Of a DNA stretch of 60,788 bases, positions 1 to 60,788 are shown piece after piece (within the stretch, counting starts at the first letter, position 1; each line of letters opens with the position of its first letter). Below the pieces are notes generated by a model. It had not been told where the DNA came from, searched no databases, and worked only from the letters and a program-made list of their open reading frames with translations. This DNA comes from Clostridiales bacterium (GTDB taxonomy: Bacteria > Bacillota > Clostridia > Christensenellales > Pumilibacteraceae): positions 1 to 60,788 of the forward strand of contig JAFLVD010000013.1 in assembly GCA_022508485.1 (NCBI GenBank), in the 5' to 3' direction. The position numbers and the translations under genes were made by a program.

Positions 1-55
1 ACCACCGACCCCCACCTTATCAGGGTGGTGCTCTAACCTGCTGAGCTACATTCCT
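1..55 (-). tRNA. tRNA-Ile(GAT), 3' end cut by the window edge
   Basis: Read on the minus strand, a 7-base acceptor strand AGGAATG is followed by a D arm (GCTC/GAGC) and an anticodon stem CCACC/GGTGG. The anticodon loop is CTGATAA, so the anticodon is GAT (isoleucine). The sequence ends inside the T arm at base 1, so the 3' part lies outside the window. It lies 13 bases downstream of tRNA-Ala and is probably cotranscribed with it. An rRNA operon beyond the edge is possible but cannot be seen. Confidence 0.92.
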
Positions 56-68
56 TTATATTATATAG

Positions 69-144
69 TGGTGGAGATAAGCGGACTCGAACCGCTGACA
101 TCCTGCTTGCAAAGCAGGCGCTCTACCAACTGAGCTATACCCCC
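69..144 (-). tRNA. tRNA-Ala(TGC)
   Basis: A complete 76-base cloverleaf on the minus strand. The acceptor strand GGGGGTA pairs with TATCTCC (two G-U pairs), the anticodon stem is CCTGC/GCAGG, and the loop TTTGCAA gives anticodon TGC (alanine). The T arm carries GTTCGAGTC, and the 3' CCA is encoded at 69-71. Confidence 0.97.
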
Positions 145-265
145 ATGAATGGGACCGTGATAAATATTATCAAATCCTGCGCATTTTGTCAACCGTTTTT
201 ACGCTATTTTATTCAATCGAAAAAAAGCCGCTTCCCTTACTTATATATTCTTTTGCGCTAAACTC

Positions 266-294
266 TTGTAAATATCGAGGTTTTGGTGTATAAT
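266..294 (+). promoter_or_regulatory. polA promoter, predicted leaderless start
   Basis: TTGTAA (266-271), a 17-base spacer, then a perfect TATAAT (289-294). The polA ATG begins at 301, exactly 6 bases after the -10 box, where transcription would be expected to start. No GGAGG-like site lies between the -10 box and the ATG. A 9-base element ATATCGAGG (272-280) lies 8 bases upstream of the -10 box, and the same element recurs at the same spacing before the transglycosylase gene at 3442. Confidence 0.8.
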
Positions 295-300
295 CGAAGT

Positions 301-2778
301 ATGGAAAAAGACAGTTTTATCGTTATCGACGCAAACTCGCTCGTAAACCGTGCGTTTTTTGCCCTGCCTGCCATGACCACCTCGCGCGGCGAGCCGGTGG
401 GTGCTATCTACGGCTTTACCACAATGCTCGTAAAGCTAATCGAGTCCTACCGCCCGAAGTATATCGCGGCGGCGTTCGACGTTCACGCGCCTACGTTTAG
501 GCACAAGCTGACCCCTATCTACAAGGCGACGAGAAAGTCCATGCCGCCCGAGCTTGCCTCGCAGATGGATCTTCTCAAAACCCTTCTCGACGATATGAAC
601 ATAAAGCGGTTCGAGCTTGCCGGCTACGAGGCGGACGACATTATAGGCACGCTCGCAAAGTCGAACGTGTTCACATATATCCTAACCGGCGACAGGGACA
701 GCTTACAGCTTGTAAACGACAAAACTCACGCTCTTCTCACCAAAAAAGGCATTACCGAAATTCTCGAGGTTTCGCCCGAAACGGTGCCCGAGGTGTTCGG
801 CGTGCCATCTGACCGCGTCGTGGACTTTAAAGCGCTTGCCGGCGACTCGTCCGACAATATCCCCGGCGTACCCGGTATCGGCGAAAAGACCGCCGCCGAG
901 CTTATAAACACCTTCGGCTCGCTCGACGGCGTTTACTCTTCCTTAGATAAAATCACCGGCGCAAAGCACGACAAGCTGTTATCGGGCGAAGCGGACGCGC
1001 GGCTGTCGTACACGCTCGCAAAAATCGACTGCGACGTACCCATAGAATACTCGCTTGACGATTGCCTACTCCGCTTCCCGTTTTCGGCGGCGGTGCGCGA
1101 CGACTTTACGCGCTTCGAGTTTAAATCGCTTCTTAAACGCGACGACATATTTTCCGCAGACATTCCGAACGCGCCTTCCCCCACCGCGCGCGAAACGGTA
1201 ACGCTTACCCCTGCCGAGCTAAACTCGGTAATAAAAACCGCGAAGGGCGACGAGGTGGCGCTACTATACGAAAGCAATGGAATTCACTTTGCGTTCGACG
1301 GAAAGGTGGATTACTTCGCGCCCATTACAAACGACCTGTTAAGTCCGTTTACGCTATCCGGCGTGATTAACGAATTATCGACGGTTTTAAACGGGCGTAA
1401 GATACTCACGTTCGACCTTAAAACCCTTTTACACGCGATTGCGCCCGTTAAAATCGACGCGGACGACGTTGCGCTTATGGCGTACCTGCTCGAATACCGT
1501 CTGGCACCTACGAGCGCCGCCGAGCTGTTTTCGTTCCGCGACGAGTGCATTTCCGCTCTTAATAACAGCCAAATGTCAAAGCTGTACACCGACCTCGAAA
1601 AGCCCCTCCTTCACGTTTTGTACGACATGGAAATAACCGGCTTTACAATCGACAGGTCGCGGCTCGACGAGGCGGACGCCAAGTTTACCGAGGCGGAAAA
1701 CATAGCCGCAGATCGCGTAAAAACGCTTTCTGGCACCGACTTTAATCTTAACTCGCCAAAGCAGCTTGCCAAGGTGCTGTTCGAGGACATGGGCATACCG
1801 TACCCCGGCAAACCGCCCTACTCGACAAAAGCCGAGATACTCGAAAAGCTTTCGGGCGAATACGAGATTATCGACGAGATATTAAAATACCGTTTCAGCT
1901 CGAAGCTAAAATCAACGTTTGTGGATGGACTGAGAAAGGCGGTACGTTCGGACGGAACGGTTCACACCTCGTTCAATCAAATGACGACGTCGACGGGCAG
2001 GCTGTCCTCTACCGATCCCAACCTTCAAAACATTCCGACGCGCTCTGCGGAAGGTAAAACCCTGCGCTCGCTGTTTGTCCCGAGAAAGGGAAACGTCCTA
2101 ATCGACGCCGACTACAAGCAAATAGAATTAAAGCTTCTCGCCCACTTTTCGGGCGATCCTAAGCTTATAGACGCATTTAATAACGGACAGGATATACACG
2201 CTTCCACCGCCGCCGAGGTGTTCGGCGTGCCGCAGGACAAGGTAACTTCCGATATGCGGCGCGACGCAAAGGCGGTCAACTTCGGCATAGTGTACGGCAT
2301 AAGCAACTACGGATTATCCCAAAACATTCACATCTCGCCCAAAAAAGCGGACGAATATATTAAGCGGTACTTCGAGCGTTTCCCCGCGGTAAAGGAATAC
2401 CTCGACGGACTTATCGATTTCGCCAAAAAGAACGGCTATGCGGTAACGGCGTTCGGAAGGCGCCGCGCCATACCCGAGCTTAATTCCGCGCGGTTTACCG
2501 AGCGGAAGTTCGGCGAGAGAGTCGCAATGAACATGCCCCTTCAAGGCACCGCCGCCGACATAATCAAAATGGCGATGGTGTCCGTTCACGACAAACTGAA
2601 AAACAAAAAATCTAAGCTTATACTTCAAGTGCACGACGAGCTTATTATAGACGCGCCCGAATCCGAGGCCGACGAGGTTGCTTCTATTCTCAAAACCGAA
2701 ATGGAAAACGCCGTCAAGCTGTCCGTGCCGCTCGACGTGGATATTTCAGTAGGGAAAAGCTGGTTGGAATGCAAATGA
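301..2778 (+). CDS. polA: DNA polymerase I
   Basis: An 825-residue family A DNA polymerase that removes RNA primers and fills gaps in replication and repair. The N-terminal FEN-type 5' nuclease carries GYEADDIIGTLA, LTGDRDSLQLV and the helix-hairpin-helix region GVPGIGEKTA. The middle 3'-5' exonuclease-like domain lacks the catalytic DxE signature (VALLYES stands where it would be), so proofreading is probably lost, as in many Gram-positive PolI enzymes. The polymerase domain has motif A DYKQIELK (D604), motif B RRDAKAVNFGIVYG (K657) and motif C QVHDEL (D779). An upstream in-frame start at 283 would lie inside the promoter, so ATG 301 is preferred. coaE overlaps the end of the gene. Confidence 0.97.
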   Translation: MEKDSFIVIDANSLVNRAFFALPAMTTSRGEPVGAIYGFTTMLVKLIESYRPKYIAAAFDVHAPTFRHKLTPIYKATRKSMPPELASQMDLLKTLLDDMNIKRFELAGYEADDIIGTLAKSNVFTYILTGDRDSLQLVNDKTHALLTKKGITEILEVSPETVPEVFGVPSDRVVDFKALAGDSSDNIPGVPGIGEKTAAELINTFGSLDGVYSSLDKITGAKHDKLLSGEADARLSYTLAKIDCDVPIEYSLDDCLLRFPFSAAVRDDFTRFEFKSLLKRDDIFSADIPNAPSPTARETVTLTPAELNSVIKTAKGDEVALLYESNGIHFAFDGKVDYFAPITNDLLSPFTLSGVINELSTVLNGRKILTFDLKTLLHAIAPVKIDADDVALMAYLLEYRLAPTSAAELFSFRDECISALNNSQMSKLYTDLEKPLLHVLYDMEITGFTIDRSRLDEADAKFTEAENIAADRVKTLSGTDFNLNSPKQLAKVLFEDMGIPYPGKPPYSTKAEILEKLSGEYEIIDEILKYRFSSKLKSTFVDGLRKAVRSDGTVHTSFNQMTTSTGRLSSTDPNLQNIPTRSAEGKTLRSLFVPRKGNVLIDADYKQIELKLLAHFSGDPKLIDAFNNGQDIHASTAAEVFGVPQDKVTSDMRRDAKAVNFGIVYGISNYGLSQNIHISPKKADEYIKRYFERFPAVKEYLDGLIDFAKKNGYAVTAFGRRRAIPELNSARFTERKFGERVAMNMPLQGTAADIIKMAMVSVHDKLKNKKSKLILQVHDELIIDAPESEADEVASILKTEMENAVKLSVPLDVDISVGKSWLECK

Positions 2779-3407
2779 CGAAATCGCCTTTTACAAGAAA
2801 CACGCGCGAGCTTAACGAACGAAAAGGCCCTGCTAAAATCGCCGGCCTTACGGGCGGAATAGCGAGCGGAAAAACGGTTGCGACTAATGCGCTTAAAGCC
2901 GCCGGTTTTTTCGTCGTCGACGCGGACGAGGTGTCGCGCGCGCTCACCGCAAAGGGCACGCCTGCCGAAAAAGAGATTATGCGGCTCTTTCCTCTTGCAA
3001 GCAAAGGAGGCGCGCTTGACAGAAGGCTTTTGCGCGAGCTTATTTCGACGGACGCGAGCGCGCGGCATAAGCTTAACGCATATACCCACCCTCTCATTAC
3101 AGACGAGATAAAAAACATTATTTCTTCTCACGGCACACCTGCGGTTATATCCGCGCCGCTGCTGTTTGAGTCGGCGCTATCGTCGCTGTGCGACTGTATC
3201 GTGTGCGTTACCGCGCCCAAGCGGATTCGAGTTAAAAGAATAGTCGAGCGCGACAACGTGTCCGTAGCCGCCGCCGAGGCTATTATTTCTGCACAAATCC
3301 CCGACTGCTACCGTGCGACGCTATCCGACTACTGCGTTCCGTCCGACGTAGACAAAAAAACGTTCGCCGCAGAAATAGTAGACCTCTTTACGCGCATTTT
3401 TAATTAG
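2769..3407 (+). CDS. coaE: Dephospho-CoA kinase
   Basis: A 212-residue P-loop kinase for the last step of coenzyme A synthesis, phosphorylation of the ribose 3' hydroxyl of dephospho-CoA. The Walker A loop GGIASGKT is at residues 29-36, followed by DADEVSR, a HP motif (AYTHPLI) and PLLFES in the lid/core region. The family normally begins only a few residues before GLTGG; here about 25 extra residues precede it and no later start codon is available, so the extension appears real. Starts at 2769 and 2775 are both in frame. The latter makes an ATGA overlap with the polA stop, so translational coupling is likely. Confidence 0.93.
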   Translation: MQMTKSPFTRNTRELNERKGPAKIAGLTGGIASGKTVATNALKAAGFFVVDADEVSRALTAKGTPAEKEIMRLFPLASKGGALDRRLLRELISTDASARHKLNAYTHPLITDEIKNIISSHGTPAVISAPLLFESALSSLCDCIVCVTAPKRIRVKRIVERDNVSVAAAEAIISAQIPDCYRATLSDYCVPSDVDKKTFAAEIVDLFTRIFN

Positions 3408-3412
3408 AATAC

Positions 3413-3435
3413 ATATCGAGGCTTATCCGTATAAT
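3413..3435 (+). promoter_or_regulatory. Transglycosylase-gene promoter with shared upstream element
   Basis: TATAAT at 3430-3435 ends 6 bases before the ATG at 3442. ATATCGAGG at 3413-3421 lies 8 bases upstream of the -10 box, exactly as before polA. There is no convincing -35 hexamer and no ribosome site. The promoter lies in the 34-base gap after coaE. Confidence 0.6.
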
Positions 3436-3441
3436 ATTTAT

Positions 3442-3948
3442 ATGGCAGCCGTAAAAAAGACAATATCGTTTATCGCCGTTGTTATCGCCGTTCTTACGGT
3501 AATAGCGGCGATTTTACTTTGCGCCGTGTTCCCCAATAAATACTCAAACCTCGTAAACTCCGCCGCCGCCGAATTCGACATTCCCCGTCCGCTCGTCCGC
3601 GCGGTCGTGTGGACGGAAAGCCGCTTCGACCCGTCGGCAAAGTCGCCTAAGGGCGCAATGGGGCTTATGCAGCTTATGCCTTCCACTTTGGACGAGTGCG
3701 CATCTTCGCTCGGCATAGATAATGCGGACGGCTTCGACCCCGAAACGTCGCTTAGGTGCGGCTGCTATTACCTCTCCGTCCTGCTTAAAAAATTCGACGG
3801 GGACGAGGATGCCGCGCTCGTTGCCTACAACGCCGGCGAGACGAACGCAAAAAAGTATTTATCGGGCGAGGAAATTTACCCCGAAACGGAAAATTATATA
3901 AAATCTGTCGCCGCGGCAAAAAAGATTTACGCCCTATTCGATAGGTAA
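3442..3948 (+). CDS. Membrane-anchored lytic transglycosylase (SLT domain)
   Basis: A 168-residue protein predicted to cleave peptidoglycan glycan strands at the outer face of the membrane, forming 1,6-anhydro-muramyl ends. Residues 8-30 form one hydrophobic anchor after a short basic N-terminus. The SLT domain follows, with the catalytic Glu in WTESRFDP (E59), the GAMGLMQLMP loop and the YNAG motif near residue 135. The domain is compact and resembles the catalytic part of Slt/MltC-type enzymes. The transcript is predicted to be leaderless. The gene stands apart from polA-coaE only by its own promoter. Confidence 0.92.
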   Translation: MAAVKKTISFIAVVIAVLTVIAAILLCAVFPNKYSNLVNSAAAEFDIPRPLVRAVVWTESRFDPSAKSPKGAMGLMQLMPSTLDECASSLGIDNADGFDPETSLRCGCYYLSVLLKKFDGDEDAALVAYNAGETNAKKYLSGEEIYPETENYIKSVAAAKKIYALFDR

Positions 3949-3963
3949 AAAAGTTTTTCGGCA

Positions 3964-3995
3964 TAAAAAACTCGCACAATTATAAACTGTGCGAG
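3964..3995 (-). terminator. Rho-independent terminator of the 4043-4757 gene pair
   Basis: CTCGCACA (3971-3978) pairs perfectly with TGTGCGAG (3988-3995) around a 9-base loop. Read on the minus strand, the hairpin is followed by TTTTTT (3965-3970). No T run follows on the plus strand, so it serves the minus-strand genes. Confidence 0.85.
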
Positions 3996-4042
3996 AGAAT
4001 TGTTTGCCGAATGATTGTGATACAGCGCGGAATTTTATCTTA

Positions 4043-4312
4043 CTATAAAACATACCCCTCGCCGACTACCGTAGCGCCCTCTAAAATATCAAAAGAAACT
4101 CCTTTCTTCAATTTATGGTATCCGACGTTATCGTATAAAATTTTTACTACTGCTTCCGCAAATACATTAAACTCATTTAACTCCGACTCTATAAACTCTA
4201 TCCCAAGATATTCGCTATCTCCTCTGACAACAAAATGCGGTCTATACCCATAAGTCGATATTGATTTTCTCTTTTCCCGGTAAAATTTAACCATTACTCT
4301 TAAACTTCTCAT
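4043..4312 (-). CDS. Small EF-Tu domain-III-like protein
   Basis: An 89-residue single-domain protein. It carries the hallmarks of the C-terminal beta barrel of elongation factor Tu: GYRPHF matches the EF-Tu GYRPQF strand, and the end DILEGATVVGEGYV matches the FxIREGGxTVGxGxV hairpin. No GTPase domain is present. Free-standing homologues of this barrel are known in bacteria but have no settled role. By inference it could mimic EF-Tu for a toxin or nuclease that binds EF-Tu. A ribosome site AAAGGAG lies 4 bases before the ATG. It is cotranscribed with the gene at 4368-4757. Confidence 0.75.
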   Translation of the reverse strand: MRSLRVMVKFYREKRKSISTYGYRPHFVVRGDSEYLGIEFIESELNEFNVFAEAVVKILYDNVGYHKLKKGVSFDILEGATVVGEGYVL

Positions 4313-4367
4313 AAAACTCCTTTGCGCTAAATTGAATTTTAACGTAGAAATATTCAGAAAGCAAGCG

Positions 4368-4757
4368 TTACAAAATACGCCACTTCATTTTTTTCGCAAT
4401 TACATACGAGTTGTTTCCCTGTACGTTATTCAAATCAATCGCACCGTCCGCCCACATAATGAAACCTTTTTCATCAAAACAAACGCCGGATTCCGAGATA
4501 TCACTGTTATCTTCCGTTATTCTCCATTTCAAAATATCCTCGAACACCATTTCCAATACAGCGTCTTGAATACTTGTTATCAAAACACGAATTTTTAACT
4601 GGTTCAATTCGTGATTAAATTCATAAACATCGCCTAATATTTTTATACCGTTGTTTCGATACTCTACTGCAATAATATATCCATCGTGCAAAGCATTCGT
4701 TTTCTCTATGAAAGTGTTTATATCGGCAGGACTTTTAATTGTATAATAGTTGTTCAT
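4368..4757 (-). CDS. Uncharacterised protein, immunity-like size and composition
   Basis: A 129-residue soluble protein that I do not recognise. It has LHDGYIIAVEYRNNG near residue 23, a beta-rich middle and a basic end (AKKMKWRIL), with no signal peptide or membrane segment. The gene is more AT-rich than the housekeeping genes around it. A ribosome site GGAG lies 6 bases before the ATG, preceded by AATTTAGCG, a leader string shared with its two small neighbours. It is the first gene of a two-gene unit with the EF-Tu-like gene. An immunity or antitoxin role is only a guess from size and company. Confidence 0.6.
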   Translation of the reverse strand: MNNYYTIKSPADINTFIEKTNALHDGYIIAVEYRNNGIKILGDVYEFNHELNQLKIRVLITSIQDAVLEMVFEDILKWRITEDNSDISESGVCFDEKGFIMWADGAIDLNNVQGNNSYVIAKKMKWRIL

Positions 4758-4793
4758 TTACTGCTCCGCTAAATTACTGTTTATCGTACGATT

Positions 4794-4822
4794 ATTATAG
4801 CATATAAAAGGCGAAAAGACAA
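4794..4822 (-). promoter_or_regulatory. Promoter of the 4757-4043 unit
   Basis: On the minus strand TTGTCT (4822-4817) is followed by a 17-base spacer and TATAAT (4799-4794), about 30 bases before the ribosome site and ATG at 4757. Confidence 0.8.
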
Positions 4823-4880
4823 GTACGGAGTTACCCTTTTCTCGCTCGGTATTTAACTGTGCTCGTCTACGAAAAACGGA

Positions 4881-4910
4881 AAAACAAAGGCGCGGTTTTA
4901 CGCCGCGCCT
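4881..4910 (-). terminator. Terminator after the parE-parC-4935 genes
   Basis: On the minus strand an 8-base-pair stem AGGCGCGG/CCGCGCCT (4910-4903 with 4895-4888) with a 7-base loop is followed by TTGTTTTT. It sits just downstream of the small membrane protein gene. Confidence 0.88.
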
Positions 4911-4934
4911 GATTGTAATATGATGAATTTTAGT

Positions 4935-5168
4935 TCACTCTTTTTCAATATTGGTTTTATTTTTGGTTTTATTATTTAACTTTATTTTATTTTCTTTTTG
5001 TCTTACTACTATACCAACAAGAAAACTTAAAACCGTCCCAACCAATATAGAAAAATATCCAAACAATCCGATAATTTCCTTTCCATTCACATCGGTAAAA
5101 ATCGCAATCGGAATGAGTACAGCACCAATTAAACAAAATACAAACGCCAACACTCTTAATACTTTCAT
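4935..5168 (-). CDS. Small two-helix membrane protein
   Basis: A 77-residue protein with two hydrophobic segments, about residues 5-25 and 34-55, separated by a short polar turn. The tail is strongly charged and rich in Lys and Asn (from KENKIKLNN), probably cytoplasmic. No family was recognised. Its ATG lies 17 bases after the parC stop, and its ribosome site is GGAG inside AATTTAGCGGAG, the same string that precedes the gene at 4757. It has no promoter of its own visible and probably rides on the topoisomerase transcript. Confidence 0.6.
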   Translation of the reverse strand: MKVLRVLAFVFCLIGAVLIPIAIFTDVNGKEIIGLFGYFSILVGTVLSFLVGIVVRQKENKIKLNNKTKNKTNIEKE

Positions 5169-5185
5169 TTTTTCTCCGCTAAATT

Positions 5186-7633
5186 TCAGCCGTTAACTAA
5201 TTTGTCGTTGTAGCAGTAGCACGCGAGAATTTCGTGTTTGCCTTTAAGAAGCGGCTTGCCGGAATGCGTTCTGTTTTCTATCGGGAAGTTTTCGGTCGAG
5301 AATGCGGTAATGTAGTCGCCGTCCACGTTGAACACCACCTTGAACGGCACCGTTACGCACGCCGCATACACAAGCTTACTGCCGTTATCCGCCTTACCCT
5401 TACCAAAGTCGATTATCTTAATACCCTTGCGGTATCTGCCCATAACGTCTATCTGGGAAACAAGCACGCGCTTTACAAAGCCGCGGTCGGTGCAGAGCGC
5501 AATCTCGCCGTCGCCGTTTACCTGGCGGATAAGCAAGCACTCGTCGGTGTCGGACAGCGATATACCCTTTACGCCGCCGGCAATTCTGCCCTGAAGCGGA
5601 ATGTCGGACATGTCGGCGTTAAGGCACATACCCTCGCGCGTTATAAACATGAGCGTCGAGCCTTCGACCTCTTCTTCTATGGCGATTATCTCGTCGCCCT
5701 CTTTAAGCTTGCACACCGCAAACGCAGATTTTACCACGCCGTACTCACTCCACGCCGTGCGTTTTATCATACCTGCACGGGTGTAGAACAAGAGGTTGCC
5801 CTTAGGCATTTTTTCCTCTATTACTCGCATGTACAGCGGATATTCGTTTTCGGTCGCGTCGGGAACGATTGCGGACAGCGGAACGCCCTTTTCGCGCCAC
5901 TTGCCGTCGGGTATCGCCTCGACGTCAACCTTGTAGCAATTACCGAGGTTGGTAAAGCAGTACAGTCTGTCCTGCGACTTCGCCTTGACGAGGATCGAGC
6001 AAACCTCGGCAAGCGTCGAGTTGTCGGTATAGTCCTTAGTCGACATCGAGAAGTTTTTAAGCAGCATCTTTTTGAGCTGGTAGTTGGCGTTTACGCCCAC
6101 GACGTACTCGAACACCGGCTTTTCGTCGTCGCTCGGCACGGTGTAATGCTCTGCCGATTCGACAATGGCGGATTTGCGGTTTTCCTTATACTGCTTGCGT
6201 ATGCCGAGAAGCTCGGTTTTAACGAGCGACATTTGAAGCTTTTTGTCGGCTACAATCGCCTCGAGCCGCGCTATCTCGCGCCTAAGGTCCTCAAGCTCTT
6301 TTTCGAGCTTATATATCTCGAGGCTTGTGATACGCGCAAGACGCATGTCGAGTATTGCCTGCGCCTGAATCTCGGAAAGATCGAAGCGCTTTCTTAACGC
6401 TTCTCTCGCCGCCGTCGTGTTGGGGCTTGCCTTGATAATCGCAATAACCTCGTCGATGTTTCTTACCGCGACGACAAGGCCTTCGAGGATATGCGCGCGC
6501 TTTCTCGCATCGTCAAGCTCGTACTTGGTGCGGCGGAGTATTACCTCGCGCTGGTAGTTAACGTAGTACGCGATAATGTCGAGAAGCCCCATTAACTGCG
6601 GCTTGCCGTCCGCTATCGCAACCATGTTAAACGAGAAGTTAACCGAAAGGTTGGTGCTCTTAAAGAGCATGTTTATAATCTCTTTGGGGTTAACGTCGCG
6701 CTTGCATTTTATAACGGCGCGAGTACCCTGTCTGTCTGATTCGTCCACGACGTCGGTAATGCCCGAAAGAACGCCCTTTTTCTCTTCGCGCACTTTAATA
6801 ATGCTCTCTAATAGCTGCGCCTTATTTACCTGATACGGGATTTCGTCGATAACGATAACCTTTTTGTCGCCGTCGTTTTCGATGTGCATTTTCGCACGAA
6901 TGGAAATCTTGCCCTTGCCCGTATCGTACGCTTTTTCAAGCTCTGTGGGAATGATGACGCCGCCCGTCGGGAAGTCGGGGCCTTTAATTATCTTCATCAT
7001 ATCTTTAAGCTTAATGCGCGGATTGTCGATATACGCGATTACGCCGTCGATGCTTTCCATAAGGTTGTGCGGCGGAATGTTTGTCGCAAGACCGACCGCG
7101 ATACCCGTCGCGCCGTTTACGAGAAGGTTGGGAAATCTGCCGGGAAGAATATCCGGCTCGAGCATTGTGTCGTCGAAGTTGCACGACCAACGCACCGTGT
7201 TTTTGTCGATGTCGCGGAGTAGTTCGAGCGCGAGCGGAGTGAGCCTTGCCTCGGTATAACGCATAGCGGCGGCGCCGTCGCCGTCCACCGAGCCGAAGTT
7301 GCCGTGCCCGTCTACGAGTATAGCGCCCATGTTAAAAGGCTGCGCCATACGCACCATAGCCTGATAAATGGAGGTGTCGCCGTGGGGGTGAAGCTTACCC
7401 AAGCAATCGCCGACGATACGCGCGCTCTTACGGTACGGCTTGTCGGGCATAATGCCGAGTTCCTTCATGGTATAAAGTATTCTGCGCTGAACGGGTTTAA
7501 GACCGTCCTCAACCCTCGGCAGAGCGCGGTCGAGTATGACCGATTCCGAATACGGTATCATCGAATCGCGCATTACATCTTCCATTGCCTGGATGATGAG
7601 CTTTTGATTTTCCTGATTTATTTCGTTTTCCAT
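5186..7633 (-). CDS. parC: Type II topoisomerase subunit A (ParC, or GyrA)
   Basis: An 815-residue DNA-cleaving subunit that passes one duplex through another using a Tyr-DNA link. The winged-helix region has LGKLHPHGD and the active Tyr in AAMRYTEAR (Y126). [11 protein letters not shown] leads into the tower, and repeated beta-pinwheel blades fill the last 300 residues. [16 protein letters not shown] and [11 protein letters not shown] look more like ParC. The C-terminal [10 protein letters not shown] is a degenerate GyrA box, so gyrase cannot be excluded. At the quinolone-determining positions it has T87 (E. coli GyrA Ser83) and Q91 (Asp87). The ATG follows AAGGG and lies 89 bases downstream of the subunit B gene. 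Confidence 0.85.
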
Positions 7634-7722
7634 ACTTACCCTTGTAGGTTGTTTTACCCGAATTTATGTTTTTCGTCGGTAGCGCTTACGGCTTAAAAAC
7701 TATATCTTTTATTTACGCTGTA

Positions 7723-9672
7723 TTACGCCGGTTTAAAGTCGTCTACCTTATTAAAGTCGGCGTGTTCTATTATATACTCGCGCCTAAGTTCCACCGCGTC
7801 GCCCATAAGCACGGACACAAGCTTTTCGGCCTCCGCGGCGTCGTCGATAGACACCTGGATAAGCGCGCGGTTTTTGGGGTCCATAGTCGTTTCCCAAAGC
7901 TGGTCGGCGTTCATCTCGCCGAGACCTTTATAGCGCTGAACGAGCGCGCCCTTTCCCAAGCGCGCCTTTGCGTCCGCTAACGCAGCCTCGTCGTAAGCGT
8001 ATTCCACCTTTCCGCCCTTTTCTATCTTGTAAAGCGGCGGCATACCTATATAGACGTGGCCGTCCGTTATGAGGTCCTTCATATAGCGGAAGAAGAACGT
8101 GAGAAGTATAGCTCTTATATGGTATCCGTCGACGTCCGCGTCGGATAGGATTATTACCTTGTGGTAGTTGAGGTTGTCTACGTTAAAGTCCTCGCCTATG
8201 CCGCTGCCGAGCGCGGAAATAAGCGTACGGATTTCCTCGTTGGCAAGAACCTGGTCGATACGTTTTTTCTCGGCGTTAAGCGGCTTGCCCCTTAACGGAA
8301 GCACCGCTTGGTACGCGCGCGCTCGCGCCTGCTTGCACGTTCCGCCCGCGCTGTCGCCCTCGACTATAAACAGCTCGTTGTTTTCCGGCTTTCTGCCCGT
8401 GCACGGCGTAAGCTTTCCGACAAGGTTAAAGTTATCTATCGCGTTTTTGGCGCGAGTGATTTCCTTTTGCTTTCTTGCCGCCTCTCTGACCTTTGCCGCG
8501 AGCATCGCCTTTTTGAGTATTTGCTCGCCCACGTCCTCGTTTTCGGGTCTGTTAAAGTAGTCGGCAAGAAGCTGGGACACAAGCCCTTCTATCGCTATCC
8601 TCGCCGCCGGATTACCGAGCTTGGTTTTGGTCTGACCTTCGAATTGTACGTTGGTCATCTGAATGGAAAGCACTGCGGTAAGACCCTCGCGGTAGTCGTC
8701 GCCCAAGAGGTTTGCGTCCTTATCTTTAAGCATGCCCACGCGACGGGCAAAGTCGTTCATAACCTTAGTGTACGCCGCTTTAAAACCGGTCTCGTGAGTG
8801 CCGCCTTCCGTCGTCGGAATGTTGTTGACGTACGAGAAAAGGTTTTCGGTATAAGCGTCGGTGTGCTGGAAGGAAAGCTCCATCGCTATGCCGTCCTTTT
8901 CGCCCTTAATCATTACCGGCTCTTCGTACAGCATGTTTTTGGCCTCGTTAATGTATTTAACGAAGTCGACGATACCGCCCTCGTAATAGTACTCGGTAGA
9001 GCGGTAGCTTTCGCCTATCATGACGCGCTCGTCGACAAGCTTTATCCTAAGCCCCTTATTGAGAAAGGCAAGCTCTTTTAAGCGCTTTGCAATCGTGTCG
9101 AACTGGAACACCGTCGTTTCGAAAATTCTTCTGTCCGGCATAAAGCGCACGCGGCTTCCGTGCTTGTCCGTTTGTTCGCCCGTTTCGATAAGGTGATACT
9201 TGGGGACGCCGCCCTTAATCTCGCCGTTAACCGCCTTCGACTCGAATTCCATTCTGTAAACCTTGCCGTCGCGGTAAACCTCTACTTTAAGCCACTCGGA
9301 AAGCGCGTTGGTAACCGACGCGCCCACGCCGTGAAGTCCGCCCGAATGCGCGTAATTGCTCGAGTCGAACTTACCGCCTGCGTGAAGCTGGGTAAAAACG
9401 ACCTCTACGCCCGACACTCCGAGCTGAGGGTGAATGTCCACCGGAATGCCGCGCCCGTCGTCCTCGACGGAAGCAGATCCGTCGCTGTGAACGGTTACGT
9501 TAACGGTGGTGGCAAAGCCGTTTGAAACCTCGTCGATAGAGTTATCGACGATTTCCCAAAGTATATGATGCAGTCCTTTTACTCCCGTGGTGCCGATATA
9601 CATACCGGGACGAAGCCGAACCGCGTCCAACCCCTCCAATACTTTTATATCGCCCGCACTGTAATCTGACAT
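7723..9672 (-). CDS. parE: Type II topoisomerase subunit B (ParE, or GyrB)
   Basis: A 649-residue ATPase subunit of topoisomerase IV or gyrase. The GHKL ATP site is seen in EIVDNSIDE, DDGRGIPV and SGGLHGVGAS. The TOPRIM metal site is in VEGDSAGG and ILSDADVDG. The end RYKGLGEMNADQLWETTM matches ParE slightly better than GyrB. ATG 9672 is chosen because GGAGG lies 5 bases upstream; a GTG at 9696 is in frame but precedes that site. The parC-like gene follows and the two subunits would form the heterotetramer. No dnaA, dnaN or recF is nearby, which also favours the ParE assignment. Confidence 0.88.
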   Translation of the reverse strand: MSDYSAGDIKVLEGLDAVRLRPGMYIGTTGVKGLHHILWEIVDNSIDEVSNGFATTVNVTVHSDGSASVEDDGRGIPVDIHPQLGVSGVEVVFTQLHAGGKFDSSNYAHSGGLHGVGASVTNALSEWLKVEVYRDGKVYRMEFESKAVNGEIKGGVPKYHLIETGEQTDKHGSRVRFMPDRRIFETTVFQFDTIAKRLKELAFLNKGLRIKLVDERVMIGESYRSTEYYYEGGIVDFVKYINEAKNMLYEEPVMIKGEKDGIAMELSFQHTDAYTENLFSYVNNIPTTEGGTHETGFKAAYTKVMNDFARRVGMLKDKDANLLGDDYREGLTAVLSIQMTNVQFEGQTKTKLGNPAARIAIEGLVSQLLADYFNRPENEDVGEQILKKAMLAAKVREAARKQKEITRAKNAIDNFNLVGKLTPCTGRKPENNELFIVEGDSAGGTCKQARARAYQAVLPLRGKPLNAEKKRIDQVLANEEIRTLISALGSGIGEDFNVDNLNYHKVIILSDADVDGYHIRAILLTFFFRYMKDLITDGHVYIGMPPLYKIEKGGKVEYAYDEAALADAKARLGKGALVQRYKGLGEMNADQLWETTMDPKNRALIQVSIDDAAEAEKLVSVLMGDAVELRREYIIEHADFNKVDDFKPA

Positions 9673-9725
9673 ATTATCCTCCGTTTTTAAGCGCACCCCT
9701 AAATAAAGGGGACACGTAACACCCT

Positions 9726-9754
9726 ATTATACCACAGTTAGTTTTTTTTCTCAA
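9726..9754 (-). promoter_or_regulatory. parE-parC promoter
   Basis: On the minus strand TTGAGA (9754-9749), a 17-base spacer and TATAAT (9731-9726). The leader of about 45 bases contains a short CCCC/GGGG hairpin and ends with GGAGG before ATG 9672. Confidence 0.88.
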
Positions 9755-9843
9755 CTGATTTGATATAATTATCGAAAATTTCATTTTTTATAGCTTAGAG
9801 CGCGCCCGTATTCTCGCCGAAAAACGGGATAATTCGAGGCGAT

Positions 9844-11151
9844 TTACACGGCTTTAAGCACCAAATAATACACGTCCCTGCCGCCGCTCGTGTGCGATAA
9901 CGCCTCGCCGCCGACGGCGGAAATTACCGCCCTTACCGTGCCGCCCGACGTATCGAAAGAGTACGCTATTCCGCCCGATACGGAATATGAAAGCACCGTC
10001 TTATCTTCCGAAAAAACGGCGATAGCGCCATGCTCGCCCTCTACCGCGCCGATAAAATATCCGCTTCGCGCCGCGCACAGTTTTATTCCGTCGAACGAAC
10101 GTAATCTTTCGGGTTTAACGGCGCCCTCAGCCTTGTACGTAATAAATCCGTCCGCACTCTCGAAGCAGGCGTAGCACACGCCAGAATATACAAGGCAACC
10201 GCTCGTCGCCGTAAAGCCGAGCGAATATACGTGATAAAGGGTAAACGAATAGTCGATAAATAAAACGGTCGCTATGCCGTTTTTACTGCACGCCGCGATA
10301 AAACCTCGTTCACACGGCATGACGGCATAAGGATCGATTATATTTTTCCCGTCGCCGCCGTAAGAGTGTTCGACGCCGTCGCCGCCGGCTATAAAAGAAT
10401 ACAGCACGAGCGAGTCGTAGCGCGGAAGAGAGTTGGCGCGCGCCGCCAAAACGTACTTATCGCCCAAATCGAAGCACCCTAAATATTTAAGAGAATAAGC
10501 GCTGTCCACTCTCGTACTGTGTCCGTTTTTCCATTCGCTCACCTCGTACTCGGTAAGCTTTAACGACGTTCCCGACGGCTGAGAGATGACCGCGACGACG
10601 CCGTTATTAACGGGCAAAACGTCGAGCGCGTCGCCGTCGGTTTGCTCGACGCACACGCTCGCGGTGCAATCGGCGCCCACAAAATAAACCTTTCTTTCCG
10701 CCGTAACGATAAATCCTTCCCCGAACGCCGCCGCCGCCGAGATGTTTCCGTCCAAATACGAAAACGCTTTTATTTCCCCTTCCTCGCTCAGCTTGCAGAT
10801 AAATCCGCCGTAGCCGTCGAAGTCGAGACCTTTGACGGTAGCGTTACCGAATATGTACACCGAGCCGAACAAGAAGAACGCTTTTACTACGCTTTCGTCC
10901 CCAAGCCCCATAAGCCGCGTTTCGGATATAATCCCGTCCGCTTTGCCCGCGCTCGGCGCGCGAAGCTTGTCGTGCACCGGCTCTTCCACTACGGGAGGAT
11001 CGTCCTCTTTGGGCGGATCTTTGGGCTTTTCGCCCGACGAAAACACGCCGAGCACCGAAAACTCGGGCACAAACAAAATAACGGCGACAAGCGCCACGAT
11101 AATTATATTAAGCAGCGTAATTACAATGCCCTGGGCTTTACTCAGTTTCAC
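9844..11151 (-). CDS. Membrane-anchored protein with predicted beta-propeller-like ectodomain
   Basis: A 435-residue protein that I do not recognise. Residues 8-32 form a single N-terminal transmembrane helix. A Pro/Glu/Asp-rich linker (residues 40-62) follows, then about 370 residues of short beta-strand-like blocks with aromatic and Gly turns (GFICKLSEEGEIKAF, GFIVTAERKVYFVG, GFIAACSKNGIATVLF). This spacing suggests a propeller on the outer face; that is inference from pattern only. The GTG start has AGGTG 6 bases upstream. It lies between the topoisomerase promoter and an unrelated terminator and appears to be a single-gene unit. Confidence 0.65.
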   Translation of the reverse strand: MKLSKAQGIVITLLNIIIVALVAVILFVPEFSVLGVFSSGEKPKDPPKEDDPPVVEEPVHDKLRAPSAGKADGIISETRLMGLGDESVVKAFFLFGSVYIFGNATVKGLDFDGYGGFICKLSEEGEIKAFSYLDGNISAAAAFGEGFIVTAERKVYFVGADCTASVCVEQTDGDALDVLPVNNGVVAVISQPSGTSLKLTEYEVSEWKNGHSTRVDSAYSLKYLGCFDLGDKYVLAARANSLPRYDSLVLYSFIAGGDGVEHSYGGDGKNIIDPYAVMPCERGFIAACSKNGIATVLFIDYSFTLYHVYSLGFTATSGCLVYSGVCYACFESADGFITYKAEGAVKPERLRSFDGIKLCAARSGYFIGAVEGEHGAIAVFSEDKTVLSYSVSGGIAYSFDTSGGTVRAVISAVGGEALSHTSGGRDVYYLVLKAV

Positions 11152-11192
11152 GGCACACCTCGAAAATAAGAGAGTACCATAAATAGTAGCAC

Positions 11193-11221
11193 AAAAAATG
11201 CGCCTATTTTATATCGGCGCA
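11193..11221 (-). terminator. Terminator of the 11277-11810 gene
   Basis: The stem TGCGCC (11199-11204) pairs with GGCGCA (11216-11221) around an 11-base loop. On the minus strand it is followed by TTTTTTG. Confidence 0.8.
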
Positions 11222-11276
11222 AAAACAGTCAAATCCTAACAAAATTATGTAATTTTTTCTTTACGGCGCGAGGAAA

Positions 11277-11810
11277 TTATCTGCCGCGGCCTTTGGGTCT
11301 TACAAGCTCGGCTCGCGCCTTTTCGCTTTTTATAACCGCCTTGTACACTTTGGACTGGTGCGCTATGTCGGGAACAAGCGGATTTCTCCAGCAAAACGGA
11401 ATAAGCTCGTCGGCGTCGCCCACCCATTTAGGCTCGTCGGCAAGCCTCGCCGTAGTGCCGAGACGGTCGCGCATTTTGTCGAGGTTGTCGCGCTCGGCGA
11501 TACTCGCCGCGCCGACAACGATTGCCGCCGCAGATTCGAGGTCGACGGTAATAACCTTTTCGGACTTGGCTTTGCTTATCGTACGGCTGATTGACTTAGT
11601 CGTCTTTTTTTTGCCGGGCGTGTACGTTTTTGAAACGGGCGAAGTTTTTTGCTCGAGCCTGTCCTTTGCTTCGAGATACTCTTCGGTTTTGGTTTTGGGC
11701 AAAACAACCTCGGGCACCTCTACGCTGCCCTTAGTGCGACCTACCGTTCGGACGTATTCCATTTCGGGAATAACCGACTCCTCTATTATCTTTTCGATGT
11801 CTTTTGCCAC
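11277..11810 (-). CDS. Uncharacterised basic protein
   Basis: A 177-residue soluble protein of no family I know. The N-terminal 60 residues are acidic and helical. Residues 65-85 are a Lys/Ser/Thr-rich stretch (GKKKTTKSISR). A hydrophobic VDLESAAAIVVGAAS segment then leads to a C-terminal region with PFCWRNPLVPD and a basic tail ending GRGR. The start is GTG 11810 with only a weak ribosome site, about 49 bases after a near-perfect promoter. It is flanked by its own promoter and terminator, so it is monocistronic and probably well expressed. Confidence 0.6.
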   Translation of the reverse strand: MAKDIEKIIEESVIPEMEYVRTVGRTKGSVEVPEVVLPKTKTEEYLEAKDRLEQKTSPVSKTYTPGKKKTTKSISRTISKAKSEKVITVDLESAAAIVVGAASIAERDNLDKMRDRLGTTARLADEPKWVGDADELIPFCWRNPLVPDIAHQSKVYKAVIKSEKARAELVRPKGRGR

Positions 11811-11865
11811 AATACTTTTTTTCCGTTCGGTCCGCGTAAACGCTTAACGCGCGAATACTGTATAT

Positions 11866-11894
11866 ATTATATATAATCTGCGCAAATTTGTCAA
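11866..11894 (-). promoter_or_regulatory. Consensus promoter of the 11810 gene
   Basis: On the minus strand TTGACA (11894-11889), a 17-base spacer and TATAAT (11871-11866): a full match to the sigma-A consensus. Confidence 0.9.
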
Positions 11895-11929
11895 TTTATA
11901 ATTTCGCTTCACGGCGCCACCGCTATTTT

Positions 11930-12391
11930 TTACACAAGCCTGATAAAGCCCGTTTGCCTTAACGCCTCGTACAATACGAGCGCGACGGTGTTGCTTAGGT
12001 TAAGCGAACGAAGCCCCGTCGACATGGGGATTCTCAGCGCGGTCTCGGGATTGGAAAAAATCAAATGCTCGGGAAGTCCTTTCGTTTCCTTCCCGAATAC
12101 GAGATAGTCGTTATCCCTAAACTCAACGTCGGTGTACCTTTTCGCCGCCTTTTTGGACAGATAGAAAAACCTGCCGCCTTTGTTACGGGCAAAAAAGTCG
12201 TCGAGGTTGTCGTAGTATGTAAGATCGAGCTTATCCCAATAATCAAGCCCGGCGCGTTTTAGCTTGGCGTCGGTAATCTCAAACCCCATCGGCTTTACTA
12301 TATGAAGCTTAGCACCGGTGCAGGCGCACGTCCGAGAGATGTTGCCCGTGTTCTGGGGAATCTCCGGCTCTACCAAAACTATATTAAACAT
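11930..12391 (-). CDS. trmL: tRNA (cytidine/uridine-34 2'-O)-methyltransferase
   Basis: A 153-residue SPOUT methyltransferase that methylates the ribose at the wobble base of tRNA-Leu species. The trefoil-knot motifs are complete: NTGNISRTC near residue 14, LVFGKETKGLP near residue 95, and IPMSTGLRSLNLSNTVALVLYE at the AdoMet knot. The size is typical of the family. Its ATG overlaps the last 8 bases of the upstream hydrolase gene, so the two are translationally coupled. Confidence 0.95.
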   Translation of the reverse strand: MFNIVLVEPEIPQNTGNISRTCACTGAKLHIVKPMGFEITDAKLKRAGLDYWDKLDLTYYDNLDDFFARNKGGRFFYLSKKAAKRYTDVEFRDNDYLVFGKETKGLPEHLIFSNPETALRIPMSTGLRSLNLSNTVALVLYEALRQTGFIRLV

Positions 12392-13316
12392 CGCCGTTTT
12401 CGCGGTTTTCCGCAGACGCCCGAGGCTCGAGGCAGTCGATTAAAAAGTCAACTATATCCTCGTACACCTCGCCTTTGTTTATCTCGTTGAGTATTTCGTG
12501 CCGAGCGCCGTCGTAAAGTTTAAGCCGCGCGTCTATTCCGCACTTTTTAAGATAATGTTTATGAAGCCGCTTTACGTCCTTGCCGTACTCGCCCACGCCG
12601 TCCGACTTTCCGGACGCCAACATAAGCCTGAAATCGGACGGGACATTGCTTCTGTCCTTTATGGTGCTTTTTATGCCGTAAAGCATGGTTTTGTAAAACC
12701 CGACCGAGCATGTAAAATTGCAGAACTTGTCCGCAACGTACTTAGCCACCTCGGTGTTGTCGCGGTTAAGCCAGTGGCTGTACCCCTCGCCGATTTTTTT
12801 GTCGTACTTGGTGAATGTGAGGTCGGCAAAAAGCCTTCCCACCGCTTTGGGATTAGACTTACATTTTTTCTTTGCGACAAGCCGTCCGAACGCCGCCGCG
12901 ATTCCGCCTTGAAGCGCCGAGCCGACGAGCACCGCGCCCGACACCGAACCCGAATATCTTTCTATAAACCTCTGCGCCAAAAAACTGCCGTAGCTGTGTC
13001 CGACGACGAGCACCTTGTTAACGTTCCACCGCTCTTTGGCGATATCCACTTCCTGCTTAATGTCGTCCACGGTGTCCTCGAACATTCCGTCGTAGGCAAG
13101 CCCGAGCGCGTCCTCGTCGGTATGTCCGAAGCCGCGGTTATCCATGCCGATTACGTAAAACCCGTTGGAATTGAGGAAGCGGCAAAAATCGTCGTACCTG
13201 TCGATATACTCGCACATTCCGTGGACGACGACGACCGCGCCGCGCGGCGAGGAAACGCCGTCCTCCCAGAACCGAACGCATATCTTTTTTCCGTCGCGAG
13301 CGGTAAAGCTCTCCAT
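12384..13316 (-). CDS. Alpha/beta hydrolase, lysophospholipase/monoglyceride-lipase type
   Basis: A 310-residue serine hydrolase. The oxyanion region is VVVVHGMCEYIDRY, the nucleophile elbow is GHSYGS, the acid is in SGKSDGVGEYG and the His is in GARHEI. This arrangement matches the PldB/monoacylglycerol lipase group, which acts on membrane-derived lysolipids or monoglycerides. It has no signal peptide, so it is cytoplasmic. GGAGG lies 7 bases before the ATG. It is the promoter-proximal gene of a pair with trmL. The true substrate is unknown. Confidence 0.85.
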   Translation of the reverse strand: MESFTARDGKKICVRFWEDGVSSPRGAVVVVHGMCEYIDRYDDFCRFLNSNGFYVIGMDNRGFGHTDEDALGLAYDGMFEDTVDDIKQEVDIAKERWNVNKVLVVGHSYGSFLAQRFIERYSGSVSGAVLVGSALQGGIAAAFGRLVAKKKCKSNPKAVGRLFADLTFTKYDKKIGEGYSHWLNRDNTEVAKYVADKFCNFTCSVGFYKTMLYGIKSTIKDRSNVPSDFRLMLASGKSDGVGEYGKDVKRLHKHYLKKCGIDARLKLYDGARHEILNEINKGEVYEDIVDFLIDCLEPRASAENRENGDV

Positions 13317-13354
13317 ACCGGCCTCCGTTCATAAAAGAATATCAATCGGAGTAT

Positions 13355-13383
13355 AGTATACAGTAATGTACCGTTTATGTCAA
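13355..13383 (-). promoter_or_regulatory. Promoter of the hydrolase-trmL pair
   Basis: On the minus strand TTGACA (13383-13378), a 17-base spacer and TATACT (13360-13355), in the region shared with the divergent murG gene. Confidence 0.88.
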
Positions 13384-13420
13384 GGCTGTGAGTAAAAAAC
13401 GCCTTTTTCGGAGGTGAAAA

Positions 13421-14488
13421 GTGAAGAAAATAGTGTTTACGGGCGGCGGAACCGCAGGACACATAACCCCAAACCTCGCGCTTATCGACGCGCTTAAAGG
13501 TGAATACGAGTGCTTGTACGTGGGAACCGACGGCATGGAAAAAGAGCTGTGCGCAAAAAGAAATATCGCATTTTACGAGGTGCCGGCGGTAAAGCTTCGC
13601 CGCGACGCGTTTTTTAAAAACCTGCTTTTGCCGTTTAAGCTTAGCTCGTGCGTAAAACGCGCCGTAAAAACGTTAAAGCAAGTAAAGCCCGACCTCGTTT
13701 TTTCAAAAGGCGGATACGTCGCGCTTCCCACCGTGCTCGCGGCAAATAAACTTAAAATCCCCGTACTCTGCCACGAGAGCGACATCTCGCCCGGAATTAC
13801 GACCAAAATCACCTCGCGCCGCGCAAAAAAGGTGCTGTGCGCGTTTGAACAAGCGGCAAGCAAATTCGCTCGCGGCGTCTATGTGGGAACGCCAATTCCG
13901 CCTTCCCTCATCTCGTACAAAAAAACAGCTATCGGAAGTAAACCGCGCCTACTTATAATGGGCGGATCGTCGGGCGCCAAAGCGATAAACGACGCGCTTT
14001 CCGCCGCGCTTTACCGCCTTACCGAACGCTTCGACGTGGTGCATATAACGGGCAAAAACAAGGGCGACGATATCCTCGCGCCCGGCTACGAAAAAATCGA
14101 GTTTTGTTCCGACATGCCCAAACTGTACTCATCCGTCGATATCGCCGTATCCCGCGCCGGCGCCAACTCGCTTTTCGAGCTTCTCGTTCTCAAAATTCCG
14201 ACGGTAGCTATTCCGCTCGAAAAAGCGTCGCGCGGCGACCAAATTCAAAACGCCGAATATTTTTACGGCAAGGGCGCGCTATCGGTACTTAGGGAAGGAT
14301 CGCTCACCGCCGACAGTCTTATTGACGCGGTAAACAAAACGTACGACGAGCGCGACTCTATCCGCGCTTCGATTTCCGCCCTTCCCCCAATCGACGGCAC
14401 AAAAAAGATAATCTCGATAATAAAAGAAGTTATAGAAAACAATAACCGCACAATAAAAAGTAGCGAAAACAATTTTTCCGCTACTTAA
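13421..14488 (+). CDS. murG: UDP-GlcNAc:lipid I N-acetylglucosaminyltransferase
   Basis: A 355-residue GT-B enzyme that adds GlcNAc to lipid I to make lipid II on the inner face of the membrane. It shows the N-terminal GGGTAGHITPN loop, GGSSGAKAIND near residue 186, and the UDP-GlcNAc region SRAGANSLFELL with IPLEKASRGDQIQNA. The start is GTG with an excellent GGAGGTGA site 5-6 bases upstream. The gene stands alone, away from any mra/mur/fts cluster. Its last codons form one arm of the terminator used by the convergent purine operon. Confidence 0.96.
   Translation: MKKIVFTGGGTAGHITPNLALIDALKGEYECLYVGTDGMEKELCAKRNIAFYEVPAVKLRRDAFFKNLLLPFKLSSCVKRAVKTLKQVKPDLVFSKGGYVALPTVLAANKLKIPVLCHESDISPGITTKITSRRAKKVLCAFEQAASKFARGVYVGTPIPPSLISYKKTAIGSKPRLLIMGGSSGAKAINDALSAALYRLTERFDVVHITGKNKGDDILAPGYEKIEFCSDMPKLYSSVDIAVSRAGANSLFELLVLKIPTVAIPLEKASRGDQIQNAEYFYGKGALSVLREGSLTADSLIDAVNKTYDERDSIRASISALPPIDGTKKIISIIKEVIENNNRTIKSSENNFSAT
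14454..14486 (-). terminator. Purine-operon terminator inside the murG 3' end
   Basis: AAGTAGCG (14458-14465) pairs perfectly with CGCTACTT (14479-14486) around a 13-base loop. Read on the minus strand it is followed by TTTTTATT. The whole hairpin lies within the last murG codons and touches its stop. On the plus strand no T run follows, so it mainly ends the purine transcript. Confidence 0.8.
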
Positions 14489-14533
14489 TAAATCATTTTA
14501 ACATTAAAGTCGCCGTAGGCAGTGAAGCGTGTT

Positions 14534-14567
14534 AATTTTTATCTCTTATCTCTTATCTCTTATTTAT
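14534..14567. repeat. Short tandem repeat of TATCTCT
   Basis: Three near-perfect copies of TTATCTC in a row in the murG-purL gap. The same AT-rich string recurs at 26056-26150 and 38945-38970, so it may be a dispersed intergenic element. Confidence 0.6.
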
Positions 14568-17500
14568 AATAGTCCACGCCCGACTTAAATATCTTCATAT
14601 CGGTTTCGGCATAGGAATTAACCGCGTTTTTCATCATGAACTCGCCGACGCGCTCGCTGTGTCCCATTTTGCCGAGCACCCTGCCGTCGGGGCTTACGAT
14701 GCCCTCGATGGCGAGCATAGAGCCGTTGGGGTTGTACGGCGACGTCATGGTCGCGTGGCCGTCGGGGTCGCAGTACTGCGTTGCAATCTGACCCTTTTCG
14801 ATAAGCGTTTTAAGCGCGGCGTCGGTCGCTACAAACTTGCCCTCGCCGTGCGACACGGGCACTTTAAACACGTCGCCTACCTTAACGCCGCTCAGCCACG
14901 GGCTTATACCCGTCGCTACGCGGATATCGACGAGCGTCGACACGTGCCTGCCGATATTGTTAAACGTGAGCACGGGGTCGGTGGGCTTGGGCTTGGAGAT
15001 ATGTCCGTACGGTAAAAGTCCCAGTTTTACAAGCGCCTGGAAGCCGTTGCAGATGCCGAGCGCAAGCCCGTCGCGCTTATACAGCAGCTTTTCCACCTCG
15101 TCGGCTATTCTTGCGTTGGAGAAGAACGCCGCAATAAGCTTGGCGCTGCCGTCCGGCTCGTCGCCGCCAGAAAATCCGCCGGGTATAGCGAGTATCTTGC
15201 ACGAGGCAATCGCCTTTGCCATAGCTTTAACCGATTCCTCTACGTCTTTGGGCGAGAGGTTTTTAACGACGAATATTACCGGTTCGGCGCCTGCTTCCTC
15301 GAACTTTTTGGCGGTGTCGATTTCGCAGTTGGTGCCGGGGAACACCGGGATAAACACCTTTATCTTTTGGGGCTTGGGACCTTTTGCGCGCGTACGCTTT
15401 TCGCCATTTCCCGTGTACGAATAGTCCTCGACCTTGCCCTCCGCCTTTGCGGTGGTCGGGTACACGCCCTCGAAGGTCGAAGTAAACGCGGCGATAAGCG
15501 GCGCGCCGTCCACCTTTTTGCCGCCCTCGACGCGGTCGCCGCTTTCCGAGCGAATTACATTCGCGCCGATAAGGAAGCTTCCGTCGTCAGTCGTTACGCC
15601 CAAAAACTCGGGGTCGTAGCCGTAAAAATCCTCGCCGCATTTGGCGGAGAAAATAATATCGCCCACGCGCTCTTCAAACAGGTTGCGGTTATCGTGCGCG
15701 AAAGCAAAGCCGAGCGAGTTTCCGAGACACGATTTTATTATGGTCGCAGCAGCGCCGCCGCGCTCGACCACCGCCGCCGCAGATATGTTGCCGCGGCCTA
15801 TCTCGCCTGCCAAAAGCTTTAAGAAGTCGTTTAGGTTTTCAAAGTCGGGATAGCCGAACTCGTCGCGCTTAATCGAGTATCTGTAAACGCGCTCGCCTGC
15901 CGCGCCGAATACGTTTCCTATCGTAACGGCGCTGTCCATAACGCCGAGGCCGAAGCATATAAGCGTAGGCGGAACGGAAATCTTTTCGAAGGTACCCGAC
16001 ATAGAGTCCTTGCCGCCTATTGCCGCGTGCTTCATCTTTATCTGCGCCGTAAGCGCGCCGAGAAGCGCCGACATGGGCGCGCCCCACTTTTCTGCGTCGG
16101 TGCAGCGCGCGAAAAACTCCTGCATCGTGAGATAGATATTTTCGGGACGAACGCCTGCCGCAACAAGCTTTTCGACGGCGACTATTACCGAATACATACC
16201 GCCGACAAACGGCGACTCGTCGCACAGCATAGGGTCGAAGCCGTGCGAGCTGACCGTACAAAAATCGGTGTTCGCCGGAATTTTAGCCGCCATTACGCTC
16301 GACGGAGTGAGCTGTGTTTTGCCGCCGAACGGCATAAACACGCTGCCTGCGCCGACCGTGGAGTCGAACATTTCGGACAAACCCTTTTGCGAGCAAACGT
16401 TATAGTCTGAAAGAATGCTTTTAATAAGCCCTTCGTAATCACCCTTAGCGTAAAGCGCGGCGCGTTTTGCGCTCATGCTTCCGAAGTACTTGACCGCAGG
16501 GTCTTTTATAAGCGCGTCGGCTTCCTGCCTTACGCCGTTGGAATCGAGAAATTTTCTTTCGAGGTCGACTATAAGATGACCGTTAAGATACATTCTCATT
16601 CTGCCCTTATCGGTAACCTTTGCGATAACGGTGGCGTCCACGTTTTCTTCGTGGCAAAGCTTTTTAAACTCGGCGAGCGTTTCGGGTGAAATGACAACCG
16701 CCATTCTTTCCTGGCTCTCGGATATCGCAAGCTCGGTAGCGGAAAGCCCGGCATACTTTTTGGGCACGTTGCCAAGCTCTATATCAAGCCCGGGCGCAAG
16801 CTCGCCCACCGCGACGGACACGCCGCCTGCGCCGAAGTCGTTGCACCGTTTTATAAGTTTTGTAAACTCGCCGTTACGCATAAGGCGCTGAAGCTTGCGC
16901 TCTATCGGCGCGTTGCCCTTTTGAACCTCCGCGCCGCAAGTTTCTATCGAGTGCGCGTCGTGCGGCTTGCTCGAGCCGGTGGCGCCGCCGCAGCCGTCCC
17001 GTCCGGTCTCGCCGCCGAGAAGAACGACAACGTCGCCAGGTTCGGGGACCTCGCGTATTACGTTTTCCATTTTAGCCGCGCCGACGACAAAGCCGGTTTC
17101 CAGCCGTTTTGCGGCGTAGCCTTTGTGATAGTATTCTTTAACCTCGCCGGTCGCAAGCCCTATCTGGTTGCCGTACGAACTGTAACCCTTTGCGGCGCGC
17201 TTAGATATAACGCGCTGAGGCAGCTTACCTTCTATCGTCTTGTCGAACGGAAGATTGATGTCCGCGGCGCCCGTTACGCGCATTGCCTGGTACACGTACG
17301 CTCTTCCCGATAACGGATCGCGTATAGCGCCGCCCAAACACGTTGCCGCGCCGCCGAACGGCTCTATCTCGGTCGGGTGGTTATGCGTTTCGTTTTTAAA
17401 AAGAACGTACCACGGTTCTACCGTACCGTCGCGCATTACTATGTCCTGCTTTATCGTGCAGGCGTTAATCTCGGGCGACACGTCCTGCGCGGTGGCGTAG

Positions 17501-18324
17501 CCTTGACGCTTTAACATCTTAGCGCCGATTGTGGCGACGTCCATAAGCGAAGGGTACTTGTCGTCGCGGCCCTGATATATCGTGTTAAACATATCGACGT
17601 ACTCCGCGTACGCTTCATGAATATGCGGATTGTCCGATTTAATCTTAGTTTTGAGCGCCGTCAAAAACGTGGTGTGTCTGCAATGATCACTCCAATACGT
17701 ATCGATAACGCGAAGCTCGGTGTACGTCGGGTCGCGGCGCTGTCCGCGGAAATACGACTGCACGAACAGAAGGTCGTCGATGCTCATTGCAAAGCCCTGC
17801 TCTTTATAGAACGCGGCCACGTCGGCGGCAGGCATAAATATAAAACCTTCCACCATTCTCACAGGTTCCGGCTCGTCCACCTTTTGTTCGAGCGTTTTGG
17901 GTTTATCGAGCGAGCACAGTCTGCTCTCGACGGGGTTTACGAGATACTTCTTTATCGCGGCGAGTTCCTTTTCGTCCGCCTCTATCGCGTAAACGCACGC
18001 ACAGCGCACTTTGGGAAGCGCGCCCTGCGTAAGAAGCTGAATACACTGCGCCGCGGAATCGGCTCGCTGGTCGAACTGTCCGGGCAGATATTCCACGCCG
18101 AAAACCTCGCCGCGCGTCGTGGGAAGCACCTCGAGATACACTCTGTCGGTAGCCGGCGTCGAAAATACGATAGGCACCGCCGCAAAAAACTGCTCTTCCG
18201 TAAGGCCGTCCACGTCGTAGCGAATAAACATACGCACGGAAGTCTTAATGCCGAGGTTTTCGTACAGCTCGGAAACAAGCGCCTTGTTCGACGCGTCGCG
18301 TTCGGTATAAATTCTTTTAATCAT
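14560..18324 (-). CDS. purL: Phosphoribosylformylglycinamidine synthase, single-chain
   Basis: A 1254-residue fusion that converts FGAR, ATP and glutamine to FGAM, with PurS-like, PurL and glutaminase (PurQ) parts in one chain. The synthetase region contains ETHNHPTEIEPFGGA and GGKDSMSG. The C-terminal class I amidotransferase has FPGTNCEIDTA, the nucleophile Cys in LGICNGFQAL and the His/Glu region VSHGEGKFV. The length suits the clostridial single-chain class. It is the last gene of the purine operon. GGAG lies 6 bases before the ATG. Confidence 0.97.
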   Translation of the reverse strand: MIKRIYTERDASNKALVSELYENLGIKTSVRMFIRYDVDGLTEEQFFAAVPIVFSTPATDRVYLEVLPTTRGEVFGVEYLPGQFDQRADSAAQCIQLLTQGALPKVRCACVYAIEADEKELAAIKKYLVNPVESRLCSLDKPKTLEQKVDEPEPVRMVEGFIFMPAADVAAFYKEQGFAMSIDDLLFVQSYFRGQRRDPTYTELRVIDTYWSDHCRHTTFLTALKTKIKSDNPHIHEAYAEYVDMFNTIYQGRDDKYPSLMDVATIGAKMLKRQGYATAQDVSPEINACTIKQDIVMRDGTVEPWYVLFKNETHNHPTEIEPFGGAATCLGGAIRDPLSGRAYVYQAMRVTGAADINLPFDKTIEGKLPQRVISKRAAKGYSSYGNQIGLATGEVKEYYHKGYAAKRLETGFVVGAAKMENVIREVPEPGDVVVLLGGETGRDGCGGATGSSKPHDAHSIETCGAEVQKGNAPIERKLQRLMRNGEFTKLIKRCNDFGAGGVSVAVGELAPGLDIELGNVPKKYAGLSATELAISESQERMAVVISPETLAEFKKLCHEENVDATVIAKVTDKGRMRMYLNGHLIVDLERKFLDSNGVRQEADALIKDPAVKYFGSMSAKRAALYAKGDYEGLIKSILSDYNVCSQKGLSEMFDSTVGAGSVFMPFGGKTQLTPSSVMAAKIPANTDFCTVSSHGFDPMLCDESPFVGGMYSVIVAVEKLVAAGVRPENIYLTMQEFFARCTDAEKWGAPMSALLGALTAQIKMKHAAIGGKDSMSGTFEKISVPPTLICFGLGVMDSAVTIGNVFGAAGERVYRYSIKRDEFGYPDFENLNDFLKLLAGEIGRGNISAAAVVERGGAAATIIKSCLGNSLGFAFAHDNRNLFEERVGDIIFSAKCGEDFYGYDPEFLGVTTDDGSFLIGANVIRSESGDRVEGGKKVDGAPLIAAFTSTFEGVYPTTAKAEGKVEDYSYTGNGEKRTRAKGPKPQKIKVFIPVFPGTNCEIDTAKKFEEAGAEPVIFVVKNLSPKDVEESVKAMAKAIASCKILAIPGGFSGGDEPDGSAKLIAAFFSNARIADEVEKLLYKRDGLALGICNGFQALVKLGLLPYGHISKPKPTDPVLTFNNIGRHVSTLVDIRVATGISPWLSGVKVGDVFKVPVSHGEGKFVATDAALKTLIEKGQIATQYCDPDGHATMTSPYNPNGSMLAIEGIVSPDGRVLGKMGHSERVGEFMMKNAVNSYAETDMKIFKSGVDYYK

Positions 18325-18377
18325 TGTCGTCTCCGTTCGGCGGAAATATCCGCTTTAATGTCGTTGTGTAAAGCTGA

Positions 18378-19709
18378 CTAATTAAGCTTGCTTCCTATAT
18401 CGCGGCGGTAAAAACAATCCTCGAATGTGATTTTTGCGATATTGTCGTACACGGCGCGCTTTGCCGATGCGAAATCGTCCGCCGCCGCCTGAACGCAAAG
18501 CACTCTTCCGCCGTTGGTAACCAGTTTGCCGCACTCGGGGCATTTTTTAACGCCTGCAAAGTACACGCTTACGTTATCGTCAAGCGCGTCGAGCCCTTCG
18601 ATAACGCACCCCTTTTTGTACGACAGCGGATATCCGCCGCTTGCAAGCACGACGTTAATCGACTTTTTGTCCGACCACTCGATTTTTAGTTTGTCGAGCG
18701 TGCCGTCGATACACGCGTTAAATATCTCGTAAATATCCGAATTAAGAAGCGGAAGCAGGCTTTGAGTTTCGGGATCGCCGAAGCGCGAATTGTACTCCAC
18801 CACTCTGACGTCGTCGCCGTCCACCATAAGCCCGAAGTACAGCACGCCCTTAAACGGCGTGCCTTCCTTTTTCATAGCGGCAACGGTCGGCGCGACAATC
18901 GTTTTTTCGGTTTTTTCGAGCAGTTCTTTCGTAAAGGTCGGGCACGGACAAAAGGCGCCCATGCCGCCGGTGTTTAAGCCCTTGTCGCCGTCGAATGCGC
19001 GTTTATGGTCGCACGAGGTGAGCATACTCGAATAGTGCTCGCCGTCCGTAAAAGCAAGAAGCGTAACCTCGTACCCGGTTAAAAACTGCTCTATTACGAT
19101 CTCGTTACCGGCAGAGCCGAACTTTTTGTCGGTCATTATTTCGTCGACCGCAGATAATGCCCCTGCCTTGTCCTCGCACACGATTACGCCCTTACCGAGC
19201 GCAAGTCCGTCCGCCTTGACTACTACGCGGTAGTCGAGCGAGTTTATGTACGCCTTAGCTTTTTCGGGGTCGGTAAACGACGCGTACTCGGCGGTGGGTA
19301 TGCCGTACTTTTTCATAAAGTCTTTGGCGTACGCCTTAGACCACTCGAGCCTTGCCGCCGCCTTAGTAGGACCGAATGCGCGTATTCCGCGAGAAGTCAG
19401 TTCGTCCACAAGCCCCATGGCAAGCGGATCGTCGGGCGCGACGATAACCGTTTTTATGTTTTTATGCGATACCGCATACTCGACGATTGCTTTTATATCG
19501 GTAGCGGAAATGCCCGTTTCTATTACGTTCATTCCGGCGTTTCCGGGCGCGGCGTAGATATCGCCTACTCGCGGCGATTTTCTGAGCGCCGTAACAATCG
19601 CGTGTTCCCTGCCGCCGCCGCCTATAATAAGGATATCGTCCTTCGAAATATCCTTAACGTCGCCGCGGTGCGGCGGAACCTTGCCTATCTGCTTTTTAAC
19701 CTTTTCCAT
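18378..19709 (-). CDS. purD: Phosphoribosylamine-glycine ligase
   Basis: A 443-residue ATP-grasp enzyme that makes GAR from phosphoribosylamine and glycine. IGGGGREHAI begins at about residue 29, whereas the family usually starts there, so a charged N-terminal extension of about 25 residues is present (KVKKQIGKVPPHRGDVK). The start is supported by GGAGAG 5 bases upstream. RFGDPETQ and the end motif LVTNGGRVL are intact. A CPEC pair inserted just before KLVTNGGR is not usual. It is the sixth gene of the operon. Confidence 0.96.
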   Translation of the reverse strand: MEKVKKQIGKVPPHRGDVKDISKDDILIIGGGGREHAIVTALRKSPRVGDIYAAPGNAGMNVIETGISATDIKAIVEYAVSHKNIKTVIVAPDDPLAMGLVDELTSRGIRAFGPTKAAARLEWSKAYAKDFMKKYGIPTAEYASFTDPEKAKAYINSLDYRVVVKADGLALGKGVIVCEDKAGALSAVDEIMTDKKFGSAGNEIVIEQFLTGYEVTLLAFTDGEHYSSMLTSCDHKRAFDGDKGLNTGGMGAFCPCPTFTKELLEKTEKTIVAPTVAAMKKEGTPFKGVLYFGLMVDGDDVRVVEYNSRFGDPETQSLLPLLNSDIYEIFNACIDGTLDKLKIEWSDKKSINVVLASGGYPLSYKKGCVIEGLDALDDNVSVYFAGVKKCPECGKLVTNGGRVLCVQAAADDFASAKRAVYDNIAKITFEDCFYRRDIGSKLN

Positions 19710-19809
19710 TATTCTCTCCGAGTGAGTTAAAGGTGTTTAATATGCCGAATTGTTTTTAAAATAGTAGACTTATAGCTTAAAAGCAAAACAAAGCCGTATT
19801 GCAATCAAC

Positions 19810-21426
19810 TTAGTGTTTAAAGTGGCGCTGACCGACAAACACCATTGCGATACCGGCCTCGTCGCACGCCTTTACCGACTCGTCGTCCTTGATGGATCCG
19901 CCCGGCTGAATGATGGCGGTAATGCCTGCTTTTACGCATTCCTCTACGCAATCGGGGAACGGGAAAAACGCGTCCGACGCCATGACCGAGCCTTTGGCTT
20001 CCTTGCCGGCGTGCGCTATGGCCTGCTGAGCCGCCCAAATGCGGTTGGTCTGACCCATGCCGATACCGGTAGTCCTTCCCGGCTTGCCGATGACGATTGC
20101 ATTTGACTTGGTGTGCTTAACGACCTTCCAGTTAAACATAAGCGCTTCGATTTCTTCCTTAGTGGGCTTGCGCTTTGTTACGACGCCCACGCCGTAGGTC
20201 GTTTTGGTCTTACCCGAGGCGAGCGTTTCGGTCTTAACCTCGGCGGCCGTTTTAAACACCTTCATATCCTCGTTCTCGATAAGCGTATTGTCGTACTTTT
20301 GAACGAGCAAGCCGCCGTACACCTTTTTCATGTCGTACGCGGTAGTAGCGCGCGGCGCCGCGATGTTTTCTATCTTGAGCAAGCGGATATTCTTTTTCTG
20401 TTCGAGCACTTCGAGCGCGTCTTTCGTGTAGTCGGACGCCATAACAATCTCGATAAATATTTTATTTATTTCTTCCGCGGTAGCCTTATCCACAGTTCCG
20501 TTTATAGCGAGTATTCCGCCGAATACCGACACGGGATCGGACTCGTACGCTTTGAGATACGCCTCGTGAACGGTCTTGCCGGTGCCTACGCCGCACGGAT
20601 TGGCATGCTTGCACGCAACGACGGCAGGCGTATCGGGATACTCTTTTAAAAGCTCGAGCGCGCCGTTTGCGTCGTTGATGTTGTTGTAGGAAAGCTCTTT
20701 TCCCCAAAGCTGTTCCGCCGCGGTGAGCGCGCCCACCTTAGCGAGCGGCTCGCGATAGAACACCGCGCTCTGTTGCGGATTCTCGCCGTAGCGAAGATCC
20801 TGCGCCTTGTCGTAGGCAAAGGTTATATGCTCGGGATATTCGATACCGAGAAGGTTTTGCATGTAGCCAGAGATGAGCGAGTCGTACGCCGCGGTGTGGC
20901 GGTAAACCTTGTACGAAAGCATAAGCCTGAACTTTTCGTCGTCCGTGCCTTTTTCTATTGCCTCGATAACCGAATCGTAATCGGCAGGCTCGCAAACGAC
21001 GAGCACGTCCTTATAATTTTTAGCCGCGCTTCTAAGCATAGTCGGGCCGCCGATATCGATATTTTCAATCGCTTCGGGAAGCGTAACGTCGGGCTTTTGG
21101 ATAGTCGCCTTAAACGGATAGAGGTTGACCGCAACGACGTCTATGGTGTTGTAGTTAAGCTCGTCGAGCGTTTTCATATGCTCGGGATCGTCGCGACGCG
21201 CGAGAAGTCCGGCATGAACCGCAGGGTGAAGGGTTTTTACCCTGCCGTCGAGACACTCTCTGAACCCGGTAACGTCGGAGATGGATATCGCCTTTATTCC
21301 GCTGTCCTTTAACGCCTTGAGCGTGCCGCCCGTAGACACCACCTCGTAACCCAACTTTTCGAGTCGCTTCGCAAACTCCACGACCCCGGTCTTGTCGCTT
21401 ACGCTTATAAGTGCGCGTTTTTTCAT
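19810..21426 (-). CDS. purH: Bifunctional AICAR transformylase/IMP cyclohydrolase
   Basis: A 538-residue enzyme for the last two steps to IMP, using 10-formyl-tetrahydrofolate (made by Fhs, also in this window). The cyclohydrolase half begins KRALISVSDKTG and contains GRVKTLHPAVHAG and NIDIGGPTMLRSAAKN. The transformylase half has KHANPCGVG and QPGGSIKDDE. The ribosome site AGGAGG is 13 bases from the ATG, which is long and may weaken initiation. A duplicated 21-base element lies just upstream. Confidence 0.96.
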   Translation of the reverse strand: MKKRALISVSDKTGVVEFAKRLEKLGYEVVSTGGTLKALKDSGIKAISISDVTGFRECLDGRVKTLHPAVHAGLLARRDDPEHMKTLDELNYNTIDVVAVNLYPFKATIQKPDVTLPEAIENIDIGGPTMLRSAAKNYKDVLVVCEPADYDSVIEAIEKGTDDEKFRLMLSYKVYRHTAAYDSLISGYMQNLLGIEYPEHITFAYDKAQDLRYGENPQQSAVFYREPLAKVGALTAAEQLWGKELSYNNINDANGALELLKEYPDTPAVVACKHANPCGVGTGKTVHEAYLKAYESDPVSVFGGILAINGTVDKATAEEINKIFIEIVMASDYTKDALEVLEQKKNIRLLKIENIAAPRATTAYDMKKVYGGLLVQKYDNTLIENEDMKVFKTAAEVKTETLASGKTKTTYGVGVVTKRKPTKEEIEALMFNWKVVKHTKSNAIVIGKPGRTTGIGMGQTNRIWAAQQAIAHAGKEAKGSVMASDAFFPFPDCVEECVKAGITAIIQPGGSIKDDESVKACDEAGIAMVFVGQRHFKH

Positions 21427-21451
21427 ATTGTACCTATGTCCTCCTTGACAT

Positions 21452-21506
21452 GTTTTTACTTGTTGTCGGTTTTTATTGTTTTTCGGTTTTTACTTGTTGT
21501 CGGTTT
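21452..21506. repeat. Direct repeat upstream of purH
   Basis: GTTTTTACTTGTTGTCGGTTT occurs at 21452-21472 and again, identically, at 21486-21506 (34-base period) in the 113-base purN-purH gap. The reverse complement begins with AAACCGACAACAAG. That recalls a PurR-box core only loosely, because the classical CCGAAC is not present. Confidence 0.7.
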
Positions 21507-21539
21507 CGATATAATATAACTCCGCCCGAAATAAATGGG

Positions 21540-22124
21540 TTACTTCGAGCAAAGCAGCGCCACCGCTTCGACGAGAAGGGGGTGCTCTATGTCGTTAAGA
21601 ATACGCTGTTGAAGCGATTCGGGCGTATCGGTGGGAAGCACGTCGAGCGAGCGCTGCAATATAATCTCGCCGGTGTCGGTTCCGCCGTCCACGTAGTGAA
21701 CGGTCGCACCGCTCTTTTTTTCGCCTGTGGCGATTACAGCCTTGTGAACGTTAAGCCCGAACATTCCCCTGCCGCCGAACTTTGGAAGAAGCGCCGGGTG
21801 AATGTTGACTATTTTTCCTGCGTACTTATCGAGAAGAGGCCGAGAGATTATACCGAGATAACCGGCGAGTACGATTAAATCCACGTCGTACTTTTCGAAA
21901 ACCTTTCGCACCTCGGCGTCTCTGGACAGTTCGCTGTCGTAATCGGCTTTACGGAAAATATAGCAGTCTATACCGGCATTTTTGGCGCGTTCTATGCCGA
22001 ACGCCGCGGCGTTACTCGTAACGGCAACGACGATTTTCCCGTCAAACTTTCCGGCCGCCTGGCCGTCGATAAGCGCCTGGAAATCGGTTCCGCCGCCCGA
22101 AAACATGACAGCTATGTTTTTCAT
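21540..22124 (-). CDS. purN: Phosphoribosylglycinamide formyltransferase
   Basis: A 194-residue enzyme that formylates GAR with 10-formyl-tetrahydrofolate. It has FSGGGTDFQALID at the phosphate site, the active-site Asn/His in NIHPALLPKF, and the Asp in HYVDGGTDTG. AAGGGG lies 7 bases before the ATG. The 55-base gap after purM contains ATATCGAGG, the string also seen before polA and the transglycosylase gene. Confidence 0.95.
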   Translation of the reverse strand: MKNIAVMFSGGGTDFQALIDGQAAGKFDGKIVVAVTSNAAAFGIERAKNAGIDCYIFRKADYDSELSRDAEVRKVFEKYDVDLIVLAGYLGIISRPLLDKYAGKIVNIHPALLPKFGGRGMFGLNVHKAVIATGEKKSGATVHYVDGGTDTGEIILQRSLDVLPTDTPESLQQRILNDIEHPLLVEAVALLCSK

Positions 22125-22179
22125 TTATAAACCCCTTGTGCCTCGATATGTTGTTAAAGATTTGCTTATCCGCGCTTTA

Positions 22180-23202
22180 TTAAAGTAAAACGCCCTCGCC
22201 CTTAACGGTCTCGCCGATGACGTACGCCTTTTCGCCGAGCGCGCATGCTTCCTTGACGAATTTATCCGCGTCCTCTTTTTTGACCGCGGCGACCATGCCG
22301 ATACCCATGTTAAAGGTGTTGTAAAGCTCTTGCGGTCCGAGATTCGATTTTTCGGCGAGAAGCGCGAAAATATCGGGGCGCGGAAACGAATGTATATCGA
22401 CCTTGCAACCGATACCCTTAGGGAAAATCCGCGGAATGTTTTCTATAAAGCCGCCGCCCGTAATGTTGGCAAGTCCGAGAATATCGAACTTTTCGGCAAG
22501 CGCCAAAACCGGCTTAACGTAAAGATGCGTGGGGGTAAGAACGACGTCGAGAAGGCTTTTACTTCCAAGCTTTTCGCGCTCGAGCGCGTCGACGTCCTCG
22601 CCGAGAAGCCGTCTTACAAGCGAAAAGCCGTTAGAATGAAGTCCGCTCGAAGCAAGGCCCACAAGCACGTTGCCTGCCGTAATCTTGCTGCCGTTTATAA
22701 TCTTGTCGCGCTTTACGATACCCACCGAAAAGCCGGCAAGGTCGTATTCCCCGGCGCCGTACATGGACGGCATTTCGGCGGTCTCGCCGCCGACGAGCGC
22801 GCAGCCCGTTTCCTTACAGCCGTCAGCTATGCCCTTAACGACTTCGGCGACTACGTCGGGATTGATTCTGCCCGTCGCGATATAGTCGAGAAACAACAGC
22901 GGCTTTGCGCCCTGGCACACTATGTCGTTAACGCACATAGCAACGCAGTCGATACCGACAGTGTCGTTCTTGCCGGAAAGGAATGCGTATTTAAGCTTGG
23001 TGCCTACGCCGTCGGTACCTGCAACCAGCACGTCGCCGTTTTCGCCGTCGAGCGAATAGAAGCCGCCGAACGAGCCTAATCCCTGCAACACGTTGGCGTT
23101 GAAGGTGGACGCCGCATGAGCCTTAATTTTATCGACCGCGGCATAACCGCGAGTAACGTCTACGCCTGCGTCCGAATATGTAATCTTTTTATTGTCTGCC
23201 AT
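22180..23202 (-). CDS. purM: Phosphoribosylformylglycinamidine cyclo-ligase
   Basis: A 340-residue AIR synthetase that closes the imidazole ring of FGAM with ATP. Recognised by TYSDAGVDVTRGY at the start, VAGTDGVGTKLK, VGGETAEMP and the end region NITGGGFIENIPR. GGAG lies 7 bases before the ATG. It directly follows purC, across a 95-base gap with a hairpin, where purF is found in many related operons. Confidence 0.96.
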   Translation of the reverse strand: MADNKKITYSDAGVDVTRGYAAVDKIKAHAASTFNANVLQGLGSFGGFYSLDGENGDVLVAGTDGVGTKLKYAFLSGKNDTVGIDCVAMCVNDIVCQGAKPLLFLDYIATGRINPDVVAEVVKGIADGCKETGCALVGGETAEMPSMYGAGEYDLAGFSVGIVKRDKIINGSKITAGNVLVGLASSGLHSNGFSLVRRLLGEDVDALEREKLGSKSLLDVVLTPTHLYVKPVLALAEKFDILGLANITGGGFIENIPRIFPKGIGCKVDIHSFPRPDIFALLAEKSNLGPQELYNTFNMGIGMVAAVKKEDADKFVKEACALGEKAYVIGETVKGEGVLL

Positions 23203-23249
23203 TTTTTTCTCCGAAATATCGATTGTATTTTTTTATCACACCAAAGGAA

Positions 23250-23285
23250 AAGCGCGGCGAATACAAATGTGTATCCGTGGCGCTT
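23250..23285. repeat. Imperfect hairpin in the purC-purM gap
   Basis: Arms 23250-23264 and 23271-23285 are 15 bases each with 3 mismatches, around a 6-base loop. Read on the minus strand the hairpin is followed by TTTTCC then TTT, not a strong terminator. It may be a processing site or partial attenuator. Confidence 0.5.
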
Positions 23286-23297
23286 AAACCCAAATTA

Positions 23298-24008
23298 TTA
23301 TTTTAGCCCGATACGGCGCATCATCTCGTGATAAGCGCCCTCTACTCCGCCCATGTCGCGGCGGAAACGGTCCTTGTCGAGCTTTTCTTTTGTCTTGCTG
23401 TCCCAGAAACGGCATGTGTCGGGGCTTATCTCGTCGGCGAGAATTATTTTGCCGTGATACCTGCCGAACTCGAGCTTAAAGTCGATAAGGTCGACGCCCA
23501 CGCCGGCAAAGAACTTTTTGAGAATGTCGTTAATCTTACGCGCCATTTTGGCTATGGCGTCGAGTTCCTCACGGGTCGCCCAGCCGAACGCAAGCGCGTG
23601 GTCCTCGTTTATCATAGGGTCGCCCAGCTCGTCCGACTTGTAGTAAAGCTCGAGTATGGGCATCGACGGGACCGTACCCTCGTCTAAGCCGGTGCGCTTG
23701 GAGAGCGAACCCGCGACGACGTTACGCATAATTACTTCGAGCGGAACGATTTTTACGTTTTTGACCACCGTACGGCGCTCGGACAATTCTTCTACGAAAT
23801 GCGTCTCTATACCCTCTTTTTCGAGCAATCCCATAAGGTAGTTGGTCATGCGGTTATTTATAACGCCCTTACCTACTATCGTTCCCTTTTTCAGACCGTT
23901 AAACGCCGTGGCGTCGTCCTTGTAGTCGACGATGAGAAGATCGGGATCGTTTGTCGCGTAGACCTTTTTCGCCTTACCTTCGTACAGTTGTTCAAGTTGT
24001 TCGACCAT
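23298..24008 (-). CDS. purC: SAICAR synthetase
   Basis: A 236-residue ligase that joins CAIR and aspartate. It has the start [10 protein letters not shown], the loop [19 protein letters not shown] and the conserved [20 protein letters not shown] lies about 6 bases before the ATG. It follows purE by 33 bases. Confidence 0.96.
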
Positions 24009-24041
24009 TATATTATCTCCTTAAAGGTTGAATTGCATTTG

Positions 24042-24536
24042 TTATTTTGTAAGTTCCTTCATTACCGCCGCGTCGTCGGCAAGCGTTTTGTCGCGCATGG
24101 ACTTAACGTATTCGAGATATTTTTTTGTGAGCGCGTCGTTATCCGCCGCTAACATTCTCACTGCGATAAGCGCCGCGTTAACGCCTGCGTTTACGCCCAC
24201 TACCGCAACAGGAACGCCGTTCGGCATAGGAAGGATACTGAGCACGCTGTCCAGTCCGCCCATAAGCGAGGTCTCGACGGGAAGCGCTATTACGGGAAGA
24301 GTCGTCGCCGCGGCGAGCACTCCGCCGAGATGCGCAGCCTTGCCGGCTACCGCTATTATCGCGCCGTAACCGTTATCCCTCGCGCTCTCCGCAAACTCCG
24401 CCGCCTCGACGGGTGTGCGGTGCGCGGAAAGGACGCGAACGGTATAACCTACGCCGAATTCGTCGAGCGTTTTAACCGCCGGTTTAACCTTCTCTATATC
24501 CGATTTACTGCCCATGATAATGGCGACTTTTCTCAT
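24042..24536 (-). CDS. purE: N5-carboxyaminoimidazole ribonucleotide mutase
   Basis: A 164-residue enzyme that rearranges N5-CAIR to CAIR. GSKSD (substrate phosphate loop) and SAHRTP are present, as in class I enzymes that usually work with PurK; no purK is seen here. ATG 24536 is chosen because GAGGTG lies about 5 bases upstream; an earlier in-frame start at 24563 would lie in the promoter. First gene of the operon. Confidence 0.95.
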   Translation of the reverse strand: MRKVAIIMGSKSDIEKVKPAVKTLDEFGVGYTVRVLSAHRTPVEAAEFAESARDNGYGAIIAVAGKAAHLGGVLAAATTLPVIALPVETSLMGGLDSVLSILPMPNGVPVAVVGVNAGVNAALIAVRMLAADNDALTKKYLEYVKSMRDKTLADDAAVMKELTK

Positions 24537-24553
24537 AATACACCTCGGCTTAC

Positions 24554-24582
24554 AGTATAGCACTACCGGTAATAACAGTCAA
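24554..24582 (-). promoter_or_regulatory. Purine-operon promoter
   Basis: On the minus strand TTGACT (24582-24577), a 17-base spacer and TATACT (24559-24554). The predicted leader is only about 11 bases, so there is no room for a purine riboswitch. Confidence 0.88.
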
Positions 24583-24638
24583 ACGAAATTGCTAAATAAA
24601 ATTGCGTGGTTTTTCGCATTTAATTACAAACGGCTTTT

Positions 24639-25610
24639 TTAGGCGTTTCCCTGCTCGGACGCATTATCTTCGCCGGGGATATACTTATCCACAAATTCGT
24701 TAAGAATAGCGCCGTACCTCTCGCGGTCGGAAGCTACGCTCGCGGCGTGGCCGGCGTCAAACAGCTCTAACCGCTTATCTGTGGCGGCGCACGCCTCGTA
24801 CAGCTTTTTGCCGAGCGCGACGGGCACAAACGAATCGCGCTCGCCGTGAATAAACAGCGTAGGAAGCGCGGACGAGCTTACAAGCGCGCAAATATCCGCG
24901 TCCGAAACCGAGTATCCGCACTTAAACCTTACGCCCATCGTAAACGGCACCATCAGCCACGACCTGGGTATCTTAACGTCTTTCAAAAGCGAATTGTACT
25001 GATCGAGCTGGGAAGAAAAACCGCAGTCGTCGATAACGCATTTAACCTGCGGCGGAGGCTGCATACCGCTAACCGCGGCGACCGTCGAGCCGCCCATCGA
25101 AATTCCGAAAAGCGCAATCTTTACGTCGCTGCCGTAAAGCTCGATAACCTTATCTATCCAGCGCATAATATCGAAGCGGTCGAGCCACGCCATGCCGATA
25201 TACTTACCTTCGCTTATTTTATGGCCGCGCGCCGCCGGCATGTACACGTCGAAGCCCTTTTCGAAAAACATCTGCGCAAACGGCTGAACCGAGCGCGGAC
25301 CGGCGTGATATCCGTGCTGAACTATCGCCACCCTTTTAACGGGCGCGTCGGATTTGTGTTTAAGCGTCCACGATACAAGTTTAAGCCCGTCGAAAGAGGT
25401 AATCGTTTCCTCGCCGAGCGCGGCCTTTACGTCGTCGGTATCGAACCAGGACGTATCCACGCCGTACTTAGCCGGGTCGTCGCCCTCCGGCTCTTTGTAG
25501 TTACTTCCTATTACGTAATTCGAATAAACGTGCGTAACCGCAAAAAATACAATCGCAAGAACAAGTATAACTCCGGCAACGGCGATAAGCGCTATCATCC
25601 AAGCTTCCAT
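24639..25610 (-). CDS. Membrane-anchored alpha/beta hydrolase
   Basis: A 323-residue serine hydrolase with one N-terminal transmembrane helix (residues 4-28). The fold signatures are IVQHGYHAG, the nucleophile elbow GISMGGS, the acid in HGERDSFVP and the His in AGHAAS. The nearest known group is the YqkD/BAAT-like hydrolases, whose substrates are mostly unknown. By inference the catalytic domain faces outside. GAGGAA precedes the ATG. It is transcribed from its own consensus promoter and ends just before the purine promoter. Confidence 0.85.
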   Translation of the reverse strand: MEAWMIALIAVAGVILVLAIVFFAVTHVYSNYVIGSNYKEPEGDDPAKYGVDTSWFDTDDVKAALGEETITSFDGLKLVSWTLKHKSDAPVKRVAIVQHGYHAGPRSVQPFAQMFFEKGFDVYMPAARGHKISEGKYIGMAWLDRFDIMRWIDKVIELYGSDVKIALFGISMGGSTVAAVSGMQPPPQVKCVIDDCGFSSQLDQYNSLLKDVKIPRSWLMVPFTMGVRFKCGYSVSDADICALVSSSALPTLFIHGERDSFVPVALGKKLYEACAATDKRLELFDAGHAASVASDRERYGAILNEFVDKYIPGEDNASEQGNA

Positions 25611-25654
25611 TATAAATTCCTCAAGTAAATTTACCCGAAAAATCCGAGCAGTTT

Positions 25655-25683
25655 ATTATACCACAGCCGAGAGAGACTGTCAA
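25655..25683 (-). promoter_or_regulatory. Promoter of the 25610 hydrolase gene
   Basis: On the minus strand TTGACA (25683-25678), a 17-base spacer and TATAAT (25660-25655), all consensus. It diverges from the tRNA-Arg promoter. Confidence 0.92.
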
Positions 25684-25708
25684 GCGCGACGGAAAGAGTG
25701 TAAATTGC

Positions 25709-25737
25709 TTGACCGCAATAAAAATAAATGATATATT
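25709..25737 (+). promoter_or_regulatory. tRNA-Arg promoter
   Basis: TTGACC (25709-25714), a 17-base spacer and TATATT (25732-25737), 22 bases before the tRNA. Confidence 0.85.
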
Positions 25738-25759
25738 ATGTAACGAACCGAATAATTAC

Positions 25760-25834
25760 GCTCTCGTAGTTAAATGGATATAACAGCCCCCTCCTAAGGG
25801 GCAATTGAGGGTTCGATTCCCCCCGGGAGTACCA
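25760..25834 (+). tRNA. tRNA-Arg(CCT)
   Basis: A 75-base cloverleaf. The acceptor GCTCTCG pairs with CGGGAGT, the anticodon stem is GCCCC/GGGGC with loop CTCCTAA (anticodon CCT, reading AGG), and the T loop contains GTTCGATTC. CCA is encoded at 25832-25834. Its own promoter and terminator bracket it. Confidence 0.96.
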
Positions 25835-25868
25835 AGCCCCTCGAGCTTTTGCTCGGGGGGCTTTGTAT
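25835..25868 (+). terminator. Terminator of tRNA-Arg(CCT)
   Basis: AGCCCC plus TCGAGC pairs with GCTCGGGGGGCT around a TTTT loop and is followed by TTGTATTT, immediately after the CCA end. Confidence 0.85.
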
Positions 25869-26175
25869 TTCCGCCACGGAATCGATTGCGCCGAAGAAAA
25901 GCAAAACAAAATGCAATTACGAAAAAGAATTGTAACTTTTAATAATGCAAACGACTTTCGGCGCAAAGTTCGCTAGCCGCTTGGCGCTTGCGCCATAGGC
26001 CGCCGCCGCTGTGGCGGCATTCCCCCCAAAGCGGCGCTGACGCGCCCAAATGAATAGATAAGAGATAATAAATAATAATGAAGAATCGAGCGAGTAATAT
26101 CGTCGCCGCTTTGTATTATTATCTCTTATCTTTTATTTTTTATCTTTTATCTTTATCGGTATACATTATACCGAT
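25869..26175. repeat. Repeat-rich intergenic region after tRNA-Arg
   Basis: No gene is seen in these 300 bases. They hold several inverted repeats: TTGCGCCGAA near 25887 with TTCGGCGCAA near 25965; GGCGC/GCGCC with a TT loop near 25985; GCCGCC/GGCGGC near 26002; a 16-base perfect pair AGATAAGAGATAATAA (26056-26071) and its complement (26116-26131); and the 9-base-arm palindrome at 26155-26175. The mix looks like accumulated small palindromic elements beside a tRNA gene. Confidence 0.6.
26155..26175. promoter_or_regulatory. Perfect palindrome ahead of the lipoprotein promoter
   Basis: ATCGGTATA (26155-26163), a 3-base centre, then TATACCGAT (26167-26175), followed by TTTT. It lies 40 bases upstream of the -35 box of the SGNH gene. 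It could be an operator or a weak terminator. Confidence 0.5.
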
Positions 26176-26214
26176 TTTTAATAGACTCTTCACTACACCC
26201 TAAAAAAATAATTA

Positions 26215-26243
26215 TTGACATCACTCTACGTTTTTGATATACT
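26215..26243 (+). promoter_or_regulatory. Promoter of the SGNH/repeat-lipoprotein pair
   Basis: TTGACA (26215-26220), a 17-base spacer and TATACT (26238-26243). GGAGG then lies about 5 bases before ATG 26271. Confidence 0.9.
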
Positions 26244-26270
26244 TGTAAAAAATTTCATACGGAGGACAAT

Positions 26271-27206
26271 ATGAAAAAACTGTCGAGCTTAAGCGGAATC
26301 GTATCTGTCGTTACGGCTTTTTGCATAACGGGAATTTGCGCGTGCACCGACGTGCCCACCCCGAACGGAAACACGCACGACCCCCTTCCGCCGCCCGAAA
26401 TCGAATACACGGTAGACGAAACCCTGCCCAAAAGCGGCAAGGACGCCAACGCGCCGGAATTTTACGCAAGAGAGGTTGAGAAAGTGGACGGCAGTCCGCT
26501 CGAGGGACTGACTATATACTGGCTCGGCTCGTCCGTTACCTACGGCGCAAGTTCGGGCGGAGAATCGATGGCGGAATTCCTCGCCAAAAAGACGGGGTCC
26601 AACTACAAAAAGGACGCGGTATCCGGCACGACCATTTTCGACGACGGCTCGGCTAAAAGCGAGTCGTACACTCGCCGCCTTACAAACAGCGTGTTCTTCG
26701 ACAAGAACGCCCGGGTAGACGCGTTTATCTGCCAAATATCCACCAACGACGCGATATCCTACCGCCTTAAATACCGCGGCGTCGTTACCGACGAAACATG
26801 CGAGAGTAAGGAAGACTTCGACCTGAGCACAACGCTCGGCGGAGTGGAATACATAATGGCGTACGTATGGGAAACGTGGGGCTGCCCGGTGTACTTCTAT
26901 TCGGGAAGCTACTTCGGCGACAACGGCTCGGGCGAAAATCGCACCAACGGCGACCCGTCCGGCACCAACTACGCCAAGCTCGTCGAGGACGTTAAGGTCG
27001 CGGTCAAGAAATGGCAAGAGCTCGGCTACAACGTGGACGTTATCGACATGTTCAACGACGAGGACTTTAACGCGCAGGTTTCGGAAGAGTATTACAGATG
27101 GTGCGTAAGCGACCCCATTCACCCCAAGCGCGCCGGCTACCTTAACTGGTGGATGCCTTACTTCGAGCAGTACCTTACCGTAAAGCTCGACCCTCGTTAT
27201 TCCTAA
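26271..27206 (+). CDS. SGNH/GDSL-type hydrolase lipoprotein
   Basis: A 311-residue exported protein. A basic start and hydrophobic core (residues 5-21) lead to a plausible lipobox with Cys25 (ICAC). A Pro-rich linker (27-45) precedes the SGNH fold: block I LGSSVTYG with the likely nucleophile S88, block III QISTND, and the His/Asp pair in SDPIHPKRAGY (D281, H284). Such enzymes usually deacylate polysaccharides, lipids or peptidoglycan; the substrate here is unknown. The repeat lipoprotein gene follows after 31 bases, so both probably act together on the cell surface. Confidence 0.8.
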   Translation: MKKLSSLSGIVSVVTAFCITGICACTDVPTPNGNTHDPLPPPEIEYTVDETLPKSGKDANAPEFYAREVEKVDGSPLEGLTIYWLGSSVTYGASSGGESMAEFLAKKTGSNYKKDAVSGTTIFDDGSAKSESYTRRLTNSVFFDKNARVDAFICQISTNDAISYRLKYRGVVTDETCESKEDFDLSTTLGGVEYIMAYVWETWGCPVYFYSGSYFGDNGSGENRTNGDPSGTNYAKLVEDVKVAVKKWQELGYNVDVIDMFNDEDFNAQVSEEYYRWCVSDPIHPKRAGYLNWWMPYFEQYLTVKLDPRYS

Positions 27207-27237
27207 AACCAATATAGCGTATAAAAGGAGAAAGTAA

Positions 27238-29661
27238 ATGAAGTCAATCGGAAGAAAAATATTATCGGTAGTATTATCGCTCGCCGCCGTTTTCGCGCTG
27301 ACCGCGTTTTTAACAGCCTGCGACGAAGTAATCGAGGAAGTTCCGCAAGGCGACTACGCCCTTTCCTACGCCAGAGGCGCATACCTCGCAACCGGCGTCG
27401 CGCCCCGGACCAAGTACTACGACGAGGGCGAAGAGGTAGTGCTCGCGGCCGCGACAACGTTCGAGTTTGACGGCTACACCTTTGCCGGCTGGAACGACGG
27501 CGAAAACACGTACGACGCAGGCGCGACTTACACCATGCCGGCTCGCGACGTCAAAATGACGGCGCAGTGGACGGAGGGCAATCCCAACAAGTCGATTACG
27601 GTAAGTTCGATGTCGTTCGACGACGGCAAGTTCGTCGTCGAGGGCGAGATCGGTTCGGCGGTAAATAAGCTCGTAATGCACATTCATAACAGCAACAGTC
27701 CCGTCGTCAACTGCGCGTTCGAAGCGGTAATAACCGGAAGCTCTTTCAAAGCGGAAATAGCTCTTTCGTCTATCAAAAACGTGAACGGCGACGTTCCTGC
27801 AAGCTCTGCGTATCTCAACGTTCGCTACGAGCTGAACGACGACGGTTTCGACGGCACTCTCAATCTTTTGCCGAGTCGGGACGGCGCGTTTTCCGTGGGC
27901 GCGACGCACAATTACGACGGCAAAATTTGGACGGTGTATGCGGACAACAGCAGAACGTATTTAATGTGGAAAACGGCGCCCGTTCAGCCCCAGCCCGGCG
28001 ACGGCGACCTTACCGTAAAGGTATCGGCGATGTACTTCGAGACCGCAAAGTTCATTATCGAAGGCGAATGCGGCGAGGACGTCGACACGCTTATTTTCCA
28101 CCTTCACAACAGCAACAACCCCGTTATTAACTACACGTTTAACGCGGTTATATCGGACGGCGAGTATAAAGCCGAGGTTTTGCTTAGCGATATCAGGCGC
28201 GAAAACGGCACCGAACCTATCCAGACCTACATAAACGTCAGATACGAGCGTAACGACGAGGGATATAAAAGCCTCAACCTTTTGCCTGGTACGGACGGCG
28301 ACTACACCGTAGGCGCGGAATACGTTTACGCAGGCAAGCTCTGGACGCTTAACGCCGACAATAACAGAACGTATCTTAACTGCGAAACAACCGACCTTCC
28401 CAATACCGACATGGAAGACGAAGGCGGCGACAAAACCCCCGTCGTAACGGCAGGCAGCATCGGCTTTGACGAAGGATATTTCGTGTTTACCGGGAATATC
28501 GAAAACGTAACAAAGCTCTACGTTTACCTTATAAACACAAACGTTTCGGGCAGTCTCGATAATTACGTGGAAGCGGAAATTGCGGACGGCAGGTTTACCG
28601 CTCGCCTTTCGCTCGATAACCTTATCGGATACAACGTAGGCAACAACATTCCGTTTAACCTCCGCTATAAAATCGACGACCTGTCCGTCGCCACGACAAA
28701 CGTGGCCCAAGGCTCGCTCGATATTACCCAAACCCACACCTACGCCGGAAAGGCGTTTAGGATAGGAATAAACGGCGGCTGCGTCGCGCTCTACTACGAC
28801 GCTGCCCCCACTCCGCCCGAAGAAGGCGACCCCGACTACACCGTAAAAGCAAACTCGATGCGCTTTGAAAGCGGCAAGTTTATCGTCGAGGGCGAAGTCG
28901 GAAAGGACGTAGACAGTCTTGTTTTCCACCTAAACAACACATCCAACCCGGCGTTCGACCTTACCGTAACGGCGGTGATTTCGGAAGGAAGCTATAAGGC
29001 GGAGGTAGCCCTTGCGGACATTAAGCGTCCCGACGGCAGCGACGCCCCTTCCTCGTACATCAATGTTCGGTACGTCTTTAATGACGACAACAACAACGGC
29101 GCGTACTATAATCTTCTGCCCGGAACAAGCGGATCGTTTATCGTCGGACAGGAATACCGATACGGCGACAGAACGTGGACGTTAAAAGCGGACGCTAACA
29201 GAACGTACCTTAATTACAGTGCGGTTACCGACGCGTACCGTATAACAAACGTTAAGCTCGAGCTTGTCGGAGGGGTGCCTACTCTTACTATTTCGGGCAC
29301 GACCACTACTGCGATTGAAGCAAGTCAGTTAAGGCTGCTGCTCGACAAAAACAAGGGCACCACCGAACAGAAGTATATCGAGAACAGCTCTTCGACCGAC
29401 GGAACGTTCAGCTTTACAATCGACCTTACGAATCTTATCCCGTCGGTTGACACGGCAACGCCCGGCGATCAGCAAGCATACTTCATTCGGCTTTATAACG
29501 GTACGAACAAAATTGCCGACCTCAATTCGCGCTGGGCTTCCGACCTGCTCTGGGAAAGAGGACAAATCGAAACGGACGACGCAATTTACTACCTCATGAA
29601 AAACACCGCTTGGGACAACACCGCTTGGAACACCCTCGGCGTCGTTAAGGTCGATAAGTAA
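27238..29661 (+). CDS. Surface lipoprotein with InlB-type repeat and five tandem beta domains
   Basis: An 807-residue exported protein. The signal peptide ends in a lipobox LTAC with Cys28. Residues 42-111 form an InlB B-repeat-like (Listeria-Bacteroides) module with FAGWNDG and TMPARDVKMTAQW. Five tandem domains of about 120-140 residues follow, near 119-247, 258-386, 402-522, 534-662 and 667-806. Domains 1, 2 and 4 are close relatives (KFxxEGExG, NxxNPVxN, YxNVRYExNDxG, LNLLPGxxG, NRTYLNx); 3 and 5 are divergent. The repeat is not one I can name. A binding or adhesive scaffold is the likely role. GGAG lies about 8 bases before the ATG. Confidence 0.75.
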   Translation: MKSIGRKILSVVLSLAAVFALTAFLTACDEVIEEVPQGDYALSYARGAYLATGVAPRTKYYDEGEEVVLAAATTFEFDGYTFAGWNDGENTYDAGATYTMPARDVKMTAQWTEGNPNKSITVSSMSFDDGKFVVEGEIGSAVNKLVMHIHNSNSPVVNCAFEAVITGSSFKAEIALSSIKNVNGDVPASSAYLNVRYELNDDGFDGTLNLLPSRDGAFSVGATHNYDGKIWTVYADNSRTYLMWKTAPVQPQPGDGDLTVKVSAMYFETAKFIIEGECGEDVDTLIFHLHNSNNPVINYTFNAVISDGEYKAEVLLSDIRRENGTEPIQTYINVRYERNDEGYKSLNLLPGTDGDYTVGAEYVYAGKLWTLNADNNRTYLNCETTDLPNTDMEDEGGDKTPVVTAGSIGFDEGYFVFTGNIENVTKLYVYLINTNVSGSLDNYVEAEIADGRFTARLSLDNLIGYNVGNNIPFNLRYKIDDLSVATTNVAQGSLDITQTHTYAGKAFRIGINGGCVALYYDAAPTPPEEGDPDYTVKANSMRFESGKFIVEGEVGKDVDSLVFHLNNTSNPAFDLTVTAVISEGSYKAEVALADIKRPDGSDAPSSYINVRYVFNDDNNNGAYYNLLPGTSGSFIVGQEYRYGDRTWTLKADANRTYLNYSAVTDAYRITNVKLELVGGVPTLTISGTTTTAIEASQLRLLLDKNKGTTEQKYIENSSSTDGTFSFTIDLTNLIPSVDTATPGDQQAYFIRLYNGTNKIADLNSRWASDLLWERGQIETDDAIYYLMKNTAWDNTAWNTLGVVKVDK

Positions 29662-29679
29662 AATCCGTTGCGTAAAATA

Positions 29680-29717
29680 AATCACCTCGTAGCTTTATAC
29701 TACGGGGTGATTTTTTC
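29680..29717 (+). terminator. Terminator of the lipoprotein pair
   Basis: AATCACC plus TCGTAG pairs with CTACGGGGTGATT around a 7-base loop, followed by TTTTTTC. Confidence 0.92.
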
Positions 29718-29769
29718 ATTCGACAAAAATTTGCTATCGGCAAAAACTTTTAAAAATAGAAAAAATACA

Positions 29770-29798
29770 TTGATTTTTTGCCGATAAAGTGATACAAT
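29770..29798 (+). promoter_or_regulatory. fic promoter, predicted leaderless start
   Basis: TTGATT (29770-29775), a 17-base spacer and TACAAT (29793-29798). The ATG starts at 29805, again exactly 6 bases after the -10 box, with only A and T between and no ribosome site. Confidence 0.8.
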
Positions 29799-29804
29799 AA
29801 AAAT

Positions 29805-30680
29805 ATGAAATGTCTATCGGTTGCGCAAGTCGCTAAAAAATGGAATATGTCGGAACGCAGTGTTCGCAATTATTGCGCCGAGGGCAAGGTTGTCGGCGCT
29901 TTCCTTTTGGGAAAAACGTGGCGCATTCCCGAGGACGCCGCAAGACCCGAGCGCGCGAAAGCAACCGCTTCCCTTTTGTCGCGTCTTATTGCCGAAAAAA
30001 ACAGTGCTCTTCACGGCGGAATATACCATAAGGTTCAGATAGAGTTTACCTACAATTCCAATCATATCGAGGGCAGCCGTTTAACTCACGACCAAACGCG
30101 TTATATCTTCGAAACAAACACAATAGGTATCGAAGGACAAGTGCGCGCGGACGACATTATAGAAACGGCAAATCATTTTAAGTGTATCGATATGATTTTG
30201 GAAAACGTAAATAAAAAGCCGACCGAAGGCTTTATAAAAGAGCTGCACCGCGTGCTTAAAAACGGAACGAGCGACAGCAGAAAAAATTGGTTTGCGGTAG
30301 GCGATTACAAAAAGCTTCCAAACGAAGTCGGCGGACGAAATACCGCAAGCCCCGAAGCCGTAGCAACCGAAATGAAAAAGCTTCTCGCCTCGTACAACTT
30401 GGCGCAAACAAAAACTCTCGACGACATTTTGGACTTTCATTACAGGTTCGAGCGCATTCACCCATTTCAGGACGGCAACGGCCGTATAGGCAGACTCATT
30501 CTGTTTAAAGAGTGCTTAAAACACAACGTCGTCCCTTTTATAATCGACGAGGAATTAAAGCTGTTTTACTACCGCGGACTGGCGGAATGGGAAAACGAGC
30601 GCGGCTATCTGCGCGAAACATGCCTAGCCGCGCAGGATAAGTTTAAAGCATGGCTCGACTACTTTAAGATAAAATATTAA
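29805..30680 (+). CDS. HTH-Fic protein, probable self-inhibited AMP transferase
   Basis: A 291-residue protein. Residues 3-42 form an excisionase/MerR-like helix-turn-helix (SVAQVAKKWNMSERSVRNYC). The rest is a Fic domain whose complete active motif HPFQDGNGRIGR is at residues 219-230; the invariant His is H219. SNHIEG at residues 85-90 fits the (S/T)xxxE(G/N) inhibitory helix, so activity is probably held down by E89. Such enzymes move AMP from ATP to Ser, Thr or Tyr of target proteins. The DNA-binding part suggests self-regulation or a DNA-associated target. There is no toxin or antitoxin partner gene, and the inhibitory motif is in the same chain. Confidence 0.88.
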   Translation: MKCLSVAQVAKKWNMSERSVRNYCAEGKVVGAFLLGKTWRIPEDAARPERAKATASLLSRLIAEKNSALHGGIYHKVQIEFTYNSNHIEGSRLTHDQTRYIFETNTIGIEGQVRADDIIETANHFKCIDMILENVNKKPTEGFIKELHRVLKNGTSDSRKNWFAVGDYKKLPNEVGGRNTASPEAVATEMKKLLASYNLAQTKTLDDILDFHYRFERIHPFQDGNGRIGRLILFKECLKHNVVPFIIDEELKLFYYRGLAEWENERGYLRETCLAAQDKFKAWLDYFKIKY

Positions 30681-30707
30681 AAAGGCCGCACATGCGACCT
30701 TTTTTTG
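30681..30707. terminator. Bidirectional terminator between fic and patB
   Basis: AAAGG-CGC pairs with GCG-CCTTT with one internal mismatch and a 4-base loop. T runs flank it on both strands, suiting the two convergent genes. Confidence 0.75.
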
Positions 30708-30736
30708 TACGAACAATTAAGAAAAACCGAGTTTAT

Positions 30737-31903
30737 TTACACGCGTTTGCCGTAAAGCTTTATTCCTTTTACAAAGCGGTTTAATCCGTCCATTACGCGC
30801 GCTCTCGGGCAGGCGGCGTTAAGGCGGATAAAGTGCGCGCCGTCGCCGCGGTACTGCTTACCCGAAGAAACGACAAGCCCCGTCTTTTCGCGAATAAATG
30901 CGGTCAGCTCGTCCGAATCGGCGGTGTACGCGCCGCAGTCTATCCAAATAACGTACGTAGCTTCCGCCTCGACAACCTTTATTTCGGGAAGATGTTCTTT
31001 AAGATATTCGGTGATAATCCGTCTGTTTTCGAAAAGGTATGCGCGAAGCTCGTTATGCCACTCTTCGCCTTTTGTCAGCGCGGCGACCGTCGCGTCGATT
31101 GCAAAGCAGTTGGGTTCGGCGACGTCGTCGCTGTTAAGACCGCGCACCACCTTTTCCCTCAGCGACTTGTTGGGAATAACGACGGCGGCGGCTTGAAGCC
31201 CGGGAATACTAAACGCCTTGCTCGCCGCAATGCACGTAATGCTTATATCCTTGTTTACTTCGTTAACCGAGGCGAACGGCACGTAGCCGACTCCGGGCGC
31301 GGTGAGGTCGCAATGAATCTCGTCGGACAAAACGACAACGCCGTGCTTTTTGCAAAGGGCGCCCACTTTTTTAATCTCTTCCCTCGTCCAGATGTTTCCG
31401 GTCGGGTTGTGCGGATTGCAAAATACGAGCATTGTGGTAAGCGAATCGGAAAGCGTTTTTTCGAGCGCCTTAAAGTCTATTTTGTACGTGCTGTCATTAT
31501 AGACGAGAGTGCATTCTTTGACGAACCGTCCGCCGTTTTCTATGGAATTATAAAAATTATTGTAAGCCGGCGTCAACACAGCGACCCTGTCGCCGTGGTT
31601 GGTAACGCGCTTTACTATGCTCGAAATTGCCGGAACAACGCCGGTGCAAAATTGCAGCCATTCCTTTTCGATTGTAAGCCCGTGGCGGCGCCCCCACCAA
31701 GATATAAACGCGTCGTACCATCTGTCGGGCACAATCGCATAGCCGAAAACGCCGTGCTGCGCTCTTTTTATAAGCGCCTCTCTGATAGCCGGCGCGGTCA
31801 TAAAATCCATATCAGCAACCCACATGGGAAGCTCGCCTTCGCCTACGTCCCATTTAAGCGAATCGGTACCCTTTCTTTCGGGTGCGTTGTCGAAATCAAA
31901 CAT
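30737..31903 (-). CDS. patB: PatB/MalY-type cystathionine beta-lyase or aminotransferase
   Basis: A 388-residue fold-type I PLP enzyme. It begins FDNAPERKGTDSLKWD with PMWVADMDF, typical of PatB/MalY. NPHNPTG binds the cofactor ring region, and the Schiff-base Lys is in AASKAFSIPGLQ. The usual reaction is C-S beta-elimination from cystathionine or cysteine conjugates, giving pyruvate, ammonia and a thiol. Its ATG overlaps the last 8 bases of the DUF3737 gene, so the two are coupled. It lies near the cysteine synthase fusion, which is consistent with sulfur amino acid metabolism. Confidence 0.9.
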   Translation of the reverse strand: MFDFDNAPERKGTDSLKWDVGEGELPMWVADMDFMTAPAIREALIKRAQHGVFGYAIVPDRWYDAFISWWGRRHGLTIEKEWLQFCTGVVPAISSIVKRVTNHGDRVAVLTPAYNNFYNSIENGGRFVKECTLVYNDSTYKIDFKALEKTLSDSLTTMLVFCNPHNPTGNIWTREEIKKVGALCKKHGVVVLSDEIHCDLTAPGVGYVPFASVNEVNKDISITCIAASKAFSIPGLQAAAVVIPNKSLREKVVRGLNSDDVAEPNCFAIDATVAALTKGEEWHNELRAYLFENRRIITEYLKEHLPEIKVVEAEATYVIWIDCGAYTADSDELTAFIREKTGLVVSSGKQYRGDGAHFIRLNAACPRARVMDGLNRFVKGIKLYGKRV

Positions 31904-32750
31904 TTTTATCCTTCCTGATGATAACGACCGTTTTAGTCGGGTCGATTTTATCCTTTTGTAAAATAAGCTCGCCTATCTCGTCCGCGGCGATTGTTCCGCC
32001 CGTCGGATTAAGAACGCTGTCGATTTTTCCGTCGATATCGGCGTCGACCGTGGAATACTCAAAAGCAAGCGTAGTGTTAACCGCTTTACAGTTTTTCATA
32101 ACGAGGTTATCTATGTAGCAAAGCCCTTGAAGGCTCTCTATCGTGCAGTTTATAAGCGTAAGGTTTCTGGCATTCCAGCCGAGATACTCGCCCGAGATAA
32201 CCGAGTCGTAAACGGTAATGTTTTCGCTGTTCCAAAACGCGTCCTTTGTCATAAGCGTAGAATTGCGAATGACGATATTTTTCGCGCCGTCGAACGCGTA
32301 GTTTCCGACAAGATTAAGCCCGTCGATTTCCATATCCTCGCAGTTCATCGCAAGGTAATCGCCGCCTAACGCCTTTACGCCGTACAATTTGACGTTTCGG
32401 CAGTTCCAAAACGTTTCCGCGGCGTTCGTCAGCTCGACGTTTTCAAGCGTTATATTCGACGCGCGGCGAAACGTTTTAGGCGCGTGAATAACCGTGTTTT
32501 TAATCGTTATATTATGCGTATACCATATACCGGCGCGAGCGGTTTCGGTAAGAGAGCAGTCCTCGACGCGGATATTTTCGGAATACCAAAGCGGATATTT
32601 CCACTCGAACGAGCTATTGATTAGCTCGACGTTTCGGCTATGTTTAAGCGGCGACTCGCCGTCAAAGAAAACGCAATCCTCTATATGTAAATCTCTTGCG
32701 AAAAACAGCGCGCGTTCCCCTGTTAACTTTTGATTTTTTATTTCCTTCAT
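31896..32750 (-). CDS. DUF3737 family beta-helix protein
   Basis: A 284-residue soluble protein. It starts with the family signature GERALFFARDL, FFDGESPLKHSRN, and is followed by regular 20-25-residue coils of the IxxDxxI/NxxLxN type (NITLENVEL, NVKLYGVKAL, NIVIRNSTL, NLTLINCTI), the mark of a right-handed parallel beta helix. Its biochemical role is not known to me. There is no signal peptide. It is the first gene of a two-gene unit with patB. The ribosome site is weak. Confidence 0.85.
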   Translation of the reverse strand: MKEIKNQKLTGERALFFARDLHIEDCVFFDGESPLKHSRNVELINSSFEWKYPLWYSENIRVEDCSLTETARAGIWYTHNITIKNTVIHAPKTFRRASNITLENVELTNAAETFWNCRNVKLYGVKALGGDYLAMNCEDMEIDGLNLVGNYAFDGAKNIVIRNSTLMTKDAFWNSENITVYDSVISGEYLGWNARNLTLINCTIESLQGLCYIDNLVMKNCKAVNTTLAFEYSTVDADIDGKIDSVLNPTGGTIAADEIGELILQKDKIDPTKTVVIIRKDKNV

Positions 32751-32791
32751 GCCGTAACCGATTTAAAAATTCCGAATAAGTGTACGCAAAT

Positions 32792-32820
32792 ATTATAACC
32801 GCAATTACGAAATTTGTCAA
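32792..32820 (-). promoter_or_regulatory. DUF3737-patB promoter
   Basis: On the minus strand TTGACA (32820-32815), a 17-base spacer and TATAAT (32797-32792). Confidence 0.9.
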
Positions 32821-32953
32821 CGCGCTTATCCGATTATTTAATAAATTTATCTCTTTTTCGAGCGACATGACAGACCATAAAAACAAACGACGGATTTATT
32901 TTAATTAACGGGACAAAACGCAAAGAACGTGTGTTATATTTATAAGAGCAATA

Positions 32954-32982
32954 TTGACACATATTTGAAGTTATGTTACAAT
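32954..32982 (+). promoter_or_regulatory. Promoter of the cysteine synthase fusion
   Basis: TTGACA (32954-32959), a 17-base spacer and TACAAT (32977-32982). GGAGG at 33002-33006 precedes ATG 33013 by 6 bases. Confidence 0.9.
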
Positions 32983-33012
32983 AATATAGTATTTATGTGG
33001 CGGAGGTTTAAT

Positions 33013-34617
33013 ATGAAACGCAGAAAACCGTTGTTTATAACGTTTTGCGCACTGTTCGGAACGTTTTCGTTTATAGCGCTGTACGCACTTATAATCTTCT
33101 CGGCGGTTATGGGATCCGATTTAAAATCGGCGGAGTATTACGGCAATCCGGATAACTACGTACAAAAAGATTGTACGATAACCGCTATAAATGCCGGCGG
33201 ATACAACAACGACAGTATAAGACTTATCGTAAGGTTCAGCGAAAACAAGTTTACCGACTACTCCTTTACCATCGGCGGTCAAAATTACGTTACCGTAGAA
33301 AAGCGCGGACTTCTCGACGTGCTCGAGGAAGATACGCAAGCCACTATTTGGGTTGCGAAGGATTATGCCTACGGCGATATGTACTGGCATGACGAATTAG
33401 CCGGAATAACGTATAAAGGCGAGAACTTCCTCTACTATATAAACGGGGCCGCGCAGATTTCCGAAAGGTATCTCGAAGCCTACAACGAGGAACATATCGC
33501 GCAGATTGTATTCGGCGTAATATTTGCCGTTACCTCGCTTCTGTTTATCGCCGACTTTATCATATACTTTGTAATCGCAAAGCCGACGGACAAAGATAAA
33601 GCCCAAAAACCGAAAGTGCAGGCGACGCCCGATATTAAGAACTCGGTCGAGCAGTTAATCGGAAACACGCCGCTCGTCCGTCTCGAAAAGACGGAAAGAT
33701 TAAACGCGTCGAGGGCAAGCCTTTACGCAAAGCTCGAAATGCTCAACCCGTCGGGTTCGGTTAAAGACCGCGCCGCGCTCACAATGATATACGACGCCGA
33801 AAACCGCGGACTTCTTTCCCCCGGCGCAACCATAGTCGAGCCGACAAGCGGCAACACGGGAATAGGTCTTGCAATGATAGCGGCAAGGCGCGGATACAAG
33901 CTTATACTTACTATGCCGGACACTATGTCCGTCGAGCGCCAAAAACTGTTAAAAGCATACGGCGCGGAAATAATTTTAACGGAAGGAAGTCGCGGCATGA
34001 AAGGCGCTGTCGAGCGCGCGCAAATGCTTAAAGCGGAAATAGGCGCGTTTATGCCCGAACAGTTTACCAACCAGGCAAACCCCAACGCACACTACACCTC
34101 GACAGGTCCCGAAATTTGGCGCGACACCGCGGGCGGCGTAGATATCCTCGTCGCAGGCGTAGGCACCGGCGGAACAATTTCGGGCGCAGGCAGATACCTT
34201 AAAGCCCAAAAAAGCGATGTTAAAGTAGTCGCCGTCGAGCCTAAGTCCTCCCCCGTTCTCTCCGGCGGAAGCGCCGGCGCGCACGGCATACAAGGTATCG
34301 GCGCCGGGTTTATCCCGTCCGCTCTCGACAGGTCGGCATACGACGAAGTGTTTACGGTTACAGACGAGCAAGCGTATATTGCGGCAAGACAGCTCGCAAA
34401 AACGGAAGGACTGCTCGTAGGCATAAGCTCGGGCGCGGCGCTTCACGCGGCGATAGAGCTGTCGAGAATGGAAGCGAACGCCGGCAAAAACATCGTCGTA
34501 ATTCTTCCCGACAGCGGCGACAGATACCTCTCCACACCGCTGTACGGCGAGGAACCCGTCGAGGGACCGCCTACCCCTGCCCAAAAACCGAGGAAAAAGA
34601 AAAATGAAGCGGAATAA
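33013..34617 (+). CDS. Membrane-tethered cysteine synthase (ectodomain-CysK fusion)
   Basis: A 534-residue fusion. The basic N-terminus (MKRRK) is cytoplasmic. TM1 spans about 7-33, a 130-residue extracytoplasmic domain with YYGNPDNY follows, TM2 spans about 164-188, and a charged linker (DKDKAQKPK) leads to a full O-acetylserine sulfhydrylase at about 208-515. The enzyme has the PLP Lys in NPSGSVKDR (K251), TSGNTG (278-283), GTGGTIS (384-390) and LPDSGDRYLST. All key residues are present, so activity is likely, at the inner face of the membrane. The next gene encodes the membrane module alone. An earlier in-frame start at 32929 overlaps the promoter and is rejected. Confidence 0.93.
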   Translation: MKRRKPLFITFCALFGTFSFIALYALIIFSAVMGSDLKSAEYYGNPDNYVQKDCTITAINAGGYNNDSIRLIVRFSENKFTDYSFTIGGQNYVTVEKRGLLDVLEEDTQATIWVAKDYAYGDMYWHDELAGITYKGENFLYYINGAAQISERYLEAYNEEHIAQIVFGVIFAVTSLLFIADFIIYFVIAKPTDKDKAQKPKVQATPDIKNSVEQLIGNTPLVRLEKTERLNASRASLYAKLEMLNPSGSVKDRAALTMIYDAENRGLLSPGATIVEPTSGNTGIGLAMIAARRGYKLILTMPDTMSVERQKLLKAYGAEIILTEGSRGMKGAVERAQMLKAEIGAFMPEQFTNQANPNAHYTSTGPEIWRDTAGGVDILVAGVGTGGTISGAGRYLKAQKSDVKVVAVEPKSSPVLSGGSAGAHGIQGIGAGFIPSALDRSAYDEVFTVTDEQAYIAARQLAKTEGLLVGISSGAALHAAIELSRMEANAGKNIVVILPDSGDRYLSTPLYGEEPVEGPPTPAQKPRKKKNEAE

Positions 34618-35191
34618 AACAATTTTCATTTGGCTTTGCATAGTTTTCGGAATGATTTGCGGTGTCGCTCTTTTGGCTTCCTGTCTGATTATGGTTTTAA
34701 TGGGGCCGGATATCGGCTCGGGTAAATATTACGACAATCCGGACAATTACGATACAATAGACTGTAAAATAACATACTTCGTAGTTTCGTCCGAGTACGA
34801 AACATATTACCTCGATTTAGAGCTGATTACCGTTCCTCCTCACCGTGCATATGTTGATTCAAGCTTCCGTATAGACGGCGACAACTATGCTGTGGCACAA
34901 AAAAACGGGATTGAAGATAATCTCAAGGAAGAAACGGAAGTGCAGATAAAGGTTGCAAGCAAATATCTCGGCGACGGGTGGATATACCCCATCGCCGGAC
35001 TTACTTGTAACGGAGTCGATTATCTCCCGTTTGAAGTCGGGTACAAAAACATAGCAAAATATCAATACGAGGCAGGACGCAAAGCGACCGTTGCTATTTC
35101 AATCAGCGGCTCTGCCTTGCTATTGGGACTGCTTCTTCTCGGCGCAAACTTTATTATATTTTTCAAAGTCGCAAAGCCCGATGGGGTGTAA
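34604..35191 (+). CDS. Free-standing paralogue of the cysteine synthase membrane module
   Basis: A 195-residue membrane protein with TM1 about 7-32 and TM2 about 160-187 around an extracytoplasmic domain. It aligns over its whole length with the first 190 residues of the preceding fusion: YYxNPDNYxxxDCxIT, a middle with DGDNYAVxxKNG, the AGLTCNGVDYL region, and the end FKVAKP against YFVIAKP. It starts 14 bases inside the preceding gene with GAGG upstream, so translation is coupled. I do not recognise the extracytoplasmic domain. The two copies could form a complex in the membrane. Confidence 0.8.
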   Translation: MKRNKTIFIWLCIVFGMICGVALLASCLIMVLMGPDIGSGKYYDNPDNYDTIDCKITYFVVSSEYETYYLDLELITVPPHRAYVDSSFRIDGDNYAVAQKNGIEDNLKEETEVQIKVASKYLGDGWIYPIAGLTCNGVDYLPFEVGYKNIAKYQYEAGRKATVAISISGSALLLGLLLLGANFIIFFKVAKPDGV

Positions 35192-35245
35192 TAAAAAAGA
35201 CGCGGATAGCGCATTTTGTGGGAGTAAATAATAAATGACAAAAAT

Positions 35246-35277
35246 AAAAGGTCTGTTTTTCAGACCTTTTTGTTTTT
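35246..35277. terminator. Strong bidirectional terminator
   Basis: A 10-base-pair perfect stem AAAAGGTCTG (35246-35255)/CAGACCTTTT (35261-35270) with a 5-base loop, followed by TGTTTTT on the plus strand. It serves the fusion operon and the convergent transporter gene. Confidence 0.92.
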
Positions 35278-35280
35278 GCG

Positions 35281-36093
35281 TTATTCTTTGGTTTCGGGCT
35301 GTTCGGTCGTCGGCTTTTCCGTCTTTTTCTTCCCTAACCTAAACGAGAGCAGGAAGCAGACCGCTATAAACGCGCCGCCTATTATGTTTCCTATCGTAGA
35401 TGGAAGCAAGCAGTACAGCAGCGAATTTCCGAGCGTGAGATTTGCCGCGCCGCCCGTAAGCGCGTTTTGAATAAGCCCTGCCGTAAGGTAGTACATGTTT
35501 GCAACGGAGTGTTCGAAGCCGCACGCGACGAAAGCGAACACGGGAAGATAGAGCGCGAGTATTTTCCCTGCCGCGGTTTTAGACGACATTGCCGCCCACA
35601 CCGCAAGGCACACGAGCATGTTGCACAGCACTCCGCGAAGCACCGCCTCGCCGAAGTTCATTGTGCTCTTTGCAGTCGCCGTAGCGATAACCGCCGCGGA
35701 AGTTGCGTCGTTTAAAATTCCGCTCGTAGTAACAAGAACGGCTATTAAAACGCCGCCGATTAAATTTCCGAGGTAGACAATACCCCAGTTTTTAAGCATG
35801 CCGCCAACCGTTATTTTTCGCTCGATTAAAGGCGAGACGAGCAGGCAGTTGCCGGTAAAAAGCTCTGCGCCGCAAAGCACGACGAGTATAAGTCCTACGG
35901 GGAACACCGCCCCCTTAATCGCCGCCGCGCCGCCGCCCGTAAAGCCTACGGACGCCGCGGTGGACGCCGCCGCGCCGAATGCGATAAACGCGCCTGCGAG
36001 TACGGCAAGCACCAACGCCTTATACCATTTTTGCGACGTTTTCGCTTTGGCGACGGTTATGTAGTTATCGGCGATTTCGCTCGGGGTAAACAT
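35281..36093 (-). CDS. Formate/nitrite transporter family channel
   Basis: A 270-residue inner-membrane protein with six hydrophobic segments. It begins TPSEIADNY, and GAELFTGNCLL, NLIGG and CGFEHSVANMYY match the FocA/NirC/FdhC channel family, including the central His region. The cargo could be formate, nitrite or hydrosulfide; the sequence does not decide. The charged C-terminal tail is rich in Lys, Glu and Thr. ATG 36093 has AAGGAGA 4 bases upstream and lies 22 bases after the leuS stop, so it is probably cotranscribed with leuS. Fhs in this window uses formate. Confidence 0.93.
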   Translation of the reverse strand: MFTPSEIADNYITVAKAKTSQKWYKALVLAVLAGAFIAFGAAASTAASVGFTGGGAAAIKGAVFPVGLILVVLCGAELFTGNCLLVSPLIERKITVGGMLKNWGIVYLGNLIGGVLIAVLVTTSGILNDATSAAVIATATAKSTMNFGEAVLRGVLCNMLVCLAVWAAMSSKTAAGKILALYLPVFAFVACGFEHSVANMYYLTAGLIQNALTGGAANLTLGNSLLYCLLPSTIGNIIGGAFIAVCFLLSFRLGKKKTEKPTTEQPETKE

Positions 36094-36115
36094 GTTTCTC
36101 CTTTGTGTGAAAAGA

Positions 36116-38530
36116 TCAAACGACAAAGTTTATAAGCCGTTCGGGAATGACTATTATCTTTTTGGGCGCAACGCCGCCGAGAACGGAATTCACTTCTTCG
36201 TTCTTTAACGCGAGCGATTTTATCTCGTCAACCGAAATGCCCTGCGGAAGGGTTATCTTGCACTTTATCTTGGAATTTACCTGCACGGCGTATTCCGTTA
36301 CGGACTTTACGAGTTTGCTCTCGTCGCAAACGGGATACTTTTCGAGCATGAGCGACTTTTTGCCGCCCATAAGCGAATTAAGCTCTTCGCAAAAATGCGG
36401 CGCGAGAGGCGCCATAAGCTTTACGAGAACACCTAACGCGTATTTAAGGTACTTGGGGTTGTAATTGCTTTCCGAGCGGTACTTATACATGGCGTTTACG
36501 AGTTCCATGCACCTTGCCACAGCCGTGTTAAAGTGGAAGTCGGGAATGTCTTCCAAAACCTTTTTAATGCAGTAGTTAAGCTCGTAGTCGAGCGCGCCGG
36601 CTTTGTCGTCGGCTTTTTCGTCCTTAACCTCTATAACGAGCCGCTCGATTCTGTCCATAAACTTAGAGCACGAAGCGATTCCGCCGTCCGACCACGGTCC
36701 GCCCTCGGTGTAGTCGAAGCCGAACATAAGGTACAGCCTTAGCGCGTCCGAGCCGTATTTTTCGATTAACGGGTCCGCGGAAATTACGTTGCCGCGCGAC
36801 TTACTCATTCTCATTCCGTCTGGACCGAGAATAACGCCCTGGTGAACAAGCCGTTTAAACGGCTCGTCGAAGTTTATATAACCGAGGTCGTGTAAAACCT
36901 TCGTTATAAACCGCGAATACAGCAAGTGGCTGCACGCGTGTTCCGCCCCACCGACGTAGCAGTCGACGGGAAGCAGCTTGTTGACGATATCCGAATCGAA
37001 GGGCGCTTTATCGTTGTGCGCGTCGGGATAGCGAAGGTAATACCAGCTCGAACACACAAACGTGTCGAGAGTATCGCTCTCGCGCCGAGCTTTTTTTCCG
37101 CACACCGGGCAGGTGCAGTTTATAAACTCTTCGTTAGACCTAAGCGGCGATTTTCCGTCGGGTGTGAAGTTTACGTCGTAAGGAAGCTCGACGGGCAGGT
37201 CATTTTCTGGTACTGGCACCGCGCCGCAGTGCTCGCAGTAGATAATGGGTATCGGCGCGCCCCAATAGCGCTGGCGTGAAACAGACCAGTCGCGCATACG
37301 GTAGTTAACCTTTTTGCCGCCGTGTCCCGTTTTTTCAAGCTCGGCAAGAATAGCCGGAATGGCGTCCTTGCTCTTCATTCCGTCGAACTTGCCGGAAGAA
37401 GTAAGCACGCCGTAATCGGTGTAAGGAAGTTCGCCCTTCCCGTCCTCGGCGTTAATTACGCGCACAATCTTCATGCCCTTTTTGACGGCAAAGTCGTAGT
37501 CGCGCGTATCGTGCGCCGCAACGCCCATAACCGCGCCCGTGCCGTACGAATTAAGGCAGTAGTCGGCAACGAGTACGGGCACCTTCTGACCGTTAAGCGG
37601 ATTTATGCAGTACGCGCCGATAAACTCGCCCGTCTTGTCCTTGCTCGTCGAAGTGCGCTCTATGTCCGTTCGCTTTGCGGCGGCGGCAACATATTCCTCC
37701 ACCGCCGCTTTATATTTGGGCGTGGTGAGTACCTTTACGTACGGATGCTCGGGCGCGAGAACTACGTACGTTACGCCGAACAACGTGTCCGCGCGCGTAG
37801 TGAACACCTTAATCGTTTTAACGTCGCCCTTAGGCTTAACGAGATCGAAATGCACCTCGCCGCCCACCGACTTGCCTATCCAGTTGCGCTGCATGGTTTT
37901 GGTCTTTTCGGGCCAGTCGAGCTTGTCGATGCCTTCGAGAAGCTTTTCGGCGTAGTCGGTTATCTTAAAGAACCACTGGGTCATCTCTTTATGGACGACC
38001 TCGCTCTTACAGCGCTCGCACTTACCGTCTACGACCTGCTCGTTGGCTATAACGGTCTGGCACGACGGGCACCAGTTGACGGGCGCCTTTTTCTGATAGC
38101 ACAGTCCGTTTTTATAGAGCTGCAAAAACAGCCACTGCGTCCACTTGTAGTAGTCGGGACGGCAGGTGTAAATTTCGTGCGACCAGTCGAACATAACGCC
38201 CATGTCGGATAACTGCCGTTCCATTGTCGCTATGTTCTTGTCGGTTGAATCCTTGGGGTGAATTCCCGTCTTTATGGCAAAGTTTTCGGCAGGCAGACCG
38301 AACGCGTCGAAGCCCATGGGCTGAAACACGTTTTTTCCCTGCATGCGCATAAACCGCGCGTAGCTGTCCGAAACGCCGTAGTTGTACCAGTGCCCCATGT
38401 GAAGCTGTGCGCCCGACGGGTACGGCAGCATTTCGAGCACGTAGCACTTTTCTCCGCCCTCGTGAAAGGTGTTTATGCCCTGCTCGGCCCAAATCTTTTG
38501 CCACTTTCTTTCAATCTCGTTGTGATCCAT
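36116..38530 (-). CDS. leuS: Leucyl-tRNA synthetase
   Basis: An 804-residue class I synthetase. The HIGH motif appears as HMGH in [13 protein letters not shown] zinc-ribbon pair (CPSCQTV, CERC) lies in the insertion, the editing domain has the [14 protein letters not shown] region, and KMSKS appears as [12 protein letters not shown] 38530 is chosen because it begins 6 bases after the -10 box, with no ribosome site and no usable upstream start outside the promoter. Translation would therefore be leaderless. The transporter gene follows. Confidence 0.96.
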
Positions 38531-38536
38531 ACCGCT

Positions 38537-38565
38537 ATAATACCACACAACACTTTTACTGTCAA
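38537..38565 (-). promoter_or_regulatory. leuS promoter, predicted leaderless start
   Basis: On the minus strand TTGACA (38565-38560), a 17-base spacer and TATTAT (38542-38537), then 6 bases to ATG 38530. Confidence 0.85.
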
Positions 38566-38599
38566 TAAAATCGTTGTAAGCGAATTATTGCGTATCGTG

Positions 38600-38905
38600 T
38601 ATGATATTTAGATTCCTCACTATCTTAACGACGCAAATCCATTATTACCGCCCACCCCGTCATTTCGACCGAAGCCGAACGCAGTAAGACGTAGCGGAGG
38701 TCAGGCGTTAGCCGCACAAATAATAATTGCAAACAACCGTGCGGCGGTTCGCCTAGATTCCTCGACTTCGCTCGGGATGATGCGGTAAGAGCATTAACGT
38801 TTTATTTAAGCATAGCCGCGTTTTATTCTGTATCTAATCTTGTCCTACGTAACAACCGAAGGTTATTCCGAGCGAAGCAAAGGGTCTCTACCCCAATGCC
38901 GCCCG
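38600..38905. repeat. Cluster of dispersed palindromic repeat units
   Basis: This gene-free stretch holds pieces of an intergenic repeat type common in many bacteria. TCATTTCGACCGAAG (38660-38674) faces CTTCGCTCGGGATGA (38766-38780). A third related unit, TTATTCCGAGCGAAGC, begins at 38863. A 7-base-arm hairpin GCCGCAC/GTGCGGC (38711-38745) lies between the first two. No coding potential or transposase was seen. Confidence 0.65.
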
Positions 38906-38907
38906 AC

Positions 38908-38935
38908 AAAAAAAAAGAACCGCGATGCGGTCCTT
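38908..38935 (-). terminator. alaS terminator
   Basis: ACCGC/GCGGT with flanking pairs and a GAT loop. On the minus strand it is followed by nine T residues; the plus side is also T-rich. Confidence 0.85.
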
Positions 38936-38984
38936 ATTTTTTAATTTTTATCTCTTATCTTTTATCTTAGCCGCGACGAGGCGC

Positions 38985-40769
38985 TTATTCTTTCGGTTCC
39001 AACACGGCTTTGATTCGTCTGACGCCGGCAGAGCTGCTTTGCTCTTTTACTATGCGAAAGCGGCCGAGTTCGCCAGTTCTCGATGCGTGGGGGCCGCCGC
39101 AGATTTCCTTAGAGTACTCGCCCATGGTGTACACCTTGACTTTTTCGCCGTACTTACTCGTAAACAAGCCGACCGCGCCCTGCGCCTTCGCTTCTTCCAC
39201 CGTCATTTCCTCGCACGTTACGGGAACGTCGGCGGCGATAGCTTCGTTTACCTTGTCCTCTACCGCCTTTACTTCCTCGGGGGTCATCGCCCTGCCGAAC
39301 GAAAAATCGAAGCGCAATCTTTCGGGCGTGATATTGGATCCGCGCTGATTGACGTTGGGGTCGTTAAGCACCTGCTTTAACGCTTTGTGCATAAGGTGCG
39401 TCGCCGTGTGAAGCCTTGCGGTTAATTCGCCGGTGTCGGCAAGTCCGCCCTTAAAGCGCTGTTCGGCGCCTGCGTGCGAAAGGTTTTTATGCTCTTCGAA
39501 CCGCGCGTTAAAGCCGTCTACGTCCACCTTAAAACCGCGCTCTCGCGCAAGCTCGATCGTCATTTCGAGCGGAAAACCGTACGTGTCGTACAGACGGAAC
39601 GCGCTCTTTCCCGGTATGGTGTCGCCTTGAAGGTACTTGCAAAGCTTTTCGAATTCCTTCATTCCGTTTTCGAGCGTACGCGAAAAGCGCGCGTATTCCT
39701 CGTCGATTTCGGTTTTTACTTTGTCGCGCGCGGCGGCAAGCTCGGGATAAACGTCCTTGTAAATATCGACGACGGTATTTGCAATCTCGGAGTAATCGCC
39801 TTCTTTTAAGCCTATCGTGCCGCCGAAGCGGATTGCTCTGCGAAGCAGCCGCCTTAGAATATAGCCCTGGTCGACGTTACTCGGCGTTACGCCGCGCTCG
39901 TCGCCTATGATAAACGTCGAAGTGCGGATATGGTCGGCAACGACGCGAAGCGCCTTCACCTCTTCCTCTGTGCCGTTAAATTCGCCAAGCTCTTTTATTT
40001 TTTCGACGATAGGCACGAACACGTCGGTTTCGTACACGCTTTTAAGCCCCTGAATATTCATAAGCGCGCGCTCTAAGCCCATGCCGGTGTCTACGTTCTT
40101 TTGTTTAAGCGGACTGAAACTGCCGTCGGCGTTTTTATTGAACTGCATAAAGACGTCGTTCCAGATCTCGATATACTTGCCGCAGTCGCATGCCGGCGAG
40201 CAATTTCCCGAGCACTTAGGCTTTCCCGTGTCGAAGAACATCTCGGTATCGGGACCGCACGGACCTGTCTGACCGGCAGGGCCCCACCAGTTATGCTTTT
40301 TGCCGAGGTAGAAAATATTCTCTTTTTTAATACCGCACTTTTCCCAGAGCGCGGCGGTTTCCTCGTCGCGCGGACAGTCCTTGTCGCCCTCGAAAACGGT
40401 TACGGCAAGTCTGTCGGGCGATAGGCCCAGTTCCTTAGTCAAAAACTCGTAACTCCACGGCACCATTTGCTCTTTGAAATAGTCGCCGAGACTCCAGTTG
40501 CCGAGCATTTCGAAAAACGTGCAGTGGCTGCTGTCCCCAACCTCGTCGATATCGCCCGTTCTTACGCACTTTTGCGTGTCGCAAAGCCGCTTTCCGCTCG
40601 GGTGCGGCTGACCGAGAAGGTACGGAACAAGGGGGTGCATACCGGCCGTAGTAAACAGTACGGTAGGGTCGTTCTCGGGTATGAGCGAGGCGGAAGAAAT
40701 GGGTGCGTGTCCGCGCTCGACAAAAAACTTTATCCATTTTTTGCGAAGAGAATCGCTTGTCAGTTTCAT
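38985..40769 (-). CDS. alaS: Alanyl-tRNA synthetase, short form without C-Ala domain
   Basis: A 594-residue class II synthetase. The catalytic core is normal (FTTAGMHPLVPYLLG, HCTFFEMLGNWSLGDYFK, VDTGMGLERA). The editing domain is also present, with the zinc-type HTATHLMH and CGGPHASRTGELG. The chain stops soon after, so the roughly 270-residue oligomerisation and C-Ala (DHHA1) part of a usual 870-residue AlaRS is missing. The stop is followed by a proper terminator, so this does not look like a recent truncation. An insertion rich in Cys (CSGNCSPACDCG) lies near residue 186. GGAGAG precedes the ATG. Confidence 0.93.
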   Translation of the reverse strand: MKLTSDSLRKKWIKFFVERGHAPISSASLIPENDPTVLFTTAGMHPLVPYLLGQPHPSGKRLCDTQKCVRTGDIDEVGDSSHCTFFEMLGNWSLGDYFKEQMVPWSYEFLTKELGLSPDRLAVTVFEGDKDCPRDEETAALWEKCGIKKENIFYLGKKHNWWGPAGQTGPCGPDTEMFFDTGKPKCSGNCSPACDCGKYIEIWNDVFMQFNKNADGSFSPLKQKNVDTGMGLERALMNIQGLKSVYETDVFVPIVEKIKELGEFNGTEEEVKALRVVADHIRTSTFIIGDERGVTPSNVDQGYILRRLLRRAIRFGGTIGLKEGDYSEIANTVVDIYKDVYPELAAARDKVKTEIDEEYARFSRTLENGMKEFEKLCKYLQGDTIPGKSAFRLYDTYGFPLEMTIELARERGFKVDVDGFNARFEEHKNLSHAGAEQRFKGGLADTGELTARLHTATHLMHKALKQVLNDPNVNQRGSNITPERLRFDFSFGRAMTPEEVKAVEDKVNEAIAADVPVTCEEMTVEEAKAQGAVGLFTSKYGEKVKVYTMGEYSKEICGGPHASRTGELGRFRIVKEQSSSAGVRRIKAVLEPKE

Positions 40770-40802
40770 AAGCTCTCCAAAATTATTAGTCGCTATGTTG
40801 AT

Positions 40803-41642
40803 TTACTTGCGGCGCGCGACGGCCTCGTCGCACAGCGTTTTAATTCCCCTGCTTATAGGCGTAAAGCGGAATGGCAACACCGAATGAAGCTTGCTGTTGC
40901 TTGCTGAATGCTCTAAGCCGACCTGTTCGCTTTTAAGCTCGATTTCTATATCGCCCTCGTCGCGGCGAACCGCTCTGCGCATCGCCTTTGCGACGGTAAG
41001 AAGGGTCGTTTTTTCGTCGCACACGACGTTGTAGTCGCCCTTGGGGTAATTGCCTTGCAAAAACGCGGCAATAATTTTAACAAGGTCGTCGACGGACACC
41101 GAGCTTACCGTTTTTTCGCAGTCGAGAACGATTTTCTTTTTGCTCTTCATCGCGGCGGAGGCAATCTTATTTATCGGCGTGTTTCCGAATCCGCCGTAAA
41201 CGTCGAACACGCGAAGTATCGTCGTAATCTTATCCTTGCCGGCGAGCGTGTTTATTATGCTTTTCGCAAGCCCGTAGCCGTCGGTCGGAACGTAATATTC
41301 CGCCATTTCCTCGGTTACGTCGATAAGCTCTTGACTGCGGTCGAAGTCTGCGGCGTCGGTTACCGCAATCAGCTTTTTAACGCCCCTTTTGGCGCACACG
41401 TATTGAAGATTGTGGAACATTATAAGGTTGTCGGACTCTATAAAGCTGCCGTCGCCCTTTTCGGGCACGTTCGCAAGGTGAAGCACCGCGTCGAACTTGC
41501 CGCCGCCTATAAGCGCGTCGACCGAGCGCGCGTCGAGAAGATCGGCGTCGCTACTCGGCGTGTATATATCGAACGCGCCGCCGTACTTTTTTATAAACGC
41601 CTTGCCTATAAAACCGTTTCCGTCCGTTATGAGAATTTTCAT
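40803..41642 (-). CDS. NAD-dependent epimerase/dehydratase family protein
   Basis: A 279-residue extended SDR-type protein. It begins MKILITDGNGFIGKAF, a slightly altered Rossmann loop (the usual GxxGxxG reads GNGFIG). ADLLDARSVDAL and LHLANVP match the second and third strands. The catalytic YxxxK is present as YGLAKS. RVFDVYGG is also typical. It probably acts on a nucleotide sugar, but the substrate is unknown. GGAGG is 14 bases from the ATG, unusually far. It lies between glnS and alaS in what seems one transcript. Confidence 0.85.
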   Translation of the reverse strand: MKILITDGNGFIGKAFIKKYGGAFDIYTPSSDADLLDARSVDALIGGGKFDAVLHLANVPEKGDGSFIESDNLIMFHNLQYVCAKRGVKKLIAVTDAADFDRSQELIDVTEEMAEYYVPTDGYGLAKSIINTLAGKDKITTILRVFDVYGGFGNTPINKIASAAMKSKKKIVLDCEKTVSSVSVDDLVKIIAAFLQGNYPKGDYNVVCDEKTTLLTVAKAMRRAVRRDEGDIEIELKSEQVGLEHSASNSKLHSVLPFRFTPISRGIKTLCDEAVARRK

Positions 41643-41683
41643 AAGTGTTACGATAACCTCCTATCACTAACCGTTATAACGTT

Positions 41684-43327
41684 TTACTTGTTCCAACTGC
41701 TTTTAAGCTCGACCACGCGGTTAAACGAATCCTCGTCCTTCGCGTCGCGCGCAAAGTACCCGATACGGAAGAACTGCACGCCCTCGCCGACAGGCAGCTC
41801 TTTTACCGCCGCCTCCGCCTTTGCGGAAACCGTTTTTTTGCTCGCGGCGTTTATTCTGTTCACGAACTCGCCCTCGCCGTCGGGGACGATCGCGTCAAGC
41901 TCGTTAATCTTTATGTCGACTGCGCTGTCGCGGTCTATCCACTGAATAACGCCCTTTGCCTTAACCTCGTCCGTCCGTTCCGCGTACACCTTGGTTACGT
42001 TTCCTGCCTTGTCGGTATCGTAGCCGGTGCAGCGAATTATAAACGAATTTTTAAGCCGCGCAAGTCCGCCCGGCACAAGCCTGTGGTAGCCCTTGGGGGG
42101 ATTATAGGAAAAGTCCTCGCGGTTAATGTAAAGCCGCGGCGACAGCGTCATTTTGCGCGTTACGACGGGCGTCGAATTTACTTCGGGGTCGATAAAGGTT
42201 CTGTGCGGAACGGTGTATTCTCCGCCCTCGGTTACCTCTATTATTTCCTTGTCGGACTTATCCATATTAACTATGTCAAGCTCGACGGGATCGGGCGCGA
42301 CCATGTATCTTTTTGCGGTGGCGTTAAGCTCGTCGCGGATACAGTCGTTAAGCTGTGCGGCGTCTACGGTGCCTACCGCCTTCGCGATACCCACCTCGGT
42401 GCAGAACGCGACAATCGCATGAGCAGGCACTCCGCGGCGGCGAAGTCCGGAAAGCGTGGGCATTCTCGGGTCGTCCCAGCCGTCCACCGCCTTCATGTCG
42501 ACGAGCTGTTTAAGATACCTCTTGCTCATAACCGTATCAGTAAGATTAAGCCTTGCAAACTCGTACTGGTGCGGCTTGTCGGTTATGTCGCAATTATCTA
42601 TAACCCAGTCGTAAAGCGGTCTGTGGTCCTCGAATTCCATCGTGCAGCACGAATGCGTAACGTGCTCGACCGCGTCCTCTAAGGGGTGCGCAAAGTCGTA
42701 CATGGGGTACATGTTCCACTTGGTGCCGGTGCGGTGGTGCGGCGCGTGAAGCACTCTGTATATAACGGGGTCGCGCATATTCATATTGGGAGAAGCCATG
42801 TCGATTTTGGCGCGAAGCACCATTCCCCCGTCGGGAACCTCGCCCGACTGCATTTTTTCAAAGAGTTTAAGACTCTCTTTAATGGGACGATCTCGGAATT
42901 TGGAATTTTTGCCCGGCTCGGTGAGAGTGCCGCGCGATAACTTAATTTCGTCCGGCGTGCTCTCGTCTACGTAGGCAAGCCCCTTGTTTATAAGAAGCAC
43001 AGCGCAGTCGCGCATGTAGTCGAAGTAATCGGAGGCGTAAAATACTCCGTCCGGCTCGAAGCCCAGCCAGCGAATATCGTAAAGAATCTGCTCGCAAAAA
43101 TCGGCGTCCTCTTTTACGGGGTTGGTGTCGTCGAAGCGAAGATTGCACTTGCCGCCGAATTTTTTGGCGAGCATAAAGTTGAGGCATGCCGCCTTGGCGT
43201 GGCCTATATGCAGCCTGCCGTTCGGCTCGGGCGGAAAACGCGTAATAATGTTTTTCACCTTGCCGCTTTTAAGATCGTTTATGATTATGTTCTCGATAAA
43301 GTTGGTACCGCTGTCGTTTTCCGGCAT
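41684..43327 (-). CDS. glnS: Glutaminyl-tRNA synthetase
   Basis: A 547-residue class Ib synthetase. RFPPEPNGRLHIGHAKA carries the HIGH motif, the KMSKS loop reads VMSKRYL, and the C-terminal part has the two beta barrels of the GlnRS anticodon-binding region. RFDDTNPVKED is typical of GlnRS rather than GluRS. Its ATG begins one base after the fhs stop codon, and AGGAGG lies 11 bases upstream inside fhs, so the two are coupled. Confidence 0.93.
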   Translation of the reverse strand: MPENDSGTNFIENIIINDLKSGKVKNIITRFPPEPNGRLHIGHAKAACLNFMLAKKFGGKCNLRFDDTNPVKEDADFCEQILYDIRWLGFEPDGVFYASDYFDYMRDCAVLLINKGLAYVDESTPDEIKLSRGTLTEPGKNSKFRDRPIKESLKLFEKMQSGEVPDGGMVLRAKIDMASPNMNMRDPVIYRVLHAPHHRTGTKWNMYPMYDFAHPLEDAVEHVTHSCCTMEFEDHRPLYDWVIDNCDITDKPHQYEFARLNLTDTVMSKRYLKQLVDMKAVDGWDDPRMPTLSGLRRRGVPAHAIVAFCTEVGIAKAVGTVDAAQLNDCIRDELNATAKRYMVAPDPVELDIVNMDKSDKEIIEVTEGGEYTVPHRTFIDPEVNSTPVVTRKMTLSPRLYINREDFSYNPPKGYHRLVPGGLARLKNSFIIRCTGYDTDKAGNVTKVYAERTDEVKAKGVIQWIDRDSAVDIKINELDAIVPDGEGEFVNRINAASKKTVSAKAEAAVKELPVGEGVQFFRIGYFARDAKDEDSFNRVVELKSSWNK

Positions 43328-43328
43328 A

Positions 43329-44918
43329 TCAGAACAAGCCTCCTATCTTTCCGTCCTTTATCGTCATGCCGACGGCGTTGGGTTTTTTGGGAAGTCCGGG
43401 CATAAGAAGCATGTCGCCGGCAACCGCAACCACAAAGCCTGCGCCGGCACGCATTTGAAGGTCGCGAATGGTGATATCGAAGTCTTTGGGGCAGCCTATC
43501 TTTTTGGGGTCGTCGCTTAAACTGTATTGCGTTTTGGCGATACACACGGGAAGCCCGTCCGCTTTATTTCCCATCTTTTCGAGGCTCTTTTTGGCTTTCG
43601 CAGTCCAGATAACGTTCTTTGCGCCGTAAATCTTTTTGGCGACGTGCTCTACCTTTTCGTAGACTGACTCGGATAATTCGTACGAGAATTTGAGCTTACC
43701 CTTTTTGTCCGCCGCTTTGGCGACGGCGTCGGCAAGCTCGACAGCGCCTAATCCGCCCTTGCCCCAGCACTCGCAGAGCACCGCGGTTGCGCCTACGTTT
43801 TTGCACGCGGTCTTTACCGCCGCAATCTCCGCCTCGGTGTCGTCCGTAAAACGGTTTATGGCGACGACGACGGACTGCCCGAACACGTTTTTAATGTTGT
43901 CGATATGTTTAAGAAGGTTACCCATGCCTTTATCGAGGTCGCCCTCGCCGCCGTATTTAAGCGCGCGGATCGTCGCGACGATGACCGTGCAAGAAGGCGT
44001 AAGGCCGTTAAGCCGGCACTTGATGTCAAAGAACTTTTCCGCGCCGAGGTCTGCGCCGAAGCCTGCCTCGGTAACGACGTAGTCGGCGTAAGACAGCGCC
44101 GTCTTTGTCGCAATTACGGTGTTGCAGCCGTGCGCGATGTTGGCGAACGGTCCGCCGTGAACAAAGGCAGGCGTTCCTTCCAGCGTCTGGACGAGATTGG
44201 GCTTAGCCGCGTCCTTTAAAAGCACAGCCATAGCGTTTGCCGCGCCGAGATCGCCTGCCGTAACGGTGTTACCGTCTACGTCGTAGCCGATAATTATTTT
44301 GGCAAGGCGGACTTTAAGGTCCTCGAAGTCGGAAGCAAGGCAAAGCGTAGCCATAACCTCGCTTGCCGCGGTTATGTTAAACGACTCGTCGCGAGCGTTT
44401 CCGCCGACGCCGACTATAATAGAGCGAAGCGCGCGGTCGTTGCAGTCCATGCAGCGGTTAAACGTAACTTTGGCAATTTTAAGCGGATTGCCGAAGTACA
44501 GCGAGTTATCTATCATCGCGCAAAGAAGGTTGTTTGCCGCGGTTATCGCGTGAAGGTCGCCCGTAAAATGCAGGTTGATGTCGTCCATGGGGATTATCTG
44601 CGCCATTCCGCCGCCGGTGGCGCCGCCCTTCATTCCGAACACGGGACCGAGCGACGGCTCGCGGAGAGCGAGCGCGGCCTTGCGCCCCGTTTTATTGAGT
44701 CCGTCGGCAAGACCGATAGACACGGTGGACTTTCCTTCGCCGGCAGGCGTGGGGTTGATTGCCGTTACGAGAATTAACTTCGCCTTAGGTGTGTTTTTGG
44801 GGTTTACCTTAGCGACGTAATCGCCGTAGCGGTAGATGTCGGTTATGCCGAGCTTTGCCGCTATTTCCTCGATGGGAAGGGGTTGTGCCTCGTAAGCGAT
44901 TTCGATATCGGTCTTCAT
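43329..44918 (-). CDS. fhs: Formate-tetrahydrofolate ligase
   Basis: A 529-residue enzyme that makes 10-formyl-tetrahydrofolate from formate, ATP and tetrahydrofolate. It has the P-loop TPAGEGKST, the folate region VFGMKGGATGGG and the end PGLPKKPNA. It is slightly shorter than the usual 555 residues. The product feeds PurN and PurH of this window. AGGAG lies 5 bases before the ATG. A leader of about 165 bases precedes it, with a small ORF and a terminator-like hairpin. Confidence 0.96.
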   Translation of the reverse strand: MKTDIEIAYEAQPLPIEEIAAKLGITDIYRYGDYVAKVNPKNTPKAKLILVTAINPTPAGEGKSTVSIGLADGLNKTGRKAALALREPSLGPVFGMKGGATGGGMAQIIPMDDINLHFTGDLHAITAANNLLCAMIDNSLYFGNPLKIAKVTFNRCMDCNDRALRSIIVGVGGNARDESFNITAASEVMATLCLASDFEDLKVRLAKIIIGYDVDGNTVTAGDLGAANAMAVLLKDAAKPNLVQTLEGTPAFVHGGPFANIAHGCNTVIATKTALSYADYVVTEAGFGADLGAEKFFDIKCRLNGLTPSCTVIVATIRALKYGGEGDLDKGMGNLLKHIDNIKNVFGQSVVVAINRFTDDTEAEIAAVKTACKNVGATAVLCECWGKGGLGAVELADAVAKAADKKGKLKFSYELSESVYEKVEHVAKKIYGAKNVIWTAKAKKSLEKMGNKADGLPVCIAKTQYSLSDDPKKIGCPKDFDITIRDLQMRAGAGFVVAVAGDMLLMPGLPKKPNAVGMTIKDGKIGGLF

Positions 44919-44974
44919 GTGTACTCCTTTGTGCGCTTTTCGCGCAAATAATAACGGTGTTATTTCGTGCGGCG

Positions 44975-45040
44975 TAAAAAAGAAAATAAGCGCGGCTTTA
45001 CTCGCCCGTAAAAAAGGGTTTTTGCAAAGCGAAGCGCGCT
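44975..45040 (-). promoter_or_regulatory. Possible attenuator in the fhs leader
   Basis: On the minus strand AGCGCGCTT (45040-45032) can pair with AAGCCGCGCT (44998-44989 region) with one bulged C. It is followed by TTATTTTCTTTTTT. The left arm lies inside the leader ORF and the right arm begins at its stop codon, so ribosome position could control the fold. Confidence 0.5.
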
Positions 45041-45075
45041 ACTCGTTTATTTTCGGTTGCCGACCACACAGACAT
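44998..45075 (-). CDS. Putative 25-residue leader peptide upstream of fhs
   Basis: ATG 45075 is preceded at 5 bases by GGAG, which begins at the predicted transcription start. The peptide reads MSVWSATENKRV then ARFALQKPFFTGE and ends at TAA 45000-44998. It is rich in Arg, Lys and Phe with a Gln and a Pro, not a plain run of one amino acid. Its end overlaps the arms of the terminator-like hairpin. It is too short to judge by coding statistics. Confidence 0.45.
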   Translation of the reverse strand: MSVWSATENKRVARFALQKPFFTGE

Positions 45076-45090
45076 TGTCTCTCCGCTTTA

Positions 45091-45119
45091 AGTATATACC
45101 ATACGCAAGACTTTGTCAA
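45091..45119 (-). promoter_or_regulatory. fhs promoter
   Basis: On the minus strand TTGACA (45119-45114), a 17-base spacer and TATACT (45096-45091). Predicted transcription start near 45084. Confidence 0.9.
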
Positions 45120-45188
45120 TTATAATTGATAGGCGCGCGGCAAGTCGCAGTATTCTTAAACGCCGGACAAATACGTATCCCTCGCGCA

Positions 45189-47360
45189 CTACAAATCGCC
45201 GAAGAGCTTCTTCATTCCGTTTTGAGCGTCGGCAATAAAGACGTCGAGCGCGGAATACCGTTCCGCCACGTAGTTGTTGTTAACCATGCGCCGTATATCG
45301 TCGCGGTCGCCGACGAGTACCGCCATCTTTTTGGCGCGCGTTATCGCGGTGTACAAAAGGTTGCGCGTCATTATGACGTGCGGACCGCTCACTATCGGCA
45401 TTACGATCGCGTCGAACTCGCAGCCCTGACTTTTATGCACGGTTACTGCGTACGAAAGAATAAGCTGGCGTTTGTTCTCGCCGGCATACGTTACGCGCCG
45501 CCCGTCCTCGAAAAGGACCTCTATCTCGCCGGTGGGCAGAATATGCTCGACCAAACCTATATCGCCGTTAAATACTCCCTGTCCCTCTACCGAACCGCGC
45601 CGCCAGGTAAGGTCGTAGTTGTTTACGGTGTGCATAACCCTGTCGCCCACGAAAAAGTTGACGTCGCCGACCGTCGTTTTTATTTTGCTCGAACCGTTTA
45701 GCGCCGCCTGCAATCTTTGGTTGAGATTGTTGACGCCCGCAACGCCTGCTTTTAGCGCGGCGATAACCTGAATGCGCGAAGGGTCTATTCCCGAGTAGTC
45801 GGTAATGCGCTTTGTGGCAAGCTCTACCGTCATATCCGAAACGTCCGCCGGAGTCGCCTGCTTAAAGAAAAAGAAGTCGCCGTCGCGAGCTGAGAGATCG
45901 GGCATTTCGCCGCTGTTTATAGCATGAGCGCTTACCGCTATTCTGCTCGTCTGCGACTGGCGGTAAATGTAGCTAAGCCGAGTTACCGGCACGAGTCCGC
46001 TCGAAATTATATCGCGAAGCACGTTTCCGGCGCCGACCGACGGAAGCTGGTCGGAGTCGCCCACTATAATAAGCTTGGCATTGTCCGCAACCGCGCCGAG
46101 AAGCATATTGAAAAGGAAAATATCGACCATCGAAAACTCGTCGACGATTACTGCGTTTGCGTTAAGCTTTTCGCCCTCTTCGAGCGCGAGCACCGCGCGG
46201 TGGATTGTAGACGCGTCGCGGTTACAGCCTTCGGTTATTCGCTTTGCGGCGCGGCCGGTGGGCGCGAGCAAAACCGCCTCGCAATTTAAAGTGTCGAGCA
46301 CAAAAAGTATGCACTTTATAATGGTGGTCTTTCCAGTGCCCGGTCCGCCGGTAATAACGGACACGCCGCTTTTAACGGCGTAAATAACCGCCTCGCGCTG
46401 TTTTTCGTGAAGAGTGATATTGTTAGTGCGCTCGAAGCGGTCGATAATGCCGTCGACGTCGCCGGAAAAAATCCCTGCCTCGACGGTGCGTTTTACTATG
46501 CGAACGGCGGCGCCTTTTTCGGTTTTGTGGTAGCGGCTGTCCATAACCGCGCCCTCGAACGGAATAACCACCTTTCGCTCGATTAAAAGCTTGTCGAGAG
46601 CGGAAGAAAGTTCTGCGCAGTTTTCTTTGCCGAGGATATTTTCGGCGCGCTCGAACAGCATGTCGCGCGGAAGGTATGTGTCGCCCTCTTTTTCGCATGC
46701 CGATTTTAGCGCGTACAAAAGTCCGGCGCGCAGCCTGAACTCGGCGTCCGGCCGTATGCCCATAGATTGAGCGATTTTGTCCGCGGTCAAAAAGCCTATG
46801 CCGTCCACGTCCTCGACAAGGACGTACGGATCCGCTTTTACGGTGTCTATCGTCGCAGCGCCGTAGATAGAGTACAGCTTCATGGCAAGGTTGACGGTTA
46901 TTCCGTACCCTGCCAAAAACATTGCCGTTTCGCGCTCTAACCTAACCGCCTCGAACTGCTCGGATATTTTTTTCGCCTTTGCGACGCTTATTCCTTTTAC
47001 GCGCGTCAGCGCCTCCGGAGTTTTCGTTATGACGTCGATCGTGTCGAAGCCGAACATATCGACTATACGCGCCGCCGTTTTTTCGCCCACGCCGTCGATA
47101 AGTCCGGACGAAAGAAACTTCATAATGCCGTACAGCGTTTTGGGCTGGGTTACCGACGAACGTTCAACCTTGAACTGCGTGCCAAACCGAGGGTGAATTA
47201 CAAATTCCCCTTCAAGCTCTAAGCAATCGCCTGCGGCAACCGTGGGAAGCTGTCCGGCTGCGACGATCATATCGCCGTTATCGTCGATGACGAGCACGGT
47301 GTAGCCGTTTTCTTCGTTACGGAAGCGAATCTCTTCTACCGTGCCGGCAATACGTTCCAA
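45189..47360 (-). CDS. recD2: RecD2-type ATP-dependent DNA helicase
   Basis: A 723-residue SF1B helicase unwinding 5' to 3', found in bacteria without or beside RecBCD and involved in repair. The N-terminal OB-like and helix-hairpin-helix part (VEEIRFRNEENGYTV, GVGEKTAARI) is followed by Walker A GGPGTGKTT, Walker B VDEFSMVD, motif III GDSDQLPSVGAG and the late motif VHKSQGCEFD. TTG 47360 is preferred: GGTG lies about 8 bases upstream. TTG 47366 is also in frame and overlaps the metK stop. Coupled to metK. Confidence 0.92.
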   Translation of the reverse strand: MERIAGTVEEIRFRNEENGYTVLVIDDNGDMIVAAGQLPTVAAGDCLELEGEFVIHPRFGTQFKVERSSVTQPKTLYGIMKFLSSGLIDGVGEKTAARIVDMFGFDTIDVITKTPEALTRVKGISVAKAKKISEQFEAVRLERETAMFLAGYGITVNLAMKLYSIYGAATIDTVKADPYVLVEDVDGIGFLTADKIAQSMGIRPDAEFRLRAGLLYALKSACEKEGDTYLPRDMLFERAENILGKENCAELSSALDKLLIERKVVIPFEGAVMDSRYHKTEKGAAVRIVKRTVEAGIFSGDVDGIIDRFERTNNITLHEKQREAVIYAVKSGVSVITGGPGTGKTTIIKCILFVLDTLNCEAVLLAPTGRAAKRITEGCNRDASTIHRAVLALEEGEKLNANAVIVDEFSMVDIFLFNMLLGAVADNAKLIIVGDSDQLPSVGAGNVLRDIISSGLVPVTRLSYIYRQSQTSRIAVSAHAINSGEMPDLSARDGDFFFFKQATPADVSDMTVELATKRITDYSGIDPSRIQVIAALKAGVAGVNNLNQRLQAALNGSSKIKTTVGDVNFFVGDRVMHTVNNYDLTWRRGSVEGQGVFNGDIGLVEHILPTGEIEVLFEDGRRVTYAGENKRQLILSYAVTVHKSQGCEFDAIVMPIVSGPHVIMTRNLLYTAITRAKKMAVLVGDRDDIRRMVNNNYVAERYSALDVFIADAQNGMKKLFGDL

Positions 47361-47362
47361 TA

Positions 47363-48526
47363 TCAATACACCGCCTTAAGCTTTTCTACGCTGTCCGTCC
47401 GTTCCCAAGCGAGACAGCTCTTTCCGAAGTGTCCGTAATTAGTCGTCGTTTTAAAAATAGGCTTTCTGAGTTCAAGCTTATCTATTATCGCCGCAGGGCG
47501 GAAATCGAACACCTTTTTGACAGCCTCGAGTATGCGGTTGTCGTCGCCGGTGCCGTACGAATCGATAAACAGCGACACGGGCCGCGCCTTTCCTATCGCG
47601 TAGCCGACCTGAAGAAGAACCTTTTCGCAAAGCCCTGCCGCCACTATGTTTTTGCACACATACCGCGCGTAGTACGACGCCGAGCGGTCCACTTTGGACG
47701 CGTCCTTGCCGGAAAACGCGCCGCCGCCGTGCGCAATCGCGCCGCCGTACGTATCGACGATAATCTTTCTGCCCGTAACGCCGGTATCGCCTGCCGGTCC
47801 GCCTATAACAAACCTGCCCGTGGGGTTAATGAGTATATCCGCGCCTGCCATAAGCTCGCTCGGAATGGCGCGCTTTATAACGCATTCGGTAATGCCGTCT
47901 TTGAGCGTTTTTTCCTTAACGTCCGGAGAGTGCTGCGCGGAAACGACGATATTGGTAACCTTAACGGGTTTATCGCCGTCGTATTCGAGCGACACCATCG
48001 CCTTTCCGTCGGGACGAAGGAAGGACAGCTCGCCCGACTTTCTGCACTCGGATAGAGTCTTTGTAAGCTTATGAGCAAGCATAATCGGCATGGGCATAAG
48101 CTCGTCCGTTTCAGAGCACGCATAGCCGAACATCATACCCTGGTCGCCGGCGCCTATCGCGTCGTATTTATCGGTGGATTTTCCGCGCATCTCGACAGAG
48201 CGGTCCACGCCCAGCGAAATGTCGGGCGACTGACCGTTTATTGCGTTTAGAACGGCGCAGGTACGCGCGTCAAAGCCAAGCTCGGGGTCGAGATAGCCTA
48301 TTTCCGCAATGGCGTCGCGCGCTATTTTTTGAACGTCGATAAAATCGGTGGTCGTGTTAAACTCGCCGAGCACCAAAGTAAGCCCGGTAGCGCAAGCAAC
48401 CTCGCACGCAATCCTGCTGTACGCGTCCTTTTCGAGCGCGGCGTCGAGTATGCAATCCGCTATATAGTCGCACACCTTGTCGGGGTGCCCTTCCGTTACG
48501 CTTTCCGACGATACGATTCTTCTCAT
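47363..48526 (-). CDS. metK: S-adenosylmethionine synthetase
   Basis: A 387-residue enzyme that makes S-adenosylmethionine from methionine and ATP. Recognised by [44 protein letters not shown] and [21 protein letters not shown] lies 5 bases before the ATG. The leader is only about 30 bases, so no SAM riboswitch can be present there. Confidence 0.97.
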
Positions 48527-48564
48527 TTAATCCTCCGTAACAAAGCCGTGTATTTTACGAATAT

Positions 48565-48593
48565 AATATAAAGTAAAGCGGCGCATTTGTCAA
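48565..48593 (-). promoter_or_regulatory. metK-recD2 promoter
   Basis: On the minus strand TTGACA (48593-48588), a 17-base spacer and TATATT (48570-48565). Confidence 0.87.
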
Positions 48594-48645
48594 GCGTGTC
48601 GCAGTTAAGCGCGGTAAACGTGCGCTAATTTTTCTTTTAGCGGTA

Positions 48646-48674
48646 TTGACAAACATTTATACGTCTGTTATAAT
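48646..48674 (+). promoter_or_regulatory. Promoter of the coiled-coil DUF2188 gene
   Basis: TTGACA (48646-48651), a 17-base spacer and TATAAT (48669-48674), then GGAGG before ATG 48707. Confidence 0.92.
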
Positions 48675-48706
48675 ATATAATCATATAAACGTAAACGGAG
48701 GAAACC

Positions 48707-49573
48707 ATGTCATTCGAATTAAACGAGCTTCTGCCCGAAGAGCTTACCGATTTACTTATCGAGTTTTTACCTGCTATTTTGGGCGCGCTCGTGCTTCTTG
48801 TAATTCTCGCAATAGTACTTATAATCGTCTTGGCGGTTAAAAGCGCAAAGCACAAAAACGCCATTCGCGAGCTTGAGGAAAAGCACAAGCAGGACCTTGA
48901 GGCCGCTTCCGCTTCCAAACCGCAAACCGATGGCGAACAAGCTACCGACGCCGAGCTTAACGAAAGATGCAACAACCTGTCCGCCGCCGTAAGCAGCCTT
49001 AATCACGAGGTAGCCGAAAAACAGCAAAAAATCGACGAGCTTAACGAAGAGCTGAAAAAGGTAAAAGCCGCCGCGGCAAGCGGCGAGTCCACCCAAGCCG
49101 ACGACTCCCAAGTAAAGCGCCTCGAAAGCGAGGTCGAAGAGCTTAAAGCGGAAAACGCCAAGCTTACCGAAAAGTGCGAAGCTCTCGAAGCTGAAAACGA
49201 CTCGCTTAAAAGCGGATCGTCCGCCGCACCCAAAAAGAGCAAAACCGCGCCGAAGGCCGAGCCTAACGTTAAGCTTGCACCTAAGGCGGCGGCAGCGGCT
49301 AAGCCGGCGTCGAATAAGCCTGCCGCAAAGCCCACGGATGACGACGACGTCGAGGTAGACGACGAGTTCGGCGACGCCTCGTCCGCAATCAAAGTAAAGG
49401 TTAAGTACGATCACAACAAGGGCAACTGGGTCATAACAAGAACCGATTCCGACAGAACGTACAGAAGAGTTTCGACCAAGCAGGAGGCGCTCTCGCTCGG
49501 AAAAGATCTTGCGAGAAGGCTTCAAGCCCAGCTCGTCGTCCACAAAAAAGACGGCAAATTCCAAAAAGTATAA
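48707..49573 (+). CDS. Membrane coiled-coil protein with C-terminal DUF2188
   Basis: A 288-residue protein. After an acidic start, residues 20-44 form one transmembrane helix. Residues 50-172 are heptad-rich coiled coil (ELEEKHKQDLEAA, KIDELNEELKKVK, RLESEVEELKAENAKL). A Lys/Ala/Pro linker (173-212) and an acidic patch DDDDVEVDDEF follow. The last 60 residues match the small DUF2188 fold (VKVKYDHNKGNWVITR, RTYRRVSTKQEAL). The layout suggests a scaffold between membrane and cytoplasm. The function is unknown. Confidence 0.75.
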   Translation: MSFELNELLPEELTDLLIEFLPAILGALVLLVILAIVLIIVLAVKSAKHKNAIRELEEKHKQDLEAASASKPQTDGEQATDAELNERCNNLSAAVSSLNHEVAEKQQKIDELNEELKKVKAAAASGESTQADDSQVKRLESEVEELKAENAKLTEKCEALEAENDSLKSGSSAAPKKSKTAPKAEPNVKLAPKAAAAAKPASNKPAAKPTDDDDVEVDDEFGDASSAIKVKVKYDHNKGNWVITRTDSDRTYRRVSTKQEALSLGKDLARRLQAQLVVHKKDGKFQKV

Positions 49574-49586
49574 TCTACGCGCATAA

Positions 49587-49621
49587 AAAAGCGGCTTCGA
49601 TTTTTCGAGGCCGCTTTTGTT
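49587..49621. terminator. Bidirectional terminator between the DUF2188 gene and proS
   Basis: AAAAGCGGC plus TCG pairs with CGA plus GCCGCTTTT around a T-rich loop, with A/T runs on both sides. Confidence 0.88.
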
Positions 49622-49645
49622 ATGCGATATTGTTGTTCTGCTTTA

Positions 49646-51088
49646 TCAATACGCTCTTGCGAAGTAAATTCTGTGCTTTGCCTTTTTGCCGCAGCACACG
49701 CAGGTATGGGAATGGACGTTCTTTTGGTCGGAATGGAAAACTCTCGTCGTTGCCGAAAACTCTTGCTTAATCTTGTCCTCGCACCCTTCTTCTCCGCACC
49801 AGTATGCGTCGCAGAAGTTGCCGCCGTCGAGCGCACTGCCCATCTCCGCCATATCGTTTACTGGCACAATATGAGACTTTGTGAACTCGTCCGCTTTACG
49901 CAGCATGTTTTTGGCAATATCTTTAAGCAGCTTTTTGGTGTTTTTAATAACGTCCGCAATCGGCATTGCCGTCTTTTCGCCGGTGTCTCTTCTGCACACG
50001 GTTACGACGCCTGCCTCGAGATCGCGTCCTCCGAGCTCTATTCTTACGGGCACGCCGCGAAGCTCCCAGTGGTTGAACTTAAAGCCGGGCGACAGATCGC
50101 GCTCGTCGAGGTGCGCTCTTATTCCGGCCTTTTCGAGCGCCTTGAAAATTTCTTTCGTCTTATCGGCGACCGCTTGGTTTTTCGCCGCGCCGATAGGTAT
50201 AACGACCGCCTGGATAGGCGCCACCGCCGGCGGCAGACACAGACCGCGCTCGTCGCCGTGCGCCATGATTATCGCGCCTATAAGCCGCGTGGAAACGCCC
50301 CAGGACGCTTGGTATACGTATTTATGCGTACCGTCGCTGTCCAAAAACTTAATGTCGAACGCCTTTGCGAAGTTGTCGCCGAGGTAGTGCGTGGTTCCTG
50401 CTTGAAGGCTTTTTCCGTCCTTCATCATCGCCTCCATTCCGTAGGTGGCGACGGCGCCGGCAAACTTTTCCTTTTCCGATTTTTTCCCGGTTAAGACGGG
50501 CAGGCACAAAACGTTGTTAGCTAAATCCTTGTACACTTCCATCATTTCGAGCGCGTCGTTATTCGCCTCCTCGCCCGTCGCGAAAGCGGTATGCCCCTCT
50601 TGCCAAAGGAACTCGCTCGTACGAAGGAAGGGACGCGTCGTTTTTTCCCAGCGCACAACGTTTGCCCACTGGTTTAATTTAAGCGGAAGGTCGCGGTACG
50701 AGCCTATCCACTTGCTGTACATATTGCCTATAACGGTCTCCGACGTAGGACGAAGAACGAGTTTTTCGGATAACTCGGTTTCGCCGACGTGGGTTACGGT
50801 TGCAACCTCGGGCGCAAACCCCTCGACGTGCTCGGCCTCGCGCGTTAAAAACGACATGGGGATAAGCATGGGGAAATACGCGTTAACCACGCCGTGCGCT
50901 TTAAAACGCTTGTCCGCTTCCGCCTGAATGTTTTCCCAAATCGCGTAGCCGTACGGTCTGAACACCATCGTTCCCTTTACGGGACCGTAGTCGCACAGCT
51001 CGGACTTTAAGCACACGTCGGTATACCACTTGGTATAATCGGTGTTAATGTCGGCAATTTGATTTACGAACCTGTCCGATCCTGCCAT
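49646..51088 (-). CDS. proS: Prolyl-tRNA synthetase, archaeal/eukaryotic type
   Basis: A 480-residue class II synthetase of the type 3 form, without the bacterial editing insertion. Signatures are FRPYGYAIWENIQ, LRPTSETVIGNMYSKWI, RWEKTTRPFLRTSEFLWQEGHTAF and the C-terminal zinc-type segment (CDAYWCGEEGCED, CVCCGKKAKHRIYFARAY). ATG 51088 is chosen since GGAG lies 7 bases upstream; an earlier frame start at 51127 lies inside the promoter. Confidence 0.95.
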   Translation of the reverse strand: MAGSDRFVNQIADINTDYTKWYTDVCLKSELCDYGPVKGTMVFRPYGYAIWENIQAEADKRFKAHGVVNAYFPMLIPMSFLTREAEHVEGFAPEVATVTHVGETELSEKLVLRPTSETVIGNMYSKWIGSYRDLPLKLNQWANVVRWEKTTRPFLRTSEFLWQEGHTAFATGEEANNDALEMMEVYKDLANNVLCLPVLTGKKSEKEKFAGAVATYGMEAMMKDGKSLQAGTTHYLGDNFAKAFDIKFLDSDGTHKYVYQASWGVSTRLIGAIIMAHGDERGLCLPPAVAPIQAVVIPIGAAKNQAVADKTKEIFKALEKAGIRAHLDERDLSPGFKFNHWELRGVPVRIELGGRDLEAGVVTVCRRDTGEKTAMPIADVIKNTKKLLKDIAKNMLRKADEFTKSHIVPVNDMAEMGSALDGGNFCDAYWCGEEGCEDKIKQEFSATTRVFHSDQKNVHSHTCVCCGKKAKHRIYFARAY

Positions 51089-51117
51089 GATTTTTCTCCG
51101 TAATAAATATTGTATGA

Positions 51118-51146
51118 ATTTTATCATACGAACAAAAATCAGTCAA
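51118..51146 (-). promoter_or_regulatory. proS promoter
   Basis: On the minus strand TTGACT (51146-51141), a 17-base spacer and TAAAAT (51123-51118). Confidence 0.82.
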
Positions 51147-51197
51147 GTTTTTTAAACCGCAATCTTTTTTAACTCGCAATCTCGATACCGTTATTAT

Positions 51198-51455
51198 CTA
51201 CAACACCAAAGCCGCGGCGACGACGACGCCGGCGCCCGGCAGTCCGAAAATGCCGACGAGCGCGGCGGTAAGCGCGTTAAACGGCAGCGTAATAATATTA
51301 AATGCGGAAAGCCCTGCGACAAGCGCGCCGCCTGCGAGCGAGTTTACGACAAGCTTCATTCCGCGCGGCATTTTTAGGTGCATAACCCACGCCGTAACGC
51401 CCACGAGCGCCGCGGCGGCAACTATACAAAGAATCCCTTCCGCGAATTTGTCCAT
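51198..51455 (-). CDS. bofA: BofA family protein (pro-sigma-K processing inhibitor)
   Basis: An 85-residue membrane protein. The family signature KLVVNSLAGG, LPFNALTAALVGIFGLPG is complete, with two to three hydrophobic helices. In spore formers BofA holds back the SpoIVFB protease that activates sigma-K in the mother cell. Its presence hints at a sporulating lineage or ancestor. TATAAT (51466-51461) ends 5 bases before the ATG with no ribosome site, so the mRNA may be leaderless. Confidence 0.85.
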   Translation of the reverse strand: MDKFAEGILCIVAAAALVGVTAWVMHLKMPRGMKLVVNSLAGGALVAGLSAFNIITLPFNALTAALVGIFGLPGAGVVVAAALVL

Positions 51456-51493
51456 GCCCTATTATATGAGGGACTTGTCCGCCTTATGAAATA

Positions 51494-51530
51494 CAAAAAA
51501 CGCCTTAAATAATCAAGCTTTTGATAGGCG
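51494..51530 (-). terminator. Terminator of the 51884 gene
   Basis: The outer stem CGCCT/AGGCG encloses an inner ATCAA/TTGAT hairpin. On the minus strand it is followed by TTTTTTG. It overlaps the last codons of the gene. Confidence 0.75.
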
Positions 51531-51884
51531 CAATAAATCGTTTAAAACAACCGCCGCCTTTTCTCGTATCAGTTCCCAAAATCTATGATTAAGCAATCCG
51601 TCGTTAGTCCAGATTGCTTCTTCATAAAGACTTCCTCCTACGGAAGCCTCCGATAGCAGGTTGTCGATTTCCGATATTTTATTCTTAATATCATGCGTTA
51701 TTATACCGGCTTCAAATAGTCTGTTTATAAAATAACCGCAATTTTCCCATTCGCTTGCAAGATCGTCGGCGGCATTCCACTGTGCAAAGCTCTCTATGGA
51801 ATCGCAGTAGTTACGGGAATTTACGAGAGAGTTCAAATTGTCTATCATATATTCCAAGCATTCTTCCAACGAACATTCTTTCAT
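51513..51884 (-). CDS. Uncharacterised acidic protein, immunity-like
   Basis: A 123-residue helical, acidic, soluble protein that is AT-rich compared with its neighbours. Features include WENCGYFINRLFEAGII near residue 46 and EAIWTNDGLLNHRFWELIREKA near residue 88. The style (small, acidic, Trp-rich ends, solitary in an AT-rich patch) is like orphan immunity proteins of polymorphic toxins, but I cannot name a family. GGAG lies 7 bases before the ATG, and it has its own terminator. Confidence 0.6.
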   Translation of the reverse strand: MKECSLEECLEYMIDNLNSLVNSRNYCDSIESFAQWNAADDLASEWENCGYFINRLFEAGIITHDIKNKISEIDNLLSEASVGGSLYEEAIWTNDGLLNHRFWELIREKAAVVLNDLLRLSKA

Positions 51885-51920
51885 ATAAAAACTCCGACGA
51901 TAAAAGCCGCGCTATATATT

Positions 51921-53222
51921 TTAATACAGCGTTATGGTAAACGTGCTGCCCTCGCCGAGCTTGCTTGCGACGGAGATTTTTCCGTCCATCATTTCGACTA
52001 TCGACTTACATATAGTAAGCCCGAGACCGCTCGAACCCGATTCCCTGCCTCTGACCTTGTCGCAGCGGTAAAACCGTTCGAATATATGTTCTACGTCGTC
52101 GTCGGATATTCCTATTCCGTTATCGGCTATGGAAAGCTCTACGGTGTTATCCTTTTTTGTAATCGTTATGTTTATCTCTCCGCCGTCCGCAGGCGTGTAC
52201 TTTATCGCGTTGTCGACAAGCGTTCGGATTGCCTCGGTCATTAGGTTTTTGTCGGCGTTTAGCGTAACCGACATATCGCCGGTAAGCGTGATTTTGTGTT
52301 TTATGTTTACTGTTAGGTAACCGTCGACTATATCGGATACCGTTTCGTAAAGATTAAACTGCGTATTGTTAAGCGAAAAGTCGCCGAGCTTGGCAAGCCA
52401 AAGCAGCTGTTCGACGATACGCTTCATGTTTTGGCTTTCGCGAGAAATAGCCTCTACCGCCTCGTTAAGAACCTTAGGGTCGTCCTTTCCCCACCTGCGA
52501 AGAAGGTCGGCATAGCCTGTAATAACCGCGAGCGGAGTTTTAAGCTCGTGCGACGCGTCGGACACGAAATTTTCCTGGCGCTCGAACGCTTCCTGAATGG
52601 TATCGAGCATGTTGTTTATTCGTTCGGTAAGCTCTTTCAACTCGTCCTGAGAGTCCACGGGGTCGAGCCGCGCCGACATATTTTCGCCCGAAATCTCGTT
52701 TATGCGCCCGTTCATTTTTCGCACCGGGCTCATCATGTACTGGCTCGCAAGTCCGCCGAGCGCCGAGCCGACGGCGATAAACGACAGAACGAGCACGACA
52801 GACGTAACTATAAGCCGCTTCATGGAATCGTCCGAAAATTCCTCGCCGGACTTAACCTGATTGGCGATGCTCGCAAGCGTAAACGCCGCAAAGGTCGCGA
52901 GCATAACGCCGAATATGGCGGCAAAAACGAGCGTCGTCTTTGCGGTTATGCCTATTTTAAACCGCCTGGTAATCCGTTTAAACGCCATTACGATAAGCGT
53001 TATCGGGAAGAATATTATTTTAACGACTAAAAGCGCAATCTCGGACGGGGTGCGCTTTTTCTTAACGTTATCTTTATTTTCGCTTTTTATCTCGTTGAGC
53101 GTTTCGAATACGGCCTCGTGCTTTTCCTCGCCCAAAGCTTTTATTACGGCAGTGGTCTGCTCGTCAAGCGCGGCCGGTACGGGACTAATCCTATCTTCAA
53201 CGTTTTCGTCGTTTTCGGTCAT
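51921..53222 (-). CDS. Sensor histidine kinase
   Basis: A 433-residue two-component sensor. A long acidic cytoplasmic N-terminus (1-58) is followed by hydrophobic segments near 62-80, 96-118 and 137-157; the last two flank only about 20 outside residues. A HAMP region leads to HisKA SDASHELKTP (H225) and the ATPase boxes VDNAIKYTP, DNGIGISD and GSSGLGLTI. With almost no external domain it may sense the membrane or an internal signal. Its ATG overlaps the regulator gene by 4 bases. Confidence 0.93.
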   Translation of the reverse strand: MTENDENVEDRISPVPAALDEQTTAVIKALGEEKHEAVFETLNEIKSENKDNVKKKRTPSEIALLVVKIIFFPITLIVMAFKRITRRFKIGITAKTTLVFAAIFGVMLATFAAFTLASIANQVKSGEEFSDDSMKRLIVTSVVLVLSFIAVGSALGGLASQYMMSPVRKMNGRINEISGENMSARLDPVDSQDELKELTERINNMLDTIQEAFERQENFVSDASHELKTPLAVITGYADLLRRWGKDDPKVLNEAVEAISRESQNMKRIVEQLLWLAKLGDFSLNNTQFNLYETVSDIVDGYLTVNIKHKITLTGDMSVTLNADKNLMTEAIRTLVDNAIKYTPADGGEINITITKKDNTVELSIADNGIGISDDDVEHIFERFYRCDKVRGRESGSSGLGLTICKSIVEMMDGKISVASKLGEGSTFTITLY

Positions 53223-53899
53223 CTTATAACATAGCCTGCGCCGCGCACGGTTTCTATAATCGTAACGCCGTACACGTCGTCTATTTTGCTTCGCAAATAT
53301 CTAACGTAAACGTCTACTACGTTGGTATAGCCGTAAAAATCGAACCCCCACACCGCGTCAATCAGCTTTTCCCTGCTGACGACGATATTGCGGTTCCGCA
53401 TAAGATATTCGAGAAGGTCGAATTCCTTTTTGGTAAGGTCTATCTGGTGTCCGTCGTAGGAAGCCACCCTCGCTTCGGGATTAACGGACAGCTTGCCGCA
53501 CGAGAGTACAACCGCCGGCGCCGCCGTGCGTTTTGTAAGCTTTCTCACTCGCGCCAAAAGCTCTTCTATTGCGAACGGCTTTGTCATGTAGTCGTCCGCG
53601 CCTATATCGAGTCCCGTAACCTTATCCACCACCTGGTCGCGCGCGGTAAGTATAATAACCGGGGTCTGCTTGTCCTGACGCAGCCGCCTTAAAACCTCTA
53701 TGCCGTTTAACGACGGAAGCATTACGTCGAGTATGATTATATCGAAGTCGGTCTCTAACGCGATTTTAAGCGCTTCCCGTCCGTCGCCGCAGGTGGTGCA
53801 GTCGTAGTTTTCGTGCTCGAATTCGAGTTGAAGAAACCGCGAAATCTGCGGCTCGTCCTCGACTATGAATATCCTCTTTCTATCGGTTGTGTTTTCCAT
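53219..53899 (-). CDS. OmpR-family response regulator
   Basis: A 226-residue regulator. The receiver has the acidic pair VEDE, the phospho-acceptor D58 in IILDVMLP and MTKPF. The C-terminal winged helix has LTKKEFDLLEYLM and VDVYVRYLRSKID. It starts 12 bases after the pyk stop with no clear ribosome site, so it probably depends on readthrough or coupling from pyk. It pairs with the kinase that follows. Confidence 0.93.
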   Translation of the reverse strand: MENTTDRKRIFIVEDEPQISRFLQLEFEHENYDCTTCGDGREALKIALETDFDIIILDVMLPSLNGIEVLRRLRQDKQTPVIILTARDQVVDKVTGLDIGADDYMTKPFAIEELLARVRKLTKRTAAPAVVLSCGKLSVNPEARVASYDGHQIDLTKKEFDLLEYLMRNRNIVVSREKLIDAVWGFDFYGYTNVVDVYVRYLRSKIDDVYGVTIIETVRGAGYVIR

Positions 53900-53911
53900 T
53901 TTGTTTTTTTA

Positions 53912-55336
53912 TTATCCGTTACTTTTTATTGTTTCGATACGCATAATATTGGTGTTGCCCGACTTACCCACGGGTACGCCTGCCGCAATAACGACAAGAT
54001 CGCCTTCGGACACGACGCCGGTATTTACCGCGCAGTTCATCGCGTGGCGGAAAAGCTCGTCGGACGATTCCTGAACCTTAGCCACGACGGGCACTACGCC
54101 CCAGTTCATGGCGAGCTGGTTGTAAGCCTTTACCGAGGTGGTCGCCGCAATTATTGGCGCCGACGGGCGGAAGCGCGAAATCTTACGCGCCGTGTAGCCC
54201 GAGCGCGATACCGCGATTATAGCCTTTGCGTCAAGATTGAACGACGCCGCGCACGTGCTGTGCGAAACCGCGTCCGTTATATTCTTTATCTCCGGCTCGA
54301 GTGCCGTAAACCGTTTGTAATAGTTAATGCCACTCTCCGCGCTCTCGGCGATTTTCGCCATTGTGCGCACCGCTTCCACCGGGAACGCGCCTGCCGCCGT
54401 CTCGCCCGAAAGCATAATTGCGGACGAGCCGTCGTACACAGCGTTAGCCACGTCCGAAATCTCGGCGCGCGTCGGGCGCGGATTTGTTACCATCGACTCG
54501 AGCATTTGCGTTGCGGTTATTACCTTTTTGCCGGCGCGGTAGCACCTTGTAATCATGTCCTTTTGTATGCCGGGAAGCTCTTCGAACGGAATCTCGACGC
54601 CCATGTCGCCGCGCGCCACCATAACTCCGTCGCATTCGGCAAGAATCTTGGGCATGTTGTCGACGCCCGAACGGTTTTCTATTTTTGCGATAAGCTGAAT
54701 GTCGTTCGCGTCGTGTTCGTTAAGAAGCTGTTTTACAAGCCTGACGTCCTCGACGGTGCGCACAAAGCTCATCGCTATGTAGTCGACGTCCTGCGATATG
54801 CCGAACTCGATATCCGCGCGGTCGGTGTCCGACAGGTACGGCATATCTATATCGGTATCGGGAAGGTTAATGCTCTTGCGGTTAGAAAGTACGCCGTCGT
54901 TATTTATTTTCGTTACTATGTCCGTGGCGTTTTTGGAAACTACGACAAGCTCTATAAGCCCGTCGTTTACGAGTATTCTCGCACCCTTGTCAACGTACTT
55001 GGGAAGATCGGGATAAGATATTGAAACTTCGTTCTCGTTCCCTTCCACCTCGCGCGTGGTAAGCGTAAAGTTGTTCCCCTTTTTAAGATTGACCTTGCCG
55101 TCCTTAAACGTCTTAATGCGAATTTCCGGTCCCTTCGTATCGAGCAGAATGGCAATCGGAAGTCCCGTTTCCTTGCGGACACGTTTAACCATGTCCATAC
55201 GCGCTTTGTGCTCGTCGTAAGTGCTGTGAGAAAAGTTGAGTCTTGCAACGTTCATGCCGGCTCTCGCCATAGCCTTTAAAACGGAGTAGTCGTCGGTAGC
55301 CGGACCGAGCGTGCAAACGATTTTGGTTTTGCGCAT
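53912..55336 (-). CDS. pyk: Pyruvate kinase
   Basis: A 474-residue glycolytic enzyme that converts phosphoenolpyruvate and ADP to pyruvate and ATP. It has KIVCTLGPAT, ILLDTKGPEIR, MVARGDMGVEIP and ATQMLESM. It lacks the extra C-terminal PEP-utiliser domain found in Bacillus-type enzymes. ATG 55336 is supported by GGGAGGA about 5 bases upstream. It is the first gene of an operon with the two-component system. Confidence 0.96.
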   Translation of the reverse strand: MRKTKIVCTLGPATDDYSVLKAMARAGMNVARLNFSHSTYDEHKARMDMVKRVRKETGLPIAILLDTKGPEIRIKTFKDGKVNLKKGNNFTLTTREVEGNENEVSISYPDLPKYVDKGARILVNDGLIELVVVSKNATDIVTKINNDGVLSNRKSINLPDTDIDMPYLSDTDRADIEFGISQDVDYIAMSFVRTVEDVRLVKQLLNEHDANDIQLIAKIENRSGVDNMPKILAECDGVMVARGDMGVEIPFEELPGIQKDMITRCYRAGKKVITATQMLESMVTNPRPTRAEISDVANAVYDGSSAIMLSGETAAGAFPVEAVRTMAKIAESAESGINYYKRFTALEPEIKNITDAVSHSTCAASFNLDAKAIIAVSRSGYTARKISRFRPSAPIIAATTSVKAYNQLAMNWGVVPVVAKVQESSDELFRHAMNCAVNTGVVSEGDLVVIAAGVPVGKSGNTNIMRIETIKSNG

Positions 55337-55374
55337 GTTTTCCTCCCAAATGTACGTTTGGTTTTTTCGGTTTA

Positions 55375-55403
55375 ATTTTACCACAACACGGTACGTTAGT
55401 CAA
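55375..55403 (-). promoter_or_regulatory. pyk promoter
   Basis: On the minus strand TTGACT (55403-55398), a 17-base spacer and TAAAAT (55380-55375). Confidence 0.85.
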
Positions 55404-55876
55404 GCCCCGTACAAATTTCCTTACAAAAAAACGACAAGTCATATAAGGAACGTTTTGTTTCTGCTGAAGAAATAGAGGAAGCCTTATTGTTAAATAGTGA
55501 TCATCAAGGCGGCCCCTATTTGCAAGATAGATATAGTGAATTGTTATTTACTTATTTTGTAGATGAGGAGCATACACGTGGATATAATTCTAAGGAAATT
55601 AAATTTGATGATACTTTTGATATTTGGTGGAATGTAACGACAAAGTCTACATTGTGGCAAGAAATTTTCGGCGGTTTTGATGTAAAAACCTATATTGAAA
55701 CTATGCAAGCTGTTGTTACAAGTGGCGACGATGATTTTGATATATCAGGTTCAGATTCGGATATAGCTGAGCGTTTTTATATTGCAGAAGGTGATGTCTC
55801 TGACTTTAAATTAGAATACGAAAAAGCACAGAACAATGACGACGATAAAGAAAAGATAAAAAAATACAAAAAATAA
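55400..55876 (+). pseudogene. Truncated AT-rich gene remnant
   Basis: An open frame runs from 55400 to the stop at 55876 with no ATG, no ribosome site and no promoter. The frame is open back into the pyk promoter, so its 5' end appears lost. The readable part (from TTG 55487, 129 residues) is acidic and aromatic, with WWNVTTKSTLWQEIFGG and a tail of Asp/Lys (DDDKEKIKKYKK). Base use is far more AT-rich than in pyk. I do not recognise a family. It looks like the C-terminal piece of a transferred gene. Confidence 0.55.
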
Positions 55877-55938
55877 AGAAACGGTGCAAATACTCGCATT
55901 GTCAACACATCCGCTTTCGCGGCAGGACTGCCGTTTCT
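55875..55938. repeat. Inverted repeat after the remnant
   Basis: AAGAAACGG (55875-55883) and CCGTTTCTT (55930-55938) are perfect complements and enclose a small CCGC/GCGG hairpin. It may end the remnant's transcript, since it is followed by a run of TTATTA. Confidence 0.55.
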
Positions 55939-56093
55939 TGATTATTATTATACTTCCCTTTTTGCAAAAAATCAAGCGATTTACGCAAAAAGAAATAAAT
56001 CAAATGAGATATTACTCATGAAAGAAAAACACGTCCCTATTACATACTTTTTATCGGTATTCGAACGGCTATGCTTCCGGCATACAATAATGC

Positions 56094-56122
56094 TTGAAAA
56101 ATAAATAAAAAGATAGTATAAT
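56094..56122 (+). promoter_or_regulatory. Promoter of the toxin/immunity pair
   Basis: TTGAAA (56094-56099), a 17-base spacer and TATAAT (56117-56122). The first ATG of the downstream frame is at 56125, only 2 bases after the -10 box, so the mRNA should start inside the annotated frame. Confidence 0.65.
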
Positions 56123-56124
56123 AT

Positions 56125-56448
56125 ATGGGTAAACATAAGAATAATGAAAGCAAGTTGTTCCATATCGGTAAAGGTGTGAAGTACGACGGTTATGTTACGC
56201 CGATGACCGGCGCGCCAAATACTAATCTTGATACCTATCGTAAGAGTAACGGTACACTTCAGCGGCGACTCAAGTATGATAATAACGGAAATGCTTATGT
56301 CGATTTGGATGAAGCTCACCCCGACTATACTAATGACCATGCCCACGATATAGAGAATAAGAATCGCTCTACTGTGCATAGAGATATGACGAAAAAAAAG
56401 TGCGAGTTTGACAAGGCTCGTAAAAAGCGGAGGTTTTGGAAAAAATGA
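56125..56448 (+). CDS. Small polymorphic-toxin tip-like protein
   Basis: A 107-residue basic protein. The middle GAPNTNLDTYRKSNGTLQRR, KYDNNGNAYVDLDEAH and DHAHDIEN resembles C-terminal nuclease-type tips of polymorphic toxins (pattern N...R.Y..G....D.D..H....HxH). The end is very basic (KARKKRRFWKK). There is no secretion signal or large N-terminal carrier, so it is either an orphan tip or a relic of a bigger toxin gene. The next gene overlaps it and would be its immunity gene. The start is uncertain because the predicted transcript would begin after ATG 56125. AT-rich. Confidence 0.55.
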   Translation: MGKHKNNESKLFHIGKGVKYDGYVTPMTGAPNTNLDTYRKSNGTLQRRLKYDNNGNAYVDLDEAHPDYTNDHAHDIENKNRSTVHRDMTKKKCEFDKARKKRRFWKK

Positions 56449-56744
56449 TAAATATAAATGATTTTGATTTAAAAAATTACGATTATAACGACGAAGATAT
56501 AAGCCTCATAACTGATTTTATTTATGGGTTCAATCACGGTTGCGACATTCGTTTTTGGTATGAGGATACCGAATATTTTATTTGTTATGTAGGCGACGGT
56601 ACGGACAAGGTTTTGGTAGCAACAGTGAAAGACGAATCCTTACGTTTACTTTTTAATAATCCTAAGGATTTCTTCTTAAGTTTTACTCTCGATAGCAAGT
56701 CCTTTTTTGAACTTGTGTCGGAAATAGAAACCTACAATATTTAA
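56445..56744 (+). CDS. Candidate immunity protein
   Basis: A 99-residue, strongly acidic, aromatic protein (DFDLKNYDYNDEDISL, IRFWYEDTEYFICYVGDG). This composition suits a partner that neutralises a basic nuclease tip. ATG 56445 overlaps the toxin stop by 4 bases, and GGAGG lies 11 bases upstream. An alternative TTG at 56436 is too close to that site. No family recognised. Confidence 0.55.
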   Translation: MININDFDLKNYDYNDEDISLITDFIYGFNHGCDIRFWYEDTEYFICYVGDGTDKVLVATVKDESLRLLFNNPKDFFLSFTLDSKSFFELVSEIETYNI

Positions 56745-56774
56745 CCTGTTCCCGAAAATGGCTAAGTGCAAGCA

Positions 56775-56806
56775 AAAAGGACGGTCGATTGACCGCCCTT
56801 TTATTG
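56775..56806 (+). terminator. Terminator of the toxin/immunity pair
   Basis: AAAAGGACGGTC pairs with GACCGCCCTTTT (one mismatch) around GATT and is followed by ATTGTT. Confidence 0.85.
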
Positions 56807-56838
56807 TTGGTTTATATATTATTTGACGTTTACCGTTA

Positions 56839-57061
56839 TGCCTCTCGTCTTGGCGATATACTGTGCGATTGCGGTTGTAAGCGCCATACCCTTTATAGCT
56901 CGGTCATATATACTTGACCGTTTCCGACGTCGCGCAAGGGTGCGCTGTGGCTCTCGTAGTCGGATATGGTGAGTATTGCGCGGTAGGCGTTCCCGACGTG
57001 GTTTTGAACGTCGTCGGCGTTATACGCCTGCAATAGCTCTCTGACAACGGTGTCGACGCGC
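56839..57061 (-). pseudogene. Decayed gene fragments in a 367-base gap
   Basis: On the minus strand the frame ending at the stop near 56904 reads RVDTVVRELLQAYNADD then VQNHVGNAYRAILTISDYES and ends YMTEL. It begins right after the T tract of the neighbouring terminator and has no start or ribosome site. Five bases after its stop a second frame reads MALTTAIAQYIAKTRGITV and ends at 56826. Composition is GC-rich and coding-like. These look like the end of a lost gene plus a frameshifted continuation. I cannot name it. Confidence 0.4.
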
Positions 57062-57094
57062 AAAAAAAAACGACAAGCAGCCTTGCCGTTTTTG
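57062..57094 (-). terminator. Terminator of the 57705 gene
   Basis: On the minus strand AAAAACGGCAAG pairs with CTTGTCGTTTTT (one G-U) around GCTG, followed by further T residues. Confidence 0.9.
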
Positions 57095-57111
57095 TACCCA
57101 TTTAAACCGAT

Positions 57112-57705
57112 TTACATAACCTCTTTAACGCGCTGAACAAGCATCGCCTTTTCGTCGCCCTTAACCTTTTGCACGACGGAAAGAAGGAAGGACGACAGCT
57201 TGGACGACAGCTTTACGCGGCGTTGCGCGTCCTTTTTCATCATCTCGATAAAGTACTTGTCAAGGAACTTAATCATGTACGCCCCGAACGAAACCTTCAT
57301 CGCCTCGTTTTTGGAAACGTGCTTTAATATGTCGTCCACTGCGTCGATTTTGTTGGAAAGAAGAAGATTTATGGGAAGCATAAACAGCTCGCCGTCGCTT
57401 ACAAGCGGAGAAAACTGGAAAACCGCGCGCTTAATAACCGTATTGTCGTTAAGCGTTTTAAGCGTTTTTGCCGCGTTCGACTCGTAAAACATACCGTAAA
57501 TCTTATCGACGTAAAGCGACGTAATAACCGTGGATTTTATGTCCTTATCGCTTCGTATAAGCATAAACTCCCAAAGCTCTTCCGCCATTGCGTAATCGTG
57601 CTTCAACATAGCGCCGAAGTACTTTTCTACGGCGGCGGACTTTAAAATGTCGGACGCGAAAAACTCGCTTATTATCTCGTAATACTTGACTTGTTTTGCG
57701 TTCAT
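57112..57705 (-). CDS. Uncharacterised all-helical protein
   Basis: A 197-residue soluble protein with predicted helices throughout and HEAT-like amphipathic blocks (EISEFFASDILKSAAVEKYF, LPINLLLSNKIDAVDDILKHV). It has no signal or membrane segment. I do not recognise a family. GAGGA lies about 8 bases before the ATG. It has its own consensus promoter, a palindrome in the short leader and its own terminator, so it is a regulated single-gene unit. Confidence 0.65.
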   Translation of the reverse strand: MNAKQVKYYEIISEFFASDILKSAAVEKYFGAMLKHDYAMAEELWEFMLIRSDKDIKSTVITSLYVDKIYGMFYESNAAKTLKTLNDNTVIKRAVFQFSPLVSDGELFMLPINLLLSNKIDAVDDILKHVSKNEAMKVSFGAYMIKFLDKYFIEMMKKDAQRRVKLSSKLSSFLLSVVQKVKGDEKAMLVQRVKEVM

Positions 57706-57721
57706 ACGGCAAATCCTCTTA

Positions 57722-57737
57722 TCGTATATTTATACGA
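57722..57737. promoter_or_regulatory. Palindromic operator-like site at the 57705 gene start
   Basis: TCGTATA-TT-TATACGA, 7-base perfect arms, lies at the predicted transcription start (about 57733) and just before the ribosome site. Confidence 0.55.
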
Positions 57738-57739
57738 AA

Positions 57740-57768
57740 ATTATATACTTTTTGCGCCGTAAAATCAA
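57740..57768 (-). promoter_or_regulatory. Promoter of the 57705 gene
   Basis: On the minus strand TTGATT (57768-57763), a 17-base spacer and TATAAT (57745-57740). Confidence 0.87.
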
Positions 57769-57799
57769 GTGTTTTTATAAAGTTAACGCCTATATTCGA

Positions 57800-57819
57800 C
57801 CTAAAAACGCCGTTTTAGG
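57800..57819. repeat. Short hairpin after the metal ATPase gene
   Basis: CCTAAAA (57800-57806) pairs with TTTTAGG (57813-57819). No long T run follows on either strand, so termination here would be weak. Confidence 0.4.
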
Positions 57820-57834
57820 GGGTAAAATCGGTTC

Positions 57835-59766
57835 TTAGGGCTTTATCGCCGCTTTTTGAGTGTCGAGAGGGTTGTAACTTTCCGGCGTTTTTACGTCCTT
57901 TACTCTCAAAGCTCGCATAGCGTTAAGTATGGCGAGAACGGCTACTCCGACGTCCGCAAACACCGCAATCCATATACTCGCTATTCCGAGCGCGGCAAGG
58001 ACAAGCGCCGCTATTTTAACGCCGAGCGCAAACACTATGTTCTGAATGACGATGGCAACCGTCTTTTTCGCTATGCGCTTTGCGGTTACGATTTGCATAA
58101 GACTGTCGTTCATAAGCACGATATCCGCCGCCTCTATCGCCGCGTCGCTACCGAGCGCGCCCATTGCGATTCCGAGATCGGCGCGCGAAAGCACCGGCGC
58201 GTCGTTTATTCCGTCGCCCACAAACGCGACCGCACCGCGCTTTTCCCCACTGTCGGCGTTAAGCTCGGCCTCTATCCTTTCCACCTTTTGATTGGGTAAA
58301 AGCTCGGCGTGAACCTCGTCTATCCCGACCGAGGAGGCGACCGCTCTCGCCGCCTCGCGCCTGTCGCCTGTAAGCATAACCGTCTTTACCGACATCGCTT
58401 TGAGCGCGGACAGCGCCGCCGCCGAGTCGTCTTTAACCGCGTCCGCTATTTCTATCGCGCCGAGATACTCGAGGTTTTCCGCAACGTACACGAGCGTGGA
58501 AGCGGCGTTTTCGACGGGCGAAAACTTTACGCCGTTTTCTTCCATGTAGAGCGCAGAGCCGCACAGTATAGTCCTATTCCCGTCCTTCGCGCACACGCCT
58601 CGACCTGCGACCTCGCTCGACGAGAGCGTGTCGGAAATCGAAAAACCGTCCTTTTCCGCCGCCGAAACGATAGACAGCGCAATCGGGTGAATCGAGCTTT
58701 TTTCGGCGGCAGCGGCGGCGGAAAGCACCTTTTTTCTGTCGCCGACCACACGCACCACCTCGAACGACCCTTTCGTAATCGTTCCCGTTTTGTCGAGAAC
58801 GAGCGTGTCCGTCTTATTAAGAATTTCCAAATAGTTGCCGCCCTTAACGAGTATGCCGCGCTTACTCGCAGCGCCTATTCCGCCGAAAAAGCTAAGCGGC
58901 ACAGATATAACAAACGCGCACGGGCACGACACGACGAGGAATGTCAGCGCACGGGAAATCCATTCACTCCACACCGCCCCGTCGGAGTACGAAATTACAA
59001 GCGGCGGAAGAACCGCTATTAAAACGGCAAGGCCGACCACAACCGGCGTGTAAACCGCCGCAAACCGAGTTATAAACCGCTCGGTCTTTGCCTTTTTTGC
59101 CGACGCGTTTTCCACAAGATCGAGAATCTTTGCGACCGTCGAATCTTCGTATTTCTTTTGGGTGCGGATTTTTATTACGCTCGAAATGTTTATAGCGCCG
59201 GACAGCGCCTCGTCGCCCACCTTCTTTTTTACAGGCAGGCTCTCGCCGGTAAGCGCCGAGCAGTCGAGTACGCCCTCGCCCTCGATTATGATTCCGTCGA
59301 TAGGCACCCTTTCCCCGGGGCGAACAACGACAACCGAACCTATCTCGACCTCGTCGGGATAGACGGTGCTCTCGCCCTCCTCGGTAAGAAGGCACGCCGT
59401 TTCGGGACAGATATCCATAAGCTCGGAAATTGACTTTCGCGACTTTCCGACCGCGTAACTTTGGAAGAATTCGCCGGACTGGTAGAACAGCATGACGGCG
59501 ACCGACTCGGCGTATTCGCCTATCGCAAACGCGCCGATTGTAGCGACTATCATCAAAAAGTTTTCGTCGAACACCTTGCCGTGAATTATGTTCCGCGCCG
59601 CGCGGAAAAGTACGTCGTAGCCTATCGCAAGATAGATTGCGACAAACACGATAAGCCACGCCCAAAACGGCATGTTGTCCTCGAAAAGTATGTACGTTAC
59701 GAGCGCGGGGACAAATGCCGCCGCCGTAACGATTATTCGTATAAGATTTTTCTTGTTCTTGCTCAT
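57835..59766 (-). CDS. cadA: Cadmium/zinc/lead-type P1B ATPase
   Basis: A 643-residue heavy-metal efflux pump of the inner membrane. It has eight predicted transmembrane helices, TGES in the actuator domain, the metal-path SCPC motif, the phosphorylated Asp in DKTGTIT, the SSIHP nucleotide-domain motif and GDGINDAP. The last helix pair (ADVGVAVLAILNAMR) fits Zn/Cd/Pb transporters rather than copper ones. The usual N-terminal HMA domain is absent; the gene just upstream encodes one separately. ATG 59766 is preferred but has no clear ribosome site, and TTG 59778 is also in frame. Confidence 0.92.
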   Translation of the reverse strand: MSKNKKNLIRIIVTAAAFVPALVTYILFEDNMPFWAWLIVFVAIYLAIGYDVLFRAARNIIHGKVFDENFLMIVATIGAFAIGEYAESVAVMLFYQSGEFFQSYAVGKSRKSISELMDICPETACLLTEEGESTVYPDEVEIGSVVVVRPGERVPIDGIIIEGEGVLDCSALTGESLPVKKKVGDEALSGAINISSVIKIRTQKKYEDSTVAKILDLVENASAKKAKTERFITRFAAVYTPVVVGLAVLIAVLPPLVISYSDGAVWSEWISRALTFLVVSCPCAFVISVPLSFFGGIGAASKRGILVKGGNYLEILNKTDTLVLDKTGTITKGSFEVVRVVGDRKKVLSAAAAAEKSSIHPIALSIVSAAEKDGFSISDTLSSSEVAGRGVCAKDGNRTILCGSALYMEENGVKFSPVENAASTLVYVAENLEYLGAIEIADAVKDDSAAALSALKAMSVKTVMLTGDRREAARAVASSVGIDEVHAELLPNQKVERIEAELNADSGEKRGAVAFVGDGINDAPVLSRADLGIAMGALGSDAAIEAADIVLMNDSLMQIVTAKRIAKKTVAIVIQNIVFALGVKIAALVLAALGIASIWIAVFADVGVAVLAILNAMRALRVKDVKTPESYNPLDTQKAAIKP

Positions 59767-59808
59767 AACCGAAAACAAGCGAATGCGTTTTATGCGAGCC
59801 GAATAATT

Positions 59809-60018
59809 TTATTTAAAGCGCATATCCGGCTCTATCTTGCGGCAGATCTTTTTTATATCCGCTTCGACGTCAACGCCTTCGTCAAGCTCGAGCGTTATTT
59901 TTTGCGCGATAAAGCTGACCGAAGCGGACCGAACGCCGGAAAGATGGGAAATTTCTCTTTCCATTTTGGCGGCGCAGTTGGCGCACTCAAGGTTTTCCAC
60001 ACGGTAGATTTTTTTCAT
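59809..60018 (-). CDS. Separate heavy-metal-associated (HMA) domain protein
   Basis: A 69-residue ferredoxin-like metal-binding protein with the motif ECANCAAK (Cys12 and Cys15). It corresponds to the N-terminal domain that CadA-type pumps normally carry fused. It lies between the repressor and pump genes. GGAGG lies about 5 bases before the ATG. It probably passes metal to the pump or to the sensor. Confidence 0.92.
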   Translation of the reverse strand: MKKIYRVENLECANCAAKMEREISHLSGVRSASVSFIAQKITLELDEGVDVEADIKKICRKIEPDMRFK

Positions 60019-60036
60019 AATTGCCTCCGAAAAATG

Positions 60037-60411
60037 TTAAAGCTCTTTTACGTGTTCGAGAGCGGTGGTAAATATTTCGCCGATATGCTCGTCGTCGAGC
60101 GAATAGTAAACCTCTTTACCTATCCGCCGCGTTTTTACAAGCTTCGACTGGCGCAGAATTCTCAATTGGTGGGACACCGCCGATACCGACATACCGAGCA
60201 CCGACGACAAACAGCACACACAGCACTCCGATTGCGACAGCGCCGCCAAAATTTTCGTGCGCGTCGAATCGCCGAACACCTTAAACAGTTCCGCAATGTC
60301 GACGAGCAAATCCTCGTCCGGCATTCCCTTCCTGATCTTTTCGGCAACAATCGTGTGCTCGTCCTCTTCCGCAATCGCCGTATCGCAACCGACTTCTTCC
60401 CTGCCTGCCAT
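60037..60411 (-). CDS. cadC: CadC-type ArsR/SmtB metal-responsive repressor
   Basis: A 124-residue winged-helix repressor that releases DNA when it binds metal. The alpha-3 site CVC is present (C64, C66, in SECCVCCL), with a supporting N-terminal C9. The alpha-5 zinc site is present as D107, H109, H120 and E123, with spacing like CadC of Staphylococcus. Having both sites suggests a Cd/Pb/Zn sensor. The recognition helix is MSVSAVSHQLRIL. ATG 60411 follows GGAGG by 4 bases. First gene of the efflux operon. Confidence 0.9.
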   Translation of the reverse strand: MAGREEVGCDTAIAEEDEHTIVAEKIRKGMPDEDLLVDIAELFKVFGDSTRTKILAALSQSECCVCCLSSVLGMSVSAVSHQLRILRQSKLVKTRRIGKEVYYSLDDEHIGEIFTTALEHVKEL

Positions 60412-60445
60412 ACTTCCTCCGTAACAGCTCAAAACAATTTAATAA

Positions 60446-60469
60446 TTGAACAATTATTCAACTGTTCAA
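60446..60469. promoter_or_regulatory. cadC operator
   Basis: TTGAACA (60446-60452) and TGTTCAA (60463-60469) are perfect inverted halves 10 bases apart, overlapping the predicted transcription start. The half-site is like those of SmtB/CzrA-family operators. Confidence 0.8.
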
Positions 60470-60473
60470 TAAT

Positions 60474-60502
60474 ATTATATGCGCGCCGCCGAGCTTTGTC
60501 AA
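60474..60502 (-). promoter_or_regulatory. Metal-efflux operon promoter
   Basis: On the minus strand TTGACA (60502-60497), a 17-base spacer and TATAAT (60479-60474): full consensus. Confidence 0.92.
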
Positions 60503-60546
60503 GCGTTTTATGAAAAAAGAAAAAATATTTTACATAACGATATCGC

Positions 60547-60575
60547 TTGACAAAACGAAAACAAGATTATATAAT
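60547..60575 (+). promoter_or_regulatory. Promoter upstream of tRNA-Arg(ACG)
   Basis: TTGACA (60547-60552), a 17-base spacer and TATAAT (60570-60575). No gene other than the tRNA lies downstream within the window, so it probably drives a tRNA precursor with a long leader. Confidence 0.8.
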
Positions 60576-60633
60576 ATTTAAGCAAAATTCAGTGCGCCCC
60601 TTCCCTTTTACGGCGACCGCACGCACAGAACCA

Positions 60634-60670
60634 AGCAATTAAATTTATATAAGCACTCACAGCGCAATTG
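60634..60670 (+). repeat. Partial duplicate of the tRNA-Arg gene start
   Basis: TAAGCACTCA-C-AGCGCAATTG (60650-60670) matches the region beginning at 60731 at 20 of 21 positions, and AAGCAAT lies upstream of both copies. After base 60670 the sequence leaves the tRNA pattern, so no cloverleaf can form. A small TGCGC/GCGCA hairpin follows near 60690. Confidence 0.7.
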
Positions 60671-60733
60671 TCAGCGTCTTGCGAGGACTGCGCTTCAGCG
60701 CAAAACGTACTTTTAAGCAATAGAATATAATAA

Positions 60734-60788
60734 GCACTCATAGCGCAATTGGATAGAGCGTCTGGCTACGGACCAGAAGGTTGGGAGT
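60734..60788 (+). tRNA. tRNA-Arg(ACG), cut by the window edge
   Basis: The acceptor strand GCACTCA, a D arm and the anticodon stem TCTGG/CCAGA with loop CTACGGA give anticodon ACG (read as ICG). The T arm and 3' end lie outside the window. Confidence 0.93.

Follow-up and report, generated by a model that had tools for sequence, protein, structure and literature searches.

A cysteine synthase fused to a membrane-anchored, possibly immunity-type module in two species of the Pumilibacteraceae

Cysteine synthase (CysK) is treated as a soluble house-keeping enzyme. Here we describe a gene from a Clostridiales bacterium of the family Pumilibacteraceae in which a complete CysK domain lies behind two transmembrane (TM) segments and a predicted extracytoplasmic domain, and is followed by a gene for a free-standing paralogue of the same membrane module. 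The stretch of DNA analysed, hereafter the window, comprises 60,788 nucleotides of contig JAFLVD010000013.1 (assembly GCA_022508485.1); the genome to which it belongs (G000) spans 2.07 Mb in 59 contigs and is 95.8% complete. Judged by its sequence, the fused CysK is apparently intact and probably active. We propose, with not quite even confidence, that the two proteins form an orphan pair of immunity-type membrane proteins and that the cell's CysK is now attached to one of them, on the cytoplasmic side. The features concerned are as follows.

31896 to 32750, reverse strand: DUF3737 gene, a divergent neighbour outside the system
32954 to 32982, forward strand: sigma-70-type promoter-like site upstream of the fusion, TTGACA-17-TACAAT, with 11 of 12 consensus bases (a consensus match only)
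33013 to 34617, forward strand: fusion gene, 534 aa, with the order TM segment, predicted extracytoplasmic OB-like domain, TM segment, linker, CysK
33013 to 33714, forward strand: codons 1 to about 234, far less diverged between two species than the rest of the gene
33025 to 33126, forward strand: first TM segment (residues 5-38), from hydropathy; helix 5-32 in the structure model
33127 to 33489, forward strand: ectodomain (residues 39-159), OB-like in the structure model (36-137); K/R 9, D/E 19
33490 to 33585, forward strand: second TM segment (residues 160-191), from hydropathy; one long helix 142-188 in the model
33586 to 33633, forward strand: linker (residues 192-207), from sequence and charge count
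33646 to 34548, forward strand: CysK domain (residues 212-512), from family profiles and motifs
34604 to 35191, forward strand: gene for the 195-aa partner, a paralogue of the membrane module that stands alone, overlapping the fusion gene by 14 bases
35246 to 35270, no strand assigned: terminator-like hairpin (a consensus match), each strand carrying a T-run, in the gap that separates the operon from the convergent FNT gene
35281 to 36126, reverse strand: formate/nitrite-transporter-family (FNT) channel gene, convergent neighbour, not part of the system

A sequence-only reading of this DNA had placed a TM segment, an outside domain and a second TM segment in front of a full CysK, and this layout is present, with TM segments at residues 5-38 and 160-191 and the TIGR01139 profile matching from 213 to 511. 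The N-terminus (K/R 4, D/E 0) and the linker (5/3) are positive and the ectodomain (9/19) is acidic, on which grounds an N-in, C-in topology is predicted; these charges favour a placement in which both ends of each membrane protein lie in the cytoplasm and the domain between them lies outside. The ectodomain of the fusion resembles an OB-fold in the structure model, and no family in Pfam, NCBIfam or PADLOC matches it above cut-off. Translation probably starts at ATG 33013, which is preceded by GGAGG; it is preferred over a longer GTG frame (32929) because the latter begins ahead of the promoter-like site at 32954-32982.

By sequence, the enzyme part appears to be an intact CysK. It scores 442.8 bits with TIGR01139 against a curated cut-off of 350.95 and 265.3 bits with PF00291 (residues 212-500), and it contains K251 of VKDR, TSGNTG at 278, GTGGTI at 384, GISSGAA at 470 and PDSGDRY at 499, motifs with catalytic roles in enzymes of this kind, K251 being the PLP lysine. 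In an alignment with 32 other CysK rows, from which three long-branch rows were left out, 75 of 76 near-invariant columns are kept in both known fusions, the exception in the window being an isoleucine for a valine. The earlier claim of a full CysK with its catalytic motifs thus stands. Relative to an ordinary CysK as defined by TIGR01139, the domain is the same and whole, and the fusion adds about 207 N-terminal residues with two TM segments. The dN/dS of the CysK part, about 0.15, indicates purifying selection, as compared with 0.06-0.12 in four neighbouring genes.

A survey of 41 genomes at a threshold of E <= 1e-40 gave a CysK/CysM-type match in 36, and the fusion is the sole such match in G000, as it is in G007, the genome of a second fusion-bearing species. 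Thirty of the 38 CysK matches were examined including the N-terminus, the other eight lying in open frames of at most 490 aa and the loci of G075 and G081 being left out, and the membrane module is absent from all 28 other CysK loci examined; by inspection, two CysK loci (L020 and L039) have a short in-frame hydrophobic stretch upstream, with an unsure start codon. The CysK tree groups the two fusions together (100/100) at the end of a stem as long as 0.7; its deep forks are open and its bootstrap had not settled, and it speaks neither for nor against vertical descent of the fused CysK within the genus. CysE is also present in G000. The C-terminal isoleucine of Escherichia coli CysE binds CysK, and an isoleucine likewise belongs to the CysK-binding C-terminal tail of CdiA-CT toxins; the CysE tails of G000 and eight relatives (L109 and L101-L108) are charged and lack a terminal isoleucine in nine of nine cases, three further loci having given no tail.

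Residues 1-191 of the fusion align with residues 1-192 of the partner at 37% identity (BLASTP, E 4e-28), which bears out the claim of a free-standing copy of the module; hydropathy places the partner's TM segments at about 4-39 and 160-192, and these two copies are the only ones in G000 (E <= 10). The 14-base overlap also reported earlier is real and is kept in the second species. The fusion and partner look like a two-gene operon, and the overlap may hold the two products at a fixed stoichiometry. Hexamers similar to those of the promoter-like site occur in the aligned upstream region of the second species, the stretch as a whole holding eight promoter-like sites where 3.4 are expected; terminator-like sites number three, against 4.6 expected by chance. 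An Rfam search of the window at gathering scores for riboswitch or T-box control returned three tRNAs only. A CysK-binding peptide at the partner's C-terminus was considered and rejected, as the window protein ends in DGV but that of the second species in KPRE.

The second species, of the same genus, is represented by a metagenome-assembled genome (contig JAFLVE010000011.1, locus L003, the same contig as G007). Its fusion is 89% identical to that of the window, lies among the same genes and overlaps the partner gene by the same 14 bases, and the shared join rules out an assembly error, the artefact against which a check in related genomes had been advised. The ectodomain search found the fusion in 2 of 74 family genomes, after weak matches in G033, G036, G071, G019 and G022 had been dropped as other proteins by sequence, and a profile search of the same 74 genomes added no further fusion among the members examined.

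Comparison of the two species reveals a discontinuity within the fusion gene. Codons 1-190 show a dS of 0.11 and a dN of 0.019, against 0.54 and 0.08 in the CysK part and a dS of 0.43-0.60 in four neighbours. Among fourfold sites, 8 of 76 differ in codons 1-205, whereas the four flanking genes together differ at 222 of 748 (Fisher p 2.3e-4); CysK codons 241-515, with 49 of 137, do not differ significantly from these flanks (p 0.16). A single breakpoint fits best at codon 234 (222-236), and the intergenic DNA upstream of the fusion is clearly more diverged than the anchor cassette. Because fourfold divergence is low in codons 1-205 relative to both the flanks and CysK, the sequences point to a recent exchange of the anchor cassette, join included, between the two species. 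The partner is about 40-43% identical between them, with a dS that is not computable. Rapid change of the partner together with exchange of the anchor would be the pattern that conflict genes often show. The window has a GC content of 0.509; within it, cysK reaches 0.563, as against 0.446 for the anchor and 0.435 for the partner.

One genome, G006 (L128), has leuS, FNT, DUF3737 and patB in the window order without the fusion; at the operon's place lies a gene for a 343-aa protein, Na/phosphate cotransporter-like by inspection, and cysK is elsewhere. Either the operon was therefore gained at this site or the cotransporter-like gene replaced it. In 14 of 14 other loci of the genus, cysK is without the window's neighbours as far as the loci reach. 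Searches for a mobile element gave no match for the partner in plasmid and phage collections, and of 37 stretches of viral contigs that matched a pattern none encoded a relative of it; PADLOC assigned neither window protein to a defence-system family. The wider surroundings differ between the two species. Two large ORFs, by inspection of surface type (1070 and 788 aa), lie between leuS and alaS in the second species (L003 15734-21381) and are missing at the corresponding window positions 38548-38985, next to which an alanyl-tRNA-synthetase-like ORF (38985-40769) has only 594 aa, fewer than the usual enzyme. Window positions 27238-30680 hold two ORFs, described here by inspection: one, of 807 aa, is a putative lipoprotein built of several repeats that resemble one another, and the other, of 291 aa, contains the Fic-like motif HPFxDGNGR. 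Neither is found between the same flanking genes in L003.

The ectodomain family is rare and un-named. In profile searches of genome draws that overlap one another, matches were found in 9 of 74 family genomes, two of which were set aside (G043, FtsQ-like and beside ftsA and ftsZ despite a profile E of 2e-8, and G023, a partial match in a 1030-aa frame); in 10 of 396 order genomes, three of which were set aside as partial matches in open frames of 576-1482 aa (G162, G205 and G228); and in 3 of 391 class genomes including the window's, and 398 phylum genomes gave the window's own only. The members examined are TM proteins or lipoproteins of 138-298 aa, and the best Pfam match among nine of them is DUF4307, at E 0.0032 and in one member only.

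Twelve members outside G000 and G007 form the basis of neighbour counts, and two of these lie directly 3' of an Rhs gene, the other ten being without an Rhs neighbour. The first, in a genome of the same genus (G015, L059 8736-9248), follows a 2326-aa Rhs ORF and overlaps that ORF at its 3' end; the other, in another family (G111, L056 9517-9990), overlaps an Rhs-core ORF. By chance about 0.014 Rhs neighbours would be expected for 12 members, and two or more with a probability of about 1e-4, a rough estimate that uses the Rhs counts of 13 genomes and takes genes to be randomly ordered at a density of one per kb. The remaining contexts, assigned by inspection, include an array of small membrane proteins (L058), a recombinase (L054), a Phd/VapC-like pair (L098) and ordinary genes. 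At L059 two Rhs-type ORFs stand in tandem (1766-9248 and 9686-15898; 2326 and at least 2070 aa), with the ectodomain homologue behind the first.

The toxin ends at L059 and L056, each behind an Rhs core, are 47% identical, and a search with them gave 16 matches in 15 of 396 order genomes. Twelve of the 16 were of sufficient length for an alignment and have in common H-E-x-G-H-x-x-Q followed further on by a glutamate, L092-L095 having been left out as too short or too divergent. Directly downstream of the 16 toxin ends are two clear members of the ectodomain family and, by inspection, five lipoproteins (L083, L091, L092, L093 and L095); a TM protein at L087 reaches only E 0.003 with the family profile, and the remaining toxin ends have other genes downstream or none listed. 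Several kinds of downstream partner for one toxin type are not unusual among polymorphic toxins. The window pair itself does not lie 3' of an Rhs toxin gene, its neighbours being DUF3737 and FNT. Since no Rhs-core match was found in G000 (2.07 Mb, 95.8% complete) and no HExxH-type toxin end in G000 or G007, both incomplete genomes, we call the pair an orphan. The second species has one Rhs-core match, with an internal stop and near a contig start (G007:C2:464-727, L151).

From these observations we suggest that both products of the operon are membrane proteins of a single family, their two termini cytoplasmic and their OB-like domain on the outer side, where it would bind and block an exported toxin made by competitors; the model for such a toxin would be the HExxH, zinc-peptidase-like domain that ends the adjoining Rhs protein in two relatives. 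In one lineage the first gene would have become fused in frame to cysK, leaving an enzyme, its active site retained, suspended on the cytoplasmic side of the membrane by some 20 residues of linker; it would serve as the cell's working, and only detected, O-acetylserine sulfhydrylase. The likeliest effect of the tether would be indirect, a dispensable protective module having been coupled to an enzyme that the cell cannot easily lose, and we favour an enzyme that keeps a protective gene from loss over a tether that helps the enzyme. The topology, the OB-fold, the immunity role, the activity of the enzyme and the benefit of the fusion are all inferred.

The main rival to the immunity-pair reading is a neutral or nearly neutral accident, in which the stop codon of a small gene for a membrane protein, lying ahead of cysK, was lost; the enzyme would still work, its tether would serve no end and the module would have nothing to do with toxins. 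The very narrow distribution of the fusion among family genomes, a CysK part that evolves about like its neighbours and the ten members without an Rhs gene next to them all fit such an accident, which we nonetheless hold to be somewhat unlikely, since the cassette has been kept in two species and looks recently exchanged while the partner changed. The sequence-only reading had instead offered local cysteine or sulfide handling, or an enzyme serving as the output of a receptor-like protein. The operon is flanked on either side, at a distance of up to about 1.2 kb, by genes for an FNT channel and a PatB-type C-S lyase; together with a single CysK match, this could suggest that the tether positions the enzyme for catching sulfide or O-acetylserine at a membrane channel, the FNT protein being a hydrosulfide channel. 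Among solved structures, however, this protein scores best with LCIA (156.4 bits) and FocA (125.3), and at most 106.7 with the 3td/3te entries, among which we take the hydrosulfide channel to be, although its substrate cannot be told from such scores; moreover, FNT, DUF3737 and patB occur together in G006 without the operon, and so were probably not gained with the fusion, and the FNT gene is convergent and lies behind the terminator-like hairpin. We regard sulfide handling, for which no support was found, as very unlikely.

A sensor, in which a ligand of the ectodomain would act, by way of the TM helices, on the activity of CysK or on its binding of partners, appears equally improbable. OB domains bind many ligands, and the model has a continuous helix (142-188) from the ectodomain into the second TM segment; against this, a lysine-rich linker of about 20 residues separates that segment from CysK, the operon has no regulatory gene, and enzyme fusions number 0 of the 12 other members examined, which are small membrane proteins or lipoproteins, two of them behind Rhs genes. 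What survives of the earlier interpretation is an apparently intact CysK behind a two-TM module with a copy in its operon, and not the receptor, the sulfide handling or the signal output. Least probable of all is a guarded CysK, in which the sole CysK, tied to an immunity protein, would have activator and blocker in one place with the toxin: CysK is a single match here and an established permissive factor for the CdiA-CT toxin of E. coli 536 (PMC5562914), but the immunity-like domain is predicted to lie outside and CysK inside.

If the immunity-pair reading holds, the fusion may tie a metabolic enzyme to a self-protection module. In a stronger form, to which we give little credence, an essential metabolic enzyme has been permanently joined to an orphan immunity protein; the gene for protection could then no longer be lost and would always be expressed, which would be a new way for a host to fix a conflict gene, and the location of the enzyme might also belong to the defence. 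A membrane-tethered CysK that is the only one detected would put to the test whether free diffusion, or a complex with CysE, is required for making cysteine, and an immunity-like anchor would link central metabolism to inter-bacterial conflict. Beyond this, the survey delimits a small family of OB-like proteins with membrane anchors, of which some members lie behind Rhs toxins.

The CysK itself is of a known kind, and the fused architecture seems undescribed in the open-licence literature searched: titles and abstract openings disclosed no membrane-bound or fused bacterial cysteine synthase, one oomycete paper containing the phrase 'cysteine synthase domain' (PMC2705460), and titles disclosed neither an immunity protein fused to a metabolic enzyme nor OB-fold immunity to metalloproteases. 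The anchor is immunity-like by genomic context only, and it invites comparison with several systems. Rhs immunity proteins, such as RhsI of Serratia, are encoded directly 3' of their toxin genes, a position shared by two free-standing relatives of the window proteins, and orphan, exchangeable Rhs immunity genes are described (PMC10539506); the window pair differs in having no adjoining toxin gene, in being membrane-anchored with the domain predicted outside, and in the fusion of one member to an enzyme. The toxin ends of the relatives share with the Tox-MPTase or zincin toxin domains an HExxH domain at the end of Rhs proteins (PMC3482391). CysK is tied to inter-bacterial competition in the CdiA-CT system, in which the toxin and CysE both bind it through C-terminal tails (PMC5562914). 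Comparable in arrangement are ExiC and ExiD of Staphylococcus, a pair of membrane proteins that confer immunity to an extracellular toxin and are often orphan (PMC12744356); these are polytopic and tied to a T7SS LXG toxin, with no enzyme fusion mentioned in the part of the report drawn on, whereas the proteins of the window have two TM segments each and one of them is fused to CysK.
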